From the NCBI RefSeq assembly GCF_017876295.1, contig NZ_JAGINT010000002.1:3658001-3722000 (forward strand): 64,000 nucleotides of DNA, written 5' to 3'. Below are positions 1 to 64,000 of the stretch, piece by piece. The position numbers and the translations under genes were made by a program. Positions within the stretch are counted from its first letter, which is position 1. The number at the start of each line of letters is the position of its first letter. Source of the DNA: Kribbella aluminosa. GTDB taxonomy: Bacteria; Actinomycetota; Actinomycetes; Propionibacteriales; Kribbellaceae. Below the pieces are notes generated by a model, which searched no databases, was not told the origin of the DNA, and saw only the letters and a program-made list of their open reading frames with translations.

Positions 1-1
1 C

Positions 2-1564
2 GGGTACCTGTCCGGCGACGAACTGCTCGGCAACTTCACCAGTCGCGCGATCGACGACTCCGAGTGGTGGGGCCTCACCTGGGTGCAGGCGTACGACGTG
101 ACCAAGAACCCGAAGTACCTCGACATGGCGGTGAAGATCGCGGAGTACGTCGAGGGCTACTGGGACCCGGGCTCCTGCGGCGGCGGCGTCTGGTGGAACG
201 CGGAACGTACGTACAAGAACGCCGTCACCAACGGCCTCTGGATCCGCCTCACCGCCGAACTGCACAACCGGATGCCGCACGACACCCGCTGGCTCGGCCG
301 CGCGCAGGAGGGCTGGAACTGGTTCACCAGCAGCGGCATGATCAACTCCGCCGGCCTGGTGAACGACGGACTGAAGGGCAACTGCCAGAGCAACGGTGAC
401 ACGGTCTGGAGCTACAATCAGGGCCTCGCGATCGGCGCCGGTCTCGAACTGTGGCGGGCGACCCACGACCCGAAACTGCTGACGACGGTACGCCGGCTCG
501 CGGACGCCGCGATCGCTCCGGGCGGACTCGTCACCGACGGCGTACTGGCGGAGTACTGCGATGCGCCGAGCCGGACGTGTGACGACAACGGCAAGCAGTT
601 CAAGGGCATCTTCATGCGGTACTGGACGGACCTCGCCGACACCACGCACGACCGCCGCTACACCGACTTCGTCGCCCAGCAGGCCGCCACGGTCTGGGAC
701 AACGACCGGGACGCGTCCGACCGGCTGGGGGAGCGGTGGTCCGGACAGACCCCGAACGTCTTCGACTGGCGTACCCAGGCCAGTGCACTGAGTGCGTTGC
801 TCGCCGCGGTACCGGCGAGGCCGCCGGTCCGGTCGTTGTCCGCGACAACCGATCCGGCATTGCCGGTCGTGATGCCCGCGACCGGTGCCGGCACTCATCT
901 GAAGGTGACGGTCGACGTCCAGGCAACCGGCCCGGCCGGCGATCGGATCACGGCGAACGTCCAAGCGGCCGCCCCGTCAGGCTGGACGGTGACCCCTGCG
1001 CGAGCGACCGTGACCCTGAAGACCCGCGGCAACGCCGTACCCGTGCACGACGCGGTGCAGCTCGACGTGACGATTCCCGCCGGTACGCCGGACGGTTCGC
1101 ACTCGGTGACCGCGACGGTGACGTCCGGTCCGCTGCTCTCGTACAGCACCCGGTCCGACATCCTGATCGCCCACAAGGCCGACTTCGACACCGGTACGTC
1201 CGCCGAGACCCCGTGGCTGCACGACGCCGACGGGTCGCAGAGCAACGGCGTACAGAACCGGTTCGCGGACGGGCACTCGTACTTCGTCTACCGCTTCCCG
1301 TTCCCGTCGGACGCGAAGTCTGCATCCGTATTGTTGACAATCGACAACGAGTTCCTCGTCCAACTCAGCGGCGACGGGCAGACCTGGACCACGGTCGCCA
1401 CCGAGACGAACCCGTACCACGACGGCCAGAACAAGGCCGACCGCACCTTCGACCTCACCCCGTACCTCGGCGCCGGCAAGGCCGGCTACGTCCGGATCTC
1501 CGACTCCTTCCCGGACGACGGCTGGGGCGGCCGCGTCTACCACGTCACCGCGACGTACAACTAA
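2..1564 (+). CDS. Glycoside hydrolase family 76 (alpha-1,6-mannanase type), C-terminal 520 residues
   Basis: The frame is open from base 2, so the 5' end, with any signal peptide, lies outside the window. The first ~250 residues resemble GH76: 'IDDSEWWGLTWVQAY' near residues 18-32 carries the Asp-Asp pair typical of the family, followed by a Trp/Cys-rich stretch with 'GSCGGGVWW' and 'DTVWSYNQG'. After about residue 270 come an Ig-like region resembling NEW3-type modules, then a ~130-residue beta-rich C-terminal domain. The family hydrolyses alpha-1,6-mannan; this one is probably extracellular. The GTG at 83 is internal. The stop overlaps the stop of the convergent TetR gene by 4 bases. GH76 is inferred by motif and overall resemblance; the exact substrate cannot be read from sequence. 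Confidence 0.85.
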   Translation, partial: GYLSGDELLGNFTSRAIDDSEWWGLTWVQAYDVTKNPKYLDMAVKIAEYVEGYWDPGSCGGGVWWNAERTYKNAVTNGLWIRLTAELHNRMPHDTRWLGRAQEGWNWFTSSGMINSAGLVNDGLKGNCQSNGDTVWSYNQGLAIGAGLELWRATHDPKLLTTVRRLADAAIAPGGLVTDGVLAEYCDAPSRTCDDNGKQFKGIFMRYWTDLADTTHDRRYTDFVAQQAATVWDNDRDASDRLGERWSGQTPNVFDWRTQASALSALLAAVPARPPVRSLSATTDPALPVVMPATGAGTHLKVTVDVQATGPAGDRITANVQAAAPSGWTVTPARATVTLKTRGNAVPVHDAVQLDVTIPAGTPDGSHSVTATVTSGPLLSYSTRSDILIAHKADFDTGTSAETPWLHDADGSQSNGVQNRFADGHSYFVYRFPFPSDAKSASVLLTIDNEFLVQLSGDGQTWTTVATETNPYHDGQNKADRTFDLTPYLGAGKAGYVRISDSFPDDGWGGRVYHVTATYN

Positions 1565-2130
1565 CGCGGACGCAGTCCGTCGACCAGTAGCGCGAGCAGA
1601 CGCTGTGTCTGCTCGCGCTGCTGGTCCGGGTCGGCGGCGATGACCGCGCCGGCCATCGCGGCGACGACATCACCCGGAGGTACGTCGGAGCGGAAGATGC
1701 CGGCCGCCGCGCCCGCCTGCATGAACGGCGCGACGGCGGCGGTGAGCCGTGCGCGGGTGTCGGTCTGCGTGACGGCGCCCGAGGCGACCATGGTGCGCAG
1801 ATCGTTGCCCATGGCCCGCTTCGACTCGACGAAGTTCGAGTAGCGGCGCATCCAGGCGAGCAGCGCCTCGTCCGCGGCTCCCGCGGCCGCCATCGCGGGG
1901 GCGACGTCGCACAGCCGGGTCAGCTCCTGGTGGTAGACCGCTCCGAGAAGCGCCTCCCGGTTCGGGAAGTGGCGGTACAGCGTGGCGACACCGACCCGGG
2001 CTCGCGCGGCCACCTTGTCCAGGGAGAGCCGGGCGGGCTCGCCGTCCCGCGCGGCCAGGGCAAGATCGGCCAGCTCGGCACCGGCGGCCGCCACCACCTG
2101 CGCGCGCTTGCGCGCCGCGTCCGCACGCAT
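1561..2130 (-). CDS. TetR/AcrR family transcriptional regulator
   Basis: A 189-residue protein, normal length for the family. The N-terminal helix-turn-helix lies around residues 37-62 with 'VGVATLYRHFPNREAL', the hallmark recognition helix. The rest is the alpha-helical ligand-binding and dimerisation domain. The gene is divergent from an aldo/keto reductase across 88 bases that contain two copies of a GGAGAAACCTCC element, so it very likely represses itself and the reductase. The ligand is unknown. The ATG at 2130 lies next to the first operator copy, so transcript and operator overlap closely. Confidence 0.92.
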   Translation of the reverse strand: MRADAARKRAQVVAAAGAELADLALAARDGEPARLSLDKVAARARVGVATLYRHFPNREALLGAVYHQELTRLCDVAPAMAAAGAADEALLAWMRRYSNFVESKRAMGNDLRTMVASGAVTQTDTRARLTAAVAPFMQAGAAAGIFRSDVPPGDVVAAMAGAVIAADPDQQREQTQRLLALLVDGLRPR

Positions 2131-2186
2131 AAGTGGAGAAACCTCCGGTTAGTGCTATCGTCGACGAAATGGAGAAACCTCCACTT
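2131..2186. promoter_or_regulatory. Probable TetR operator pair in a divergent promoter
   Basis: GGAGAAACCTCC occurs at 2135-2146 and again at 2171-2182; each copy is itself a partial palindrome (GGAG/CTCC). The outer flanks AAGTGGAG (2131-2138) and CTCCACTT (2179-2186) make the whole interval an inverted repeat with 36-base centre spacing. It sits exactly between the TetR gene and the aldo/keto reductase. The repeats are seen directly; binding by the neighbouring regulator is inferred. Confidence 0.72.
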
Positions 2187-2218
2187 CTGTCCACGACTCT
2201 ACCTGAGGACATCCGCTG

Positions 2219-3109
2219 ATGACATCGCAACGGCCCGGTGGCACCGTCAAGCTCGGGCAGCACGAGATCGCCAGGATCGGGTACGGCGCCATGCAGCTCG
2301 AACACCTGGACACGGCGGCCGCGAGCGCCGTACTGCGTCGCGCTGTCGAGCTCGGCATCAACCATCTCGACACGGCCTCGTTCTATGGGCACACGACCGT
2401 GAACGCGCACATCCGGGCTGCCCTGCATCCGTATCCCGGCGACCTCGTCATCGTGAGCAAGGTCGGCGCTCGCCGGGTGGACGCGCCGGTGCCGCTGACC
2501 TTGGCGCAACGCCCGGAGGACCTGCGCGAGCAGGTCCACCTCGACCTCACGTCGCTGGGCCTCGAACAGGTGCCGGTGGTCAACCTCCGCCGCGCCGACC
2601 AGGGCCCGGGCCTGATCGCCGAGGGGGACCAGGTCGTTCCGCTCGACGATCAGCTCGCCGAACTGATTGCCCTCCGCAACGAAGGGCTGATCGGCGCGAT
2701 CGGCCTGAGCAACGTCAGCACCGAGCAGCTGACGCAGGCGCTGCCGGCCGGGATCGTCTGCGTGCAGAATGTCTACAATCTGCTCGACCGCTCGTCCGAG
2801 GACCAGCTCGCGCTCTGCGCCGCGCACGACATCGCCTGGATCCCGTACTTCCCGCTCGGCTCGGCCTTCGCCGGCACGCCGCCGTTCGAACATCTCCCGG
2901 TCCCCACCGAGCACCCCGTCGTACGGCGCCGCGCCGACCGGTTGGCGACCACGCCGGCCGCCGTCTGCCTCGCCTGGATCCTTGCCCACGACAACCACAC
3001 GGCCCTGATCCCCGGCACCCGCAGCGTCTCCCACCTCGAGGACAACGTCCGTACGGCCGACGTCCACCTGGACGCCGACGCCCTCGCGGAACTCGACAAC
3101 CTGTCCTGA
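2219..3109 (+). CDS. Aldo/keto reductase family oxidoreductase
   Basis: A 296-residue TIM-barrel aldo/keto reductase. The catalytic Asp51 and Tyr56 are in 'HLDTASFYGH' and Lys81 in 'VSKVG'; the cofactor-side 'GAIGLSNVS' is present. Where most relatives have His in an H-R-P-D motif, this protein has 'NLRRAD', so the fourth tetrad residue is Arg124. The ATG at 2219 has TGAGGAC about 9 bases upstream. It is divergent from the TetR gene and probably derepressed when that regulator binds its ligand. Likely an NADPH-dependent carbonyl reductase of unknown substrate. Confidence 0.9.
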   Translation: MTSQRPGGTVKLGQHEIARIGYGAMQLEHLDTAAASAVLRRAVELGINHLDTASFYGHTTVNAHIRAALHPYPGDLVIVSKVGARRVDAPVPLTLAQRPEDLREQVHLDLTSLGLEQVPVVNLRRADQGPGLIAEGDQVVPLDDQLAELIALRNEGLIGAIGLSNVSTEQLTQALPAGIVCVQNVYNLLDRSSEDQLALCAAHDIAWIPYFPLGSAFAGTPPFEHLPVPTEHPVVRRRADRLATTPAAVCLAWILAHDNHTALIPGTRSVSHLEDNVRTADVHLDADALAELDNLS

Positions 3110-3125
3110 ACCGGGGGTGCGAGTT

Positions 3126-3398
3126 CTAGTCAGCGGACGCTCGGCGCGCAGTTCCGCGGTGCAGGGCCATGGTGGCCGCCGAGGGGTCGAGAAGGGACGT
3201 GCCGAGCCAGCATCCGGTGGTCACGTCCGTCAGCGACGGGTGCAGCGAATGACCGAGTACGTCGGTGTGCAGGAAGGTCCGACGTGCGCCGTCGATCAGC
3301 GGCCCGTAAGCCACCTCCTGGGCATGGGCAAGCCGCTCGACCAGCGGGCTTTCGCCAACCGCGCGGACTGCGCGTTGCGGCAGGGATCTCGGCGCCAC
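3126..3398 (-). pseudogene. DUF2231-like N-terminal fragment
   Basis: The reading 'LGHSLHPSLTDVTTGCWLG' matches the conserved start of DUF2231 membrane proteins, where the His/Pro-rich segment leads into the first membrane helix. Family members usually run to about 160-180 residues with four helices; this frame stops after 90, just after the first. Upstream of the GTG at 3398 the frame stays open and still looks coding ('AGRYLEGVAPRS'), so the true start may be further upstream. It is read as a degraded remnant on the chromosomal side of the element 1 junction. Confidence 0.5.
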
Positions 3399-3439
3399 GC
3401 CCTCAAGATAGCGTCCGGCCGCGGCCCCCGGAACACTGA

Positions 3440-3487
3440 AACGGCGGCCGACCTGGAGAGAAAGGCTCTCCGAGGCCAGCCGCCGTT
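3440..3487 (-). terminator. Probable original glnA terminator, now 9 kb away from glnA
   Basis: AACGGCGGC (3440-3448) pairs with GCCGCCGTT (3479-3487), with an inner GGAGAG/CTCTCC stem. It lies just left of attL, so joining attL to attR without the element would place it directly downstream of the glnA stop codon. The hairpin is seen; its role as the glnA terminator is inferred from position. Confidence 0.55.
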
Positions 3488-3505
3488 CAGCGGGCTATGC
3501 GACTC

Positions 3506-3529
3506 ACACGTCGTAGTAGAGCTCGAACT
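3506..3529. other. attL of element 1
   Basis: ACACGTCGTAGTA, one mismatched base, then AGCTCGAACT, repeated at 12640-12663. Read on the minus strand it encodes FELYYDV and a TGA stop, a copy of the glnA terminus. Confidence 0.85.
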
Positions 3530-3555
3530 GTTACCGCACCGTTGGCAGTCGTTGG

Positions 3556-3604
3556 TTGTCAGCGGCAATGTGCCCGTGACCTGGGCACTCACGGTTTGTC
3601 AGCG
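3556..3604. repeat. Candidate integrase arm-type sites
   Basis: TTGTCAGCG occurs at 3556-3564 and 3596-3604, 40 bases apart, within 100 bases of attL inside the element. Paired short direct repeats beside an att core are typical arm sites for tyrosine integrases. The repeats are seen; the role is inferred. The remaining bases up to 3769 hold no convincing gene. Confidence 0.4.
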
Positions 3605-3769
3605 TTGGCTGACGATGGTCTCAGACTGCTGTCTGACGGAACACGGACGGAACAGCGGAGCCGCGGGCCACCTCCGGATCGGTCTACCTCAGCCCCTAAA
3701 AACTGAGCGGCCCCCGCAGGTGCAGGAACACCGAGCGAGGGCCTCGACCGAACCCCAGGAGGTTCGACC

Positions 3770-3973
3770 GTGAGCAACAAGGTACCGAACGAGGGACTAC
3801 CGAGCTACAACTTCGAGACCGCGACCGAGAGCGAGCGGTGGGCGTACGACCAGGGGTACGAGACCGGCTGGCAGGCTCGCAACACGGAACTGCTGGACAG
3901 TCTCGACAGCGCCATGCAACGGCTGGTCGACGAGATGCGGCGCACGCTCGCGGACATGCGGGCGCAGTCGTGA
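3770..3973 (+). CDS. Small element protein with FETATE motif
   Basis: A 67-residue acidic, helical protein of no known function. The GTG start is preceded by AGGAGG at 7 bases. Residues ~14-32 carry 'YNFETATESERWAYDQGYE', a motif that recurs in two tiny genes at the far end of element 2. It opens a three-gene operon in which each stop overlaps the next start (GTGA). The operon runs head-on into the tape-measure operon. No catalytic or DNA-binding motif is visible. Confidence 0.72.
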   Translation: MSNKVPNEGLPSYNFETATESERWAYDQGYETGWQARNTELLDSLDSAMQRLVDEMRRTLADMRAQS

Positions 3974-4131
3974 ACGGCAAGGTGACCGTGACCCGCGGAG
4001 AGTTGGACCGGGTACGAGCGCTGATCGTCGAGGCTATCGGCATGCTCGAGGAGCTGATCGAGCGGCAGGAGACGCGGTCGGTCGAGACCGATGAGAAGGG
4101 CTGGCCGCTGCTCGGGGGTGACGAGTCGTGA
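3970..4131 (+). CDS. Small hypothetical helical protein
   Basis: A 53-residue product starting at GTG 3970, whose GTGA overlaps the stop of the preceding gene. It is rich in Glu, Arg and Leu ('IVEAIGMLEELIERQE'), consistent with a short amphipathic helix or coiled coil. It ends in GTGA, which again starts the next gene. Too short to classify; it is called a gene because of the overlap chain and consistent codon use. Confidence 0.6.
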   Translation: MNGKVTVTRGELDRVRALIVEAIGMLEELIERQETRSVETDEKGWPLLGGDES

Positions 4132-4235
4132 TCGCCGATCAGATCCGGGTATCCATGCCTCTGCTCGAGCAGATCCTGATCTGCGGTGGATCGTTCGTCC
4201 TGGGCTGGTGTGTGGGGTACTGGACCGCCAGGTGA
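4128..4235 (+). CDS. Tiny single-helix membrane protein
   Basis: A 35-residue frame from GTG 4128 to TGA 4233-4235, overlapping the preceding stop by 4 bases. Residues ~12-30 ('LLEQILICGGSFVLGWCVGY') form one hydrophobic segment followed by a basic end, as in small holin-like or anchor peptides. It closes the three-gene operon and is followed at once by a strong terminator hairpin. Function unknown; the overlap and membrane segment are the support. Confidence 0.55.
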   Translation: MIADQIRVSMPLLEQILICGGSFVLGWCVGYWTAR

Positions 4236-4258
4236 CCCGAGCCCTGTAATGCTCTCAG

Positions 4259-4287
4259 ACCGCCACCAGTGACCTACTGGTGGCGGT
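4259..4287. terminator. Bidirectional terminator between convergent operons
   Basis: ACCGCCACCAGT and ACTGGTGGCGGT form a perfect 12-bp stem with a 5-base loop (GACCT). It lies between the small-protein operon and the 3' end of the tape-measure gene and can serve both directions. Confidence 0.85.
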
Positions 4288-4294
4288 TCTGCGT

Positions 4295-6613
4295 TCAGAG
4301 GTTGAGTGCCCGGTTGCCGGTGGTGACCTTGTAGGCCTTGAGTGCCCGCAGGATCTCCCTACCGGTCCCCACGGGGTCACCGCCGACAGGGACGGTGACA
4401 TAGATGTTGATGTCTCCGCCGTGCTGGCGGTTCAAGGCGGCCGGGATCACCGCCTCACCCTTGTGGAGATAGGCGAACTGGTCCTCGGGGACGTAGTTGG
4501 TGCCGTGCTTGTAACCGCCACTGCGGTTCCAGCCGGCGGGGCCGGAACCGTACCTCGAGATCGTGTACTTGATCGCGGCGTAGATGTTCGCGAACGGGTC
4601 GTAGATCCCGCGGCTGCGGTACGCGCCCGCGTAGGCGTTGAAGGTCGGGCCGATGGTCTGCATCAGGCCGATCGACGGCGTACCGGCCTTGGCGTTGGAG
4701 TCCCACAGGTTGATCGCCCGCGGGTTACCGCCGGACTCCTGGTTCATCCGCCGCAGCAGGGAGCCCAGCCACGACGACGGAGCGCCCGCAGCAGTGAGGG
4801 CAGCGAGGGCGACCGCGCTCCACCGCTGCACACCCGAACCGGCTCCCGCAGCGCTCGAGGCACTTGCGGAAGCTTGGGTGAGGGTCTTGGCGAACATGGC
4901 CGCGAACGGCCCGGCCATCGACGCCGCATGTGCCTCGACCGCCTTGGCGGTACCGGCGGTGCTGGGGATCGCGGTCCGCATGTGCAGGCCTGGGCTTCCG
5001 CCGGTGGCGAAGCCGGGGATGATCGTGGCGGTGCCGTTGTTGACCGACGCCATCGCGTGATCGCCGTACTTCTTCGTCGAACTGGTCTTGATCACCCATT
5101 CGCCGTTGGACAGCGCCCACACCCCGGCCGTGTCGGAGGTGCCGGTGCCATGACCTCGGATCGGTCCACCTGTCGCGTTGCGGCCAGGCGTCGAGCTGCC
5201 GGGCAGCATGGTCCGTGAGATGCCACCGGAGGTGTAGGTGAGCGCCACCGTGACGGTCTGGTCCTTCACCCCGGCCAGCGCGTTGTTCACCGAGTCGCGG
5301 AAGGTGTTGAAGTGGCTCGCTGCCGCCTTCAGTGCGGGGCCGATCTTCGGTACCCAGCCGAAGGCGTTGGCGGCGCCGTTGATCATGGCGCCGACGAAAT
5401 CGAGGAAGCGGGCGACGACGAATGCCAGCGCCGCTCGAGCGGGTTCCTTGATGGCGTTGAAGACGCCCTTCAGGATCGCGCCCCAGGCCTGCACCTTCTG
5501 CCACACCGTCGTCACCACGAACACGAAGGCGTTGAAGATCGGGTGCAGGAAAGTGTTCCACCAGGACAACGCGGTGTCCCTGATGGCGTTGAAGACGGTG
5601 ATGACGATGGTGCGGAAGGTCTGCGAGTGCTTCCAGGCGTAGATCAGGCCGACAACCAGCAGGCCGAGGGCGATGACTACGAGACCGATCGGGTTGGCGG
5701 TCAGGACGGCGTCCAGGACGCCCTGCACCACGGTCCAAGCCTTGATCCCGGCGACCAGGATCACGATCCCCTTCGCGACCTTGCCGACCATATCCTTGTG
5801 GGTCGACATAAATCCGGTGATCCTCGTGACGAACGGGATCACCTTGTCACGCAGCATCGCGACGAACTTGTTCAGGATCGGGAGGATCTGCGCCCCGAAC
5901 TGGACCTTCAGGCCGTCCAGGGTCGCGTTCCACTCCCGCTGGCCGGCCTTCGACTTCTTCAGCGCGTCGAGGTTGGCGCCGGTCAGGGTGAGACCGTACT
6001 TGTCGGTCTGCTTCATCAGATCTTCGATGCCGGTCTTGCCCTTGTTCAGGAACGGGATCATGTCCGCGCCCGACTTCCCGAACAGCTTCATGGCCAGCGC
6101 GGTCTTCTCCGCGCCGTTCGGCATCGCCTTGAACTTGTCCGCCAGCTCAGGCAGGACAGTGGTCATCGGCAAGATGTGGCCGTGAGCGTCACGGAAGTTG
6201 AAGCCCAGTTGCAGGATCATCGCCGAGGCCTTCTTGCCGCCGTCGTTGGACGCGACCAGCGCCTTCTCGAACTTGCCGGTGGACTTCGAGAGAGTGTCGA
6301 AGCCCACGCCGGACTGTTCCGCCGCGAACCGGAGCCGGGATGCCTGTTCGGCTGTGCCGCCCATGACCCGTTGCAGGCCCATGACCTGCCCGCCGACTTC
6401 CTTGAACTTGTCGACCGAGGCCTTACCGAAGCCGACGACAGCAGCACCTACGGCCACGGTGGCAGCGATGCCGGCCGCCTTGAACTTGTCGAACCCGCCG
6501 CTCGAGCGCTGCGCCTGGTCGCCGGTATGCCGCAGCTCACCGGCGACCTTCTTCAGCGTGTCCGAGGCCCGGTCGTTCGCGATGATGTCCATCGCGATTT
6601 TGGAAATGGGCAT
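4295..6613 (-). CDS. Phage tail tape-measure protein with C-terminal lytic transglycosylase domain
   Basis: A 772-residue protein. The N-terminus ('AMDIIANDRASDTLKKVAG') is the usual tape-measure start; hydrophobic segments around residues 285-380 and Gly/Ala-rich regions follow. Near residues 590-710 lies a soluble lytic transglycosylase-like fold: 'MNQESGGNP' with the catalytic Glu, 'GLMQT' and 'YAAIKYTISRYG'. Such proteins set tail length in siphophages and cut peptidoglycan on entry. It is the last gene of the minus-strand operon, 30 bases after the capsid gene, yet no tail tube, chaperone or baseplate gene accompanies it. Shorter than many tape measures. Confidence 0.88.
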   Translation of the reverse strand: MPISKIAMDIIANDRASDTLKKVAGELRHTGDQAQRSSGGFDKFKAAGIAATVAVGAAVVGFGKASVDKFKEVGGQVMGLQRVMGGTAEQASRLRFAAEQSGVGFDTLSKSTGKFEKALVASNDGGKKASAMILQLGFNFRDAHGHILPMTTVLPELADKFKAMPNGAEKTALAMKLFGKSGADMIPFLNKGKTGIEDLMKQTDKYGLTLTGANLDALKKSKAGQREWNATLDGLKVQFGAQILPILNKFVAMLRDKVIPFVTRITGFMSTHKDMVGKVAKGIVILVAGIKAWTVVQGVLDAVLTANPIGLVVIALGLLVVGLIYAWKHSQTFRTIVITVFNAIRDTALSWWNTFLHPIFNAFVFVVTTVWQKVQAWGAILKGVFNAIKEPARAALAFVVARFLDFVGAMINGAANAFGWVPKIGPALKAAASHFNTFRDSVNNALAGVKDQTVTVALTYTSGGISRTMLPGSSTPGRNATGGPIRGHGTGTSDTAGVWALSNGEWVIKTSSTKKYGDHAMASVNNGTATIIPGFATGGSPGLHMRTAIPSTAGTAKAVEAHAASMAGPFAAMFAKTLTQASASASSAAGAGSGVQRWSAVALAALTAAGAPSSWLGSLLRRMNQESGGNPRAINLWDSNAKAGTPSIGLMQTIGPTFNAYAGAYRSRGIYDPFANIYAAIKYTISRYGSGPAGWNRSGGYKHGTNYVPEDQFAYLHKGEAVIPAALNRQHGGDINIYVTVPVGGDPVGTGREILRALKAYKVTTGNRALNL

Positions 6614-6643
6614 CCCGCCCCGCCTTTCTGTAGCGGAGTGCGG

Positions 6644-8062
6644 TTACAGGGTCGGGGTGACCAGGCCGGTGCCGCTGATCAGCGCCAGCGACTTGCCGTA
6701 GCGGTCGGGGATGAACGCCGAGTAGCTGAGCGCCCGGAACAGCACAGACGCCTGATCCGCGTACGTCGCCTCGAAGCTCTCCAGCGCCAACGGGGACTCG
6801 TACAGGTTGCAGTCGTCCGCCCGCAACACCCAGACGGCATCCTGGTTGGTGCCCGCGCCGAGGTTGGTCGGGATGTTCGGGTCCACGTACACCGGCAGGC
6901 CCAGCAGCACCCCGGCCTGACCCTGCGCGACCACTTCACCAGCGACACCCAGCGGGTTGAACGCGCCACCCTGGGATAGGACAAGCGGACGGCTGCTGGA
7001 GTCGAGCGCCTCCAGGATCCACGACCAGCGCTGCGGGTGCATGACGATCGCTGTCGGCGGCATGAACCGCTGGGTGGCGACCGAGTTGACCCCCCGGACG
7101 ATCGCGTTGTACAGCGAGTTTGCTGGCGTGGTGGCGTCGATCACCTTCGGGGTGGCCGTCGTGTACGCGACGGTCGTGATGCCGGCCGCGTTCGCCAGTC
7201 CGCGGAGCTGGCCCGAGGCGCCCGAGCCAGTCAGCACCTGCACGTCGAGCGTTCGGGCGTAGTCGGCGGACAGGTCACCGAGGACCACCCGGTCGAACGG
7301 GATGCCGGACTGCTGCAGCAGCTGCAGGCTCACGATCTGCTTTCCGGCGACGGTCGTAATGCCCGAAGACACCGCATTGGTCGTGGCCGCCGTGTCCTGG
7401 ACAACGGTGTTCTGCGTCGCCTGCACGGCGGTCGAGGTGCCGGAGGCAACGGTCGGCAGGTTGATCGAGCTGACGCCGGACGGAAGCGGCTCCTTGTGCA
7501 TCAAATCCGCCGTCACCCGCCCCGCCCTGGCCAATGCCACGAACTCATCCACCAGCCACGCGGGCGGCGCGAACTGGCCACCGGTGCCGGCGCCCGTACT
7601 CATGTCACCGACGCGGGTCTCCAGGCCACGGGCCGCGGTGTTGCGCCGCAGACGGTCGGCGGCATCGGCGTCACCGAGACGAGCGGATCGCATGTCTCGG
7701 AAGAACGATGGGCTGTCCGGGACCTTGTGCGGGTCGTTGTAGACCGCGGCGTCGGTGACGTAGCCGCGACCCTCGTGCGCCCTGATCTCGACGTTGTGCT
7801 TCGCAGTCGCGTCGTTGCGGGTCTCGATCTCTTCGAGTTCAGCGATCCGCTCGTCGATCTTGGACAGGTAGGCCCGGCCCTCAGTGGCAGCGCGCTTCAA
7901 CTGCCGAGATTCCGGACTGCCGTCGCCGCCGCGGCGCTCCATGTCACGAAGGCAGGCGGCGACGGCATCGCGCCGGGCCAGCACGTAAGGCAGGAGCGGT
8001 TGGCCCGGCGTCCAGTTGTTCACACCGCGCTCTTCCAGATACTGGTCGATGAGGCTGCTCAT
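6644..8062 (-). CDS. HK97-family major capsid protein
   Basis: A 472-residue protein. Residues ~25-90 are a charged helical N-terminal region like the delta/scaffold part of HK97-type capsids. From ~residue 150 on the sequence has the capsid fold pattern, with 'PFDRVVLGDLSADYARTLD', 'HPQRWSWILEALD' and 'LLGLPVYVDPNIP'. The ATG at 8062 is preferred over upstream in-frame starts because GGAG lies ~10 bases before it and the extra 32 residues look non-coding. No prohead protease, portal or terminase gene adjoins it. It could build a small capsid or be a remnant. Confidence 0.85.
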   Translation of the reverse strand: MSSLIDQYLEERGVNNWTPGQPLLPYVLARRDAVAACLRDMERRGGDGSPESRQLKRAATEGRAYLSKIDERIAELEEIETRNDATAKHNVEIRAHEGRGYVTDAAVYNDPHKVPDSPSFFRDMRSARLGDADAADRLRRNTAARGLETRVGDMSTGAGTGGQFAPPAWLVDEFVALARAGRVTADLMHKEPLPSGVSSINLPTVASGTSTAVQATQNTVVQDTAATTNAVSSGITTVAGKQIVSLQLLQQSGIPFDRVVLGDLSADYARTLDVQVLTGSGASGQLRGLANAAGITTVAYTTATPKVIDATTPANSLYNAIVRGVNSVATQRFMPPTAIVMHPQRWSWILEALDSSSRPLVLSQGGAFNPLGVAGEVVAQGQAGVLLGLPVYVDPNIPTNLGAGTNQDAVWVLRADDCNLYESPLALESFEATYADQASVLFRALSYSAFIPDRYGKSLALISGTGLVTPTL

Positions 8063-8314
8063 GGGTGGGTCTCCAGAGGGGAGGTCGCCGACAAGGGGCG
8101 GCGAAAGGTCATTGGGGGCTCTAGCCGCCGTGGACCGGGAGATCTCTCGACCGGACAACCTCGGGACTACTCACCGAGCACTGACGCACAAGAGCGGAGA
8201 ACCAAGGTCCAGCGGGCCGAACCTGCCGGGAATCGGCGGCCCGCCTTACGGCGAGGGACCGACAGCAGCACAGGTGCGTGGCGCTGGAGCTCGACTTCCA
8301 CTCCACGAACGACT
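8063..8314. other. Gap upstream of the capsid gene where packaging genes would be expected
   Basis: About 250 bases without a supportable gene. It holds a GC-rich inverted pair (GGGCCG near 8215, CGGCCC near 8241) and is where terminase and portal genes sit in related prophages, so a deletion here is possible. Promoter elements are not obvious. Confidence 0.4.
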
Positions 8315-8328
8315 CTACAGCTGTAGAG
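8313..8328. repeat. 16-bp perfect palindrome at a gene end
   Basis: CTCTACAGCTGTAGAG is perfectly palindromic and covers the TAG stop of the 85-aa gene. It may be an operator or part of a terminator. Confidence 0.5.
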
Positions 8329-8572
8329 GGTTCTCGGGCCACTCTGCGGACTCGGCAAGCCGCTCGACCTCGGCATCATGCTCGCGTTCGTGCGCGTGCA
8401 GGGTGGCGATCTCCTCGGTATCGAGCCGCGCGCACTCGATCGCGAGGCCCGCCAGCAGCCGGCCAAGCCACGGCGTGTTCGCTTCGGTGGCGCAGGTCGC
8501 CAGTGCTCGCTTGTCAGACGCCGACAACGAACCGAGTGCCTCCTCGAGTGCCTTGCTCATGGTCCTGCTCAT
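8315..8572 (-). CDS. Hypothetical element protein (85 aa)
   Basis: An acidic, helical 85-residue protein with no recognised domain. The ATG at 8572 overlaps the preceding stop (ATGA), the arrangement seen through most of this operon. The sequence ends in 'AEWPENPLQL' with a palindrome over the stop codon. Element-specific function unknown. Confidence 0.65.
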   Translation of the reverse strand: MSRTMSKALEEALGSLSASDKRALATCATEANTPWLGRLLAGLAIECARLDTEEIATLHAHEREHDAEVERLAESAEWPENPLQL

Positions 8573-8832
8573 CGTGGGTTCCTTTCGCGGTACTGCTTGA
8601 GCTTGCGGGCACGGTCGCCGGACTGGGGATCGTGGTAGCGACGGCGCGAACGCTCCGCACTGGCGGCACGGCAGGCCTCACAAGGCGTCTCCCCGGCCTT
8701 CCTGTGCCGCTTGTAGGCCGCGAACGTGCCGCAGGGCTGCAGGGGTCGCGTTGAGGGCACCAACGAAGCAGGCGGGCATTCAGGGCATCCCCCCTCTAAT
8801 GCTGGGGAGAAAAAAGTTTGACTGCGGGTCAT
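8569..8832 (-). CDS. Small Cys-containing, Arg-rich actinophage-type protein
   Basis: An 87-residue product if started at ATG 8832. It contains 'CGTFAAYKRHRKAGETPCEAC' split by a basic helix, a pattern common in actinophage small proteins that probably bind zinc or nucleic acid, and a very basic C-terminus. Upstream in-frame residues look non-coding, so the inner ATG is chosen, although its ribosome site is weak. It overlaps the next gene by 4 bases. Confidence 0.62.
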   Translation of the reverse strand: MTRSQTFFSPALEGGCPECPPASLVPSTRPLQPCGTFAAYKRHRKAGETPCEACRAASAERSRRRYHDPQSGDRARKLKQYRERNPR

Positions 8833-8858
8833 GGCGCGGTCACCAATCCAAAACTCAG

Positions 8859-9032
8859 TCACTCCGGGGAGGGCGTGTGGTCGCAGCTCGCGCAGCACCG
8901 GCGGCCGGACAGCCACCACTTCGTTCCGCAGGCGCCGGCTGTGCCCTGGCAGTGTCGGCAGGATTCACCCGGCTCCTTCGCGATGGCCTCCGCGAGCTTG
9001 CGGGCAGCAACGGCGTGCAGTCGGTAGGTCAT
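8859..9032 (-). CDS. Small zinc-binding protein (57 aa)
   Basis: Starts at ATG 9032, overlapping the preceding stop (ATGA), with GGAGG 5 bases upstream. Two cysteine pairs, 'CRHCQG' and 'CCASC', suggest a zinc ribbon. The N-terminal half is a basic helix. Role unknown; it may bind DNA or a phage protein. Confidence 0.68.
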   Translation of the reverse strand: MTYRLHAVAARKLAEAIAKEPGESCRHCQGTAGACGTKWWLSGRRCCASCDHTPSPE

Positions 9033-9565
9033 GACACCTCCGCAGTGGCGCAGCCGGGATGCCTGCCGGTGTGGGCGTACCACGCACCTGAGTCGATCGG
9101 GGTGCCGCATCCACTGCACATCCCAACGTCTCCTGTTGATGGCGTCTGTATGTCTGTATGTCTGTCTGTCTGTGTTGGCGTGACGTTGGTACCAACGTTG
9201 GGTTGGTTGTTGGCAGCAACATCACGCTCGTCCTTGGCACGCTTGCGCCGTTGTCTCTCGCGCTCGTCGTCACGGTGCTTGAGCTGTACGAACAGGGACT
9301 GGCGGAACACGTCACCGTGGTGTTCGACCACGTACGCGTCACCCTCATCACGCCAGAAGCCGTGAGCAACCAGATCCTTCGCTGCCTGCTCCCAGTCAGC
9401 AGACCCGGCGAACCTGCGCACCAGGTGCTTGAGGATCCGCATCTCCATGTCCTCGAGCCGGTACAGGTAGTGGAGTGCTTCGGTGTGCGTGCGGACCGCG
9501 GCGTCGGACAGACCGAAGTCTGCGCACTGGTCGAAGAACTCGACGCCGTACTTCGCCCACGTCAT
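9029..9565 (-). CDS. Phage replication-initiator-like / DNA-binding protein
   Basis: A 178-residue protein whose N-terminal ~95 residues ('AKYGVEFFDQCADFGLSDAA', 'HLVRRFAGS', 'GFWRDEGDAYVVEHHGDVFR') match a type widespread in actinobacterial prophages, resembling the winged-helix part of replication organisers. Then come a basic helix, a Thr/Gln/Asp-rich linker encoded by a TCTG/TATG microsatellite (9145-9174), and a C-terminal zinc-binding segment ('CSGCG', His, Cys). ATGA overlaps on both sides tie it to the operon. The replication role is inferred. Confidence 0.68.
   Translation of the reverse strand: MTWAKYGVEFFDQCADFGLSDAAVRTHTEALHYLYRLEDMEMRILKHLVRRFAGSADWEQAAKDLVAHGFWRDEGDAYVVEHHGDVFRQSLFVQLKHRDDERERQRRKRAKDERDVAANNQPNVGTNVTPTQTDRHTDIQTPSTGDVGMCSGCGTPIDSGAWYAHTGRHPGCATAEVS
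9145..9174. repeat. TCTG/TATG microsatellite inside a coding linker
   Basis: Repeated TCTG and TATG tetramers encode a T/D/Q/H-rich linker on the minus strand. Because the unit is 4 bases, length changes would shift the reading frame of the C-terminal zinc segment. Confidence 0.7.
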
Positions 9566-9774
9566 CTCTTGACCCGCTCACGGAAGATGGCGCCTTCCTC
9601 CTGGCACAAGCAGCACAGGTCGCCGAGTTCAGGAAGGCTGAGCAACCAGCCGCGGCCGGCTCTCGACCAAGGCGCGTTGGGTGCGATCTCGTGCACGAGT
9701 ACGTCATGACCTTTGCCTGTGACGACAGCAAGGCCTGCTGCCTCATCGACGGTCGCCCACACGATGGCCTTCAT
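9562..9774 (-). CDS. Hypothetical element protein (70 aa)
   Basis: Begins at ATG 9774 (ATGA overlap with the preceding gene) with GGAGG upstream. 'MKAIVWATVDEAAGLAVVT' looks like a beta-rich start, and 'GDLCCLCQEE' near the end could bind a metal. No family recognised. Confidence 0.62.
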   Translation of the reverse strand: MKAIVWATVDEAAGLAVVTGKGHDVLVHEIAPNAPWSRAGRGWLLSLPELGDLCCLCQEEGAIFRERVKR

Positions 9775-10070
9775 GACGCCTCCGCGAGTACCTGGCGAAC
9801 GTCGTCGGCGTACGCGTCTGCGCGGCTCGACAGCAACAGTTCCGCGTGCCGGCGGCACCGTTCGGCGTCTACACGCAGTCGCTCGTCACGTTCGGCCAGC
9901 TCTGCCGCGGTCGCACGGCCGTTGAAGTCGGTCGTTCGTGGACGCGCCCACTCGAGAGCCTCGGCCCGGTCGAAGAACGTGGCGGCCAACGATTGGCTCA
10001 GGAGGTCCTGGAAGAAGCGCAGTCGTGTCTGCTCGGCGTCCACTATGTAGGTGGATTGGATGCGCCTCAC
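9771..10070 (-). CDS. Hypothetical helical element protein (99 aa)
   Basis: GTG start at 10070 overlapping the preceding stop (GTGA), with AGGAGG upstream. The protein is mostly helical and charged with several Arg and Glu heptads ('AAELAERDERLRVDAERC'), suggesting a coiled coil. Not assigned to a family. Confidence 0.62.
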   Translation of the reverse strand: MRRIQSTYIVDAEQTRLRFFQDLLSQSLAATFFDRAEALEWARPRTTDFNGRATAAELAERDERLRVDAERCRRHAELLLSSRADAYADDVRQVLAEAS

Positions 10071-10396
10071 CGGAGCGCCTCCTTGAGGAGTACGTGGATC
10101 TCGCCGGTGATCTCGTCGCTCGCGCTCAAGAATTCGATGCGCTCGCGGAAGGACTCAAGCGCTGCCAAGTTCTCGCGGTTGTGCTGGGCGATCTCTTCGG
10201 CTGTCCGGCCGCCGGTGAAGTCACCGGGGCGCAGGATGTCCGCAGCCGCCTCGCGGGCATGGTGCAGCAGGTCCCGGGCTGTCGCCTCGTTCAGGGCGGC
10301 TTGGAGGCCGGACTGGGGGCGAGGTCGTGTAGCTTGGTGTCGAGTCACGTCGCCGTTGCTCGCAGGGGCCGCGTTAGCGCGGCTCTTGCCATTCAT
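10067..10396 (-). CDS. Hypothetical helical element protein (109 aa)
   Basis: Starts at ATG 10396 by ATGA overlap with the excisionase-like gene; longer in-frame starts read antisense of intergenic DNA and are rejected. Low-complexity N-terminus, then helices with 'GGRTAEEIAQHNRENLAAL'. Function unknown. Part of the single minus-strand transcription unit. Confidence 0.6.
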   Translation of the reverse strand: MNGKSRANAAPASNGDVTRHQATRPRPQSGLQAALNEATARDLLHHAREAAADILRPGDFTGGRTAEEIAQHNRENLAALESFRERIEFLSASDEITGEIHVLLKEALR

Positions 10397-10590
10397 GCCG
10401 CGTCCGGTCCGCTGGCGGCCTGGCGCGCCTCGGCCAACCAGGCTTCCACGTCCTCGACGGCGTACAGCACGCGACGGCCAACTTTGAAGCTCTTCGGCCC
10501 CTTGTTGACATGACGCCAGAATCTGACGGTCTCCGCGGGCGTCCTGCATACCTCGGCAACCTCGGCGGTCGTCATGAATCGGTCTGCCAT
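10393..10590 (-). CDS. Excisionase-like / AlpA-type helix-turn-helix protein
   Basis: A 65-residue winged-helix protein: 'TTAEVAEVCRTPAETVRFW' is the recognition unit, followed by 'GPKSFKVGRRVLYAVEDVEAWL', typical of MerR-like excisionases. It is the first gene of the minus-strand operon and sits beside an array of TACTCG half-sites. Probably directs excision and may also activate or repress the divergent promoters. Confidence 0.85.
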   Translation of the reverse strand: MADRFMTTAEVAEVCRTPAETVRFWRHVNKGPKSFKVGRRVLYAVEDVEAWLAEARQAASGPDAA

Positions 10591-10601
10591 GGTCATCCAA
10601 T

Positions 10602-10625
10602 CGAGTAGGTTTCTCTTCCTACTCG
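10602..10625. promoter_or_regulatory. Operator-like inverted repeat at the excisionase promoter
   Basis: CGAGTAGG (10602-10609) and CCTACTCG (10618-10625) with an 8-base spacer. The core TACTCG/CGAGTA also forms the palindrome at 10666-10683 and single half-sites near 10648 and 10687, so one repressor may control both divergent promoters. Confidence 0.6.
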
Positions 10626-10659
10626 CACGGTAGGTTGCGTGAGATACCGAGTACAACCG

Positions 10660-10687
10660 TTGACATACTCGAAGATTCGAGTAACGT
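10660..10687 (+). promoter_or_regulatory. Promoter with embedded 18-bp operator for the regulator-integrase operon
   Basis: TTGACA at 10660-10665 and TAACGT at 10682-10687 with a 16-base spacer. The spacer is almost filled by the perfect palindrome TACTCGAA-GA-TTCGAGTA (10666-10683). The -10 box ends 7 bases before the ATG at 10695, which predicts a leaderless message repressed by a protein bound over the promoter. Confidence 0.7.
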
Positions 10688-10694
10688 ACTCGTC

Positions 10695-11405
10695 ATGAGA
10701 GTGTCGTTTGGATTCGGCGGCTGGGTTGCGGTCGACGATGTGGGCCTACCCGGTGTGCTGTACGTGCGCATGCGTGATGCGCAGGAGCGCCTACGTATCA
10801 GCGAGTTCTACATCGATGCGAGCCACGAGACAGCGGCCCTTGAGGCGAGGGATCTTCGAGACGTGCCGCTCGCGCAGATCGAGGAGTTCATCAATCTTGA
10901 GGCCGACCTTCTTCGCCACGGGATGAATCTTCCGGCGCCGGACCTATCAACGCTGGCCTCGCATTTCAGCTCCACCTTCGGCAATCTCGAGCGGCAGATT
11001 GCCGAAGGTGACTGGGTGGTCTCCAGCTTCGTCAGTCAGTACCTACCTGATGGTGTCGACCGGGCCGTCGTATGCCGCGATCGCCTGTTGACTGACGAAG
11101 ACGCTGAAGCGGCCAAGGGATCTCCGCGCGTGATGCGGGTCGCCCCTGCCGCACGGGCGAAGTGGCGAGGACTCCGTAAGAGCGATCGGGAGTTCCGGCT
11201 GCAGGCCGGCCCCGCGGACGGCCTCACTGACGAGTTCCTCCGAGAGGTGGCGCGTGCGTACAGTGCGGCGATTCTTCGGGGGGAACGGCCGAACGTAGCG
11301 ATCGCCGAGCAGACGGGTTATCCGCTGAAGTCGGTACAGCGATGGGTCTACACCGCGCGGCTCCGCCGGATCATGCCGCGCGGACAGCAGGGGAGGGCTG
11401 GCTGA
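10695..11405 (+). CDS. Element regulator with C-terminal helix-turn-helix (236 aa)
   Basis: The ATG at 10695 is chosen because the promoter predicts a leaderless transcript starting there; the 20 upstream in-frame codons lie in the promoter. The N-terminal two thirds are unclassified. Residues ~185-230 ('RGERPNVAIAEQTGYPLKSV' then 'QRWVYTARLRR') form a helix-turn-helix of the type found in actinobacterial prophage and integrative-element regulators. Its stop overlaps the integrase start (TGATG). It is a good candidate for the protein that binds the TACTCG palindrome, though this is inference. Confidence 0.7.
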   Translation: MRVSFGFGGWVAVDDVGLPGVLYVRMRDAQERLRISEFYIDASHETAALEARDLRDVPLAQIEEFINLEADLLRHGMNLPAPDLSTLASHFSSTFGNLERQIAEGDWVVSSFVSQYLPDGVDRAVVCRDRLLTDEDAEAAKGSPRVMRVAPAARAKWRGLRKSDREFRLQAGPADGLTDEFLREVARAYSAAILRGERPNVAIAEQTGYPLKSVQRWVYTARLRRIMPRGQQGRAG

Positions 11406-12604
11406 TGGGGTTCACCAAGGATCTGTGGAACACAACGGTCGCGGACGCCGAGGGCAACAAGACGAAGGTTCCGACTGCGCGGTTCGGCAAGGGGAAGCGC
11501 TGGCTGGCCGTATGGCACGAGGACGGCGGGCGGGAGCGGACGAAGGCGTTCGCCAAGAAGATCGACGCTGACCGCTACTGGCCGACACAGGAGACAGATG
11601 TCAGTCGCGGGATGTACATCACCCCCGCGGACGCGAAGGTCACGGTCGACCAGTGGTGCACCACGTGGCTCAAGGGGTACGCCACTCGGCGCGCTTCGAC
11701 GGTCCGGCAAGCGAAGACGCACGTAGCCCTGATCACGAAGGAGTTCGGGGACCTGCCACTCAACGTCGTACGGCCGTCCGCGATCCGCAGTTGGTGTGCT
11801 TCGCTCAAGAGCGACGGATACGAGCAGAGCTACGTGTACGCGCTGCATGCCCGGTTGTCGCAGGTGATGAGCGACGCCGTACACGACAACCTGTTGCCGA
11901 AGAACCCGTGCAGCCGTCGTACGTCGCCACCGGCAGGCAAGCAGCGCCCCTACTGTGCGACCACCGAGCAGGTGTGGGCGCTGTACGACGCGTTCCCGAA
12001 GCACCTGCAGCCCGCGGTACTCCTGGGCGCGTTCGTCGGTCTGCGGACCGCTGAGGCGTGCGGCCTCCGGACGGAGGATGTGGACTTTATGCGCGGGATC
12101 GTGACGCCTGCCGTGCAGTGGCCGGCGCAGGACTTGAAGACCGAGGCGTCCAAGACGCCGATCCCGATCCCGTCCCAGCTGACGCTGCAGCTTTCGGCGG
12201 CGGTCGCGCGGTGGGGGAGCGAGTGGCTCGTGACGAACGGCACCGAGGGACAGGCGTCCCCGTGGTCGATCGATCGGGCGATGCGGTCGGTCCGGAAGCG
12301 GCACGTCAAGCCGCTGCCTCAGGACCACGCGAAGGACTGCGGGGGCTGCCTGGTGCCGGGGCTGCCGGAGGGCTTCCGGTTCCACGATCTACGGCACTAC
12401 CTGGCATCACTGCTGATCAACTCGGGCGCTGACGTGAAGGTCGTGCAGGCACGCATCTGGCATGCCAGCGCGAAGACGACGCTCGACACCTACGGGCACC
12501 TGTGGCCCGACGCAGACGAGTCGACCCGCGCCGCCGTTGGTGCGGTGCTGGCGGCACGGGTCGAAGGTCTCACGGAACAGCCACGGAACGAGGGGCGGTC
12601 ATGA
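11405..12604 (+). CDS. int: Tyrosine recombinase / phage integrase
   Basis: A 399-residue site-specific recombinase. Catalytic residues are in place: Arg214 in 'GLRTAEACGL', His327 and Arg330 in 'HDLRHYLAS', His353 in 'IWHAS' and Tyr363 in 'DTYGHLWP'. The N-terminal part (arm-binding and SAM-like core-binding domains, residues ~70-175) is normal. It starts at ATG 11405, coupled to the regulator, and ends 35 bases from attR in glnA, as expected for an integrase acting on the glnA 3' end. Confidence 0.95.
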   Translation: MGFTKDLWNTTVADAEGNKTKVPTARFGKGKRWLAVWHEDGGRERTKAFAKKIDADRYWPTQETDVSRGMYITPADAKVTVDQWCTTWLKGYATRRASTVRQAKTHVALITKEFGDLPLNVVRPSAIRSWCASLKSDGYEQSYVYALHARLSQVMSDAVHDNLLPKNPCSRRTSPPAGKQRPYCATTEQVWALYDAFPKHLQPAVLLGAFVGLRTAEACGLRTEDVDFMRGIVTPAVQWPAQDLKTEASKTPIPIPSQLTLQLSAAVARWGSEWLVTNGTEGQASPWSIDRAMRSVRKRHVKPLPQDHAKDCGGCLVPGLPEGFRFHDLRHYLASLLINSGADVKVVQARIWHASAKTTLDTYGHLWPDADESTRAAVGAVLAARVEGLTEQPRNEGRS

Positions 12605-12637
12605 TTGCTCCGCCGCAGGTCAGAGGCCTATTGCTGG

Positions 12638-14062
12638 CTACACGTCGTAGTACAGCTCGAACTCGTGGGGGTGGGGGCGGAGCTGGATGGGGGCGATCTC
12701 GTTGTCGCGCTTGAGGTCGATCCAGGTCTCGATCAGGTCCGAGGTGAAGACGTCGCCTTCGAGCAGGAACTCGTGGTCGGCCTCGAGGGAGTCGATCACG
12801 GCCGGGAGCGAGGTGGGGACCTGCGCGATGCCCGCGTGCTCCTCCGGCGGCAGCTCGTAGAGGTCCTTGTCGACCGGGTCGGCCGGCTCGATCTTGTTGC
12901 GGATGCCGTCCAGGCCGGCCAGCAGCTGGGCCGAGAAGGCCAGGTACGGGTTGGCCGACGGGTCCGGGCAGCGGAACTCGATGCGCTTGGCCTTCGGGTT
13001 CGAGCCGGTGATCGGGATCCGGATGCAGGCCGAGCGGTTCCGCGACGAGTAGACCAGGTTGACCGGCGCCTCGAAGCCCGGCACCAGGCGGTGGTACGAG
13101 TTCACCGTCGGGTTGGTGAACGCCAGCAGCGACGGGGCGTGCTTGAGCAGGCCGCCGATGTACCAGCGGGCCATGTCGGACAGGCCGCCGTACCCGGACT
13201 CGTCGTAGAACAGCGGGTCGCCGTTACTCCACAGCGACTGGTGGCAGTGCATGCCGGAGCCGTTGTCACCGAAGATCGGCTTCGGCATGAAGGTCGCGGT
13301 CTTGCCGGCCTTCCAGGCGGTGTTCTTGACGATGTACTTGAACTTCATCACGTCGTCGGCGGCCTTGAGCAGCTCGTCGAAGCGGAAGTTGATCTCCGCC
13401 TGACCCGCCGTACCGACCTCGTGGTGGGCGCGCTCGACGATCAGGCCGGACCGCTCCAGCGCCAGCGTGATGTCGTCGCGCAGCTCGCCGAAGTGGTCGG
13501 TCGGTGCGACCGGGAAGTAGCCACCCTTGTAGCGGACCTTGTAGCCGCGGTTGCCGCCGTCCTCGACCCGGCCCGTGTTCCAGGCACCGGCGATCGAGTC
13601 GATCGAGTAGTGCGCGGAGTTCGCCTTGGTCTCGAACCGGACGTCGTCGAAGACGTAGAACTCGGCCTCCGGCGCGAAGAACGCGGTGTCCGCGATGCCG
13701 GTCGACTTCAGGTACTCCTGGGCCTTCCGGGCGATGTTGCGCGGGTCCCGCGAGTACGCCTCGCCGGTCAGCGGGTCGTGCACGAAGAAGTTGACCACAA
13801 GCGTCTTGGCGCTGCGGAACTCGTCGATGAACGCGCTGGTCGGGTCCGGCAGCAGCTTCATGTCCGATTCGTGGATCTGCTGGAACCCGCGCACCGACGA
13901 ACCGTCGAAGGCCAGGCCCTCCTCGAAGACCTCGGGACCGAACGACGACACCGGGACGGTGAAGTGCTGCATGATGCCCGGAAGGTCGCAGAAGCGGATG
14001 TCGACGATCTCGACGCCCTCGTCCTTGACGTAGGCGAGCAGCTCCTCCGCGCTGGAAAACAT
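12638..14062 (-). CDS. glnA: Glutamine synthetase, type I (GlnA)
   Basis: A 474-residue cytoplasmic enzyme forming glutamine from glutamate, ammonia and ATP as a dodecamer. '[10 protein letters not shown]', '[10 protein letters not shown]', '[12 protein letters not shown]' and '[20 protein letters not shown]' are GSI active-site signatures. '[10 protein letters not shown]' near residue 400 carries the adenylylation tyrosine, so activity is likely controlled by GlnE. AGGAG lies 5 bases before the ATG and a complete GlnR box lies upstream. The final codons are the att site of element 1, so the original downstream terminator is now at ~3.4 kb. Confidence 0.98.
12640..12663. other. attR of element 1 (inside the glnA 3' end)
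   Basis: Partner of attL at 3506-3529, with a single C/G difference at 12653. It covers the last glnA codons and the first base of the stop codon. Confidence 0.85.
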
Positions 14063-14111
14063 ACGTACTCCTAGGGTGGCTCAGAGATTCATCTGAACGT
14101 AGGGCCTGCCG

Positions 14112-14149
14112 GTTTCTCCGTCGTGACCCTGATGTTTCGCGGATGTTAC
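14112..14149 (-). promoter_or_regulatory. GlnR box upstream of glnA
   Basis: On the minus strand the sequence reads GTAAC-n6-GAAAC-n6-GTCAC-n6-GAAAC, exactly matching the four-part GlnR consensus known from Streptomyces and mycobacteria. It lies 50-90 bases before the glnA start, a position suited to nitrogen-dependent control. The match is seen; binding is inferred from the known consensus. Confidence 0.88.
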
Positions 14150-14251
14150 GCCCAGCGTGTCCGCGCTGACCCACTGGTGCACGGCGATTACGCCCTGAGA
14201 TATCGCGGCCCCCACAGGGCCGTCCCCGAACGTGTCCGTAGGCTAGCCATC

Positions 14252-14713
14252 ATGGCATCATCCGCGACGCCCGCAACCGGACCCTCCGGAGAATTCCGTC
14301 ACCCGGGCAATCGGCTGGGGCTGCCCAAGGACGGTCCGGGCTCGGTCGCGACCTGGGGCCGCCGGGTGCTGGCGCTGGTGATCGACTGGCTGATCGCGGG
14401 ACTGATCGCGTCCGCGCTGACCGGCCGGCCGATGTGGGCCGGCGGGAACAACTACAGCCTGATGCACACCACCGCGTTCTTCGCGATGTCCGCGATCCTG
14501 GCCGGCCTGGTCGGCAGCACGATCGGGCACCGGCTCTGCGGCCTGCGGGTAGCCCCGGTCCGGGACAGCACGACGTACCCGGGGCCGCCCGGGCTGCTGG
14601 CCGGGATCGTCCGCAGCCTGCTGATCTGCCTGGTCATCCCGGCAGTCGTGTACGACCGGGAGCGCCGCGGCCTGCACGACTTGGCCGCCAAGACCGTCGT
14701 CGTACGGCGCTAA
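14252..14713 (+). CDS. RDD family membrane protein
   Basis: A 153-residue protein with three or four membrane segments: 'VLALVIDWLIAGLIASAL' with the Arg-Asp signature of the family, 'TTAFFAMSAILAGLVGSTI', and 'GIVRSLLICLVIPAVVYD'. It ends 'RGLHDLAAKTVVV', a conserved RDD ending. TAGGCT 7 bases before the ATG predicts a leaderless transcript, so the longer upstream frame is rejected. In Streptomyces an RDD gene also sits next to glnA. Molecular role unknown. It converges on the CFA synthase gene with a 4-base overlap. Confidence 0.9.
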   Translation: MASSATPATGPSGEFRHPGNRLGLPKDGPGSVATWGRRVLALVIDWLIAGLIASALTGRPMWAGGNNYSLMHTTAFFAMSAILAGLVGSTIGHRLCGLRVAPVRDSTTYPGPPGLLAGIVRSLLICLVIPAVVYDRERRGLHDLAAKTVVVRR

Positions 14714-15993
14714 CGCCGGGTCAGCAGCAGCTGTACGTCGTCGAGGTACCCGGTCCGGAAGCCCGCCTCGGAGTACGCGAGGTAGAACTCCCACATCCGC
14801 CGGAACGTGTCGTCGAACCCGAGCGCGCCGATCGCCGGCCACTGGTCGACGAACCGGTTCCGCCAGATCCGCAGTGTCCGCGCGTAGTCCGCGCCCAGGT
14901 GCCGGATCACGTCCGCGCGCAGCCCGGTGTGCTGTGCGGTGACCTCCTCGATCACCTTGATCGACGGGATCAGGCCGCCCGGGAAGATGTACTTCTGCAC
15001 CCAGGTGAACGTGTTCCGGGTGGCGAGCATCCGCTCGTGCGGCATCACGATCGCCTGCACGACGCCGACCCCGCCCGGCGCCAGCCGGCGCTCGATCGCG
15101 TCGAAGTACACCGGCCAGTACCTCTCGCCGACCGCCTCGATCATCTCCACGCTCAGCACCGCGTCGAACTCGCCGATCTGGTCGCGGTAGTCGCGCAGCG
15201 CGACCTGCACCCGGTCGCCGACGCCGGCCTCGGCGGTCCGGCGCTGGGCGAGCAGCGCCTGCTGGGAGGCGATCGTGATCGCGGTCACCCAGGCCCCGCG
15301 CTGCGCGGCCCGGATCGCCAGGCTGGCCCAGCCGCAGCCGATGTCGAGCACCCGCGACCCGGACCGCACACCGGCCGCGTCCAGGATCGAGTCCAGCTTG
15401 TGGAGCTGCGCGGCGGTGAGTTCGTCGTACGACGCGGTCGCGAGATCCGCCGCGGCCGCGTCCCCGAAGTACGCCGAGGAATAGGTCAGGGTCGGGTCCA
15501 GGAACTCCGAGAACATCGCGTTGCTCAGGTCGTAGTGCCGGCTGACGTTCTCCCGGGCGCCGGCCCGGTCGTTCTCCTGCTCGCCCGGCTGCGACCTGGT
15601 GACCAGCCAGCGCAGCGACTGCGCCCACTTCGGCAGCAGGTGCCGGGTCTCCTCGTTGCTGAACCGCTCCGCGAACGGCACCAGCAGGTCGGCCAGGTCG
15701 GTGCCCGGCTCCGGATCCCAGTCGCCGGCCAGGTACGCCTCGCCGAATCCGGACCCGGCGTCCTGCCCGAGCCGGTCCAGGAACGCCGCCGTACGGTGCA
15801 CTCGCATCGCCGGGCCTCCCAGCCCGTACGACCGGTTGCTGTCCAGGTGGATCGTGGCGGGCAGGTCCCTGGCGATCAGCCGGATCGCGGTCGCGGCGCC
15901 GTACCGGCGTACCGGATTGGAACGCGGCCGGGCCAGCGTCGGCCACGTCTCGGTCACCGGCTGATGGACCGCCGCCGGCATGAGGTCCGTCAT
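14710..15993 (-). CDS. Cyclopropane-fatty-acyl-phospholipid synthase family methyltransferase
   Basis: A 427-residue SAM-dependent enzyme that adds a methylene bridge to unsaturated acyl chains of membrane phospholipids. 'NVSRHYDLSNAMFSEFLD' and 'TLTYSSAYF' are family substrate-side motifs; 'VLDIGCGWASLAIRAA' is the SAM-binding loop; 'SVEMIEAVGERYWP' and 'TWVQKYIFPGG' follow. The N-terminal ~150 residues form the usual helper domain. ATG 15993 is chosen over the upstream start because the extra 20 residues look non-coding. Confidence 0.93.
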   Translation of the reverse strand: MTDLMPAAVHQPVTETWPTLARPRSNPVRRYGAATAIRLIARDLPATIHLDSNRSYGLGGPAMRVHRTAAFLDRLGQDAGSGFGEAYLAGDWDPEPGTDLADLLVPFAERFSNEETRHLLPKWAQSLRWLVTRSQPGEQENDRAGARENVSRHYDLSNAMFSEFLDPTLTYSSAYFGDAAAADLATASYDELTAAQLHKLDSILDAAGVRSGSRVLDIGCGWASLAIRAAQRGAWVTAITIASQQALLAQRRTAEAGVGDRVQVALRDYRDQIGEFDAVLSVEMIEAVGERYWPVYFDAIERRLAPGGVGVVQAIVMPHERMLATRNTFTWVQKYIFPGGLIPSIKVIEEVTAQHTGLRADVIRHLGADYARTLRIWRNRFVDQWPAIGALGFDDTFRRMWEFYLAYSEAGFRTGYLDDVQLLLTRR

Positions 15994-16106
15994 GTCGTCT
16001 GTTCCCCTGTAATCCCGTCCTGGTCGCACTCTAAGGGCAACCAGCCTCCCCACGGCGCATGTCTGAACAGTTCAACTGCCCGACATGCCTCTTGGTTACA
16101 GTTTGG

Positions 16107-16802
16107 TCACCGGCCGCGCATGGCCTGGCGGGCACCCTTCAGACTTGTCGGCACCGGCCCCTTCGGCATCGGCACCTGCGGACGGACCGCGTCCAGCGCC
16201 TTCAGCCGCTGCAGCAGGTCGGTGATCTCGGACGGCTGCATGACCGCCGGCAGCTTCATCACGTGCTTGGTCAGCTTCCGGATGTCGATCTCACCCTCAC
16301 CCTGACCGGCGACGATCTGCGTCACCGGGGCCCCGCCGGCCACCCGGCTGTGCTTCTTCGCCTCGGCGGCCAGCAGGTTCTTCACCCGGCTGGCCTGGCC
16401 TTCGCCGACCAGCACGATCCCCGGCCGGCCGACCACGCGGTGCACGATGTCGGAGTTCTTCGTGACCGCGACCGCCGGCGTCACGTTCCAGCCCCGGCGG
16501 AGCGTCTGCAGCGCGGACGCGGCCGCACCGGCCTGGCCCTCGATCTGGCTGTAGGCCGCCTTCTCGACCTTGCGGCCGAAGATGATCGTCGTGGCCAGGA
16601 AGCCGACCGCGACACCGAGCGGGATCCACACCAGCAGCGGGCCGACGAGGAAGCCGCCCAGCACGGCCAGCGCGACGATACCGAGGAAGATCCCGGCGAG
16701 CACCAGTCCGACCTTCGGGTCGGACTTCCTGGTCATCTGGTAGGCCTGCAGGATCTGCTTCAGCCTGCTGGTCTTCTCCTCGGGGGCGTCGTTCTTGGCC
16801 AT
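16107..16802 (-). CDS. DUF4191 membrane protein
   Basis: A 231-residue protein with two adjacent membrane helices near residues 31-70 ('VGLVLAGIFLGIVALAVLGG' and the next), followed by a soluble domain with 'VGRPGIVLVGEGQASRVKNL'. Matches DUF4191, an actinobacterial family nearly always found beside lipA. It starts 15 bases after the lipA stop on the same strand and is probably co-transcribed with it. Function unknown. Confidence 0.92.
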   Translation of the reverse strand: MAKNDAPEEKTSRLKQILQAYQMTRKSDPKVGLVLAGIFLGIVALAVLGGFLVGPLLVWIPLGVAVGFLATTIIFGRKVEKAAYSQIEGQAGAAASALQTLRRGWNVTPAVAVTKNSDIVHRVVGRPGIVLVGEGQASRVKNLLAAEAKKHSRVAGGAPVTQIVAGQGEGEIDIRKLTKHVMKLPAVMQPSEITDLLQRLKALDAVRPQVPMPKGPVPTSLKGARQAMRGR

Positions 16803-16817
16803 CTCTACCCTGTCCTT

Positions 16818-17756
16818 TTATGCCTGAGCGGCGTTCATGCGTGAGTCGACCGCCTGACGGTACAGCCGCCCGGCGCGGTACGAGGACCGTACCAGCGGAC
16901 CGGACATGACCCCGGCGAATCCGATCTCCTGTGCCTCGGCGTCGAGCTCGACGAACTCCTCCGGCCTTACCCAGCGCTCGACCGGGTGGTGCCGGACCGA
17001 GGGCCGCAGGTACTGCGTGATCGTGATGATCTCGCAGCCGGCCGCGTGCAGGTCCTTGAGTGCCTGGCTGACCTCGTCACGGGTCTCGCCCATGCCGAGG
17101 ATCAGGTTCGACTTGGTGACCAGGCCGTAGTCGCGGGCCTGGGTGATGACGTCCAGCGACCGCTCGTAGCGGAAGCCGGGGCGGATCCGGCGGAAGATCC
17201 GCGGCACGGTCTCGACGTTGTGCGCGAACACCTCGGGCCGCGACGAGAACACCTCGGCGAGCTGCTCCGGTACGGCGTTGAAGTCCGGCGCGAGCATCTC
17301 GACGCCGGTGCCCGGGTTGAGCTCGTGGATCTGGCGGATGGTCTCGGCGTACAGCCAGGCGCCGCCGTCGTCCAGGTCGTCGCGGGCGACGCCGGTGACG
17401 GTCGCGTACCGCAGGCCCATCGTGCGGACCGACTCGGCGACGCGGCGCGGCTCGTCGCGGTCCAGGGCTTCGGGCTTGCCGGTGTCGATCTGGCAGAAGT
17501 CGCAGCGGCGGGTGCACTGGTCACCGCCGATCAGGAAGGTCGCCTCGCGGTCCTCCCAGCACTCGAAGATGTTCGGGCAGCCGGCTTCCTGGCACACCGT
17601 GTGCAGTCCTTCGGACTTCACGAGTTTCTGCAGCGCCTGGTACTCCGGGCCCATCCTGGCGCGGGTCTTGATCCACTCGGGTTTGCGCTCGATCGGGGTC
17701 TCCGCGTTGCGCACCTCGAGCCTGAGCAGTTTCCGTCCTTCTGGGGCGATCGTCAC
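16818..17756 (-). CDS. lipA: Lipoyl synthase (radical SAM)
   Basis: A 312-residue enzyme that inserts two sulfurs into octanoyl groups on lipoyl domains. The auxiliary cluster motif C-x4-C-x5-C is in '[12 protein letters not shown]' and the radical SAM motif C-x3-C-x2-C in 'CTRRCDFCQ'. The end contains the conserved Arg-Ser-Ser-Tyr ('VRSSYRAG'). GTG 17756 is preceded at 7 bases by TACCCT, suggesting a leaderless message. Its usual partner lipB lies 8.3 kb away here instead of next door; both serve the SucB lipoyl domains encoded at 31-33 kb. Confidence 0.97.
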
Positions 17757-17812
17757 GCGTCCAAGGGTACGCGCCGCCGCTCAGCAGCGTTCCACCCGTA
17801 GGCTGATGAGCT

Positions 17813-19183
17813 ATGTCCACCGTTGAGCTGCGTACGGATGCCGAACCGGGTACGCCGCCCGCGTCCGCTCCGGGATCCGGCGCTGGATCCGGTCCCGCGG
17901 TCCGCGGCTGGACCCGGCCGGCGCCGACGGCCCGCGAGCGGCGGAACGACGTACTGCTCGGTCTCGGGATGGCGGTCGCCGGGGTGTTCGGGACCGAGCT
18001 CGCCCGCGGCGGGTCACCGGTGCACGTCAGCCTCGGGATCGGCGGTGTCGAGCCGTACGTGCTGAGCGCCGCGGTCGCGTTGCCGCTGTGTTTCCGGCGC
18101 CGGTGGCCGATCCCGGTGCTGCTCGCGGTCGCGGTGCTGTTCATCGTGAACGGGCAGCGTGCGACGTTCGCGTTCAGCGGCAACCTGGTCACCCAGTCGA
18201 CGATGTTCATGGCCGTCTACGCGGCGGTCGCCTGGGCCCGCGACCGGCGGGTGATGAAGGCCGCGGTCGGGCTGGTGTTCGTCGCGATGTTCGGCTGGCT
18301 GACGCTGAACTTCGTCAAGGCGCTGCAGGCGAACACGCTCGCGGGACCGAACCACGGGTTGTTCTCGCCGTACGTCTCGAACGTGATGATCGCCCTCTCG
18401 CTGAACGTCCTGTACTTCTTCGGCGCGTACTTCTGGGGCCGTACGGCGTGGGCGACCGCGCGGCAGCGGTTCGAACTGGAACAACAGGCGACCGAGCTCG
18501 CCGCACAGCAGGAGGCGAACGCCCGGCGCGCGGTGATCGACGAACGGCTGCGGATCTCCCGCGAACTGCACGACGTGGTCGCGCACCACATCAGCAGCAT
18601 CGGCATCCAGGCCGGCGGTGCGCGCCGGGTGATGGACGCCGACCCGGCCGCGGCGAAGAACGCGCTGAACGTGATCGAGGACTCCAGCCGGAGCGCGGTG
18701 AACGAGATGCGCCAGCTGCTCGGCATGCTCCGCGCGGCCGATCCCGACCTCGACGTCGGTACGCCGGACCCGAAGGCGCCGCAGGCGGGCGCGGACCGGC
18801 TGCCGGCGCTGATCGCGGAGGCGAACGGGCTCGGCCTGGAGGTCGGGTTCCACCAGATCGGGGCGCCGGCCGAGCTGCCGAAGACGGTCTCGGTGTCGGT
18901 GTACCGGATCGCCCAGGAGGCGCTGTCGAACGTCCGCAAGCACTCGACCGCCCGCAGCGCACACCTCACGCTGCGTTACCTCGGTGACGCGGTGGAGCTG
19001 GAGGTCCTGGACGACGGCCGGCCCAAGCACGCGCCGGTCGGCAGCCGGCTCGGCCATGTCGGGATCCGCGAGCGGGTCGCGCTGCTCGGCGGCGAGAGCG
19101 AGATCGGCCCGCGACCCGTGGGAGGATTCCGGGTCCGGGTGCGGATCCCGTTGAAGAGCCCGATAGGAGTTGCAGGTGACTGA
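17813..19183 (+). CDS. Sensor histidine kinase, NarL/DesK class (HisKA_3)
   Basis: 456 residues. Five to six membrane helices occupy residues ~45-215. A HisKA_3 dimerisation helix follows with 'RISRELHDVVAHHISSIGIQ', whose His is the phosphorylation site, and then an HATPase region ('YRIAQEALSNVRKHSTA', 'VLDDGRP', 'GHVGIRERVALLGG'). The ATG at 17813 follows TAGGCT by 8 bases, a leaderless arrangement. The stop overlaps the start of the response regulator gene. The signal is unknown; the adjacent ABC exporter may be a target. Confidence 0.95.
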   Translation: MSTVELRTDAEPGTPPASAPGSGAGSGPAVRGWTRPAPTARERRNDVLLGLGMAVAGVFGTELARGGSPVHVSLGIGGVEPYVLSAAVALPLCFRRRWPIPVLLAVAVLFIVNGQRATFAFSGNLVTQSTMFMAVYAAVAWARDRRVMKAAVGLVFVAMFGWLTLNFVKALQANTLAGPNHGLFSPYVSNVMIALSLNVLYFFGAYFWGRTAWATARQRFELEQQATELAAQQEANARRAVIDERLRISRELHDVVAHHISSIGIQAGGARRVMDADPAAAKNALNVIEDSSRSAVNEMRQLLGMLRAADPDLDVGTPDPKAPQAGADRLPALIAEANGLGLEVGFHQIGAPAELPKTVSVSVYRIAQEALSNVRKHSTARSAHLTLRYLGDAVELEVLDDGRPKHAPVGSRLGHVGIRERVALLGGESEIGPRPVGGFRVRVRIPLKSPIGVAGD

Positions 19184-19847
19184 CCGGATGCGGGTACTGC
19201 TGGTGGACGATCAGGACCTGGTCCGGGCCGGGTTCCGGATGATCCTGTCCGTCGAGCAGGACATCGAGGTGGTCGGCGAGGCGTCCGACGGCGAGAAGGC
19301 GATCGAGCTGGCCCTCGCGCTGCGCCCGGACGTCGTACTGATGGACGTCCAGATGCCCGGCATGGACGGCATCACCGCGACCCAGCGGATCGTCGCCGAG
19401 GATGCGGGGAAGGTGGTCATCCTCACGACCTTCGACCGCGACGACTACCTGTTCGAATCGCTGGGGGCCGGGGCGAGCGGCTTCCTGCTCAAGAACACCG
19501 CGCCCGAGGACCTGGTCGAGGCGATCCAGATCGTCCACTCCGGGCACGCGCTGCTGGCGCCGGAGGTGACCCGGCGGGTCATCAAGCGGTTCGCCGGCGC
19601 CGGCGAGCGCGTGTACCGCCCGGACCTGCTGGCCGGGCTGACCGAGCGCGAACGCGAAGTGCTCGGCCTGATCGCCCGCGGCCTCACCAACACCGAGATC
19701 GCGGCCCAGCTGTACGTCGGTGAGGCGACCGTGAAGACGCACGTGTCCCGGGTGCTGCTGAAGCTCGGCCTGCGCGACCGCGTGCAGGCGGTCGTGTTCG
19801 CGTACGAATGCGGCCTTGTCACTCCTGGGGACGACGCCTCGGCCTGA
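19176..19847 (+). CDS. Response regulator, NarL/LuxR family
   Basis: 223 residues from GTG 19176, which has GGAG 7 bases upstream; TTG 19170 is also in frame but poorly placed. Receiver domain with acidic pair 'VDDQDLVR', phospho-acceptor Asp in 'VLMDVQMPGMDG' and Lys in 'LLKNTAP'. The C-terminal GerE helix-turn-helix is 'LTEREREVLGLIARGLTN' with 'VKTHVSRVLLKLGLRDR'. Translationally coupled to the kinase gene, its cognate partner. Confidence 0.95.
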   Translation: MTDRMRVLLVDDQDLVRAGFRMILSVEQDIEVVGEASDGEKAIELALALRPDVVLMDVQMPGMDGITATQRIVAEDAGKVVILTTFDRDDYLFESLGAGASGFLLKNTAPEDLVEAIQIVHSGHALLAPEVTRRVIKRFAGAGERVYRPDLLAGLTEREREVLGLIARGLTNTEIAAQLYVGEATVKTHVSRVLLKLGLRDRVQAVVFAYECGLVTPGDDASA

Positions 19848-19852
19848 TCGGT

Positions 19853-19941
19853 GGACCTGCGCGCATGCACAAGTCGCCCGAAGGCGACGACGCCCCGCGC
19901 GAGGCGGGCCCGGGACGACAGTTGTGCGTGCTTGCAGGTCC
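19853..19941. ncRNA. Branched structured intergenic element
   Basis: GGACCTGCGCGCATGCACAA (19853-19872) pairs with its partner at 19922-19941 at 17 of 20 positions. The ~49 bases enclosed fold into two further hairpins: GTCGCC-CGAA-GGCGAC (19873-19888), perfect with a tetraloop, and a GCCC/GGGC stem around 19892-19909. The result is a three-way junction. It lies between the response regulator and the ABC transporter. It may be a terminator, a cis-acting RNA or a small RNA; no family is recognised. Confidence 0.45.
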
Positions 19942-20067
19942 GCCGTGCGGATGACGCCCGTGATCACCCGCACGGGCGACGTGCGCCGAGAGCAGTCCTC
20001 ACTAGCTTGGTCATCGTCGGGCGGACCAGCCCGGCTGGGGGGCTGACCTTGATGGGAACGGTGACAC

Positions 20068-20949
20068 ATGCTGAGGGTGAGTGGACTCACCCGGCGGTTC
20101 GGTGATCATCTGGCGCTGGACGACGTGACCTTCGACGTCGTACCGGGACGGATGACCGGGTTCGTCGGGGCCAACGGGGCCGGGAAGACGACGACGATGC
20201 GGATCATCCTCGGCGTCCTGGCGGCGACGGCCGGCGAGGTGCGGTGGCAGGACGGCCCGCTGACGCACGGCGTCCGCCGTGACTTCGGGTACATGCCCGA
20301 GGAACGCGGCCTGTACCCGAAGATGAAGATCCGCGACCAGCTGGTGTTCTTCGGCCGGCTGCACGGGCTCGGCCCGGAGCGGGCTTCGGAGCGGACGGAC
20401 AAGTTGCTCGATCGGCTCGGGCTGGGCGAGCGCGCCACCGACGTACTCGAGACCCTCTCGCTCGGCAACCAGCAGCGGGTGCAGATCGCGGCTGCGCTGG
20501 TGCACGAGCCGATCGCGCTGGTCCTCGACGAGCCGTTCAGCGGGCTCGACCCGCTCGCCGTCGACGCGATGGTCGACCTGCTCCGTGAGGAGGTCACACC
20601 CGAGGTGCCGGTGCTGTTCTCCAGCCACCAGCTCGATCTGGTGGAGCGGCTCTGCGACGACCTCGTCGTACTGTCCCGCGGCAAGGTGGTCGCGGCCGGG
20701 TCGGTCGCGGAGCTGTCGGCCGGGTCCGCGGCGACGTACCGCCTGGTGGTGGACGGGGACGCGGGCTGGCTGCGGGACCTGCGCGGGGTCCAGGTGCGGG
20801 ACGTGGCCGGCGGTACGGCGCTGTTCGACGTGCTGGACGCGGAGCTGGAGCAGAAGATCCTTCAAGAGGCGATCAGCCGCGGCCGGGTGCTGGAGTTCGG
20901 CCCGGAGCGGGTGGCGCTGAGTGACGTCTTCCGGGAGGCGACCCGATGA
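20068..20949 (+). CDS. ABC transporter ATP-binding protein (ABC-2 / NatA type)
   Basis: 293 residues. Walker A 'GANGAGKTTTM', the signature region 'LSLGNQQRVQIAAAL' and Walker B 'LVLDEPFSGLDP' are followed by the switch His in 'FSSHQLDLVERL'; the C-terminal ~75 residues are an exporter-type extension. ATGA overlap couples it to the permease gene. Substrate unknown; with the NatB-like permease it forms a probable sodium- or drug-efflux system, and the adjacent two-component pair may control it. Confidence 0.93.
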   Translation: MLRVSGLTRRFGDHLALDDVTFDVVPGRMTGFVGANGAGKTTTMRIILGVLAATAGEVRWQDGPLTHGVRRDFGYMPEERGLYPKMKIRDQLVFFGRLHGLGPERASERTDKLLDRLGLGERATDVLETLSLGNQQRVQIAAALVHEPIALVLDEPFSGLDPLAVDAMVDLLREEVTPEVPVLFSSHQLDLVERLCDDLVVLSRGKVVAAGSVAELSAGSAATYRLVVDGDAGWLRDLRGVQVRDVAGGTALFDVLDAELEQKILQEAISRGRVLEFGPERVALSDVFREATR

Positions 20950-22112
20950 ACGTAGTCGACAGGCCGTGGGTGCTGATCGCCGAGCGCGAGATCAGCACGA
21001 AGCTGCGGGACAAGACGTTCGTCGGCTCGACCGTGGTGATGCTGCTGATCGTGATGGCCGCGACCATCCTGCCGGCGCTACTGGTCGGCAAGGGCAGCGC
21101 GTCGAAGATCGGCGTCATCGACGACTCGGCCGCGAGGGTGGTGCAGCAGGCGTCGACCACCGTCGGCGGCAAGGGGTACGACGTGGTCCGGCTGACCGGT
21201 CGCCCGGCCGCGGAGAAGGCGATCACCGACGGCGACGTCAAGGCTGCGCTGCTGCCCGGCGCCGACGGGTACGTCGTACTCGGCAAGGACCAGGTCGACA
21301 GCGGTATCGAGAGCGCGCTGCGGGAAGCCGCGTCGACGATCGGTACCGCGGCGAACGCGGCCAAGGCCGGGTTAACCCCGGCCGAGCTGCACGCCGGGAC
21401 GAAGGTCGAGGTCAGCCTGCTGAAACCCGGACCGCTGCCGGATCTGGTGTCGCACTTCGTCAACATCGGGCTGGCGCTGGTGTTCTACATGACCGCGCTC
21501 GGGTTCGGCATGATGATCGCGCAGAGCGTGGTGCAGGAGAAGGAGAGCCGGGTCGTCGAGATCCTGGCCGCCGCGGTACCGATCCGGGCACTGCTGTGGG
21601 GCAAGGTGCTCGGCAACACGGTGCTGGCGCTCGCGCAGATCGTGGTGATCGCCGGGGCGTCGCTGATCGGGTTGCTGGCCACCGACCAGGCCGCCGTACT
21701 CGAGGTGATCGCGCCGGTCGCCGGCTGGTTCGTCGTGTTCTTCGTCCTCGGGTTCGTCGCGCTCGCCGGGCTGTGGGCGGTCGCCGGATCATTGGCCACG
21801 CGGCAGGAGGACCTCGGGTCGACCACGCTGCCCGGGCAGATGATCCTGATGGTCCCGTTCTTCTTCTCGGTGTTCGCGGGTACGTCGGCCAAGACGATCG
21901 CGTCGTTCGTCCCGATCGCGTCGTCGATGTCGATGCCGGGGCGGATGCTCACCGAGGACGTGCCGATCTGGCAGCCGCTGGTCGCGATCGCAATCCTGCT
22001 GGCCACCACGGTGCTGATCGTCCGGCTGGGCGCCCGGCTGTACGAGCGGACACTGCTGCAGACCGGCCGCCGGCTCGGCTACCGAGAGGCGCTCGCGCTC
22101 AAGGCGTCGTAG
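20946..22112 (+). CDS. ABC-2 type permease (NatB-like)
   Basis: 388 residues. One N-terminal helix ('STVVMLLIVMAATILPALL') is followed by a ~130-residue extracytoplasmic domain and then five or more helices, with 'QEKESRVVEILAAAVPIRAL', the amphipathic segment typical of NatB/YhaP-type permeases. Coupled to the ATPase gene by a 4-base overlap. Exports an unknown substrate. Confidence 0.9.
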   Translation: MNVVDRPWVLIAEREISTKLRDKTFVGSTVVMLLIVMAATILPALLVGKGSASKIGVIDDSAARVVQQASTTVGGKGYDVVRLTGRPAAEKAITDGDVKAALLPGADGYVVLGKDQVDSGIESALREAASTIGTAANAAKAGLTPAELHAGTKVEVSLLKPGPLPDLVSHFVNIGLALVFYMTALGFGMMIAQSVVQEKESRVVEILAAAVPIRALLWGKVLGNTVLALAQIVVIAGASLIGLLATDQAAVLEVIAPVAGWFVVFFVLGFVALAGLWAVAGSLATRQEDLGSTTLPGQMILMVPFFFSVFAGTSAKTIASFVPIASSMSMPGRMLTEDVPIWQPLVAIAILLATTVLIVRLGARLYERTLLQTGRRLGYREALALKAS

Positions 22113-22118
22113 GACATC

Positions 22119-22162
22119 GTCACAACCGGGCCCGGCGTTACAGGGGAGGGCCCGGCTGTGAC
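22119..22162 (+). terminator. Terminator-like hairpin after the ABC exporter operon
   Basis: GTCACAACCGGGCCC (22119-22133) pairs with GGGCCCGGCTGTGAC (22148-22162): 15 bp with one G-U pair and a 14-base loop. It lies 7 bases after the permease stop codon. No T-run follows, common in high-GC genomes. Confidence 0.7.
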
Positions 22163-22221
22163 GAAACCGCAATGTAGGTCGCCTGTGAGCTGTGCGTGGA
22201 CCTCGACTACGGTCTCAACGC

Positions 22222-23184
22222 ATGAACGTCGAGCTGCGCCACCTGCGGGTGGTGGTCCTGGTGGCAGAAGCGGGGTCCGTCGGACGGGCCGCCCGCTGGC
22301 TCAAGGTCAGCCAGCCGAGCCTGACCGCGCAGCTGAAGCGGATCGAGGCCGCGTTCGGGGGAGAGCTCTTCGAACGCTCGCGGACCGGCGTGACCCCGAC
22401 CCCGTTGGGGCGGTACGCCGTCGACCGCGCGCGGGCCATCCTGGTCGACGTCGACCACCTGTCCGCGACCGTGTCCGCGATGACCGCCGTCGAGTCGTCC
22501 GCGGTCCGGCTCGGCGGGTTCCCGACCGCGCCGATGTCCGGGATCGCGGCCCGGCTCCGCTCGCACGGCGAGATCGAGCAGGTCAGCATCGAGGTCGAGT
22601 GGTCGTCGAGTGTCCTGTTGCAGCAGCTGGAGAGCGGGCGGCTGGACTTCGCGCTGCTGCGGGAGTTCCCCGGGTTCGAGCTCCGGCTGCCGTCCGGCGT
22701 CGAGGCGACCACGGTCATCGAGTCCGAGTCGGCGTACGTCGCGCTGTCCGCGGACCACCCGGTGGCCGTCCGGACGCGCGGTGAGATCGAACTCGCGGCG
22801 CTCTGCGACGAGGAGTGGATCGGGGAACCGCCGGACGACAGCGGGTTCCACGTGCTGTTCCGGGCGGCTTGTGAGGCGGCCGGGTTCCAGCCGCGGGTGG
22901 AGCATCACTCGGTGGACACGTCGGTGCTGATGGGGTTCGTGACCAGCGGGCAGGGCGTGGCGTTGATCTCGCCCACGTCGTACCGGATGCTGTCCTCGGA
23001 CGTCACCACGCGGATGCTGGTGGGGGACCCGATCCACCGGAAGCTGGTGCTTGCCTGGAGCACGGACTCACCGCGGGCGCAGATCGCCGGAGACGTGCTG
23101 AAGATGGCGAGTACGGCGTACACGGAGGCGATCACGGAGCATGCGCGGCGGGGGGAGCACCCGCAGCGCATGCATGTCGCGTAG
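22222..23184 (+). CDS. LysR family transcriptional regulator
   Basis: 320 residues. The N-terminal winged helix-turn-helix is 'AEAGSVGRAARWLKVSQPSL' with 'LFERSRTGVTPTPLGRYAVD'. The effector-binding domain follows and ends in an unusual basic tail. The ATG at 22222 is preferred over the upstream start because TACGGT lies 8 bases before it, a leaderless arrangement. Its target is not evident; the neighbours are a transporter operon on one side and a convergent membrane protein on the other. Confidence 0.93.
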   Translation: MNVELRHLRVVVLVAEAGSVGRAARWLKVSQPSLTAQLKRIEAAFGGELFERSRTGVTPTPLGRYAVDRARAILVDVDHLSATVSAMTAVESSAVRLGGFPTAPMSGIAARLRSHGEIEQVSIEVEWSSSVLLQQLESGRLDFALLREFPGFELRLPSGVEATTVIESESAYVALSADHPVAVRTRGEIELAALCDEEWIGEPPDDSGFHVLFRAACEAAGFQPRVEHHSVDTSVLMGFVTSGQGVALISPTSYRMLSSDVTTRMLVGDPIHRKLVLAWSTDSPRAQIAGDVLKMASTAYTEAITEHARRGEHPQRMHVA

Positions 23185-23187
23185 CTA

Positions 23188-24396
23188 CTAGGCCGGCTTG
23201 ACGGCCGGATTCTCGAACGCGGCCAGGAAGAACTCGCCGGTGTCCTCGGGGTCCTCCATCCGCTCCCGGTACTGCGAACCCATCTGCTCCTTGGGAGTGA
23301 CCTTGGGGGCCACGGCCTGCTCGCCCACCGACTTCTGCTTGACCACAGGACCAGGCTCCTCCACCGACGTCGCCTCCTGCTTCGCCGCCGGCTTCTCCTT
23401 GGCTACGGGAGCCGCGGGCTGTGCCGGCTCTTCCGTGGCTACGGGAGCCGCGGGCTGTGCCGGCTCCTCCTCAGCCACCTGGGCTGCCGGTTCTTCGTGC
23501 CGCTGCTCGGCTGCGGAGGCCGCGGGCTTGTCGTGCTGCTGCTCGTCCGCGGGGGCTGCCGGCTGCTCCACCTTCGGCTCCTCGTCCACGGGAGCTGCGG
23601 GCTGTGGCGCCTCCTCCTCAGCGACCGGGGCTGCCGGCGCTTCGTGCTGCTGCTCGGCGACTGGGGTCGCAGGCTCCTCCGGCTGTGCCTCGGGGGTGGG
23701 TGCGACGACCGTCTGCTCGTCGGACTGGTTGCTCTCGGCATCCGGCGCCGGGAACTGGCGCGTGTTGTCGTACCCCGCGGCCCCACCGACCGGGAACTGC
23801 CGGGTCTGCTCGTCCGCCTGGTTCCGCGGCTGCACCGGCTCCGGCTCGTCGAACAGGTCGTCGTACGAGCTGTGGCTCTGGTACGGCACCGGCTCCTGAT
23901 AGGAGCCTCCGGCAACCGGGTACACGGCAGCGACGTCCGCCTCCTGCTGCGCCTGCGCCGACTCCTGCTCGCGCTGGAGCCGCTCGGCCTCGACCCGCTC
24001 ACGCCGCCGCCGCTGGACTCCGCGGACGATCAGCTGGACGGCGTACACCAGCGAGATCACCCCGAGGACCGGCACGACCCCGTTCAGTGTGTACTGCTTC
24101 AACCCGTCGATCATCCCGTTGGTGACACCGGGGACGCTGTTCAGGAAGTTCGTGGTCCGGTTCGGGATCCAGAGCCAGCAGTAGACCAGGGTGCCGAAGG
24201 CGGCGAACGCCCCGAGCGCGCCGGCGCCGGAGAAGTACGACACGACGGCCCAGAAGATCAGCGCGCCGATGCCGAAGGCGAGCGCCATCTCCTTCGCGTT
24301 CAGCTCGATACCACCCGGCGCCGCGAGCACCCCGAAAACGGCCGGTCCGGCCAGAGCAACGGCTACGCCGAGCAAGAACCCAAGAATTTTGGACAC
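23188..24396 (-). CDS. Membrane protein with long Ala/Pro/Glu-rich repeat tail
   Basis: 402 residues from GTG 24396, which follows TACCTT by 6 bases (leaderless); a longer frame to 24528 reads non-coding sequence. Four membrane helices lie in residues ~5-125, then a basic segment and a short coiled coil rich in Gln and Glu, then ~200 residues of disordered repeats such as 'EEPAQPAAPVAT'. A 36-base unit is tandemly duplicated at 23401-23460. Acidic Pro-rich tails of this type are common in actinobacterial cell-envelope proteins. No family assigned. Confidence 0.75.
   Translation of the reverse strand: MSKILGFLLGVAVALAGPAVFGVLAAPGGIELNAKEMALAFGIGALIFWAVVSYFSGAGALGAFAAFGTLVYCWLWIPNRTTNFLNSVPGVTNGMIDGLKQYTLNGVVPVLGVISLVYAVQLIVRGVQRRRRERVEAERLQREQESAQAQQEADVAAVYPVAGGSYQEPVPYQSHSSYDDLFDEPEPVQPRNQADEQTRQFPVGGAAGYDNTRQFPAPDAESNQSDEQTVVAPTPEAQPEEPATPVAEQQHEAPAAPVAEEEAPQPAAPVDEEPKVEQPAAPADEQQHDKPAASAAEQRHEEPAAQVAEEEPAQPAAPVATEEPAQPAAPVAKEKPAAKQEATSVEEPGPVVKQKSVGEQAVAPKVTPKEQMGSQYRERMEDPEDTGEFFLAAFENPAVKPA
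23401..23468. repeat. 36-base tandem repeat in the Pro/Ala tail
   Basis: The unit beginning GGCTACGGGAGCCGCGGGCT starts at 23401 and again at 23437, encoding a 12-residue repeat. Confidence 0.8.
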
Positions 24397-24656
24397 AACC
24401 CCAAGGTAGCGACGAACAGCCGTCACACCCCGCAGACACTTCGGCACCAAACGGATAGGCAACCCCTTCCCTGGGCTGTTCCCGTGGCCCGTCCTTACGA
24501 ACACCGCACCTGGATCACCTGGCCGCACAGGGCGTTCCGGTGAGACGCCTCTGGTGCAACGGCTGGATGCTGGGTTGAGATTGCTGCTGGACCCGGATGT
24601 GACCGATGCCCGCGCGAAGGCGGATCAGGCCGCGCGTCTCTCGAGAGGATGAGCTG

Positions 24657-26036
24657 TTGCCCGCTCCGAACATTCTGCTGATCGTTTCCGACGACCATGG
24701 GTACGCCGATCGCGGCGGGCTCGGGGTGCACTCCGACGTACAGACACCGGCCCTTGACCGGCTGGCAGCGGAGGGCGTGACCTGCACCGACGCGTATGTG
24801 ACAGCACCGATCTGCAGCCCGTCGCGGGCGTCGATCATCTCCGGCCGGTACCAGCAGCGATGGGGCGGCCAATGGTTCGACTCGGCCGCGTTCCCGCCGG
24901 ACGACGTACCGACGCTGGCCGAGGTACTGCGCCACCAGGGCTACCGGACCGGGTACTTCGGCAAGGTGCACTACGGGAAAGAGGACGTGGGGGACAGGGC
25001 GTGCCCACCCCACCACGGCTTCGAGGAGACGCTCTACGGGCTGGCCGGGCAGTCGTTCGGGCGGCTGAACTACCTGCACCACTCTGACGACGCGGTGGAG
25101 TCGTACGGACAGCCCGCCGCACACCACATGGCGGTGCAGCCGCTGCTGTCGGGTGATGAGCCCGTTGAGCACGAGGGCTTCCTGACCGCGGAGTTCGGCC
25201 GGCGCGCGACGGAGTTCATCGGCGCGGACGACGAACGGCCGTACTTCTGCATGGTGGCGTTCAACGCAGTACACAACTTCTGCTGGCAGTTGCCCGAGTC
25301 CGAGCTGAAGGCCCGCGGCCTGCCCGCGTTCCGCGACTGGTCCCCGGAAGCGGACGGCCCGTTCATGGAGTGGTACGACGACGTGATCGTGCCGAACCTG
25401 CCGCACGGCCGCGAGTACTACCTGGCGCAGCTGGAGCTGATGGACGCCGAGATCGGGCGGCTGCTCGACGCGGCGGGTGACGACACGATCGTCGTGTACG
25501 TGACGGACAACGGCGGCTCGACCTGCAACTTCGGCGACAACTCGCCGCTGCGCGGGACGAAGTACACGCTCTGGGACGGTGGCATCCGGATCCCGATGCT
25601 CTGGCGCTGGCCTGGGCAGATGCCGGCGGGTCGCCGTACGGACGCACTGGTCAGCACGCTCGACCTGGTACCCACGCTCGCGGCAGCGGCCGGTGCAACG
25701 GTTGACGGTACGGACGGTGTCGACATCCTGCCGGTGCTGACCGGGGTGGGCGACGTCGCACACGAGAACCTGCACTGGGACTGCGGATTCCAGTGGGCGG
25801 TTCGGTCGGGCGACTGGAAGCTCAGCTGGGTCGACGACAACGCCAGCACCCGGCATCTGCGTGACTACGAGCACGCGCCGATGGGGGAAGGCTGGTTCCT
25901 CGCGAACCTCGCCGACGACATCGGCGAACAGCGGAACGAGCTGTCAGCGCAACCGGAGGTCGCCGCCCGGCTCCGCGCGCTGCACGCCGACTGGCGCGCA
26001 GCCGTCGGGCTGGAGCCTCAGACCGTCAACCCGTAG
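24657..26036 (+). CDS. Type I sulfatase / arylsulfatase family hydrolase
   Basis: 459 residues. '[11 protein letters not shown]' is the formylglycine site (Cys-type C-x-P-S-R). Metal ligands are in '[10 protein letters not shown]' and 'YVTDNGG', and 'GYFGKVHYG' fits the substrate-side Lys/His. It hydrolyses a sulfate ester, probably of a sugar or aryl compound. TTG 24657 has AGAGGA 9 bases upstream; an ATG at 24606 in the same frame is possible but lacks a ribosome site. No maturase gene is nearby. No signal peptide is clear. It overlaps the convergent lipB by 19 bases. Confidence 0.9.
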
Positions 26037-26734
26037 GTGATCGCGGTCGGCGGCTCCTCGTGATGGTCGATGTCCGGGCTGCGCTCGTACTCGTTCCAGG
26101 CGAGGAACTCGTCGAGCTGCCGCCGTACCGGGTCCAGAACCTCCGCGATCGTGACCTCGCGACCGAGCTCCATGGACAGCGTGGTCACGTCCGCGTCGGA
26201 GATCCCGCACGGCACGATCCGGTCGAACCAAGCCAGGTCGTTGTTGCAGTTCAGCGCGAAACCGTGCATGGTCACGCCCTGCGCGACCCGGATACCGATC
26301 GCGGCGATCTTCCGCTCCCGGCCGCGGTCGTCGGCAGCCACCCAGACACCGCTGCGACCCTTGACCCGCCCGGTCCGGACGCCGAGCTCCGCGCAGACCC
26401 CGATCAGCGCTTCCTCGAGCCGGCGGACGTAGTCCACGACGTACACGTGTGAGGCCAGCTTGACGATCGGATACCCGACCAGTTGCCCGGGTCCATGCCA
26501 GGTGATCTTGCCGCCGCGATCGACGTCCACCACCGGTGTACCGTCCAGCGGTCGCTCGTGCGGCTCGGTACGCTTCCCGGCCGTGTAGACCGGCGGGTGC
26601 TCGAGCAGAATCACCGTGCCGGAGCCGGTGCCATCAGCAACCAGCGCGTGCAACCGCCGCTGCTCAGCCCAGGCGGCCTCGTACTCCACCGCATCGCCGC
26701 CGAACCCGGCCTCCACATACTCGATACCACTCAC
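26018..26734 (-). CDS. lipB: Lipoyl(octanoyl) transferase
   Basis: 238 residues. It moves octanoate from acyl-carrier protein to the lipoyl domains of 2-oxo-acid dehydrogenases. '[17 protein letters not shown]', the catalytic Lys in '[10 protein letters not shown]' and the catalytic Cys in 'VPCGISD' are all present, with '[12 protein letters not shown]'. GTG start at 26734; a TAGACT box at 26757-26762 on the minus strand may be its -10. It has a slightly longer C-terminus than usual. It is separated from lipA by signalling, export and sulfatase genes. Confidence 0.96.
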
Positions 26735-27057
26735 CTGATAACCCTCACACCCCCGAGTCTAGGTCCCACCCGCTCACCCCCGCCCATGGCCCCACTCAGC
26801 CCGAAGCCGCCGCCGCTCGCGCCTGGCGCATAGGTGCCGCCCGCCCACACCCCCGCACCCCGTGCGTAGGTGCCGCCCGCCCGCACTCCCGTGCGTAGGT
26901 GCCGCCCGGCCGCGCCCCCGTGCGTAGGTGCCGGCCTGTTGCGCCCGGCATGGAGGTGCTGTCCGGTCCGGCGCGTGGTGCTGCCGGGGCGCGGACCGCT
27001 CCCTGGGCTGTGGATAACTTCCGCAGGGGTGTGCGCGATCGGTGCATCCTCTTGGGC
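26735..27057. repeat. Intergenic region with four-fold TAGGTGCCG direct repeats
   Basis: TAGGTGCCG starts at 26831, 26867, 26896 and 26925 (spacings 36, 29, 29), each within a longer shared unit of TGCGTAGGTGCCGCCCG. C-rich spacers separate the copies. No supportable gene. A lipB promoter box lies at the left edge. The repeats could be replication-slippage products or tandem binding sites upstream of the pseudokinase gene. Confidence 0.7.
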
Positions 27058-28575
27058 ATGGACCTCGCAGATCTCGCCGGCTACAGCCTGCGCCGGCAGC
27101 TCGGGTCCGGATCCGCCGGCACCGTCTGGCAGGTCCGGGACCGCGCAACCGGCCGCAACGCCGTGCTCAAACACATCCCCACCGGCACCTTCCCCGACAG
27201 CCAACGCGTCCGCGAGGACCTCACCAAACTGACCCGCCTCCGCCATCCCCACATAGCGTGCCTCGCGGACTTCCGCGAAACCGAAACCGGCTGGATCCTG
27301 ATCAGCCAACACCTCGCCGCCGGCACCCTATCCGCCCTCCTGACCCGCCGAGGCCCGCTCTCCCAAGGCGAGCTCGTCACCCTGCTGGCCCCCCTGGCCT
27401 CGGCCCTGTCCTACCTCCACGACTGCGGCCTCACCCACGGCTCGATCACCCCGAACAACATCATGTTCGACGCAGACGGCCGCCCCATCCTCACCGACCC
27501 AACCCTGCGCCGAGGCACCCCTCAATCCGACACCCAATCCCTGTCGCAGCTGGCCCACCGATCCGGCGCAGATCCCCACCTCTTCACCTCCACCCTCTTC
27601 ACCACCCCACCCCTCAAAGCCATCCCCACCCGCCTCCTAACCCTCTCGCCGGCCGAGCCCATAGAACTCGCCATCCCCCCAGAAGGCCTCCTCCCACCCA
27701 GCCTCCCAACACCGCCTTCCACCGCCCGACCAACAACCCCCACCAACCCCCTCGAACCGGCAGCCCCACCAACGACCTCCGCCACCGAACACGCATCCCC
27801 CGACCCGCCACCGCAACCCGCCCGCGCACACATGCCCAGCAAGCCACCGACAAGATCCACGAACTCTGCCGCCGAAGCACAAAAGGAACCCGCCGGACCC
27901 CCTACCCCCCGCGAAGCAAAAAGCGAACCTGCGGGAGCCTCCGCTTCCCGCGAAGGACAAGGGGGTGCTGCCCGAGCCCCTGCGCCCGGCGAGCTCGAAA
28001 CGGGATCTGCCGGAGCCCCCACCCCCGCTGCCTCCGACATCCGCCCGACCGCTCCAAGCGAAGCGCCCAAGGCTGCGACACCACCCCCGCCGAACCCCGC
28101 CCAGGCACCTCCCGACTCCAGCGCACCCAACGATCACCCCACCAACGACACCGCCACCCGTACCAATCGCCGCCAGAGCCCACCCACCCCGCCCGACGAT
28201 GACGACACCCCAACCCTCGCCCGCAACCCACTCGCACCACCGCCACCAAGCACACCCCCACCCCGGCCAACGAATCACCCACCCCAACCCGAGCACCCCA
28301 CTCCCACCACCCCAAACCCCAAACGCCCCCGCGTAAGTCGCCGGACCAAAACCCCCACCGGCCGCACAATCCGCACCACCCGCTCCGCCCACCGCTGCAC
28401 CCCCCAACCCATCCCCAACACCCCAATCCACAACTCCTCGAACACCACCGACCCCTTCGACCCCAGAACCACACCCCACATCAGCACGCCTCCCAGCGCC
28501 CCGCGCATCACGCCGAGCAGCACGGCCCTCAACGGCATGCCTCACGCCGGCCCGACAGCAGGCGACCGGTGCTGA
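27058..28575 (+). CDS. Pseudokinase (Ser/Thr-kinase fold) with Pro-rich linker, N-terminal part of a frameshifted gene
   Basis: From ATG 27058 the protein has a kinase N-lobe: glycine loop 'GSGSAG' (residues 16-21) and Lys38 in 'NAVLKHI'. In the C-lobe the HRD motif is 'HGS' (residues 127-129) and the DFG motif is 'DPT' (147-149), so the catalytic Asp is missing and phosphotransfer is unlikely. A ~200-residue Pro/Ala/Thr linker with repeats follows. After about base 28340 this frame gives Arg/Thr-rich text unlike the linker, while the next frame continues it naturally, so the true protein very likely crosses into the following entry. Confidence 0.75.
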   Translation: MDLADLAGYSLRRQLGSGSAGTVWQVRDRATGRNAVLKHIPTGTFPDSQRVREDLTKLTRLRHPHIACLADFRETETGWILISQHLAAGTLSALLTRRGPLSQGELVTLLAPLASALSYLHDCGLTHGSITPNNIMFDADGRPILTDPTLRRGTPQSDTQSLSQLAHRSGADPHLFTSTLFTTPPLKAIPTRLLTLSPAEPIELAIPPEGLLPPSLPTPPSTARPTTPTNPLEPAAPPTTSATEHASPDPPPQPARAHMPSKPPTRSTNSAAEAQKEPAGPPTPREAKSEPAGASASREGQGGAARAPAPGELETGSAGAPTPAASDIRPTAPSEAPKAATPPPPNPAQAPPDSSAPNDHPTNDTATRTNRRQSPPTPPDDDDTPTLARNPLAPPPPSTPPPRPTNHPPQPEHPTPTTPNPKRPRVSRRTKTPTGRTIRTTRSAHRCTPQPIPNTPIHNSSNTTDPFDPRTTPHISTPPSAPRITPSSTALNGMPHAGPTAGDRC

Positions 28576-28710
28576 CGCGCCCCGTGGCGCTGCAACCGCG
28601 GGCGGTACCGCCCGCGACGTCGAGGCTCGCCCTGCTGCGCTTGATGGCTACGGGACGAACGATGGTGCGGCTGCTGGTCATGCCGCCGCTGTTGATGCGG
28701 CTGATGCCAG

Positions 28711-28930
28711 TGTGGGATCCGGTGGTGTGGGATCCGGTGGTGCGGGATCCGGTGGTCCCGGATCCGCTGGTGCGGGATCCGCTGGTGTGGGACTCGGCGG
28801 TGCCGGATCCTGTGGTCCAGGCGCGGGTGGTCATGGGACGGCCGGTTCTAGGACAGACGCTCTTGGGACGGGTGGTCCTGGGACGGGTGGTCCTGGGCCG
28901 GGTGGTCCTGGGCCGGGTGGTGCAGATCAT
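28711..28930. repeat. Gly-rich repeat DNA in the pseudokinase linker
   Basis: Degenerate 12- and 15-base units (GGATCCGGTGGTGTG-like, then GGACGGGTGGTCCTG-like) encode Gly-Ser and Gly-Pro repeats in the frame used by the C-terminal part. Confidence 0.75.
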
Positions 28931-29806
28931 CGTGGTGGGATTCGTGGTGGTGGGCGGTTGCGGCGTGCGGATGGGCACCGGCGCGTTCGTCTGCGGCGTC
29001 GGGGGGCTGTTGTTGGTGGGCGGAGGTTTGGGCGGTTCACGCATCCGGCGTACGGCATTCTCGCTGCGGTCGCAGCCGGCGCTGTCGTCGTACTCGTGTT
29101 AGGCATCGCCGCAGTACGCACCCTCGACACCTCGACAACCGCGCAGTCCGAACCGCTCCAATCGCCCCCGGTCCCACCGCTGACCGCCACCCGCCCGACG
29201 TCCCCGCAGGGAACACCCACGCAGCCGAGGACCACGGCGGTCGCCTCCACGCGTCCCACGTCTACCCAGCCGACCTCAGCTCAGCCCACCTCCACGCAAG
29301 TGGTGACGACGCCATCCGGCAGGCTGCCGACGCGGGCGGGCGAGCCGACGCGAGCGTCTACGGGGGAGACGTCGCCTGATCAGAGCACGATCGCGACTGT
29401 TGATCCGGTTGGGTGGTTGCGGACGTTGGAGGCGCTTGATGCCCAACGTTCGAAGGCGTTCTGGACTCTCGACATGGCTGCGCTCGACGAGATCTACGTA
29501 CCGGGCAGCTCTCCTTGGGCCGCTGATCGTGCGCTGTTGGCGAGCTATCGGAAGCAGAAGGTACGCGTGCAAGGTCTCCAGATCACGATCGAGAGCACCA
29601 CGATCGCCGCCCGTACGCCGACCACCGTCACGCTGCGCACCGTCGACCACCTCACCGCCGGTGCAGCCGTTGACCAGGAGGGCACCAAAACCCCACTCCC
29701 ACCAGGCCAACCGTCGGCGCGGCTGATCACCCTCACCGCCGTACATCCGAGCCCCAACCGCCCGGGCAGCCAGCCCTGGCGCATCACCACCGTTGCCCAA
29801 GCGTGA
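28712..29806 (+). CDS. C-terminal part of the same gene: Gly-rich linker, membrane helix, extracytoplasmic NTF2-like domain
   Basis: The frame is open from 28337, well upstream of the GTG at 28712, and that stretch reads as Pro/Ala linker. Then comes a Gly/Ser/Ala low-complexity stretch with a GGATCCGGTGGT-like repeat (28720-28820), one membrane helix 'YGILAAVAAGAVVVLVLGIA', a Thr/Pro/Ser stalk, and a ~125-residue domain starting 'VGWLRTLEALDAQRSKAFW', resembling the NTF2-like sensor domains on actinobacterial kinases. Together with 27058-28575 this makes a transmembrane receptor pseudokinase. A separate gene is the alternative. Confidence 0.65.
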   Translation: MGSGGVGSGGAGSGGPGSAGAGSAGVGLGGAGSCGPGAGGHGTAGSRTDALGTGGPGTGGPGPGGPGPGGADHRGGIRGGGRLRRADGHRRVRLRRRGAVVGGRRFGRFTHPAYGILAAVAAGAVVVLVLGIAAVRTLDTSTTAQSEPLQSPPVPPLTATRPTSPQGTPTQPRTTAVASTRPTSTQPTSAQPTSTQVVTTPSGRLPTRAGEPTRASTGETSPDQSTIATVDPVGWLRTLEALDAQRSKAFWTLDMAALDEIYVPGSSPWAADRALLASYRKQKVRVQGLQITIESTTIAARTPTTVTLRTVDHLTAGAAVDQEGTKTPLPPGQPSARLITLTAVHPSPNRPGSQPWRITTVAQA

Positions 29807-30362
29807 CCCCCTGCACGCCCGTGCCGCACGCTGTCGCGGAGCCCGTCGCGATCAACCTCTGCTCGGAGAAGCCCGGCAAACTCCAAGCGCCCGGACAGCC
29901 CGCTGGCCGGGTGGACGATCAACGCCGTCCGTACAGTGTTGCGTCGTGCTGCGCGGCGTCGTGCGACGTGTGCCGTGCTGCACCGTTCGCGTCGTGTGAT
30001 CGGGGTGATGTCGCCCAGCTGATCGTTGTGAGTCGCGCTGTGCTGAGTCGTGCCGCGTCCGTGCCGTGCCGTGCGGTGACGTGTCATGCCGCGCCGTTCG
30101 CGCCGTGCCGTCCGGGTCGTGCTGGGCTGGGTCGGTCGCACTGGGCTGGGCCGGGTCGTGCTGGGCCGGATCGTGCTGAGCCGCGTCGTGTGGTGCTGCG
30201 CCGGATGGTGCTGCGCCGTGTGTGCCCTGTCGTGCTGGGCTGGTGTGTCGTCTCGTGGTGCGTCGGGCGGGAGGGGGCGAGGGGTGGCTTGGTGGGGGTC
30301 GAGGGCGTTGTTGGGTGACTAGTCCGGCGGCAGTGCGGGGTCTACGTACACCGTCCTCGTTG
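29807..30362. repeat. Low-complexity CGTGC-rich intergenic region
   Basis: Between 29930 and 30260 the sequence is dominated by variants of GTCGTGCTG, CGTGCCGTGC and GGGCTGGGCCG. Frames exist on both strands but give Arg/Ala/Cys-rich text without homology-like patterns, so no gene is called. It looks like expanded pentamer DNA between a kinase gene and the convergent epimerase gene. Confidence 0.7.
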
Positions 30363-31250
30363 TTAGGCGAGGGCGGCGGATACTGCGGTGGTGATGTGGG
30401 GGTGGTGGAAGGTGAAGCCGGTGGATTGGAGGCGGGTTGGCAGGGCGCGTTTGCTGCCTAGGAGTTCCCAGGCGAATTCGCCGAGGGCGAGCTTCAGCAG
30501 GGTGGACGGGACGGGGAGGGCAGACGGGCGGTGGAGGGCCGTTGCGAGGGCTTCGGTGAACTCGGTGTTCGTTGCTGGGGTTGGTAGTGCGATGTTGACC
30601 GGGCCACTGATGGTGTCGGTCTCCGCTACGTGGCGGACGGCGCGGATCCAGTCGGTGAGGGAGACGACCGGGAAGTACTGCGTTCCCGGACCGAGGCGTC
30701 CGCCGAGGCCTAGGCGGAACGGGATTGACAGGAGCTGGAACGCTGGGGCCTTGCGGTCCAGTACGACGCCCGTGCGGAGGGCGGCCACTCGGCTGCCCGC
30801 GGTGCGGGCGGGTTCGAGCGCGCCCTCCCACAGACGGACGACGTCGGCGAGGAAACCGTCGCCGAGGTCGGAGTCCTCTGTGAGGATGCGGTCGCCGAGG
30901 TCGGTGCCGTAGCCGCCGATCCCGCTCTGCGTGATCAGTACCGGTGGGCGGTCGAGTTGCGTCGCGGCGGCCGCGAGCGTTGCCGTCGTACGGACGCGGC
31001 TCTCGCGGATCTTCAGCCGGTACGTCGGTGTCCACGGGCGGCCGATGTTCGCGCCGGCCAGGTTGACGAGTACGTCGGTCTCGTCGAGTGCGGCCGGGTC
31101 CAGGTCGCCGCGGGCCGGGTCCCAGCGGAGCTCGTCCGGTGCTGCCGGGGTACGCCGTACCAGCCGCAGTACTTGGTGGCCGTCGGCAACCAGATCGCGG
31201 GCGAGTGCCCGGCCGAGGAAGCCGGACGCGCCGGCCAGTACGTATTTCAT
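30363..31250 (-). CDS. TIGR01777-type NAD(P)-binding epimerase (YfcH-like)
   Basis: 295 residues. The extended-SDR nucleotide fold starts 'YVLAGASGFLGRALARDLV', with 'DVLVNLAGANIG', 'TQSGIGGYG', and the family C-terminal DUF1731 region with 'FAWELLGSKRALPTRLQ', which ends the protein as usual. Substrate unknown. It lies downstream of sucB, separated by a terminator hairpin. Confidence 0.93.
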   Translation of the reverse strand: MKYVLAGASGFLGRALARDLVADGHQVLRLVRRTPAAPDELRWDPARGDLDPAALDETDVLVNLAGANIGRPWTPTYRLKIRESRVRTTATLAAAATQLDRPPVLITQSGIGGYGTDLGDRILTEDSDLGDGFLADVVRLWEGALEPARTAGSRVAALRTGVVLDRKAPAFQLLSIPFRLGLGGRLGPGTQYFPVVSLTDWIRAVRHVAETDTISGPVNIALPTPATNTEFTEALATALHRPSALPVPSTLLKLALGEFAWELLGSKRALPTRLQSTGFTFHHPHITTAVSAALA

Positions 31251-31281
31251 CCCGTGCTACTCCCTGTTGGGTGAACGAGAA

Positions 31282-31325
31282 GGCGCCGGTGACCGTCCCC
31301 CGCGGGGAGGACAGGCACCGGCGCC
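31282..31325 (-). terminator. sucB terminator
   Basis: GGCGCCGGTG (31282-31291) and CACCGGCGCC (31316-31325) form a 10-bp stem with a GTCC/GGAC sub-stem inside. It lies 13 bases after the sucB stop. Confidence 0.75.
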
Positions 31326-31338
31326 GTCGTCGATCGGA

Positions 31339-33267
31339 TCAGACGTCGAACTGGGCCTCTTCGAGGCGCTGCTTCACGGCCGTCAGGTACCGGGCCGCGT
31401 CGGCGCCGTCGACCAGGCGGTGGTCGTAGGTCAGCGCCAGGTACACCATCTGCCGGATCGCGATCGTCTCGCCGAGCTGCGGGTGGGTGATGACGACCGG
31501 GCGCTTCACCACGGCACCGGTCCCGAGCATGCCGACCTGCGGCTGGTTCAGGATCGGGGTGTCGAACAGCGCGCCCCGGCTACCGGTGTTGGTGATGGTG
31601 AACGTACCGCCCGCCATCTCGTCCGGCAGCACCTTGTTGTTGCGAGTGCGGTCGGCGAGGTCGGCGATCTTCTTCGCCAGACCGGCGATGTTCAGGTCGC
31701 CCGCGTTGTGCACGACCGGGACCATCAGGCCGCGCTCCACGTCCACCGCGATGCCGAGGTGCTCGGCGGCGTGGTACGTGATCTCGCCCTTCTCCTCGTC
31801 GATCGACGCGTTCAGCTTCGGGTACTGCTTCAGCGCGTCGACCGCGGCGAGCGCGAAGAACGGCAGGAAGGACAGCTTGGTGCCTTCGCGGGCCTCGAAC
31901 TCGGCCTTCTTCGCGTTCCGCAGCTTGGCGATCTCGGTGACGTCGACCTCGACCACGGTGGTCAGCTGGGCCGAGACCTTCAGGCTGTTCACCATGTGCG
32001 CGGCGATCGCCTTGCGGATCCGGCTCATCTTCTCGGTGGTACCGCGCAGCGGGCTGATCGTCGCGGCCTTGGCTGCCGGTGCCGGAGCGGCGGGGGTGGC
32101 GGCAGGTGCGGCGGCTGCCGCGGCCTTCTTGGCCTCGGCGGCGGCGATCACGTCCTGCTTGCGGATGCGGCCGCCGACGCCGGTGCCCTGCACTGCGTTC
32201 AGGTCGACTGCGTGCTCCGCGGCCAGCTTACGGACCAGCGGGGTGACGTAGTTCGGGCCGTCGGCGGCGGCACCGTTCGGCGACGCGGCCGGTACGGCGG
32301 GAGCCGGAGCAGCAGCGGGTACGGCGGAAGCGGGGGCAGCAGCAGGCGCGGGCGCCGAGGCGGCCGCCGGGGCAGGTGCAGCTGCCGGAGCGGGAACTGG
32401 TGCAGCAGCCGGGGCGGGTGCTGCGGCGGGAACCGGAGCCGGAGCTGCAGCCGGGGCCGAGGCGGCCGGAGCAGCGTGGGCCGGAGCGGCGGCGGGGGCC
32501 GAGGCAGCCGGAGCAGCGGGGGCCGGAGCAGCGGGGGCCGGAGCAGCCGGGGCCGGGGCGGCGGCGGGTGCTGCGGCGGGGGAGCCGGCGCCTACGATGG
32601 CGAGCTCGGCGCCTACCTCGACGGTTTCGTCCTCGGCGACCTTGATCTCCAGGAGCTTGCCGGCGATCGGCGACGGGATCTCGGTGTCGACCTTGTCGGT
32701 GGAGACCTCGAGCAGCGGCTCGTCCACGGCGACGTCGTCGCCGACCTGCTTGAGCCAGCGGGTGACCGTGCCCTCGGTAACGCTCTCGCCCAGGGCCGGC
32801 AGGGTCACCGACGTACCCGAAGCGGCGGCGGGCGCCGGGTCAGCGGCGGCCGGAGCAGCAGGCGCGGAAGCGGCCGGGGCCGGAGCGGAGGCAGCTGCCG
32901 GGGCCGGAGCCGCGGCGACCGGAGCGGCTGCTGCCGCCGCAGGAGCAGCAGCAGGAGCAGCGGCGGGCGCCGGGTCAGCGGCGGGTGCAGGAGTCTCGGC
33001 GGCCGGGGCTGCGGGGGCGGGAGCCTCGCCGGCGTCGCCGATGACGGCGAGTTCGGCGCCGACCTCGACGGTCTCGTCTTCGGCGGCCTTGATCTCCAGC
33101 AGGGTGCCGGCGACAGGGCTCGGGATCTCGGTGTCGACCTTGTCGGTCGACACCTCCAGCAGGGGCTCGTCAACGGCCACCGTGTCACCGACCTGCTTGA
33201 GCCAGCGGGTGACGGTTCCTTCGGTGACGCTCTCCCCGAGGGCCGGCAGGGATACAGAGGTCGGCAT
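31339..33267 (-). CDS. sucB: 2-oxo-acid dehydrogenase E2 (dihydrolipoamide succinyltransferase)
   Basis: 642 residues. Two lipoyl domains at residues ~3-78 and ~145-220 each carry the lipoylated Lys in '[14 protein letters not shown]'. Long Ala/Pro/Glu linkers separate them from a peripheral subunit-binding domain ('[20 protein letters not shown]') and the acyltransferase core, with catalytic His and Asp in '[10 protein letters not shown]'. In many actinobacteria this gene is called sucB and serves the pyruvate and 2-oxoglutarate complexes. The linker DNA holds near-identical Ala/Pro repeats. It lies downstream of lpdA on the same strand, with a 128-base gap. Confidence 0.95.
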
Positions 33268-33395
33268 GACGGTCGTTGCTCCTTCGTCTGATCGGTCGAG
33301 TGTCAGCCTACGGTGCCGCCGGAGCGCGCGGGATCCGGGTCACGGCCGTCCCCCACGCTCCTGCAGCCCCAACCTACTGGGGTGAACCAGCAGGG

Positions 33396-34775
33396 TCAGT
33401 CATGGAAGTGCAAAGGTTTCCCGGCCAGCGCCAGATGCGCCTCGCCGAGGGCCTCGTTCTGGGTCGGGTGGGCGTGCACGAGCGGCGCGACATCGGCCGG
33501 GTACGCCTCCCAGTTGTAGATCAGCTGCGCCTCGCCGATCAGCTCGCCGACACGGGAGCCGACCATGTGCAGCCCGACGATCGCGCCGTCGCGGGCGCGG
33601 ACCAGCTTCACGAAGCCGGACGTCTTGAGGATCTGCGACTTGCCGTTCCCGCCGAGCGGATAGTTGAGGATGTCGACCTCGCCGTACTTCTCCCGCGCCT
33701 GGTCCTCGGTCAGTCCGACCGACGCGACCTCCGGCTCGGAGTACGTCACGCGCGGGATCCCGGTCTCGTCGATCGGCGTCGGCGACAGCCCGGCGATGTG
33801 CTCGGCGACGAAGATGCCCTGCTGGAATCCGCGGTGCGCGAGCTGCAGCCCCGGCACGATGTCGCCGACCGCGTACACGCCCGGCACGCTCGTCTGCAGC
33901 GTGGCGTCGACGGTCACGAACCCGCGGTCCAGCGCGACGCCGACCTCTTCGTACCCGAGACCGGCGGTGTTCGGTCCCCGGCCGACCGCGACCAGCAGTA
34001 CTTCGGCCTCGATGACCTCGCCGCCGGCCACGTGCACCTGCACCCCGGAATCGGTCACCGTGACGGATTCGAACGGCGTACCGGTCTTGAAGGCGATCTT
34101 CCGCTTCCGGAACGCCCGCTCCAGCGCCTTCGAGCAGTCCGCGTCCTCGGCCGGGACGAGCCGCGGCAACGCCTCGACGATCGTCACGCGGGTGCCGAAC
34201 GACGTCCACGCGGACGCGAACTCGACGCCGATCACGCCGCCGCCGAGGATCACCGCGGACTCCGGAACCCGGTCGAGCGTCAGCGCGTGCTCGCTCGCGA
34301 TCACCCGGTGCCCGTCGAGCTCCAGCCCGGGCAGCGACTTGGAGTAGGAGCCGGAGGCAATGATGACGTTGCGGCCGGTGTACGTCGTGTCGCCGACCTG
34401 GACCGTGGTAGGAGAGGTGAGCCGCCCCTCGCCCTCGATGACCGTGATGCCGCGGGCCTTCAACTGGCCCTGCAGCCCCTTGAACAACCGGTCGACGACG
34501 CCGTCCTTGTACTTGTTCACACCGCCCATGTCGACGCCCTCGAGCGTCGTCCGGACCCCGAACTGCTCGCCCTCGCGCGCCGAGTCGGCGACCTCGGCGG
34601 CGTGCAGCAGCGCCTTGGTGGGGATGCAGCCACGGTGCAGACAGGTGCCGCCGACCTTGTCCTTCTCGATCAGCGCCACGGACAGGCCGAGCGTCGCGGC
34701 CCGCAGTCCGGCGGCGTAGCCACCGCTGCCCCCGCCGAGAATCACCAGGTCGTACGTCGTACCAGCGTCAGTCAC
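33396..34775 (-). CDS. lpdA: Dihydrolipoyl dehydrogenase (E3)
   Basis: 459 residues. FAD-binding 'LVILGGGSGGYAAGLRAA', redox disulfide 'GGTCLHRGCIPTKALLH', NAD motif 'AVILGGGVIGVEFASAW', and C-terminal His-Glu pair 'HAHPTQNEAL'. It reoxidises dihydrolipoyl groups of E2 or GcvH with NAD+. GTG 34775 has GGAGG 5 bases upstream; the longer frame is rejected. The gene starts 165 bases from attL of element 2. Confidence 0.97.
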   Translation of the reverse strand: MTDAGTTYDLVILGGGSGGYAAGLRAATLGLSVALIEKDKVGGTCLHRGCIPTKALLHAAEVADSAREGEQFGVRTTLEGVDMGGVNKYKDGVVDRLFKGLQGQLKARGITVIEGEGRLTSPTTVQVGDTTYTGRNVIIASGSYSKSLPGLELDGHRVIASEHALTLDRVPESAVILGGGVIGVEFASAWTSFGTRVTIVEALPRLVPAEDADCSKALERAFRKRKIAFKTGTPFESVTVTDSGVQVHVAGGEVIEAEVLLVAVGRGPNTAGLGYEEVGVALDRGFVTVDATLQTSVPGVYAVGDIVPGLQLAHRGFQQGIFVAEHIAGLSPTPIDETGIPRVTYSEPEVASVGLTEDQAREKYGEVDILNYPLGGNGKSQILKTSGFVKLVRARDGAIVGLHMVGSRVGELIGEAQLIYNWEAYPADVAPLVHAHPTQNEALGEAHLALAGKPLHFHD

Positions 34776-34939
34776 AGGTTCCTCCGTGGTTCCGGTCGAG
34801 GCAGGCGGTCCCGGATCGCGGGCCCCGCCCGGCGCCATCCTTTCACCGATAACCCCCGGATCCACCCCCGGGCCGGTTCTGGCGTGCCGGTGGCGAGCGG
34901 CCGCAACCGTTATCCAGGATTCAGGACCCGACTTGCACA

Positions 34940-34964
34940 GATAGTGGACACTTACGTCATGAAG
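34940..34964. other. attL of element 2
   Basis: 25 bases identical to 44867-44891, beginning GATAGTGGACAC. The ATG at 34959 is in frame with the integrase gene. Just inside, CCGGTTCG (34965-34972) and CGAACCGG (34984-34991) make an inverted repeat that may bind the recombinase. Confidence 0.88.
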
Positions 34965-35075
34965 CCGGTTCGGCCCTTTAGGGACGAACCGGCAGGTCAG
35001 ACCGGTAATCGGGTCGAGATACCACGCGCGCTGGGGTCAGCACAAGGGTGCTTTGAAGAATATGCGGGAGGAACC

Positions 35076-35954
35076 GTGCTCGACCTACTCGACTCTTGGC
35101 TAGTCCATCTCCGCGCCGAACGGAAGTCGGCGCGCACCGTCACGGTCTACCGGGCCGGTGTTGAGCAGTACGGGGAGTACTGCCGCGCCAACGGACTGCC
35201 CGAGGTGATCGACCGCAACCAGGTGCGCGCCTGGCTCGCCCACCTGATGGACTCCGGGTTTGCGCCAGCGACCGCTGACATTCGGCTCACCGCAGTGAAG
35301 CAGTACGCGGCCTGGCTGGTCACCGAGGATGAACTCGACAGCGACCCCATCGTCCAGTTGAAGGCGCCGAAAATCGGCGAGAAGGTGGTCCGGCCGCTGT
35401 CGGCCGACGAGATCAAGGCCCTACTCGCCACGTGCCGGGGCAAGGATCTGATGCCCCGACGGGATGAGGCGATCATCCGGCTGCTGCTGAACTCCGGCCT
35501 GCGCGCATCCGAGCTGTGCGGCCTGCGGGTGCCTGATGTGAAAGTTGCCACCGGCACCGCTCTCGTGCAGGGCAAGGGGGACCGTGAACGGGTTGTCGAG
35601 TTCAACGCGCAGACCGCCCGTGCGCTCGACCGGTGGCTGCGGGTACGGCGTACCCATCCGAAGGCAGGCACGTCGGCGCTGTGGCTGGGCGGGATGGGCC
35701 GAAGTTTTGGATACGGCGGCCTTCATCAGATGCTGACCGCGCGCGGCCTCCAGGCAGGGATCGAGGGCCTACATCCGCATCTCCTGCGGCACACCTGGGC
35801 GTCCCGCAGGAAGGATGCCGGGCTGTCGGAACAGTCGCTCATGACCCTTGCCGGTTGGCGGTCTCCCCGGATGCTGCGGCGGTACACGCAGTACGCCGAC
35901 GCCGAACGGGCGATCGCCGAGTCCCGGCGCCTGGATGTGGACGGCGACCTCTGA
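35076..35954 (+). CDS. int: Tyrosine recombinase / integrase (XerC-like)
   Basis: 292 residues from GTG 35076, with GGGAGG 4 bases upstream. It has a SAM-like N-terminal domain (residues ~3-85). Catalytic residues are Arg143 in 'GLRASELCGL', His235 and Arg238 in 'HPHLLRHTWAS', Trp261 replacing the second His in 'LAGWRSPR', and Tyr270 in 'RRYTQYAD'. The frame runs back without a stop to the ATG inside attL (34959), so in the integrated state a longer form starting at the captured host start codon is possible. Unrelated in sequence to the element 1 integrase. Confidence 0.95.
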   Translation: MLDLLDSWLVHLRAERKSARTVTVYRAGVEQYGEYCRANGLPEVIDRNQVRAWLAHLMDSGFAPATADIRLTAVKQYAAWLVTEDELDSDPIVQLKAPKIGEKVVRPLSADEIKALLATCRGKDLMPRRDEAIIRLLLNSGLRASELCGLRVPDVKVATGTALVQGKGDRERVVEFNAQTARALDRWLRVRRTHPKAGTSALWLGGMGRSFGYGGLHQMLTARGLQAGIEGLHPHLLRHTWASRRKDAGLSEQSLMTLAGWRSPRMLRRYTQYADAERAIAESRRLDVDGDL

Positions 35955-36169
35955 ACCCCGGACGGAATCGCCTTTGTCTTGTCCAGTGTGCCGTGTAGCG
36001 TTTTGCGTACATAGTTGCTCCTGGCGGTCGTGTCCGAACCGAAGTGCCGGGAGGGAACGTAGCCCGGAATAGGCGTAGGACGGCAACAAGCGCAGCCACG
36101 TGACCGGCCGGTCGGCAGGTCCGTCACGGGACGCCTAGCGCAGGTTCCCTAGCCTGTGGAGGCTTTCCC

Positions 36170-36442
36170 GTGCCCGCGAACGATCCCGAAGTGCGGTCCC
36201 TGGCCGCCCGCATCATGGCCGCCGAACGCTGGGGCCACACCACCGACAGGACCGCTGCCACCGCACCAGCCCGCGCGGGCCTGCGTGCCAAGTTCGCCCG
36301 CGAGGTCGATCCCGACGGCATCCTGCCAGCGGACGAACTCGAAACCCGCGTAGGTCATCTGATGCATGCGCACATGCTCCGGATGAGCCTCGCATCGAAG
36401 GCTAGCCGTGCCCGCCGTCGCGCCGAGCGCGACGCCTCGTAG
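36170..36442 (+). CDS. Small conserved actinobacterial element protein (90 aa)
   Basis: GTG 36170 with TGGAGG 7 bases upstream. 'VRSLAARIMAAERWGHTTDR' followed by 'FAREVDPDGILPADE' and a basic helical end ('SKASRARRRAERD') match a small protein common in actinobacterial integrative elements and prophages. Function unknown. It is probably the first gene of the main operon. Confidence 0.72.
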   Translation: MPANDPEVRSLAARIMAAERWGHTTDRTAATAPARAGLRAKFAREVDPDGILPADELETRVGHLMHAHMLRMSLASKASRARRRAERDAS

Positions 36443-36532
36443 CACCTTCTCTCGCTGGCCTGGCACTGGTCAGCTTTCACACTCACCACGGGCAGCGGTC
36501 AGGCGCCCCGGTTCACCACCTGAGGAACCAAC

Positions 36533-36952
36533 GTGCCACCTGGCGAAAAGAAAGATGGCCGCCCCGATGCAAAGGAAGTGGCCGCCCCTACTCGGGCGGC
36601 CACCACGAGCGGCCCCGACGGCAAGCTCAAGTCCACTGTAACTCCTCCGTGGGAACCGTCTGCATGGTTTCGCGGGCAGATCGTCCGGGTTGCGACCCGG
36701 ACGCGTCTGGTCGCGCTGCCGTACGACGGCACGACCGTGGTTGTCGTCGCGCTGCGCCATGCGCAGCCCGGCTCCCGCGAGGACCGCACCTGCGATCGCT
36801 GCCGCGAGTACGTCCCACCGATGTCCGCGAAATTCTTCTGCGGCGCACAGCACTTCCGGATCAGTGGTCACGTTTGCGGCGTCATGACCTTCGGGCTGTG
36901 TGACCGCTGTCGGCGGCTCGAAGGTCTCACCATGGGGCAGGTGACCCCGTGA
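36533..36952 (+). CDS. Zinc-binding hypothetical protein (139 aa)
   Basis: GTG 36533 with GAGGA upstream. The N-terminal ~35 residues are disordered and basic. The C-terminal half has cysteine pairs 'CDRCREY', 'FFCGAQH' and 'GLCDRCRRLE', a probable zinc-binding domain. It overlaps the DUF3631 gene by GTGA and so is likely translated with it. May act in DNA handling. Confidence 0.65.
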   Translation: MPPGEKKDGRPDAKEVAAPTRAATTSGPDGKLKSTVTPPWEPSAWFRGQIVRVATRTRLVALPYDGTTVVVVALRHAQPGSREDRTCDRCREYVPPMSAKFFCGAQHFRISGHVCGVMTFGLCDRCRRLEGLTMGQVTP

Positions 36953-38196
36953 CCGCCGGTCATCTAGGCGACGCTCCATCCTGTTCGGCCACTTCAGCCG
37001 GTTCATCCGGTTCCCTGAGAGGGGGGTGCAAGGAACTGGATGAAGTCCGTGCATGGCTGTCTCGGTTCATCTGCACCGTGGACGACAGCGACTTGGATCT
37101 GCTGACCCTGTGGGCTGCGGCGACACACCTGGCCGTCGAGACGTACACGAGTCCTCGCTTGGTGATCGACTCGCCCGTACCAGGTTCAGGGAAGACGACA
37201 TGCCTGGAGCATCTGGAGCGGCTCTGCTTTCACCCGGTCCAGATGGCGTCCCTGTCCTCGCCCGCGTTGTTGGTGCGGATGCTCGACAAGGGCCTGCGGA
37301 CGATCCTGATCGATGAGGCGGACCGGTCGCTCAACCCGGATATGGACGGCGTCGGCGAATTGCTCGCGATCCTCAACTCGGGCTACAAGCGGGGCGGTAC
37401 GCGCCCGGTCCTGACGCCCGTGAAGGGGGGTGGGTGGGACGCGGTCGAGATGTCGACGTACTCCCCGGTCGCCATGGCGGGCAATAACCCCAACCTTCCC
37501 GACGACACCCGGAGCAGGTCCATCCGGGTGCTGCTGATGCCGGACATCAACGGCGAAGCCGAGGATTCCGACTGGGAAATGAACGAGGCCGAGGTGCTCG
37601 ACATCGCCGAGCACCTGAGGGACTGGGTCGACACGGTCCGCGACATGGTCCGCGAGAACCGGCCGCCCTTGCCCGTGGAAATCCGTGGACGGGCCAAGGA
37701 ACGGTGGTTCCCGCTGAAGCGGGTAGCCGCAGCGGCAGGGGGGCAGTGGCCGGACCTGGTGGATCAGATGGCCGTGCGCGATATCCGACGCATCGAGATC
37801 GAACGAGAGGAAGGGATCATGCAGGAAAAGCCCGCGATCGTGCTGCTTCGACACATCTGTGAAGTGTGGGAACCCGGCGCGACCTTCACCCCCACCGAGC
37901 ACCTCCTCTACAAGCTGATCGACGTCCACCCGGATGCGTGGGACGTCGCTCCCGCTCGACCGAAGGCGCTCACGGCTCAGCGAATGGGCCGGATGCTGGT
38001 GAACTCGTTCAACATCCACAGCGCCCGACCGGACACCAACGGCAAGCGTGGATACGTCTCGACGGACCTCGATCCGGTTCTACGCCGGTTCGGTATGACC
38101 CTCCCTGGGAAACCGGATGAACCGGCTGATCTGGCCGAACTGGATGGTCCATGGACAGCGATCTCGGTCGAGCTCGGGGCTACCGAGATCCGATGA
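36949..38196 (+). CDS. DUF3631 domain P-loop ATPase
   Basis: 415 residues. Walker A 'SPVPGSGKTTCLEHL' (residues ~74-88) and Walker B-like 'TILIDEADRSL' are followed by a sensor region 'YSPVAMAGNNPNLPDDTRSR' and the DUF3631 C-terminal domain. Such proteins occur in actinobacterial prophages and integrative elements in place of, or fused to, primase-helicases, so a replication role is likely. GTGA overlap with the preceding gene. Confidence 0.85.
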   Translation: MTAGHLGDAPSCSATSAGSSGSLRGGCKELDEVRAWLSRFICTVDDSDLDLLTLWAAATHLAVETYTSPRLVIDSPVPGSGKTTCLEHLERLCFHPVQMASLSSPALLVRMLDKGLRTILIDEADRSLNPDMDGVGELLAILNSGYKRGGTRPVLTPVKGGGWDAVEMSTYSPVAMAGNNPNLPDDTRSRSIRVLLMPDINGEAEDSDWEMNEAEVLDIAEHLRDWVDTVRDMVRENRPPLPVEIRGRAKERWFPLKRVAAAAGGQWPDLVDQMAVRDIRRIEIEREEGIMQEKPAIVLLRHICEVWEPGATFTPTEHLLYKLIDVHPDAWDVAPARPKALTAQRMGRMLVNSFNIHSARPDTNGKRGYVSTDLDPVLRRFGMTLPGKPDEPADLAELDGPWTAISVELGATEIR

Positions 38197-38281
38197 CCCA
38201 CCCGCCCGTGTTCTGCGGGCGCCGTAGGCGCCGTGTCCTTCCGATGGCTCTGCAGGCATGGGAGATCGCACAGCCATCGGG

Positions 38282-38310
38282 GGTGGGGCTCCATAAAGCG
38301 GAGCCCCACC
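38282..38310 (+). terminator. Terminator after the DUF3631 gene
   Basis: GGTGGGGCTCC (38282-38292) and GGAGCCCCACC (38300-38310) form an 11-bp perfect stem with a 7-base loop, followed directly by a second short hairpin. Confidence 0.8.
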
Positions 38311-38376
38311 GAGGCTCCGCCTCGGTGAATCAGTAACCAATCCCGGAGGCGACTGGTAAATGATTAACAACCCGGC

Positions 38377-38429
38377 GAAAAGGGGGCGAGGGCGCCGCGC
38401 GGTCACCGTCACGCTCCCGCCCCCTTTTC
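38377..38429. repeat. 12-bp inverted repeat upstream of the HNH gene
   Basis: GAAAAGGGGGCG (38377-38388) and CGCCCCCTTTTC (38418-38429), ending in a T-run. It would act as a terminator for transcription entering from the left, or as an attenuator for the HNH operon. Confidence 0.65.
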
Positions 38430-38543
38430 GTGTGTGCGTGGCTTCACAGATGCGCTGTGAAAAGGGTCCTGGCGGAAGATTTCGGCCGCCCCTACCCCGG
38501 CGGCCGTCACGCAGGGTAGTAACCTCGAAGAAAGGCACAACCG

Positions 38544-38984
38544 ATGATTTGTTCGAGTTGTGGCGCGGAGTTCCAGGCGCCACCGAAGGCCCCCAAGGGC
38601 GGCAAGCCGAGGTCGCGTTGCGACGCCTGCCGGTCGTCTCGGGCGTGGCTCGACGGCACCACGTACCGGAACCTCCGGGAGCAGGTGCTCCGCGAGGAGA
38701 CCGGCTGTCACCTTTGCGGGCAGCCGGTGGACAAGTCGATCCAAGATCGCGCCGACCCGAGGGTGGGACAGGTCGACCATGTGGTACCGGTGGCAGATCG
38801 GCCCGATCTTGCCAACGAGCGGAGCAATCTCCGCCTCGCGCACCGGCTCTGCAACCTACGCAAGGGTGCTGGTCCGGCGCGCGGCACCGGCAGGAAGCCC
38901 GTGCCACAGCGGCAGCAGTGCCCAGACTGCGGGTCGTACTGCGGCCCCAACCTGCCGGGCGCGATGACGCATTGGTGCCTGTGA
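38544..38984 (+). CDS. HNH endonuclease-like protein
   Basis: 146 residues. Zinc pairs 'CSSCG', 'CDAC', 'CHLCG' and 'CPDCG' surround the HNH core 'VDHVVPVADRPDLANERSNL' with His79, Asn95 and His100, ending 'LRLAHRLCNLRK'. ATG 38544 has GAAAGG upstream. In phages an HNH protein next to terminase aids packaging; here there is no terminase, so its role is open. ATGA-type overlap with the next gene. Confidence 0.85.
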   Translation: MICSSCGAEFQAPPKAPKGGKPRSRCDACRSSRAWLDGTTYRNLREQVLREETGCHLCGQPVDKSIQDRADPRVGQVDHVVPVADRPDLANERSNLRLAHRLCNLRKGAGPARGTGRKPVPQRQQCPDCGSYCGPNLPGAMTHWCL

Positions 38985-39241
38985 TGGACGCCGAGGAGCT
39001 GCCCGACGACCCCCGCATCGGTGAGGTGTACTCCCCACCGATGGCGACGGCGCCCTGTGTCGCCTGTGGTGGGGAGCGGCTCGTGCAGCCACCGGCCGCG
39101 CCACCGGAACCGCGCCGCCACCGTTGGTCCCGGCGCCGCACTGAGACGGTGGAGGAGGAGCCGCCGCGCGTCTGGTCGTGGTTGCGGCGGCCGGACGCGC
39201 GGCGCCTTCCCGGGCACTGCCCGCATTGTGGGGCGCAGTGA
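38984..39241 (+). CDS. Small zinc-ribbon protein (85 aa)
   Basis: ATG 38984 directly follows and overlaps the HNH stop. 'CVACGGE' near residue 25 and 'CPHCGAQ' at the very end form a zinc ribbon spaced by a Pro/Arg-rich stretch. One base separates its stop from the next start. Unknown function. Confidence 0.6.
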   Translation: MDAEELPDDPRIGEVYSPPMATAPCVACGGERLVQPPAAPPEPRRHRWSRRRTETVEEEPPRVWSWLRRPDARRLPGHCPHCGAQ

Positions 39242-39242
39242 G

Positions 39243-39500
39243 GTGGACCGCGACGTGTCCGTGTCGGTGGCGCTGCGGCTGCGGCGCGTCGCGGCGGACA
39301 TGCGCCGCCGGGGCGATCCGCTGTGGCGGGTGGTCGCACAGGAGTCGGATCGGTTGCTCGCAGCCCCTGAAACCGGCTGTGCGGGCTGCGGTGGCGAGAT
39401 ACCCCACAGCAGCGGCCGTGGTCGCCCCCGCAGGTATTGCCTGAAATGTGCCCCGCGGAAAAATGGCGGAAAAATCGCGGATTCCGGGATGGTTGCCTGA
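39243..39500 (+). CDS. Small basic zinc-ribbon protein (85 aa)
   Basis: GTG 39243 starts one base after the preceding stop. 'CAGCGGE' and 'RRYCLKCAPR' form a zinc ribbon like the replication-stress repressor of plasmids seen in many actinobacterial genomes ('GRGRPRRYC'). The N-terminal half is a basic helix. DNA or RNA binding is plausible. Confidence 0.6.
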   Translation: MDRDVSVSVALRLRRVAADMRRRGDPLWRVVAQESDRLLAAPETGCAGCGGEIPHSSGRGRPRRYCLKCAPRKNGGKIADSGMVA

Positions 39501-39512
39501 GGAGGCAAACAA

Positions 39513-39758
39513 ATGTCCGTGAAAATTGGCGACATTCTCGAAGCCGAGGAACGGTTGGCGCAGGCGGAACGCGAGTTGCGCGAGGCAACCGAGCCGAAGA
39601 ACTGGTCAGCGCACGAAAGCTCCGACGCGCTGGGTATGCGGACCGTGCATCTGCACCCGAGTCACTTTGAGCGCCTGGATCTGCTGCGCGAGGGCGTGCA
39701 GCGCGCGGACGCCAACCTCCGTGCACTGTGGCGCACGGCTGCCGGGATCGAGGACTGA
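39513..39758 (+). CDS. Hypothetical helical element protein (81 aa)
   Basis: ATG 39513 with GAGGAGG upstream. The first 30 residues form an acidic coiled coil ('ILEAEERLAQAERELRE'), then 'HPSHFERLDLLREGVQRAD' and another helix. In phages small coiled-coil proteins sit before the tape measure, but no specific assignment is possible. Confidence 0.65.
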   Translation: MSVKIGDILEAEERLAQAERELREATEPKNWSAHESSDALGMRTVHLHPSHFERLDLLREGVQRADANLRALWRTAAGIED

Positions 39759-39759
39759 A

Positions 39760-40140
39760 ATGCAACGTCTCGAAGATCTGAAATTGCGCGGGGCAAGGAC
39801 CACCGCGCCCACGATCGCCGTCGCGGTGCCAGTGGCGGCAGTAGCGGCGGCTGGCACTGCTGCCGCTCGTGCTGTACCGGCGGCTCCCTCGGCCAAGCTG
39901 CCGCCGGTACGGCACATCACCGAGCGCATTGCCGTCCTGGATGGGTGGATCGAGCGCCGCGCCAGCGGCGGGATCTCCTGCCATGGTGAGCAGGTCTGCG
40001 CGGCCTACGCGAAGCTGCGGCGCGCTGGCAAGCGTGCTCACCGCGACTTCGACGGAGTGGTCCGCGATATCCGGCGCCTTGGTGACGCACCGATCGAGAC
40101 ACGGGTCGAACGCGGCTGCGGCCGGGCGGTGCTCCGATGA
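39760..40140 (+). CDS. Hypothetical element protein (126 aa)
   Basis: ATG 39760, one base after the preceding stop. Residues ~17-45 are an Ala/Val-rich hydrophobic stretch that may be a membrane segment or signal anchor. A basic helical domain follows ('CAAYAKLRRAGKRAHRDFDG'). ATGA overlap with the next gene. Unknown. Confidence 0.6.
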   Translation: MQRLEDLKLRGARTTAPTIAVAVPVAAVAAAGTAAARAVPAAPSAKLPPVRHITERIAVLDGWIERRASGGISCHGEQVCAAYAKLRRAGKRAHRDFDGVVRDIRRLGDAPIETRVERGCGRAVLR

Positions 40141-40424
40141 ACGCCTTCAGCGCGCGCGAGGTCGCGCTGGACGCCTACCGAGTTGCCAGGGGCGCCCCGA
40201 TCCGACCCCCGATGGGCGGCACCCTCATCGGGGTCCGTCAGGCCGACGTGGATCGTCGGCGGCGCGAGCTGTTCCAGCGTGCCGAGGCTGCGTGCCTGAC
40301 CGCGCTGGACGGGCCGCCGAAGTTCACCTTCCGCGAGCCTGACAATGATGCGCTCCGGGCGCTCCTCGTGGAGATCCGGCGTGAGCTTGCTCCGAGCAAC
40401 GAGGTAAATACCGGTGGCGTCTGA
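40137..40424 (+). CDS. Hypothetical element protein (95 aa)
   Basis: ATG 40137 overlaps the preceding stop (ATGA) and the end overlaps the tape-measure start by 11 bases, so the three are coupled. 'VALDAYRVARGAPI' and 'PDNDALRALLVEIRRE' are helical. The position just before the tape measure is where tail assembly chaperones sit in phages, but no frameshift pair is visible and similarity is not evident. Confidence 0.6.
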   Translation: MNAFSAREVALDAYRVARGAPIRPPMGGTLIGVRQADVDRRRRELFQRAEAACLTALDGPPKFTFREPDNDALRALLVEIRRELAPSNEVNTGGV

Positions 40425-43173
40425 AGATCTCACCTTCGATGTAATTGCCCGCGACCACGCGAGCGGCGTTCTGCTGCGGATTGCCGCCGCGACGCGGGGC
40501 CAGGCGGCCGCATTGTCGGCGAGTACGCGGGCCACTGCCGAAGCTGCGGGCATCAGCGCCAAGCTGCAGGCCGCGCGGGACCGCGAGGCCGACGTCGTCG
40601 GCCGGGTCCAAGTGGCCGAACAGCGGCTGGCCGAGGTCCGGGCCAACGGCTCCGCGAAGGCTAGTCAGGTCGTCCGCGCCGAACAGGCACTCGCGAAGGT
40701 GCGCCGCGACGCCGAACGCGCGGCCACGGCCGTAACCCGGGTAGAGGAGTCCGAGAACGACGGTGGGAAGTCCGGTAGAGGCTGGGTCCGGGGCTTCCTG
40801 CACTGGATGGGCGTCGGCACGAAGGACATCGTGCAGTCGGCCAAGGACGCCGCGTCGGCGGCCGGTGGCGGATTCTGGTCCGGCTTCCAGGGCGTCTTGA
40901 AGACACCGCTCATCGGCCCTGCGGTCATCGCCGGTCTCGCCGCTACGGTGGCGGCGCTCCTGGTCCCTGTGGGCGCCCTCGCGGCCGGTGCTGTCGTACT
41001 GGGTTTCGGCTCCGGGCTCGCCGCCCTCGGGCTGGTGTTCGCCGCGAAGGCCGACGGCGTGAAGGCGGCGTGGAAATCGACGCTGTCCGACATGGGCGAC
41101 CAGATGACCGAGCTGTCGACGCCCTTCCAACGGACCCTCATCCTGATGGCATCCGTTGCCCGGAGCACCTTTGCCGGACTCAAGCCGGAACTCGCCGCCG
41201 CGTTCGCCACGCTGGCGCCCAGCGTCCTCGATTTCGGAACCAAGCTGGCCGAAGGCGTCGCCCGGCTCGGGCAGTCCTTCCGTCCGCTCTCGGCGGCGTT
41301 CGCCGCCCTGCTGGGGCAACTCGGTCCGGGGCTGTCTGACATGCTCGGCTCCCTGTCGCTCGGTCTGAGCAAGCTCTCGGTGAGCGTCGCGAAAAACCCC
41401 GGGGCGATCGCCGACCTGGTGCGGGGAGTCGGTGCGCTGACCGGCGACCTGTTGAGTTTGGTCGGAATCTTGAACGACACCGACGGCGCGTTCCGGCGGC
41501 TGACCGGGATCGGCAGCGTGACCGTGCTGATGGCCGCGCTGCGTACCGTGGTGTTCACCACCATCGGCCCATTCGTCGGACTGGCCGCCGCCGCGGGTGC
41601 CGTGATGGACACCCTCAGCCGGTGGATGAAACCTGTCGGCGCCGGTTTCCACTACACCGCCACCACGGCGACCGAGGCCGCGACCGCCACGAAATATTGG
41701 ACGCAAGGATTGAGCAACGCGCAGCTGGCGGCGATGGGGATCACCCTCTCGGCGCACCAGACCAGTGCAGCGGTCGCCGACGTGACCGCGCAGATCGCCC
41801 GGCAGACGGCCGCGACCAACGCACTCATTGCCGCCCTGCACCGGCTATCAGGTACCGCCCTCAGCGAGCGAGACGCGCAGATCGCCTACGCGCAAGCCGT
41901 CGCGGACGCCACCAAGGCCGCCCAGACGAACGGCAAGGCGTTGTCGCTCAACTCGCAGGCGGGCCGCGACAACCAGAAGGCCCTCGACGCGGTAGCAGCG
42001 GCGGCGAACGTCGTCACTGACTCGATGCTTCACGCGAACAGCGGCACGGCAGCCGCAGCGGCAGCGGCGGCGAGGTCGCAGGCGGCGTTCGTCGTGCTCG
42101 CAGAGAAGATGGGCTACAGCGCAGGGCAGGCGGCAGCTTTGGCGCGGCAGTTGATCGACATCCCGAACGTGACCAGGACGATCAGCATCGTCACGCAATA
42201 TTCCTCGACCGGGGTCAACCTCACGAACCCGTCGGCCGTCGGCGGCAACCACCAGCTGATTATTCCGAAGGGGCAGCACCGCGCCGGGGGCGGCTCGGTC
42301 ACTGCCGGTACGCCGTACCTCGTGGGTGAGAAGGGGGCGGAATTGTTCGTCCCGAAGGTCTCCGGAGCGATCCTCACGCACCAGCAGACGGCGGCCAAGC
42401 AGGCGGCGCACTATAAGGAACTCCAGAAACTCGACCTGTTCGTCAACGGCTCGTTCGCCCAGGGCCTGATGGGTTCGGCCAACCACATCGGTGTCGTGTT
42501 CAACGAGCTGATGACCAAGGTGCTCGGGCTGAATCTTCCGAGGCCGAAAGAGTCCCGGATCGTCGCCTACCTGCGGGCCGAGGACAAGCTGCTGACCGCC
42601 GAGACGAACCGCCGCGCTGCGATCGCGGTCCAGCTGAAGGCGGCACAGCAGAAACTCGCCGACCTCGTTGCTGCCCGCAACCAGTACGCGCAGCAGATCA
42701 CCAGCTCGGCGCTGTCCTTCACCTCCATCACCGGCGCACAGGCGGACGCGAACGGGAACCTGACGGCACAGTCCGTCATCGCGCAGATGACCGAGAAGGT
42801 CCGGAAGGTACAGCAGTTCGCGACCGACCTCGCCGCTCTGCGGAAGCGTGGCCTGAATCTCACGACCTACCAAGACATTGTCGGGGCCGGGGTCGATCAG
42901 GGCGATCAGATCGCGAAAGCCCTGCTCGGTGGCAACGTCAACACCTTCAACCAGGTGAACCGGCTACAGGCAAATGCCACCTCGACCGACGTCGGGCTCG
43001 GGAACTCCGCGGCGAACGCGCTCTACGGGTCCGGGATCCGCGCGCAACAGGTCCAGGTCAACCAGATCACGGTGAACGGGGCGATGGACGCCAACGCGAC
43101 GGCGAAGCAGATTCAGCAGATGCTGTTGGCGCTGAAGCGGCGCAGCGGCGGCGTGTCATTGGGGATTGCATGA
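40414..43173 (+). CDS. Phage tail tape-measure protein (919 aa)
   Basis: Starts at GTG 40414 with GAGG upstream. The N-terminus 'LTFDVIARDHASGVLLRIA' has the same D-x-IA-x-D-x-AS pattern as the element 1 tape measure. Then come a long Ala-rich coiled coil (residues ~25-120), membrane segments ('AVIAGLAATVAALLVPVGAL' and following), more helices, a 'GTPYLVGEKGAELFVP' segment typical of actinophage tape measures, and a final coiled coil. No lytic domain is visible. The rest of a tail module is absent apart from the gp10-like gene after it. Confidence 0.88.
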   Translation: MASEDLTFDVIARDHASGVLLRIAAATRGQAAALSASTRATAEAAGISAKLQAARDREADVVGRVQVAEQRLAEVRANGSAKASQVVRAEQALAKVRRDAERAATAVTRVEESENDGGKSGRGWVRGFLHWMGVGTKDIVQSAKDAASAAGGGFWSGFQGVLKTPLIGPAVIAGLAATVAALLVPVGALAAGAVVLGFGSGLAALGLVFAAKADGVKAAWKSTLSDMGDQMTELSTPFQRTLILMASVARSTFAGLKPELAAAFATLAPSVLDFGTKLAEGVARLGQSFRPLSAAFAALLGQLGPGLSDMLGSLSLGLSKLSVSVAKNPGAIADLVRGVGALTGDLLSLVGILNDTDGAFRRLTGIGSVTVLMAALRTVVFTTIGPFVGLAAAAGAVMDTLSRWMKPVGAGFHYTATTATEAATATKYWTQGLSNAQLAAMGITLSAHQTSAAVADVTAQIARQTAATNALIAALHRLSGTALSERDAQIAYAQAVADATKAAQTNGKALSLNSQAGRDNQKALDAVAAAANVVTDSMLHANSGTAAAAAAAARSQAAFVVLAEKMGYSAGQAAALARQLIDIPNVTRTISIVTQYSSTGVNLTNPSAVGGNHQLIIPKGQHRAGGGSVTAGTPYLVGEKGAELFVPKVSGAILTHQQTAAKQAAHYKELQKLDLFVNGSFAQGLMGSANHIGVVFNELMTKVLGLNLPRPKESRIVAYLRAEDKLLTAETNRRAAIAVQLKAAQQKLADLVAARNQYAQQITSSALSFTSITGAQADANGNLTAQSVIAQMTEKVRKVQQFATDLAALRKRGLNLTTYQDIVGAGVDQGDQIAKALLGGNVNTFNQVNRLQANATSTDVGLGNSAANALYGSGIRAQQVQVNQITVNGAMDANATAKQIQQMLLALKRRSGGVSLGIA

Positions 43174-43613
43174 CCGAGATCCGGTTCGAGGGTGGCGAGG
43201 CGTTCGCCCGTGCCGCTGAGCGGCTGCAGGCCGCCGCCGAGGGTGGACTGCAGCGGGAACTCTCGGACGCGCTGATGGAGGCCACGAAGCCCCTGGACGA
43301 CGCCGCGCGGGCGTCCGCGCTGGAGAACCTGCCGCGCAAGAATGGCTTGAACAAGATCGTCGCGGCATCCAGGATCTCTACCCACCGGCTGACCGCGCTG
43401 CGGGTCCGGATCACCGCGCACGGCATTCCGCAACTCGCAATGACGAACCGAGGCATGATCGTGCACCCGGTCTACGGCCACCGGCCGCGCGTGCTGCAGA
43501 AGATCCCCAAGGCCATCGGCTGGTTCTACAAGCCGATGCGGCGCGGCGCCGGTGGCGTACGGCGGGAGCTGACGAACGCCATCGAACGTGTCGCCCGCCG
43601 GATCGCGGGCTGA
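43170..43613 (+). CDS. HK97 gp10-like phage protein (147 aa)
   Basis: ATGA overlap with the tape-measure gene. The pattern 'FEGGEAFARAAERLQAAAEG' then 'RNGLNKIVAASRIST', written here with 'PRKNGL', followed by 'IPKAIGWFYKPMRRGAGGVR' is that of gp10/tail-completion-like proteins. In phages this gene lies among connectors, before the tape measure, so its place after it is unusual. The 3' end is partly duplicated at 43778-43853. Confidence 0.65.
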   Translation: MTEIRFEGGEAFARAAERLQAAAEGGLQRELSDALMEATKPLDDAARASALENLPRKNGLNKIVAASRISTHRLTALRVRITAHGIPQLAMTNRGMIVHPVYGHRPRVLQKIPKAIGWFYKPMRRGAGGVRRELTNAIERVARRIAG

Positions 43614-43669
43614 CAGGAGAAAATCGGCAGCCTGGAGGCGAATAATGCCTCGGGTGTGAACGGTTATGG

Positions 43670-43698
43670 AGGTCAAAGTCCCGTCGGGACTTTGACCT
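43670..43698. repeat. Perfect 14-bp hairpin, first of a matched pair
   Basis: AGGTCAAAGTCCCG and CGGGACTTTGACCT separated by a single T. It shares the core CAAAGT-n-CCG / CGGGACTTTG with the hairpin at 43737-43769. Confidence 0.8.
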
Positions 43699-43736
43699 CT
43701 CCTGAAGCGTTCACGGGGTCCGGGGGCGCGCCAGGC

Positions 43737-43769
43737 AAGAATCAAAGTACCGACGGGACTTTGATTCTT
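43737..43769. repeat. 16-bp hairpin, second of the pair
   Basis: AAGAATCAAAGTACCG and CGGGACTTTGATTCTT, one mismatch, single-base loop. The core equals that of the hairpin 39 bases to its left; the outer arms differ but each is self-complementary, so both stems are preserved despite sequence change. Confidence 0.78.
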
Positions 43770-43777
43770 GCTTCCGG

Positions 43778-43853
43778 CGGCGCGGCGCCGGTGGCGTACG
43801 GCGGGAGCTAGAGCGGGCCATTGACCGCATCGCCCGGCGGATCGTGGGCTGAT
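43778..43853 (+). pseudogene. Duplicated 3' fragment of the gp10-like gene
   Basis: GCGGCGCGGCGCCGGTGGCG onward repeats 43539-43613 with scattered differences and ends with the same 'RRIxG-stop' coding. There is no start, so it is a partial tandem duplication. The hairpin pair lies between the two copies. Confidence 0.75.
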
Positions 43854-43857
43854 GCAC

Positions 43858-43885
43858 TTGGTTCACTTAGCGCATTAGCTACACT
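43858..43885 (+). promoter_or_regulatory. Promoter of the 88-aa gene
   Basis: TTGGTT (43858-43863), 16-base spacer, TACACT (43880-43885), then 6 bases to the ATG at 43892. No ribosome site is present, so the message is probably leaderless. Confidence 0.6.
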
Positions 43886-43891
43886 AGATGC

Positions 43892-44158
43892 ATGAGTAGC
43901 ATTGAGAACAAGTCCAGCCCGATCGAGGTCTGGCTGCGGCAAGAGAACATGGCGATCGTCTGCACGGTCGTCTACGAGGATGAGTCGACCCAACAGCTTG
44001 ACGTCGACTCCCTGTCCATGCGGGGCGCGCAGCGCGAGATGACCGGCTGGCTCATCAGTAACGGCTATCAGCCCGTCGGCCGCTGGGAGTCCGAGGCGAC
44101 GGGCGCCGACGGTGACGACCTTGTCGCGGTGGAGACGTCCCGTCGGTTCAAGCAGTAG
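43892..44158 (+). CDS. Hypothetical acidic element protein (88 aa)
   Basis: ATG 43892 follows its own leaderless-type promoter. The sequence is acidic, with a beta-rich start ('IEVWLRQENMAIVCTVVYED') and 'MTGWLISNGYQPVGRWESE', resembling a small mixed alpha/beta fold. It ends 'RRFKQ' inside a 29-bp inverted repeat shared with the convergent small gene, which ends 'IVKQ'. Unknown function; a separate promoter suggests expression in the integrated state. Confidence 0.68.
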   Translation: MSSIENKSSPIEVWLRQENMAIVCTVVYEDESTQQLDVDSLSMRGAQREMTGWLISNGYQPVGRWESEATGADGDDLVAVETSRRFKQ

Positions 44159-44227
44159 GACCCAAAAGAGTTCGGCCCCTGTCGCTCGGTGGGCAATGGG
44201 GGCCGAACTCTTTTGGGTCCTACTGCT
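44151..44227. terminator. 29-bp perfect inverted repeat between convergent genes
   Basis: AGCAGTAGGACCCAAAAGAG.. at 44151-44179 is the exact reverse complement of 44199-44227, with a 19-base loop. Each arm includes the last two codons and stop (AAG CAG TAG, in part) of the gene it belongs to. It acts as a bidirectional terminator; the exact arms suggest an inverted duplication. Confidence 0.85.
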
Positions 44228-44384
44228 TGACGATCATCTCGACGGCGTCGACCTGACCCTCAAAGAAACCGCGAAGGTACGCGGCTTCCTCGCCATCGGT
44301 AGCAGCGTCGTAATCGAACTCACCGGCGAACTCCAAAGCGACATACTCCTGGGCCACGTCGTACCACCACGGCCGACTGTTCAT
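44220..44384 (-). CDS. Tiny element protein with FETATE-like motif (54 aa)
   Basis: ATG 44384 to TAG 44220. Starts 'MNSRPWWYDVAQEYVAL' and contains 'FDYDAATDGEEAAYLRGFFE', related to the 57-aa protein encoded just upstream and to the 67-aa protein of element 1. It overlaps the upstream gene by ATGA. Acidic and helical. Its codon use and overlap support a real gene despite the small size. Function unknown. Confidence 0.62.
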   Translation of the reverse strand: MNSRPWWYDVAQEYVALEFAGEFDYDAATDGEEAAYLRGFFEGQVDAVEMIVKQ

Positions 44385-44554
44385 GACCGGCGGCTCTCGC
44401 GGAGCAGGCGCCCGGCGGCGTCGGTGGCGTGCGCGAGGATCAGCACCAGATCCTCACCGGTCCACTTCGATGCGTCGAGCGCGTCCTCAGCGCCCAGATC
44501 GAACGCCGCGCGTTCACCCTCGGTCGCGGTCTCGAAACGATACGGTTCTTCCAT
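44381..44554 (-). CDS. Tiny element protein with FETATE motif (57 aa)
   Basis: ATG 44554 with AGGAGG 7 bases upstream. 'EPYRFETATEGERAAFDLG' matches 'SYNFETATESERWAYDQG' of the element 1 gene at 3770. The rest is a helix with 'DLVLILAHATDAAGRLL'. The two-gene unit is transcribed toward the tape-measure operon, as in element 1. No known family. Confidence 0.65.
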   Translation of the reverse strand: MEEPYRFETATEGERAAFDLGAEDALDASKWTGEDLVLILAHATDAAGRLLRESRRS

Positions 44555-44885
44555 GGTCGGACCTCCTAGTTAGGTTCCGATCTAGGGCCGGTCCGGGAGT
44601 TCAGCCTCCCGGCCGGTCCGCCCCCTCACGGTGAGGGGGTACGTCCGCAGAATGCGCCTGCCGATGGCACCGCGCAAGGGCCGGTTTTGCGATGAAGCCT
44701 GAGGACACCTCACGGTGCCTGGTGGTGCCACTCGGGCGAGATGAAGCAGTCCCGACATGCGAGCAGTTGGCGGGCGTGCCCCGGTCGGACTTGTGAAAGA
44801 TAAGTTGCCCCACAGAGGTCGTTACCGCCGAGCCTGTACGCTTCGTTAGCACAAGGCGGACCTCAGGATAGTGGACACTTACGTC
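44555..44885. other. Right-end intergenic region of element 2
   Basis: No gene is supported. It holds two direct copies of GGCCGGTCCG (around 44587 and 44611), the hairpin CCCCCTCAC/GTGAGGGGG (44621-44639), and the promoter region of the small minus-strand operon. attR begins at 44867. Confidence 0.6.
44621..44639. repeat. 9-bp perfect hairpin near attR
   Basis: CCCCCTCAC and GTGAGGGGG with a one-base loop. It could be a terminator or a recombinase/accessory site. Confidence 0.6.
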
Positions 44886-44891
44886 ATGAAG
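44867..44891. other. attR of element 2
   Basis: Perfect 25-base copy of 34940-34964. It contains the GTG at 44871 and the ATG at 44886 of the host gene, so after insertion that gene depends on element DNA for its promoter. Confidence 0.88.
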
Positions 44892-45203
44892 TGGTTCGGT
44901 CGCCGGCGGAAGGCCGGAACGATGCGCCGGGCGGATTCCCCGGACCAGGCGCACCTGCGGGAGTTCGCGCAGACCCGGCAGGGGGTGGAGGGATTCGTCG
45001 AGCCGCGTACCGCGGTGACGGACTACACCTTGCTGCTGGTCGCGATCGACGGTGAGTGGACCCGTCGCCGGGTCCCGTCGGTCAAGTGGGCACACGACTT
45101 CGCGAACCGGCTCGGCGTCCCGTCGTACGACGCGGCCGTGGTCGGCTACCCGCCCCGCATGCGCGAGTACAACGCCCGGATGAAGAAGGACGGCAAAGCC
45201 TAA
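44886..45203 (+). CDS. Conserved actinobacterial hypothetical protein (105 aa)
   Basis: 'KWFGRRRKAG' then 'HLREFAQTRQGVEGFVEPRT', 'TLLLVAIDGEWTRRRV' and 'GYPPRMREYNARMKK' form a short conserved protein seen in many actinobacteria, of unknown function. Either ATG 44886 or GTG 44871 can start it; both lie in the attR repeat. It was originally next to the lpdA upstream region. It ends with a 4-base overlap of the convergent amidohydrolase gene. Confidence 0.82.
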   Translation: MKWFGRRRKAGTMRRADSPDQAHLREFAQTRQGVEGFVEPRTAVTDYTLLLVAIDGEWTRRRVPSVKWAHDFANRLGVPSYDAAVVGYPPRMREYNARMKKDGKA

Positions 45204-45970
45204 AGGATCGGTACCCGAGCCCGGACCGACGCGACCACGGCGGTGTCGACCGTCGCCTGCAGGATCCCGGAGGCGCCGTCCAGCCGGGCGTGCGTCTGGC
45301 CGAGCGGCCCGGTGAGGCTGCTCCGCCCGATCCCGAGCGGATCTGTTCCGGCCGGCGGTACGTACGCCTGGTCGCACGCCAGCAGGAACGCCTGCGCGTC
45401 CGCGGCCCGCGCCCGGGTGAGCAGGTCCCACTGTTCTTCCTTGCCCGGCCCCGCACCCCAGGACGCCGGTACGACGATCAGCTCCGCCCCGAGCCGCCCG
45501 AGCTCCGCGAACTGGCCGCCGAACCGCAGGTCGTAGCACGTCGCCAGCCCGACGGTCAGTCCGCGGTACCCGAAGCTGACCAGGCTGTTGCCCGGAGCAA
45601 CCGTGTCGGACTCGCGCGACCCGAAGGCGTCGTACAGGTGGATCTTCCGGTACGCCGCCTCGACACCCGGGCCGGTGGCGAGCAAGGTGTTGTGTACCCG
45701 CCCGTCGGCGGCCGGCTCGAACAGCCCCGCGACCACGACGATCCCGAGGTCGGCGGCGATCTTCCGCAACCCCGTCGCGAACGGACCGTCCAGCGGCTCG
45801 GCGACGGTCGCGAGGTCGGTTCCGAAGCAGGCCGACGTGGCCTCGGGGAGCGCGACCAGCTCGGCGCCGCCGGCGGCCGCGCGCCGTACCGCGCCGGTCG
45901 CCGTGGCAAGGTTGGCGACCGGGTCGGGGCCGGCGGTGAGCTGGGCTGCCGCCACTCGCAAGACTGTCAT
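45200..45970 (-). CDS. Carbon-nitrogen hydrolase (nitrilase superfamily)
   Basis: 256 residues. The catalytic triad is visible: Glu in 'LVALPEATS', Lys in 'YRKIHLYDAF', and Cys in 'VGLATCYDLRF'. 'PASWGAGPGKEEQWDLLTRA' and 'LLACDQA' are family features. It hydrolyses an amide of unknown type. ATG 45970 has GGAGG 5 bases upstream. It is divergent from the GntR gene across an operator-like motif and probably belongs to the same catabolic set as the MHS transporter and DUF2848 gene. Confidence 0.92.
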   Translation of the reverse strand: MTVLRVAAAQLTAGPDPVANLATATGAVRRAAAGGAELVALPEATSACFGTDLATVAEPLDGPFATGLRKIAADLGIVVVAGLFEPAADGRVHNTLLATGPGVEAAYRKIHLYDAFGSRESDTVAPGNSLVSFGYRGLTVGLATCYDLRFGGQFAELGRLGAELIVVPASWGAGPGKEEQWDLLTRARAADAQAFLLACDQAYVPPAGTDPLGIGRSSLTGPLGQTHARLDGASGILQATVDTAVVASVRARVPIL

Positions 45971-45986
45971 CAGGACCTCCGAGACT

Positions 45987-46004
45987 GTATACATGAGGTA
46001 TGCA
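45987..46004. promoter_or_regulatory. Candidate GntR operator (nitrilase/GntR promoter)
   Basis: GTATACA-TGAG-GTATGCA. The same pattern, GTATACA-n4-GTATGTA, lies on the minus strand at 47949-47966 between the MHS transporter and DUF2848 genes. It overlaps the GntR start codon region, which suggests autoregulation. Confidence 0.65.
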
Positions 46005-46638
46005 ATTGAGTGGGGACTCCGGCCGGGACCGCGCGTACCAGCACCTGCGGGCGGTCGTGCTGAGTGATCCGGCCGTGTCGGGGACGTTCATCAACGAGCA
46101 GGCCGTCGCGACCGAGGTGGGGATCTCGCGGACGCCGGTCCGGGAAGCCCTGCTGATGCTCGCCGCCGAGGACCTGGTGCAGCTGGTGCCGCACCGCGGC
46201 GCGTTCGTGGCGCCGGTGCCGGGCCGGGAGATCGCGGAGATGATGCAGGCCCGCGGCGTCATCGAGTGCTGGGCCGCGACGACCGCACTGACGGCCGGCA
46301 ACACACCGGTGGCGGCGATGTCCGCGGTGCTCGACCAGCAACGCGAGATCGTCGGCGACGGCGACGCGAAACGGTTCATCGAGCTGGACAGCCAGTTCCA
46401 CGCGTTGCTGGTCGCGGCGGCCGGCAACTCGGTGCTCGGCCGGCTGTACGACAACCTGCGCGCCAAGCACGTCGTACTGGGGCTGGTGGCCCTGCAGCGG
46501 AGCACCACCAGAAGAGAAGAGGTCGTCGCCGAGCATCAGGCGATCGTCGACGGGCTGGCGGCCGGCACACCGGATGCGGCCGAGAAGGCGATCCTCAGCC
46601 ACCTCGACTCCACCGGCGCGCTGCTCATGCACGGCTGA
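46000..46638 (+). CDS. GntR family transcriptional regulator (FadR/FCD subfamily)
   Basis: 212 residues. The winged helix-turn-helix 'INEQAVATEVGISRTPVREA' is typical GntR, followed by the all-helical FCD effector domain. It starts at ATG 46000 inside its probable operator. Its last 14 bases overlap the convergent MHS transporter gene. Probably represses the nitrilase, transporter and DUF2848-cupin genes until a substrate is bound. Confidence 0.93.
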   Translation: MQLSGDSGRDRAYQHLRAVVLSDPAVSGTFINEQAVATEVGISRTPVREALLMLAAEDLVQLVPHRGAFVAPVPGREIAEMMQARGVIECWAATTALTAGNTPVAAMSAVLDQQREIVGDGDAKRFIELDSQFHALLVAAAGNSVLGRLYDNLRAKHVVLGLVALQRSTTRREEVVAEHQAIVDGLAAGTPDAAEKAILSHLDSTGALLMHG

Positions 46639-47923
46639 CGACCAGGTCCTGCGGCTCGTCCTGCACGGCCCGGCCGAGTCGCAGCCCGACCAGGGTGATC
46701 ACGCAAGCCACCACGATGTACGTCGCGATCGCGTAGCCGGAGCCTGTCTTCGCCAGGAAGTACGTGAACGCCAACGGCGCCAGCGCGCCACCGATGACGC
46801 CGGCGAACGTGTAGGCCAGGGAACTGCCCGTGTAGCGCAGCCTTGCCGTGAACTGCTCCGACACGAACGCCGCTTGCGGCCCGTACATGAGCGAGTGGAA
46901 CAGCAGCCCGATCACCACACCGGGTAGCAGCGTCGCCAGTGACGTCGCCGTGGCGAAGAACACCACGCTCCAGACCGCCCCGCCAACAGCACCGATCGCA
47001 TAGACGGTACGACGTCCGTACCGGTCCGAGAGCCAGCCGGACAGCGGAATCAGCACGACCTGGCAACCGGAGCCGACCAGGACCGCGGCCACCGCCTGGC
47101 CGCGGCTCATGCCGAGGTCCTTGGTCGCATAGGTAAGGACGAAGACAGCGAACATCGCGTACAGCACGTCCGGCCCGACGCGCGCCAGGATCGCAGCGAT
47201 GAGCGGACGCCTCTCCGTTCGCAGTACCTCGGACACCGGGGCTGCAGGCCGCTCGCCGCGCGCTTGCAGCTCCCGGAAGACCGGTGTCTCCTCGAGCCTC
47301 GTCCGGATCAGCAGGCCGAAGGCGACCAGTACGGCAGACAGCAGGAAAGCGACCCGCCAGCCCCAGCTGAGGAACGCGCCCTCGGACAAGACCCCGGCCA
47401 GCACCGCCAGTACTCCGTTCGCGAGCAGTGTCCCGAGGGGCGGCCCGACCTGTGCGGCCGACGCCCAGAAGCCACGCTGCTCCGGTTTGCTGAACTCGCT
47501 GCTCAGCAGCACCGCGCCTCCCCACTCGCCACCCACGCCGACGCCCTGGGCGAACCGGAGTGCGACCAGCAGCGTCGGCGCGATCGCGCCGGCCTGGGCG
47601 TGGGTCGGCAGGATCCCGATGCCGAAGGTGGCGACGCCGATCAGCAGCAGCGTCGCGATCAGCACACGCTTCCGGCCGATCACGTCGCCGAGCCGGCCGA
47701 AGAAGATGCCGCCGAGCGGGCGGGCGACGTACCCGACCGCGTACGTCGCGAACGCCTGCAGCGTCCCCGTGAGCGGATCGCTGCCCGGGAAGAAGAGATC
47801 GCCGAAGACGAGCGCGGCGGCCGAGGAGTAGACGGCGAAGTCGTACCACTCCAGCGAGGTGCCGGACAGGCTCGCGGCGAACGCCTTCACGAGCCCGCGG
47901 CGGTCAGGTTCTGCGGTTGGCAT
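46625..47923 (-). CDS. MHS-family MFS metabolite:H+ symporter
   Basis: 432 residues with 12 membrane segments. 'LEWYDFAVYSSAAALVFGDL', 'GRLGDVIGRKRVLIATLLL', 'RFAQGVGVGGEWGGAVLL' and 'GWLSDRYGRRTVYAIGA' are metabolite/H+ symporter signatures. It imports a small organic acid or similar compound, probably the substrate of the nearby hydrolases. ATG 47923 has GGAGG upstream. Confidence 0.93.
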   Translation of the reverse strand: MPTAEPDRRGLVKAFAASLSGTSLEWYDFAVYSSAAALVFGDLFFPGSDPLTGTLQAFATYAVGYVARPLGGIFFGRLGDVIGRKRVLIATLLLIGVATFGIGILPTHAQAGAIAPTLLVALRFAQGVGVGGEWGGAVLLSSEFSKPEQRGFWASAAQVGPPLGTLLANGVLAVLAGVLSEGAFLSWGWRVAFLLSAVLVAFGLLIRTRLEETPVFRELQARGERPAAPVSEVLRTERRPLIAAILARVGPDVLYAMFAVFVLTYATKDLGMSRGQAVAAVLVGSGCQVVLIPLSGWLSDRYGRRTVYAIGAVGGAVWSVVFFATATSLATLLPGVVIGLLFHSLMYGPQAAFVSEQFTARLRYTGSSLAYTFAGVIGGALAPLAFTYFLAKTGSGYAIATYIVVACVITLVGLRLGRAVQDEPQDLVVSRA

Positions 47924-47948
47924 CGGGTGGACCTCCAGGTCGGATTGC

Positions 47949-47966
47949 TACATACTCGTTGTATAC
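47949..47966. promoter_or_regulatory. Second candidate GntR operator
   Basis: TACATACTCGTTGTATAC; its reverse complement matches the motif at 45987-46004 at 14 of 18 positions. It lies in the 75-base divergent region between the MHS transporter and DUF2848 genes. Confidence 0.62.
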
Positions 47967-47998
47967 GACGTGTTCACGCAAGACCTGAGGAGGAGTCG

Positions 47999-48664
47999 AT
48001 GCGATTCGAGCTACCGGACGGGAGCGCACGCGAGGTCGCGGTCCGCTACGCCCTGAACGCCGGGTACGCGGGCCGGGACACGGCCGAGGTCCGGCATCAC
48101 GTGGACGAGCTCGCGGCGCTCGGCGTACCGGCGCCGAACCGGGTGCCGACGCTCTACCCGCTGTCCGCGTCGCTGGTGAGCCGGCCCGGTACCGTCCAGG
48201 TCGCGCACGGGCAGACGTCCGGTGAGGCGGAGTGGGCGTTGATCGTCACGCCGGACGACTACCTGTTGACGGTCGCCTGTGACCACACCGATCGTGCGCT
48301 CGAGGTGCACGGTGTTGCCTGGAGCAAGCAGTCGGCACCGGACGTCCTGGGCGACGTCGCGTGGCGGCTCGCGGAGATCGACGACGAGCTCGACCGGTTC
48401 ACGCTGCGGGCCTGGGTGCGGCACGGAGAGCGCGAGGAGCTGATCCAGGACGGGACACTGGCGCAGCTGTTGCCGCCGGCGTACTGGATCAAGGAGCTGG
48501 GGACGCGGCTGGTGCCGGGCACTGTATTGCTGAGTGGGACGATTCCGATGCTCGGAGGTGTCGATCAGTTCGGTGACGGATGGCGGGTGGAGATGACGGA
48601 TCCGCGGGGCGTGAGCAGCCGGATCAGCTACCGGGTCGAAGAACTAGCGCCGGCCTGGGACTGA
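47999..48664 (+). CDS. DUF2848 protein (fumarylacetoacetase-like fold)
   Basis: 221 residues from ATG 47999 with GAGGAGG upstream. 'LNAGYAGRDTAEVRHHVDEL' and 'ELGTRLVPGTVLLSGTIPM' fit DUF2848, whose members resemble fumarylacetoacetate hydrolases and sit in catabolic clusters. Function unproven. Followed 3 bases later by a cupin gene, likely one operon. Confidence 0.85.
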   Translation: MRFELPDGSAREVAVRYALNAGYAGRDTAEVRHHVDELAALGVPAPNRVPTLYPLSASLVSRPGTVQVAHGQTSGEAEWALIVTPDDYLLTVACDHTDRALEVHGVAWSKQSAPDVLGDVAWRLAEIDDELDRFTLRAWVRHGEREELIQDGTLAQLLPPAYWIKELGTRLVPGTVLLSGTIPMLGGVDQFGDGWRVEMTDPRGVSSRISYRVEELAPAWD

Positions 48665-48667
48665 CGG

Positions 48668-48994
48668 ATGAAGGACGAGCGGGAGTTCTTCGCGAGCGGC
48701 CAGGTTCCGTGGGTGGACGCCGGCGGCGGGGTCGCGGAGCAGGTGCTGAGCCGCGGGCCGGACGGGATGCTGACCAGGATCGCGCGGTGGGCGCCGGGGA
48801 CCACCACGAGCAAGGTGATCCGGCACGAGTACGTCGAGGAGGTGTATCTGCTGGAGGGGGAGTTGACCGACCTCACCCTCCAGCAGACGTTCACGGCCGG
48901 CGACTACGCCTGCCGGCCGCCGGGGATGCCGCACGGTCCCTACACCACCGGGACCGGCTGCACGATGCTGGAGATCCGCTACTCAGCCGGCTGA
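48668..48994 (+). CDS. Cupin-domain protein (108 aa)
   Basis: 'IRHEYVEEVYLLEGELTDL' and 'FTAGDYACRPPGMPHGPYTT' form the two cupin motifs with metal-binding His and Glu. It resembles ChrR-like cupins. It may be a dioxygenase or an isomerase for a pathway intermediate. The last 12 bases overlap the convergent pepA gene. Confidence 0.9.
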   Translation: MKDEREFFASGQVPWVDAGGGVAEQVLSRGPDGMLTRIARWAPGTTTSKVIRHEYVEEVYLLEGELTDLTLQQTFTAGDYACRPPGMPHGPYTTGTGCTMLEIRYSAG

Positions 48995-50485
48995 GGCGGC
49001 CAGCTCGATCAGGGTGCGGACGGCGTACCCGGTGCCGCCGCTCGGGGTGTAGCCGGCCGCGCCGCCGTCGTTGAACGCCGGGCCGGCCACGTCCAGATGC
49101 ACCCAGTCGATGCCGTCGGCAACGAAGTCGCCGAGGAACGCGGCCGCGGCGAGCGCCCCGCCCCACGGCTCGCCGGTGATGTTCGCCAGGTCGGCGACCT
49201 TCGAGTGCGACTTCAGCTTGTCCAGCATCTCGGCCGGGATCGGCAGCGGCCACATCGCCTCGCCGGCCGCGAGGGCGGCGTCCACCACCCGGTCCCGGGC
49301 GCTGTCGGCGTTCCCGAAGGCGCCGGCCACCTTGGTGCCCAGGGCAACGACACAGGCGCCGGTCAGGGTGGCCACGTCGACGATCAGGTCGGGCCCGTCC
49401 TCGGACGCCCGGACCAGCGCGTCGCCGAGCACCAGCCGGCCCTCGGCGTCGGTGTTCAGCACCTCGACGGTCTTGCCGCCGTACATGGTCAGCACGTCCG
49501 ACGGCCGCGCCGCCGAACCGGACGGCATGTTCTCGGCCATCGCCGCGTACGTCGTCACCTGCACCGGCAGGCCGAGCCGCGCGATCGCGAGCGTGGCGCC
49601 GATCACCGCGGCGGCGCCGGCCATGTCGGACTTCATGCTGACCATCCCGGACGACGTCTTCAGCGAGAGGCCGCCGGAGTCGAACGTGATCCCCTTGCCG
49701 ACGAACGCCAGGTGGGTCACCGGCTTGCGAGGGGTGTAGGTCAGCCGGACCAGCCGCGGCGGGTTCGCCGAGCCCTGGCCGACGCCCAGGATGCCGCCGT
49801 ACCCGCCCTTGGCGAGCGCCTTCTCGTCGAGCACCTCGACCTTGACGCCGTACTCCTTGCCGAGCTTGACCGCGTCCGCGGCGAACTCCACCGGGTGCAG
49901 GTCCGACGGCGGGGTGTTGACCCAGTCGCGCACCTGCGCGATCGACTCGGCGGTCACCTGCGCGCGCTCCAGCGCGGCCTTGGCGTCCTTGTTGCGGGCC
50001 AGGTCGGTGAGCACGATCAGGTTGCCCGGAGCCTCGGAGCTGTCCGCGGACTTGTACGTCGTGAACGCGTACCGGCCCAGCAGCGCGCCTTCGGCTACCG
50101 CGCGGACGCAGCCGGCGTCGGGCGTCGGCAGGGCGAACGCGACGGACTGCGAGATCTTGGCGGCACGAACACCGGTGCCGGCCGCGGTGCGCAGGTCCTC
50201 GGTCTTCAACGAGCCGTCGGGTGCCGCGCCCAGGCCGACCGCGATCAGCGTCGCCGACTTGCCCGGCTTGCTCAAATGGGGCCCGGGCACCTTGGTCACC
50301 TCGCCGGCCTTCCCGGTGGCGCCGAGGCCGGTCAGCACCTCCACCAGCTTCCCGCCGTACGCGGCGTTCAGCGACTCGGTGCCGGCCGGCAGAGCGACGA
50401 CGCCGCCGAGTTTGACCACGCCGATGACCACGGCGTCGGTCTTGACGCCGGCGGCATCGGACTTGCTCAGGGTGATGGTGGTCAC
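48983..50485 (-). CDS. pepA: Leucyl aminopeptidase, M17 family
   Basis: 500 residues. 'VGKGITFDSGGLSLKTSSGM' and the M17 signature 'NTDAEGRLVLGDAL' hold the two-metal site; 'DLIVDVATLTGAC' is also conserved. It releases N-terminal residues from peptides. GTG 50485 with GAGG upstream; the longer frame is rejected. The pepA / gcvT / lpdA / sucB proximity is common in actinobacteria. It may act on peptides brought in by the adjacent oligopeptide transporter. Confidence 0.96.
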   Translation of the reverse strand: MTTITLSKSDAAGVKTDAVVIGVVKLGGVVALPAGTESLNAAYGGKLVEVLTGLGATGKAGEVTKVPGPHLSKPGKSATLIAVGLGAAPDGSLKTEDLRTAAGTGVRAAKISQSVAFALPTPDAGCVRAVAEGALLGRYAFTTYKSADSSEAPGNLIVLTDLARNKDAKAALERAQVTAESIAQVRDWVNTPPSDLHPVEFAADAVKLGKEYGVKVEVLDEKALAKGGYGGILGVGQGSANPPRLVRLTYTPRKPVTHLAFVGKGITFDSGGLSLKTSSGMVSMKSDMAGAAAVIGATLAIARLGLPVQVTTYAAMAENMPSGSAARPSDVLTMYGGKTVEVLNTDAEGRLVLGDALVRASEDGPDLIVDVATLTGACVVALGTKVAGAFGNADSARDRVVDAALAAGEAMWPLPIPAEMLDKLKSHSKVADLANITGEPWGGALAAAAFLGDFVADGIDWVHLDVAGPAFNDGGAAGYTPSGGTGYAVRTLIELAASAG

Positions 50486-50583
50486 GAAATCCTCAGTCCT
50501 CCTTGACCGGCGTCTCAGCTGGCCGGTCGTGACGGTACGTGCAAGCTGCCACCGCATGCTACGCGTCAGGTAGTTTGCGCTCC

Positions 50584-51702
50584 ATGACCGAGTCGACCGA
50601 TTTGAAGAAGTCCCCGTTGCACGAGCGCCACGTCGCCCTCGGTGCGAAGTTCGCCGAGTTCGGCGGCTGGGAGATGCCGCTGGAGTACTCCGGGGTGGTG
50701 GCCGAGCACACCGCGGTCCGGACGTCGGTCGGCGTGTTCGACGTCAGCCATCTCGGCAAGGCGACCGTGAAGGGCCTGGGCGCCGCGGCGTACGTGAACG
50801 CGTGCCTGACCAACGACCTCGGCAAGATCGCGCCGGGCCAGGCGCAGTACACGTTGTGCTGCAACGAGCGCGGGGGCGTGGTCGACGACCTGATCGCCTA
50901 CCTGCACGCCGACGACGACGTGTTCCTGATCCCGAACGCGGCGAACACCGCCGAGGTGGTGCGGCTGCTCCAGGCCGACGCCCCCGACGGGGTCGAGGTC
51001 GCCAACGTCCACGACGACTACGCGATCCTCGCCGTACAGGGCGCGAACAGCGACGAGGTGGTCTCCGCGATCGGTCTGCCGACGGGACACGACACTCTGC
51101 ACCCTTTGAACTACATGGCCTTCGCCACGGCCGACTTCGGCGGTACGCCGGTAGTGGTCTGCCGGACCGGGTACACCGGTGAGCGCGGGTACGAGCTCGT
51201 CGTACCGAACGCCGCCGCGGTGGCGGTCTTCGACGCGCTGCTGACGGCCGGCGAGCAGTACGGCATCGTCCCGGCCGGACTGGGGGCGCGGGACACGCTG
51301 CGGACCGAGATGGGGTACCCGCTGCACGGCCAGGACATCTCGCCGGACATCACGCCGGTCCAGGCCCGCTCCGGCTGGGCCGTCGGCTGGAAGAAGGACC
51401 ACTTCTGGGGCGACTCCGCCCTGCGCGCGGAGAAGGAACAGGGCCCGGCCCGGATCCTCCGCGGCCTGCGCGCGGCCGGCCGGGGTATTCCGCGGCCGCA
51501 CATGACCGTTCTGGACCAATCGGGGACAACTCTCGGCGAAGTCACATCGGGCACGTTCTCCCCGACCTTGAAGAAAGGCGTTGCGTTGGCACTGCTCGAC
51601 GCGGCGGTGAAAGAAGGCGACCAGGTGACCGTCGACATCCGCGGCCGGCAGGAAATCTTCGACGTGATCAAACCGCCGTTCGTGACGGTGCATGTGCGTT
51701 AG
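50584..51702 (+). CDS. gcvT: Glycine cleavage system aminomethyltransferase (T protein)
   Basis: 372 residues. '[13 protein letters not shown]'-like start (here '[15 protein letters not shown]'), '[11 protein letters not shown]', '[14 protein letters not shown]', '[12 protein letters not shown]' and '[20 protein letters not shown]' are T-protein motifs, with the folate-binding Asp in the last. It transfers the aminomethyl group from GcvH to tetrahydrofolate. TAGTTT 7 bases before ATG 50584 predicts a leaderless message. The P and H genes are not nearby. Confidence 0.96.
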
Positions 51703-52064
51703 CGGCGCGCTGCCACCCACCGCCACCGAATGCGGCAAATCGTCACACTCCGTAAAAACCTGGCACAAAATGGCCACTGTCGGTACTGTGCCGACGCGTT
51801 TTGCGAAGGATTGACTGCGAAGGGTGACGAAATGGGGCAAATATTCCGTTCGAGTACCCGTTCCGGTAACGATTTGTGCACTGGTGCAGGGCACCGCTGG
51901 TTTGGTGTCACAGTGTCAGGCAGGCTAGCGCCCGGTTGCGGGGTATTCGGGTGTCAAGGGGATTTGACGCGAGGCCGCCGCAGAGCAAAGGCTCGGCACG
52001 CTATCCACCGATATGTGCCGGATCAACGGACCGAAATCCGGCCGACGAACTTGACGGAGTGCGA
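51703..52064. other. 362-base regulatory gap before the oligopeptide operon
   Basis: Less GC-rich than the surroundings in its first half (51735-51880). No convincing gene; a 112-residue frame on the plus strand has atypical Cys-rich text. It very likely holds the promoter of the ABC operon, but no operator symmetry was identified. Confidence 0.5.
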
Positions 52065-53072
52065 ATGAGTATTGGGTCGCCAGACTCGACCGTAGGGGTC
52101 GAAGAACACCCGGCATCGGCGGAACCGGTTCGCGGCGCAGCCACTCCGCACGGAAAGTCCCCGAGCCGGATCGCGTTCGACCGGCTGCGCAAGGACCGGG
52201 TCGCGATGATCTGCGCGTCGGTCGTGCTGTTCTTCATCCTGATCGCGATCCTGGCGCCGTTGCTGGCCAAGCTGGAGGGCCAGGACTACAGCGCCTTCCA
52301 CACCGACCTGGTCGACGAGTACGGCTACCCGACGATCGGCGTGAACGGCGCGCACTGGCTGGGCGTCGAGCCGAAGACCGGCCGGGACAATTTCGCCCGC
52401 TGGGTGTACGGCGCCCGCCCGTCGCTGATCATCGCGTTCGTGGCGACCATCGTCGGTACCGCCATCGGTGTCGTGATGGGACTGCTGGCAGGCTTCCTCG
52501 GCGGCTGGACCGACCGGGTGATCTCCTGGGTGATCGACTTCGTGCTCAGCCTGCCGTTCCTGCTGTTCGCGATCGCGCTGGTGCCGATCGTCGAGTCGAT
52601 GCGGGGCGGTTCGTTCAACCTCACGCCGGACCAGCAGGCGTCGATCCGGTTCTACGTGCTGATCTTCGTGCTCTCGTTCTTCGGGTGGGCCGGCCTGGCC
52701 CGGATCATCCGGGGCGAGGTGCTGTCACTCCGCGAGCGCGAGTTCGTGCTCGCCGCCAAGGCCATCGGTGTGCCGACCCGGCGGGTCCTCTTCAAGGAAC
52801 TGCTGCCCAACCTGGTGGCCCCGATCGTCATCTCGGCCTCCCTCGCGGTGCCCTCGTACGTGACCGCGGAGGCCGGTCTTTCCTTCCTCGGCGTCGGACT
52901 GGTCGAGCCGATCCCCTCCTGGGGTCAGACGATCTCCGTCGCCACGAACTGGTTCAAGGCAGACCCGCTCTACCTCTGGCTGCCAGTGGTCGGCATCACC
53001 GCTCTGGTGCTCGCGCTGGCCCTGCTCGGAGATGCGGTCCGGGACGCCTTCGACCCCAAGACTCGCCGGTAG
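52065..53072 (+). CDS. Oligopeptide/dipeptide ABC transporter permease (DppC/OppC)
   Basis: 335 residues. Six membrane segments ('ICASVVLFFILIAILAPLLA' first) and the inner-membrane signature 'EFVLAAKAIGVPTRRVLFKE' followed by 'LLPNLVAPIVI'. Longer first cytoplasmic region than usual. GGAG lies 5 bases before ATG 52065. It is unusual that the C permease comes first and the binding protein second in the operon. Confidence 0.93.
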   Translation: MSIGSPDSTVGVEEHPASAEPVRGAATPHGKSPSRIAFDRLRKDRVAMICASVVLFFILIAILAPLLAKLEGQDYSAFHTDLVDEYGYPTIGVNGAHWLGVEPKTGRDNFARWVYGARPSLIIAFVATIVGTAIGVVMGLLAGFLGGWTDRVISWVIDFVLSLPFLLFAIALVPIVESMRGGSFNLTPDQQASIRFYVLIFVLSFFGWAGLARIIRGEVLSLREREFVLAAKAIGVPTRRVLFKELLPNLVAPIVISASLAVPSYVTAEAGLSFLGVGLVEPIPSWGQTISVATNWFKADPLYLWLPVVGITALVLALALLGDAVRDAFDPKTRR

Positions 53073-53113
53073 TTCGGCGATTGCCCCAGCGGCAGAAAAG
53101 GAGAAACCCGACC

Positions 53114-54871
53114 ATGCAGTGGAAACGGATCACCGCAGTCGCGGCGACGGTCATGCTGGCCGCCGTGGCCTGTGGCAGCCCGTCCTCGAACAGCGGTAGC
53201 AAGGGCGACAGCAACACGTTGGGAGGGGCCCAGATCAAGGCGACGGACCCCACTGCGCAGGGCCCGGCCGCGGAGGTCGACGGCGCGAAGAAGGGCGGCA
53301 CGATCACGATCCTCTCGGACGTGACGCCCGACACCTTCGACCCGACGAACATTTACTACGTCGACGGCAACCAGATCGGCAAGCTGTTCTACCGTTCGCT
53401 GACGCAGTACCGGCTGGACGGCCCCGATCACAAGCCGGTTCTGGTTCCGGACCTGGCCGAGGACCTCGGCACCAAGTCGGCCGACGGACTGACCTGGACC
53501 TTCAAGCTGAAGCAGGGCATCAAGTACCAGGACGGCACGCCGGTCAAGGCTGCCGACTACGCGTACGCGATCAAGCGGTCCTTCGCGCACGACCTGTACA
53601 GCTCGGGACCGACGTACCAGCAGCAGTTCTTCCTGGACGGCGAGAAGTACAAGGGCCCGTACGCGGCCGGTGGCGCGAACTACAAGGGCGTCGAGACGCC
53701 GGATGACAAGACCCTGGTCATCCACCTGGCGAAGAAGTTCGACGACCTGCCGTACTACGCGGCGTTCCCGATGTTCACGCCGATCCCGCAGGCGAAGGAC
53801 ACCCAGAAGAACTACGAGCAGCACCCGATGGCGACCGGCCCGTACCAGGTCTCGTCGTACCAGCCGGGCGCCGAGCTCAAGCTGACGAAGAACCCGAACT
53901 GGGACCCGAAAACCGACCCGGTGCGGCACCAGTACGTCGACGGCTTCGACTTCAAGTTCAGCCAGGACCTGATCAAGGCCCAGCGCCAGGTGCTGGCCAG
54001 CTCTGGTCCGGACGCCGACTCGCTGAACTACACCAACCTGGACGTCTCGCTGCTTCCTGAGGTCAAGGACCAGTCGCAGATGATCAAGGGCGCGTCGCCG
54101 TGCACGATCATGTACACGATGGACACCCGGAAGATCCCGATGGACGTCCGTCAGCTGATCGCCAAGGCGTTCCCGTACGACGGCTGGCGCAAGGTGGCCG
54201 GCCTGAACCCGACCGACGACCCGCCGGCTTCGACGATCCTGCCGCCGGCCGTCCCGGGCTTCGAGAAGTACGAGCTGCCGGGCCTTAACGGCACCGGTAA
54301 GGGCGCCGAGGACGACGCGATCGCCGCCGAGGTCAAGTCCGGGCTGCAGAAGATCGGCAAGCTGAACTTCGAGCTCAGCTGGTACTACTCGATCGACGAC
54401 AAGATCTCGACGCAGGTCACGCAGTTCCGCAAGCAGATGTTCGAGAAGGCCGGCTTCAAGGTCCGCGCGATCGGTGTCCCGAAGGCCAAGATCCGTACCT
54501 TCACCGGGGACCAGAACGCTCCGGTGAACATCGGCAAGACCCCGACCGGCTGGTGCTCCGACTGGCCGAGCGGCACCAGCTGGTTCCCGGTGCTGTTCCG
54601 GTCGGATGCGATCGCCCTGGGCAACAGCGTCGGCCAGCTGCAGGACAGGGCCCTGGACGCCGAGATCGACGCCGTCACCGCGAAGGCGCCGGACGACCAG
54701 CTGAAGGAATGGAAGAACGTCGACAAGGACATCATGGAGAAGTACCTTCCGGTGCTCCCGCTGTACTACAGCCAGAGCAACTTCCCGGTCGGCAAGAACA
54801 TCGGGCACGCGATCAACGACCCGACACAGGGCATGCCCGAGTTCACCTCGCTGTACCTGAAGCAGCCCTGA
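53114..54871 (+). CDS. Oligopeptide ABC transporter substrate-binding lipoprotein
   Basis: 585 residues. The signal peptide ends in the lipobox 'AAVACGS', so it is anchored in the membrane outer face. It has a SBP_bac_5 fold: 'GGTITILSDVTPDTFDPTN', 'VPDLAEDLGTKSADGLTWTF' and 'LKQGIKYQDGTPVKAADYAY'. Binds peptides or a similar solute for the permeases on either side. The hairpin 42 bases after it may raise its transcript level over the downstream genes. Confidence 0.94.
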   Translation: MQWKRITAVAATVMLAAVACGSPSSNSGSKGDSNTLGGAQIKATDPTAQGPAAEVDGAKKGGTITILSDVTPDTFDPTNIYYVDGNQIGKLFYRSLTQYRLDGPDHKPVLVPDLAEDLGTKSADGLTWTFKLKQGIKYQDGTPVKAADYAYAIKRSFAHDLYSSGPTYQQQFFLDGEKYKGPYAAGGANYKGVETPDDKTLVIHLAKKFDDLPYYAAFPMFTPIPQAKDTQKNYEQHPMATGPYQVSSYQPGAELKLTKNPNWDPKTDPVRHQYVDGFDFKFSQDLIKAQRQVLASSGPDADSLNYTNLDVSLLPEVKDQSQMIKGASPCTIMYTMDTRKIPMDVRQLIAKAFPYDGWRKVAGLNPTDDPPASTILPPAVPGFEKYELPGLNGTGKGAEDDAIAAEVKSGLQKIGKLNFELSWYYSIDDKISTQVTQFRKQMFEKAGFKVRAIGVPKAKIRTFTGDQNAPVNIGKTPTGWCSDWPSGTSWFPVLFRSDAIALGNSVGQLQDRALDAEIDAVTAKAPDDQLKEWKNVDKDIMEKYLPVLPLYYSQSNFPVGKNIGHAINDPTQGMPEFTSLYLKQP

Positions 54872-54912
54872 CCCGATTCCGTTCTGAAGTAGTAGTGATC
54901 CACTGAACGCCT

Positions 54913-54947
54913 GCGTGGTGCCCGGACCACAAGTCCGGGCACCACGC
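54913..54947 (+). terminator. Intercistronic 15-bp hairpin after the binding-protein gene
   Basis: GCGTGGTGCCCGGAC (54913-54927) and GTCCGGGCACCACGC (54933-54947), perfect stem, 5-base loop. It lies inside the operon, 23 bases before the next start, so it is likely an attenuator or mRNA 3' stabiliser rather than a full stop. Confidence 0.8.
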
Positions 54948-54969
54948 CGGTCGGTGAGGAGACAATCCC

Positions 54970-55962
54970 GTGCTCTATTTCGTGGCGCGCCGCCTGGTCA
55001 GCGCGCTCAGTGTGGTGCTCGCGACGTTGATCGCGACCTTCGCGTTGTTCTTCGTCGCGCCGACCGACCCGGCCGGTGCGATCTGTGGTGAGCGCAACTG
55101 CACCCAGCAGCGGTACCAGGAGATCAAGGCCAACCTGCACCTGGACCAGCCGAAGGTGCAGCAGTTCGCGGAGTACACCGTGGGAATCTTCGCCGGTCGT
55201 GACTTCACGACCTCGGGTGTCAAGCAGCACTGCGCGGCGCCCTGTCTCGGCTTCTCGTTCAAGAACGACCGGCCGGTCACGGACATGATCAAGACCCGGT
55301 TCCCGGTGACGCTGTCACTGGTCGTCGGGTACGCCGTCCTGGTCCTCACCATCGGCGTGTTCGTCGGATCGATGGCTGCGAAGAGACGCGGGACCATGGG
55401 CGACCGGGCGCTGATGACCAGCACGCTGGTGATCAGTTCGGTGCCGTACTACATCGTGGCGCTGATGGTCGCGCTCTACCTGACCGTGCTGTATCCGATC
55501 CTTCCGAGAGGTGAGTGGACACCTCCCTCGGAGAATCCCGGCAAATGGATAGCCGGCATGCTGACACCGTGGCTGGTGCTCGGCGTTTACAACTGCGTCT
55601 CCTATGCCCGGTACGCGCGTGGCTCGATGGTCGAGACGCTGAGCGAGGACTTCATCCGGACCGCGCGGGCCAAGGGCCTGTCCGACCGGGTGGTCACCTA
55701 CAAGCACGCACTGCGCTCGGGCCTGATTCCGGTCGTGACGATCTTCGGTCTCGATGTCGCGGGCAGCCTCGGCGGCGCGATCTTCACGGAACGGATCTTC
55801 GACCTGCCCGGGCTCGGCCAGCTCGTCCTGGACAGCTTGAACAACTACGACCTGCCGGTGATCATGGGCACTGTACTGGTCGCCTCCGTGCTGATCGTGG
55901 TGATGAACCTGCTGGTGGACATCGGCTACAGCGTGATCGACCCGCGGGTGAGGCTCGCATGA
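54970..55962 (+). CDS. Oligopeptide/dipeptide ABC transporter permease (DppB/OppB)
   Basis: 330 residues with six membrane segments. 'FVARRLVSALSVVLATLIAT' opens it; 'DFIRTARAKGLSDRVVTYKH' is the ATPase-contact loop. A Cys-containing periplasmic loop of ~75 residues follows the first helix. GTG 54970 with GAGGAG upstream. ATGA overlap with the ATPase gene. Confidence 0.94.
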   Translation: MLYFVARRLVSALSVVLATLIATFALFFVAPTDPAGAICGERNCTQQRYQEIKANLHLDQPKVQQFAEYTVGIFAGRDFTTSGVKQHCAAPCLGFSFKNDRPVTDMIKTRFPVTLSLVVGYAVLVLTIGVFVGSMAAKRRGTMGDRALMTSTLVISSVPYYIVALMVALYLTVLYPILPRGEWTPPSENPGKWIAGMLTPWLVLGVYNCVSYARYARGSMVETLSEDFIRTARAKGLSDRVVTYKHALRSGLIPVVTIFGLDVAGSLGGAIFTERIFDLPGLGQLVLDSLNNYDLPVIMGTVLVASVLIVVMNLLVDIGYSVIDPRVRLA

Positions 55963-57149
55963 CCATCCCCGCCCCCGAAGACCGTGCCCCCGAAGACCGT
56001 GCCCCCGAAGACCGGAAGGACAGCATGGCCGACAGCGATGCCGCCCCTGAGGCCGCTGAGTCCGCCAAGCGTGGTCCGTCGATCGCGACCCGTGAGCGCC
56101 GCCAGGCGTTGATCAACCCGAGCGGCGAGACGCCGTACCTGGTGGTCGAGGACCTGGCCGTGAAGTTCCCGACCGCCGACGGACTGGTCAGCGCGGTGAA
56201 CGGGCTGAGCTACTCGGTCCCGCTCGGCCGGACGCTGTCGATCGTCGGCGAGTCCGGTTCTGGCAAGTCGGTGTCGAGCATGGCCGTGATGGGCCTGCAC
56301 GACCGCAAGCGGACCCGGATCACCGGGTCGATCCGGGTCGGCGGCGACGAGATCGTCGGCCTCAGCGAGAACGACCTGATGAAGATCCGCGGCGACGCGG
56401 TCTCGATGGTCTTCCAGGACCCGCAGTCGTCGCTGCACCCGCTGTACACGATCGGCAACCAGCTGGTCGAGGCGTACCGGGTGCACCACAAGGTCTCCAA
56501 GAGCGTCGCGAAGAAGCGCGCGCTGGAGATGCTCGACCTGGTCGGCATCCCGAACCCGGTGCGCCGGTTCGCGCAGTACCCGCACGAGTTCTCCGGCGGT
56601 ATGCGGCAGCGCGCGATGATCGCGATGAGCCTGATCAACGACCCGAAGCTGGTGATCGCCGACGAGCCGACCACCGCGCTCGACGTCACCGTGCAGGCGC
56701 AGATCCTGGACCTGCTGAACAACCTGCAGAAGGAGTTCGGCTCCGCGATCGTGCTGATCACCCACGACCTGGGCGTGGTCGCCGAGATGGCCGACGACGT
56801 CCTGGTGATGTACGCCGGGCGCTGCGTCGAGTACGGCACCGCCGAGGACGTCCTGGCGAACCCGCGGATGCCCTACACCTGGGGCCTGCTCGAGTCGATC
56901 CCGACGGTGTCGGCGGCGAACGAGCGGCTGCGCCCGATCAAGGGCCTGCCGCCGAGCCTGCTGAACCTGCCGGCCGGCTGCTCGTTCAACCCGCGCTGCC
57001 CGTACACGGACCGCGTCAAGGGCGAGCTCTGTACGTCGGAACTGCCGGAACTGCTGCCGGTCGACGGCGCCGGCGCGCACACGTCCCGTTGTCACCTGCA
57101 CGACAAGGTCTCGGTGTACGAGACCGAGGTCGCGCCGAGACTGGGCTGA
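55959..57149 (+). CDS. Oligopeptide ABC transporter ATP-binding protein (DppD/OppD)
   Basis: 396 residues. The N-terminal ~50 residues are a charged extension with three copies of 'APEDR' encoded by a 15-base tandem repeat (55974-56015). Then Walker A 'GESGSGKSVSSMAVMGL', Q-loop 'FQDPQSSLHPL', signature 'FSGGMRQRAMIAMSL', Walker B 'LVIADEPTTALD', and the C-terminal oligopeptide domain with the cysteines 'CSFNPRCPYTD' that may bind a cluster or metal. A second start at 56024 (ATG) is possible. Confidence 0.95.
   Translation: MTIPAPEDRAPEDRAPEDRKDSMADSDAAPEAAESAKRGPSIATRERRQALINPSGETPYLVVEDLAVKFPTADGLVSAVNGLSYSVPLGRTLSIVGESGSGKSVSSMAVMGLHDRKRTRITGSIRVGGDEIVGLSENDLMKIRGDAVSMVFQDPQSSLHPLYTIGNQLVEAYRVHHKVSKSVAKKRALEMLDLVGIPNPVRRFAQYPHEFSGGMRQRAMIAMSLINDPKLVIADEPTTALDVTVQAQILDLLNNLQKEFGSAIVLITHDLGVVAEMADDVLVMYAGRCVEYGTAEDVLANPRMPYTWGLLESIPTVSAANERLRPIKGLPPSLLNLPAGCSFNPRCPYTDRVKGELCTSELPELLPVDGAGAHTSRCHLHDKVSVYETEVAPRLG
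55974..56015. repeat. 15-base tandem repeat in the OppD N-terminus
   Basis: CCCGAAGACCGTGCC repeated nearly three times, encoding A-P-E-D-R units. Confidence 0.85.
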
Positions 57150-57169
57150 CGAGGGGATCGAGGAGAGAG

Positions 57170-58237
57170 ATGAGCGACGCAACCCGTCCTGTCGACGCGG
57201 TCGAGAAGCCGGCCGCCAAGGGCGAGACCCTGCTGCAGGTCCGCGACCTGAAGATGCACTTCCCGATCAAGGAGGCCGCCGGCCTGGCCCGGACCAAGAA
57301 GGTCGTCCAGGCCGTCGACGGCGTCAGCTTCGAGCTGAAGGCCGGCGCCAGCCTCGGCCTGGTCGGCGAGTCCGGCTGCGGCAAGTCGACCACCGGCCGG
57401 ATGATCACCCGGCTGCTGACCCCGACGGCCGGCGAGATCGTCTTCAAGGGCACCGACATCGCGAGGCTGAAGGAGCGCGACCTGCGCCCGTTCCGCCGGC
57501 AGCTGCAGATCGTCTTCCAGGACCCGTACAGCTCGCTGAACCCGCGGCAGACGGTCAGCAACATCATCAGTACGCCGCTCCGGGTGCACAACCTGGTGCC
57601 GAAGAAGAAGGAGCTCGACCGGGTCCAGGAGCTGCTGGAGCGGGTCGGCCTGAACCCGGAGCACCACAACCGGTACCCGAACGAGTTCTCCGGCGGCCAG
57701 CGGCAGCGGATCGGGATCGCCCGGGCGCTCGCCGTGGAGCCCGAGGTGATCATCGCCGACGAGCCGGTGTCCGCGCTGGACGTGTCGATCCAGGCCCAGG
57801 TGATGAACCTGCTCGAGGACCTGCGCCGCGATCTCGGGATCGCGTTCGTGTTCATCGCGCACGACCTCGGCGTGGTCCGGCACTTCTGTGACGAGGTCGC
57901 GGTGATGTACCTCGGCAAGATCGTCGAGCAGGGCTCGCGGGACCAGATCTACAACGCGCCGCAGCACCCGTACACGCAGGCGCTGCTGTCCGCGGCCCCG
58001 GACCTCGGCACGATCCGCGGCGTTCCGCCGAAGGAGCGCATCCGGCTGGTCGGCGACGTACCCTCGCCGATCGACCCGCCGAGTGGCTGCCGGTTCCGGA
58101 CCCGGTGCTGGAAGGCGGAGGACATCTGCGCCACCCAGGAGCCGCTGCTGGAGATCAAGCCGTACTCCACCGAGGGCCACATGGCCGCCTGCCACTTCGC
58201 GGAGCCGAAGGTCGACCTGACCGCCGCCACCGCGTGA
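57170..58237 (+). CDS. Oligopeptide ABC transporter ATP-binding protein (DppF/OppF)
   Basis: 355 residues. Walker A 'GESGCGKSTTGRMITRLL', Q-loop 'FQDPYSSLNPRQTV', signature 'FSGGQRQRIGIARAL', Walker B 'VIIADEPVSALDVSIQ', and the C-terminal oligopeptide/dipeptide domain with 'GCRFRTRCWKAEDIC'. ATG 57170 with GAGGAGAG upstream. It completes a five-gene importer. Confidence 0.96.
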   Translation: MSDATRPVDAVEKPAAKGETLLQVRDLKMHFPIKEAAGLARTKKVVQAVDGVSFELKAGASLGLVGESGCGKSTTGRMITRLLTPTAGEIVFKGTDIARLKERDLRPFRRQLQIVFQDPYSSLNPRQTVSNIISTPLRVHNLVPKKKELDRVQELLERVGLNPEHHNRYPNEFSGGQRQRIGIARALAVEPEVIIADEPVSALDVSIQAQVMNLLEDLRRDLGIAFVFIAHDLGVVRHFCDEVAVMYLGKIVEQGSRDQIYNAPQHPYTQALLSAAPDLGTIRGVPPKERIRLVGDVPSPIDPPSGCRFRTRCWKAEDICATQEPLLEIKPYSTEGHMAACHFAEPKVDLTAATA

Positions 58238-58247
58238 CCCGCGGAGG

Positions 58248-58275
58248 AAGCCCCCGTCAACGGCGACGGGGGCTT
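58248..58275. terminator. Terminator of the oligopeptide operon
   Basis: AAGCCCCCGTC (58248-58258) pairs with GACGGGGGCTT (58265-58275), 6-base loop, followed by TTCT. It also faces the convergent secreted-protein gene. Confidence 0.9.
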
Positions 58276-58288
58276 TCTCGTGCGTGCG

Positions 58289-58867
58289 TTACTTGTGCGT
58301 CCAGACGTAGCCCATGAAGCCGTCCAGGTGCCAGCCGGCCTTCACGTACGCCGACGCCTGCGCGGTGCGCATCACCCGCCAGCCGATGCCGTTCTTCGAC
58401 ACCCGGTAGATCCTCGCGCGGTCCGCCGCGGCGGCGAGGGGGATCCGCCCGACGACACCCTCGTACACCCAGTGCCCGGACGACGTCAGCTTGTTCCGCT
58501 CGGCGGTCGAGATCGACAGCAGGTACGTCGACCCGGACTTCGTCCGCAGCCGGTACACCGGAACGGTGCCGCGGACCGCGGTGGTCGCGACGTACCCGGG
58601 GACCTGACCGGTGAACTTCCAGCCCTGCTTCTGCGCGCGCAGGAACTCGGCCTGGCTCGAGGTGTAGAAGTACCCCTTCGCGCCGGCGGTGCGCATCTCG
58701 ATCAGCTGAGTCCGGTACGAGGCCGCTCTGGTCGAGGTCTGTGCCGTCTCGGCCGCTCCGGCGCTGTTCGCCACCGCGACACCACCCGCGACCAGCGCGG
58801 CGGTGGTCACGACGGCACCCGCACCGAGTGCCCGGGTACGACGGGTTCCCGGAATCTTCCACTTCAT
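58289..58867 (-). CDS. Secreted protein of DUF5648-like repeats
   Basis: 192 residues. The Arg-rich start and helix 'ALGAGAVVTTAALVAGGVAV' then 'NSAGAAE' form a signal peptide. The mature part carries repeats with 'GAKGYFYTSSQAEF', 'GWKFTGQVPGYV', 'PVYRLRTKSGSTYLLSIS' and 'GWHLDGFMGYVW', the pattern of DUF5648 (found in secreted and lysin-associated proteins). ATG 58867 is preferred; a TTG at 58876 is in frame. Role possibly carbohydrate or cell-wall binding. Confidence 0.85.
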   Translation of the reverse strand: MKWKIPGTRRTRALGAGAVVTTAALVAGGVAVANSAGAAETAQTSTRAASYRTQLIEMRTAGAKGYFYTSSQAEFLRAQKQGWKFTGQVPGYVATTAVRGTVPVYRLRTKSGSTYLLSISTAERNKLTSSGHWVYEGVVGRIPLAAAADRARIYRVSKNGIGWRVMRTAQASAYVKAGWHLDGFMGYVWTHK

Positions 58868-59023
58868 CGTTGTCAAGCCTTTCGATCCTGGTCGAATTAG
58901 ATGCTTCAGGCAACTAGCCCGTTCAAAACGCTAATCCGTACCAGGGTCGTCGCGGCTTGGAAGCTGAGAAGGTTCACCGGCGGACTCCCACCTGGTCAGG
59001 GTCAGGTGAGAGCCCACCGTGGT

Positions 59024-60337
59024 CTAGGCCCGGCCGTGGGCCTGGCGGCTGCGGCGGCTCAGGGAGTCGATCGTGACGGCGATCAGCAGGACGCCGGCGG
59101 TCACCATGTAGCGGACGCTCGAGTCAAGGCTCAGCAGGGCGAGGCCGTTGGAGATCGACATGATCACCAGTGCGCCGAGCAGCGCGGAGTACGCCGACCC
59201 GCGGCCACCGAACAGGCTGGTGCCGCCGATGACGGCCGCCGCGATCGCGTTCAGGTTGGTGTCGCCGCCACCGCTGCTCTGGTTCACCGCGACCAGCCGC
59301 GCCGCGGCCAGCAGACCCCCGACCGCGGCGAACGTCGAGCAGGCCGCGAACACGGACAGGTAGATCATCCGTACGTTGATCCCGGCCCGCCGGGCGGCCT
59401 CCACGTTGCCGCCGACCGCGACGACAGCGCGGCCCCAGCGAGTACGCCGTACCGCGAGATCGGTCGCGACCACCAGGGCGAGGAACAGCAGGAACATCGA
59501 CGAGACGCCACGGTCCCCGTTCAGGATCAGCACCGCGATCAGCAGCACGACAGCCAGCGCGGCGGCCTTGATCGCGATCATCGACATCGGCGCCGCCGAG
59601 AGCCCGGCCGCAGCCCGGGCGCTCCGGGTGCGGAGGCGGGTCAGCGCGTAGACCGCGACGACAACCACGATCAGGGCGTAGGCGATCGCGGGGGAGAGGA
59701 AGCTCCGGGTCGCGAAGCCGATCAGCGCCGAGTCGTACGGGAGGTTGAGCGAACCCTCCTTCCCGAGCACCAGCAGCTGGAGGCCGAGGAAGCCGAGCAG
59801 ACCGGCCAGCGTGATCACGAAGCTCGGTACGCCGAAGCGGGTGTACAGCGCGCCGTAGAACAAGCCGATGACCAGGCCGAGGGCGATGCCGGCCACCAGC
59901 GAGAGTACGAGCGGCCAGCCCTTGTTGACGAAGGTGACGCCGAGCACGGCCCCCGACAGGCCGCTGACCGAGCCGACCGACAGGTCGATCTCGCCGAGCA
60001 GCAGGACCAGGACGATGCCGAGGGCAATCACTCCGACCGAGGTGGTCTGCAGCGTCAGGTTCACCAGGTTACGGCTCGACAGGAAGGACCCGTTCGCGAT
60101 CTGGAAGACCGCCCAGATGATGATCAGGCCGATGACGACCGGGACCGAGCCCAGGTCGCCGGACCGGAGCCGGGCGGTGAAGGCGGACACGGCGCCGCTG
60201 ATCCCGCTGCTCGCGATCAGCCGCTCGTCCTGGAGGTCGGCCGGCAGCTCATCGGCCCCGTTCGCCCCGTTCGACGCAGGCGATGACGGCGTACCGGCGG
60301 TGTCCTGGGGGCGGGTGCCCGATCCCTGGATGCTCAT
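59024..60337 (-). CDS. Sugar ABC transporter permease (CUT2 / XylH-RbsC type)
   Basis: 437 residues with ~10-11 membrane segments. 'GIVLVLLLGEIDLSVGSVSG' and 'AAAVIGGTSLFGGRGSAYSA' are CUT2 permease signatures. Disordered N-terminal ~45 residues. Starts by ATGA overlap with the ATPase stop. It works with the ATPase and binding protein upstream, importing a pentose or hexose. Confidence 0.95.
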   Translation of the reverse strand: MSIQGSGTRPQDTAGTPSSPASNGANGADELPADLQDERLIASSGISGAVSAFTARLRSGDLGSVPVVIGLIIIWAVFQIANGSFLSSRNLVNLTLQTTSVGVIALGIVLVLLLGEIDLSVGSVSGLSGAVLGVTFVNKGWPLVLSLVAGIALGLVIGLFYGALYTRFGVPSFVITLAGLLGFLGLQLLVLGKEGSLNLPYDSALIGFATRSFLSPAIAYALIVVVVAVYALTRLRTRSARAAAGLSAAPMSMIAIKAAALAVVLLIAVLILNGDRGVSSMFLLFLALVVATDLAVRRTRWGRAVVAVGGNVEAARRAGINVRMIYLSVFAACSTFAAVGGLLAAARLVAVNQSSGGGDTNLNAIAAAVIGGTSLFGGRGSAYSALLGALVIMSISNGLALLSLDSSVRYMVTAGVLLIAVTIDSLSRRSRQAHGRA

Positions 60338-61149
60338 CTGGTGGGACCCTCCTCCCGGCTCCGGCGCGTGGCGCGCGCGGAGACCGCATTGTCTTCGGCG
60401 CCGGTGATCGCGGCGATGATGTCCTGCGTCCTGGTCTCGCTGACCACGAAGACGCCGTTGTTCCGGCCGAGCCGCAGAACCGCGACCCGGTCGGCGACCG
60501 CCATCACGTCGGCCATGTTGTGGCTGATCAGGATGACCGCGAGGCCGCGTTCGCGGAGCCGCTCGACCAGGTTCAGTACCTCGGCGGTCTGCGCGACGCC
60601 GAGCGCGGCGGTGGGCTCGTCGAGCATCACGACCTTCGGCCTGCCGAGCAGGCTGCGGGCGATCGCGACGGTCTGCCGCTGGCCGCCGGACAGGCTGGCG
60701 ACCGGGATCCGGACCGACGGGATCTTCGCGGACAGCTGCCGGAGCAGGTCCCAGGACTGGCGTTCCATCTCGACCTCGTCGAGAGCGCCGCCCTTCTCGA
60801 GCTCGCGGCCGAGGTACAGGTTCGCGACCACGTCGAGGTTGTCGCAGAGCGCCAGGTCCTGGAAAACGGTGGCGATCCCGAGCTGCTGTGCCTCCGCCGG
60901 GCTGCCGACCCGGACCTGGCGGCCGTCGAAGACCATCGTCCCGTCGTCGGCGGTGTAGACGCCGGCGATGGTCTTCACCAGCGTGGACTTGCCGGCGCCG
61001 TTGTCGCCGACCAGCGCCAGTACTTCGCCGGCCCGGACGTCCAGCTCGATGTTCTTCAGGGCCTGGACGGCGCCGAAACGCTTGGAGATTCCCTCCAGCC
61101 GGAGCACCGTACCGGCGCCGACGTCGAGGGGAGCCGGGGTAACAGTCAC
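60334..61149 (-). CDS. Sugar ABC transporter ATP-binding protein (single-NBD CUT2 type)
   Basis: 271 residues: Walker A 'GDNGAGKSTLVKTIAG', signature 'LSGGQRQTVAIARSL', Walker B 'VVMLDEPTAALG', switch His in 'LISHNMADVM'. Most CUT2 ATPases are ~500-residue tandem proteins; this one has a single nucleotide-binding domain, as in FrcA-like systems, so it should act as a homodimer. GTG 61149 with AGGAGG upstream. Confidence 0.94.
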   Translation of the reverse strand: MTVTPAPLDVGAGTVLRLEGISKRFGAVQALKNIELDVRAGEVLALVGDNGAGKSTLVKTIAGVYTADDGTMVFDGRQVRVGSPAEAQQLGIATVFQDLALCDNLDVVANLYLGRELEKGGALDEVEMERQSWDLLRQLSAKIPSVRIPVASLSGGQRQTVAIARSLLGRPKVVMLDEPTAALGVAQTAEVLNLVERLRERGLAVILISHNMADVMAVADRVAVLRLGRNNGVFVVSETRTQDIIAAITGAEDNAVSARATRRSREEGPTR

Positions 61150-61243
61150 GCGATCAGCCTCCTGGGCTTTCGACAGTCAGGCCATGATCCGGTGGGTTCG
61201 GGGTGCCCGAACAGTCTTCGCCGGTTACGGAACCTGAAAGACC

Positions 61244-61279
61244 GGCGTTGCCCCCGCACCTCACTACGGGGGCAACGCC
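61244..61279 (-). terminator. Hairpin after the sugar-binding-protein gene
   Basis: GGCGTTGCCCCCG (61244-61256) and CGGGGGCAACGCC (61267-61279), 13-bp perfect stem, 10-base loop. It lies between the binding-protein gene and the ATPase gene and probably lowers expression of the latter. Confidence 0.85.
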
Positions 61280-61288
61280 GCGGGGCGG

Positions 61289-62368
61289 TCAGTTGGTGGA
61301 GAGCCCGGCGGTGGCGCAGGCCGCGGCGAACGCCGCCGTACAGATGTCCGAGATCTTGTAGATGTTGTCCTTGACCACGGTGTCCTTGATGTTCGCCTTG
61401 GTCACCGCGACCGGGTTGAGGATCGTCGACGGGACACCGCTCTTCACGGTGGTGGACTCCGGCTTGGCGCCGTTCGCCAGCGCGACGGCGCCCTTGGCGG
61501 CGGCCTCGGCCTGCGGCTTGACCGCCTTGTAGATGGTCATCGCCTGGTCGCCGGACACGATCCGCTGGATCGCGGCCAGTTCCGAGTCCTGCCCGGTGAC
61601 CGGCGGCAGCGGCTTCACGCCACCGCCCTTGAGCGCCGCGATCGCGCCCCCTGCCGTGCCGTCGTTGGCGGCGTACACCCCGACCAGACCGTTCTTGATC
61701 GCGCTGAGCTGGCCTTCCATCCAGGCTTGCGCCTTGTCCGGGCTCCAGTCCGGTGTGTCGAACTCGGCGGCGACCTTGAATCCGCTGGAGTCCAGCACGC
61801 TGTGCGCGCCCTTCTTGAAGTCGGCCGCGTTCGGGTCGGTGGGGGAGCCGTTGATCATCGCGAGGTTGCCGGACGTCTTGCCGGCCGCCTTGAGGGTGTC
61901 GACCAGGGTCTGCGCCTGCAGCTTGCCGACCGCCTCGTTCTCGAACGACACGTAGTAGTTGGAGTTCTCGATGAACCGGTCGTACGCGACCACCGGGACG
62001 TTCTGCGCCTTCGCGGAGGCGGCCACCGCGGCGGCGGCCTTGCCGTCGACCGGGTCCAGGACCAGCACGTTCGCGCCCTGGGTGAGCGCGGCCTCGGCCT
62101 GCTGCTGTTGCTTGGACGCGTCCTGGTCGGCGTTGCTGTAGATCAGCTGGCACTTCGCGCAGGCTGCCTTCAGCGCCTCGGTGAACAGCGGGCGGTCGAG
62201 GGCCTCGTACCGGGTGGTCTTCGACTCGGGCAGCAGCAGCGCGATCTTCTTGGCGTCGCTCTTGCTGCCGGAGCCGCCTGAACTGCCGTTGCCGCAGGCC
62301 ACCAGCGAGGCGGCCAGGGCCGACACGGCGATGCCGAGGCCGACGAGACGGAGTGCGGAGTGGGACAT
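61289..62368 (-). CDS. Sugar ABC transporter substrate-binding lipoprotein (XylF/RbsB type)
   Basis: 359 residues. Lipobox 'LAASLVACGN' after a signal peptide, then a Gly/Ser linker and the periplasmic-binding fold: 'KKIALLLPESKTTRYEALD', 'ADQDASKQQQQAEAAL', 'VLDPVDGKAAA' and 'VVAYDRFI', close to xylose-binding proteins. ATG 62368 has AAGGAG upstream. First gene of the transport operon. Confidence 0.94.
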   Translation of the reverse strand: MSHSALRLVGLGIAVSALAASLVACGNGSSGGSGSKSDAKKIALLLPESKTTRYEALDRPLFTEALKAACAKCQLIYSNADQDASKQQQQAEAALTQGANVLVLDPVDGKAAAAVAASAKAQNVPVVAYDRFIENSNYYVSFENEAVGKLQAQTLVDTLKAAGKTSGNLAMINGSPTDPNAADFKKGAHSVLDSSGFKVAAEFDTPDWSPDKAQAWMEGQLSAIKNGLVGVYAANDGTAGGAIAALKGGGVKPLPPVTGQDSELAAIQRIVSGDQAMTIYKAVKPQAEAAAKGAVALANGAKPESTTVKSGVPSTILNPVAVTKANIKDTVVKDNIYKISDICTAAFAAACATAGLSTN

Positions 62369-62429
62369 GTGGCGGCTCCTTGACGAGACAGGCCGGTTTG
62401 GCCTGCCCGCAGTCAAGCCGGGTCAGCCT

Positions 62430-62453
62430 TTGACGTCAAGACTTGAATTCAAG
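62430..62453. promoter_or_regulatory. Palindromes upstream of the sugar operon
   Basis: TTGACGTCAA (62430-62439) and CTTGAATTCAAG (62442-62453) are both perfect palindromes, 62-85 bases before the binding-protein start and partly over the ROK stop codon. They are plausible operators for the ROK regulator. Confidence 0.55.
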
Positions 62454-63625
62454 AAATGGAGATATTGGTGTGACTCAGCATCGACGCCCGGTGGATCGCG
62501 CCGACGATGTCGGCCTCGTCGCCGAGCTCGGCGGGCCGCAGTTCGACGGTCGCGGCGGCGCTCGGGATCGCGCACCGGTCGAGCGCCTCGCGGAGCGGGC
62601 CGAGAATGAGGTCACCGGCCTCGGCGAGCAGGCCGCCGACCACGATCGCCTCCGGGTTCAGCAGGTTCACCACCCCGGCGACCGCGACGCCGACCCGGCG
62701 GCCGGCGTCCTCGATCACCCGGCGGCAGCCCAGGTCGCCGGCCAGCGCGCGGTGCACGATGTCCTTCAGCCGCAGCGGTCCGTGGGACGCGGCCAGGCTG
62801 CTGATCAGCGCCCGGGAGCCGACGAACGTGTCCAGGCAGCCGCGGTTCCCGCACCGGCAGATCGGGCCGTTCTCGTCGATCGTGACGTGGCCGATCTCGC
62901 CCGCCGTACCGGCCGAGCCGCGGTACACCTCGCCGTCGATCACGATCCCCGCGCCGACGCCGTACGAGAACTTCAGGTAGCAGCCGTTCCGGACGCCGCG
63001 CAGCCCGCCGGCCCGGAGCTCGCCGAGGGCCGCCAGGTTGGCGGTGTTGTCGAGCGCGACCGGGGCCCGCAGGTACGCCGACATCGCGTCCGTGACGTTG
63101 ACCCCGCGCCAGCCGGGGAGTACCGCGTCGGACCCGGCCTCGCCGCTGATCGCGTCGACCGGCATCGGCAGCCCGAACCCGATCGCGGAGATGTCCTCGA
63201 CGCCGGAGCTGACCGTCTCGGCCAGGTCCGCGAGCAGCCGGGCGGCGCGCTCCATGCCCTCGTCGGCGACGTGGTCGGCCTGCAGCGGCATCAGTTGCTG
63301 GGCGAGGATCTCGCGGGATCCGTTCGCGACCGCGACCCGGACGTCGCGCTCGCCGAACGCGACGCCCGCCAGCAGCCCGCCGCCGGACTCGAGCGACACC
63401 AGGACCGCGCGGCGGCCGTTGCGGATGCTCCGGGACAGGCCGACCAGGCCGGCCCTGGTCGAGCTCCTTCACCATGTTCGACACGGTGGCGGCGGAGAGG
63501 CCGGAGGCGGCCGCGATCTCGACCTGGGTGAGCGGGCCGTGCTGCCGGACGACACCGAGAACGCGCGCACGGTTGGCTTCGCGCAGCGAAGCCTGCGAGC
63601 CCGGGGCTGGGCGAGTTGCGTTCAT
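62449..63625 (-). pseudogene. ROK-family repressor (XylR/NagC-like), frameshifted
   Basis: Starting at ATG 63625 the first frame gives the HTH domain 'LTQVEIAAASGLSAATVSNM' up to 'VKELDQ'. The continuing ROK text ('RAGLVGLSRSIRNGRRAVLV' onward) lies in another frame, needing removal of one G from the GG at 63457-63458. The rest of the ROK domain to 62449 is intact, with sugar-kinase-like 'GVGAGIVIDGEVYRG', zinc motif 'CRCGNRGCLDTF', and 'GGLLAEAGD'. Position beside a CUT2 operon fits a sugar-responsive repressor. Either a real mutation or a base-calling error. Confidence 0.85.
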
Positions 63626-63775
63626 TACATAAAGATAACGGATCGCGGGGCGTACCCGGCCGCCCACCGGTCGTGAACGATGAACATCAGTCGCAACCTC
63701 GCCGTCACTACCCCACTTGATCGTTCCATCGGCGACAGTAGACCACCGCGGGGACAGCGTGGTGGAGGTGAGCGC

Positions 63776-64000
63776 TCACACGGTCAGGGCGAGGGCTAAG
63801 AGGGCTATTGGGACGGCTAGTTCGACGGTCGCGCCGAGTACGTCGCCGGTGGTCCCGCCGAGCTTCCGGTTCGCCAGACGGCTGCTGACGAAGCTGGTCC
63901 CGACGGTCAGCAGGACAGCTGCTACGACGCCGACCAGCTGCCAGGTGAGGGCGATGCCCGCGGTGCTGCCGGTGCCTGCGGCGTACTGCGGGGTGCTGGT
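63776..64000 (-). CDS. cobS: Adenosylcobinamide-GDP ribazoletransferase, C-terminal fragment
   Basis: The last 74 residues; the gene continues beyond the window. 'LGGTTGDVLGATVEL' is the conserved CobS motif, flanked by hydrophobic helices ('QLVGVVAAVLLTVG', 'AVPIALLALAL'), as expected for this membrane enzyme that joins the nucleotide loop in the last step of cobalamin synthesis. Confidence 0.9.
   Translation of the reverse strand, partial: TSTPQYAAGTGSTAGIALTWQLVGVVAAVLLTVGTSFVSSRLANRKLGGTTGDVLGATVELAVPIALLALALTV

Follow-up and report, generated by a model that had tools for sequence, protein, structure and literature searches.

A 9.1-kb integrated element in the genome of Kribbella aluminosa (8.9 Mb) appears to have exchanged the transcription terminator of the glutamine synthetase gene glnA for one of its own, with a replacement that would end the glnA RNA and largely shield the integrase gene, int, from antisense transcription; we assign this reading a probability of roughly 0.55. 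It builds on sequence-level observations in a 64-kb stretch of DNA (the window, meaning the whole stretch analysed): a displaced hairpin, matching att cores, convergent genes and a codon-improbable hairpin in int; to these are added hairpins beside glnA in most related elements. Integration into the last glnA codons would have shifted the native terminator to the far (attL) end, and the element would have brought a substitute at the attR side, such that glnA transcripts would end soon after the gene and the attR-side hairpin would largely insulate int from antisense transcription. In other genera, the substitute would be a stand-alone hairpin of the attP region, lying between glnA and a set of tandem repeats or past the repeats near the int end. 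In the Kribbella group, where int lies 33 nt from glnA, the stand-alone hairpin has seemingly been lost (half of it may persist), and the antisense strand of the final int codons would supply a hairpin instead.

More tentatively, and at somewhat less than even odds, the final int codons may carry a double message, encoding the integrase C terminus and holding arm DNA while specifying a glnA stop on the other strand, within a glnA-targeting integrase family that swaps terminators across the Propionibacteriales and so insulates both partners. For an element inserted at the 3′ end of an important gene, both the gene's protein and its orderly transcription have to be preserved. If the attachment region also brings a terminator, which in one lineage would lie among the int codons, an element could sit behind a strong, nutrient-controlled promoter and not be transcribed backwards, and the 18 elements at glnA in this comparison (4 from Kribbella, 14 from elsewhere) make a natural series for testing such a swap.

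The element and its attachment sites

The features discussed below are as follows (window coordinates and strand).

3438..3488, minus: hairpin assigned as the native glnA terminator, displaced, left of attL (fold energy; alignment to genomes G005 and G022)
3506..3529, minus: attL core, the last glnA codons, 23/24 nt the same as attR
3635..3656, plus: left-arm tandem repeats GACGGAACA, 11-bp spacing, putative integrase arm sites, shared across the group
11405..12604, plus: int, tyrosine integrase gene (Pfam PF00589, 5.6e-15; phrog_1, 5.1e-54), convergent with glnA
12521..12564, minus: 15-bp hairpin in the int 3′ coding end (-32.9 kcal/mol), putative substitute terminator or 3′-end hairpin for glnA
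12571..12591, plus: right-arm tandem repeats CACGGAAC, 11-bp spacing, within int, in 4/4 group members
12613..12628, minus: possible remnant (one half) of an earlier substitute terminator, GGCC-CTGACCTGCGG in glnA sense, matched by eye
12638..14062, minus: glnA, glutamine synthetase (474 aa), whose 3′ end the att core rebuilds
12640..12663, minus: attR core within the glnA 3′ end, 23/24 nt the same as attL
14112..14149, minus: tandem GlnR-type boxes 5′ of glnA, the sole tandem match in the window with both strands searched

Direct att repeats of 24 nt bound the element (window 3530-12639) and span the last glnA codons, which places the full-length glnA on the attR side. With flanking att repeats, an adjoining integrase gene and a restored glnA frame, the element fits the class of site-specific tyrosine-integrase elements that occupy the 3′ ends of genes. 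The glnA product is 87-98% identical across 36 other genomes of the genus. The initial annotation had glnA aimed at int on the opposite strand across 35 bases; gene coordinates confirm the convergence and the closeness, and the distance between the two stop codons measures 33 nt.

Among the element genes, 6644-8158 encodes a capsid protein, 4295-6613 a tape-measure protein with a transglycosylase domain and 10396-10656 an excisionase-like protein. Pfam and PHROGs scans of ten element ORFs gave no clear portal or large terminase, and the element is on these grounds a phage remnant or a satellite.

That att cores restore codons is already well known: tyrosine-recombinase elements rebuild the 3′ end of their target gene in this manner, as in tRNA genes and, for phage 21, in icd. 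The glnA element is alike in that its core spans the last glnA codons and restores the frame, but the elements at glnA seemingly bring a terminator besides the codons. Gay et al. reportedly described in 1986, to judge by their title, the insertion of Tn7 at the glmS terminator. Tn7 also targets a conserved host gene at its terminator region, but this transposon has no att core to restore the gene. Among the papers listed by our literature searches, which cover few subscription journals, none describes an attB or prophage site of this kind in glnA, and the terms glnA, glutamine synthetase and terminator are absent from the main text of a Mycobacterium abscessus prophage paper (PMC8092301).

The displaced glnA terminator

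The hairpin to the left of attL, which had been annotated at 3440-3487 as the glnA terminator before integration, is present at 3438-3488 and bears out that assignment. Folded as minus-strand (glnA-sense) RNA, it reaches -40.5 kcal/mol (z -7.1), a value equalled in 0/200 shuffles; folded over 52 nt, the minus strand (-40.9) is stronger than the plus strand (-32.2), and just one of the 9840 such windows across the 64 kb (39157-39208) is stronger still. In the empty site the glnA stop codon would fall at 3504-3506, with the stem beginning 16 nt downstream. The region 3438-3529 aligns at 80.6% and 79.6% to the DNA 3′ of glnA in the unoccupied genomes G005 and G022, respectively, and homologues of the neighbouring aldo-keto reductase gene (2219-3109) lie convergent 3′ of glnA in unoccupied G005, G022 and G017. 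This synteny, together with the G005 and G022 alignments, supports the left flank being native glnA-downstream DNA.

Comparison across the genus points the same way. The glnA flank was read in 37 same-genus genomes, 4 occupied and 33 unoccupied (G058 belongs to the int search and lies outside this flank set); in the outer group, loci L062-L064 yielded no glnA end, and L060, L061 and L065-L069 are outside the count. All 33 unoccupied genomes carry a hairpin of -34.7 to -55.3 kcal/mol starting 2-34 nt past the glnA stop, with a mean of -42.3 compared to -27.2 (sd 4.5) in 481 random windows from the same loci. The tail of the window's hairpin is U-poor (3/8), yet it resembles the host terminators: among the 33 hosts, the 8-nt tail holds on average 2.76 T on the glnA-sense strand versus 1.64 on the opposite strand (Wilcoxon P 0.0008), a comparison in which the main stem was missed in about 5/33. 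In each of the other three occupied Kribbella genomes, a hairpin (-31.7 to -36.6 kcal/mol) also accompanies a second end of glnA, 4.4-10.6 kb away. Stable, GC-rich and directly 3′ of the gene in the empty site, the hairpin at 3438-3488 is, as judged from sequence, the native glnA terminator, displaced by about 9 kb upon integration.

General-purpose searches added little around these features. Rfam gave nothing reaching its gathering score in window 2000-16000, and a scan of 1-16000 for sigma-70 promoters and U-rich terminators, which is ill-suited to GC-rich actinobacteria, listed neither hairpin and showed no excess over shuffled sequence (7 terminators versus 6.1; 0 promoters versus 1.0). 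A 90-aa ORF occupies 3126-3398 of the left flank on the minus strand, past the displaced terminator on the glnA strand; blastn matches of the flank stop short of it.

Related elements at glnA

A close int was found in 4/38 genomes of the genus, every one of them at glnA. An int search across 391 genomes of the order and 341 of one family within it, two partly overlapping sets, gave 15 further relatives at 41-61% identity. In 14/15 of these distant relatives, int and glnA share a contig and converge at distances of 0.07 to 12 kb; the exception, G528, has them on separate contigs and is left out of the attR comparison. A second copy of the glnA core was found on the same contig in 11/15 (6.8-47 kb away), which supports insertion in these cases, on another contig in two and not at all in two, and the reversed pattern searched as a control gave no matches.

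The strongest hairpin within the first 130 nt past glnA measures -34.6 to -46.6 kcal/mol in 12/14 relatives, and 10/14 lie beyond the 5% quantile set by random windows (-35.6). Measured against 23-25 local windows per locus, nine hairpins have no equal and those of G370, G362 and G172 have one each. The remaining two are weak: G170 reaches -30.6 (3/25 local windows as strong) and G556 -29.5 (5/25). Twelve of the 14 thus place a hairpin of at least -34.6 kcal/mol near the element end that faces host transcription, as an element-borne insulating terminator would be placed. On the attL side, each of 13 second core copies has a hairpin behind it (-29.1 to -42.9 kcal/mol; -35.6 or stronger in 9/13).

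Hairpin position differs among the relatives. It lies between glnA and the tandem repeats in nine (G362, G172, G145, G170, G137, G529, G425, G487 and G394) and later, nearer the int end, in G302, G216, G370 and G544; in G556 the best hairpin, a weak one, lies within int as in the window. An alignment of the nine shows changes on both sides at 5/19 pairs (43/500 shuffles) and a covariation score attained in 0/500 shuffles, although these shuffles ignore relatedness and the G170 hairpin, of different sequence, aligns poorly. Tandem repeats spaced 11 or 12 bp apart lie no more than about 110 nt past the glnA stop in 13/14 (none in G544), which makes the stretch 3′ of glnA probably element DNA, their presence having been counted without a chance control. 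The repeat motifs differ among lineages (CACGGAAC, ATTCCGCA, AGTCCGCA and GCCCACAC across the window and loci L118-L146 near glnA). At L118 (G302), the hairpin spans the int stop codon at about 57-98 nt past the glnA stop, so that one arm is coding and the other noncoding, a further and separate instance of overlap between a hairpin and the int end. At L123 and L125 (G145 and G137), int sits 8-12 kb from attR, with other DNA filling the interval.

Within Kribbella, the group of four comprises the window's element and those of G012, G001 and G009. The left-arm repeat GACGGAACA is present as two copies at the same place in the window, G001 and G009 and as one exact and one diverged copy in G012. 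The right-arm repeats (12571-12591) match those of the left arm (3635-3656), and both possibly represent integrase arm sites, which they resemble. Locus L072 (G009, glnA-sense offsets 1568-5960) holds a decayed, 4.4-kb copy of the element at glnA, in which int is reduced to its C-terminal part, an internal deletion is present and both att ends are retained. The int tree clusters the window's gene with those of G012 and G001 (87/99), but 6/18 inner branches are open, and the succession of steps proposed here should be taken as a conjecture.

Wider searches extended the set little. An exact search of IMG/VR with the right-arm repeat gave no further close group members, and int relatives there numbered 28 at 20-30% identity; the genome_contigs int search returned one close match (Kribbella turkmenica) and one at 24%. 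A remote match, L037 (33%), was rejected as a glnA-site element: it shares the strand of glnA at a distance of 8.2 kb, and the glnA flank looks unoccupied.

A hairpin in the 3′ coding end of int

In the Kribbella group, the candidate substitute lies inside int itself. Its arms (12521-12535 and 12550-12564) fall within the final 84 nt of the gene, 74-117 nt past the glnA stop, and the hairpin forms in glnA-sense RNA in 4/4 members. It is the top antisense 46-nt window of the gene in each, the G009 remnant included (-31.8 to -34.8 kcal/mol), and the next-best antisense window of the three full-length genes (the window's, G012 and G001) is 6-11 kcal weaker (-24.2 to -25.6). By the 130-nt measure used for the relatives, the values are -36.3 in the window, -38.0 in G012, -36.5 in G009 and -34.5 in G001, near the 5% quantile of random windows, and 1/24 local windows is as strong as the hairpin of the window's element.

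Whether such a structure would terminate transcription is a matter of inference, since its U-tract is poor, with 3 U in 8 nt after the core stem and 1 U in 10 after the longer stem; by the longer-stem tail score, just 1/33 host terminators is equally weak. Streptomyces terminators are described as very stable hairpins followed by just 3-4 U in 10 nt; their energies have medians of -23.6 to -25.95, and their loops a median of 4 (PMC12207403), compared with a loop of 14 nt in the int hairpin. The int hairpin may end glnA RNA, or could protect the RNA end left by Rho termination even if it is no terminator.

Written in GC-rich codons, the encoded peptide TRAAV...VLAARV comes close to a palindrome by itself, a property that speaks for a rather improbable alternative, namely that the hairpin is a coding by-product or a DNA-level attP constraint and that glnA read-through is ended mainly by Rho. 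Permuting synonymous codons with the peptide preserved argues otherwise: the observed antisense strength was reached in just 0-0.6% of trials (5, 0, 6 and 2 of 1000 for the window, G012, G001 and G009), a stability beyond that set by the coding sequence, and sampling codon usage instead gave 3/300 for the window and 1/300 for G012. The same permutation on the int-sense strand gave 87, 0, 97 and 12 of 1000, making the glnA-sense strand the more exceptional one except in G012, where both are 0. Nor is the hairpin a general property of integrase ends. None of 42 distant integrase-like ORFs has one as strong in its last 135 nt (nearest -32.0 versus -32.7; the ORFs come from 44 loci, two of which gave none, and at least one, from L045, is plainly no integrase end), and the int ends of 11 correctly read glnA-site relatives outside the group reach -18.4 to -26.5 (a count that excludes G137, with no int ORF obtained from G370 and G544).

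Several observations nevertheless favour a by-product or DNA-level origin. At the 52-nt scale, hairpins of equal strength are not rare, with 38/9840 windows spread over 26 places of the 64 kb. Third-position variation is low in the stem (2/10), the loop (1/4) and the 3′ side (1/9) relative to upstream (30/56), and the low variation continues past the stem into the tandem repeats; a DNA-level constraint is therefore possible, and part of the conservation of the int end may serve DNA binding, as the repeats resemble arm sites. One stem pair reads U.G, C-G, U.G and U-A across the four sequences, but covariation in these few sequences is not significant (366/500 shuffles as high), and the four probably share one common ancestor and so do not count as independent cases. 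In the decayed G009 copy, the stem has 1 unique change in 30 positions and the upstream int remnant 6/168, too few to tell their retention apart.

A further reading, to which we give equally little credence, is that glnA transcription, its terminator gone, extends antisense across int, most strongly when nitrogen is limiting, and holds integrase levels down. It gains from the absence of a significant hairpin in the 33 nt between the convergent stops (12560-12637 folded, z 0.23), from the poor U-tract of the nearest candidate stop, the int hairpin, and from the perfect tandem GlnR box before glnA (GTAAC-n6-GAAAC-n6-GTCAC-n6-GAAAC). The initial annotation had expected antisense transcription over int once the terminator was displaced, an expectation that found no support: the end of int forms a strong, codon-improbable hairpin in glnA-sense RNA, and most glnA-site relatives carry a hairpin in the corresponding stretch. 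Because the element and its relatives appear to bring a replacement hairpin, the idea of antisense silencing of int is weaker than first thought and would require read-through beyond the hairpin 74-117 nt past the stop. Rho would also be expected to cut untranslated antisense RNA; in Mycobacterium tuberculosis, antisense transcription is described as widely raised upon Rho loss (PMC5379054). The proposed nitrogen control retains its GlnR boxes, which resemble the tandem arrangement with GAAAC b-sites described for Streptomyces venezuelae glnA (PMC3087709), but its basis is modest, because the same source gives an induction of only 1.9-fold in S. venezuelae under nitrogen starvation, so that even complete read-through would be a modest nitrogen signal.

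A role in the int mRNA itself, as a stabilizer or nuclease target with a logic like that of lambda sib, is very improbable: the hairpin does lie at the 3′ end of that mRNA and folds strongly in sense (-30.5 in the window, -35.9 in G012), but codon permutation reaches the sense-strand strength more often than the antisense one in the window, G001 and G009 (87, 97 and 12 of 1000), one pair that is G.U in glnA-sense RNA becomes an A-C mismatch in int mRNA (window and G001), and ribosomes translating the stem would presumably open it. In lambda sib retroregulation, a hairpin lies beyond attP, outside the int gene, and is parted from int when the phage integrates. The glnA element is alike in that integration parts a hairpin from a gene across the att site; here, unlike lambda, the displaced hairpin is that of the host gene and the other remains inside int. 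A sib-type retroregulation was rejected on this account, as the stem lies within the int coding sequence. We know of no case in which int codons serve as a hairpin.

The terminator swap proposed here has a partial counterpart in Tn916, whose terminator T1 was shown by experiment to insulate element genes from host promoters (PMC11658703). As in the proposed system, a terminator near the end of an integrated element blocks host transcription from entering element genes. T1 blocks sense transcription, whereas the transcript blocked here would be antisense to int; also unlike T1, the site is fixed at the glnA 3′ end and the hairpin lies within the int coding sequence.

A trace of the stand-alone hairpin may persist at the start of the Kribbella attR. 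By eye, the glnA-sense sequence GGCC-CTGACCTGCGG resembles the left arm of the stand-alone hairpins 3′ of glnA in G145, G137, G529 and G425 and could be its remains, a weak indication given that similar words also occur in host terminators.
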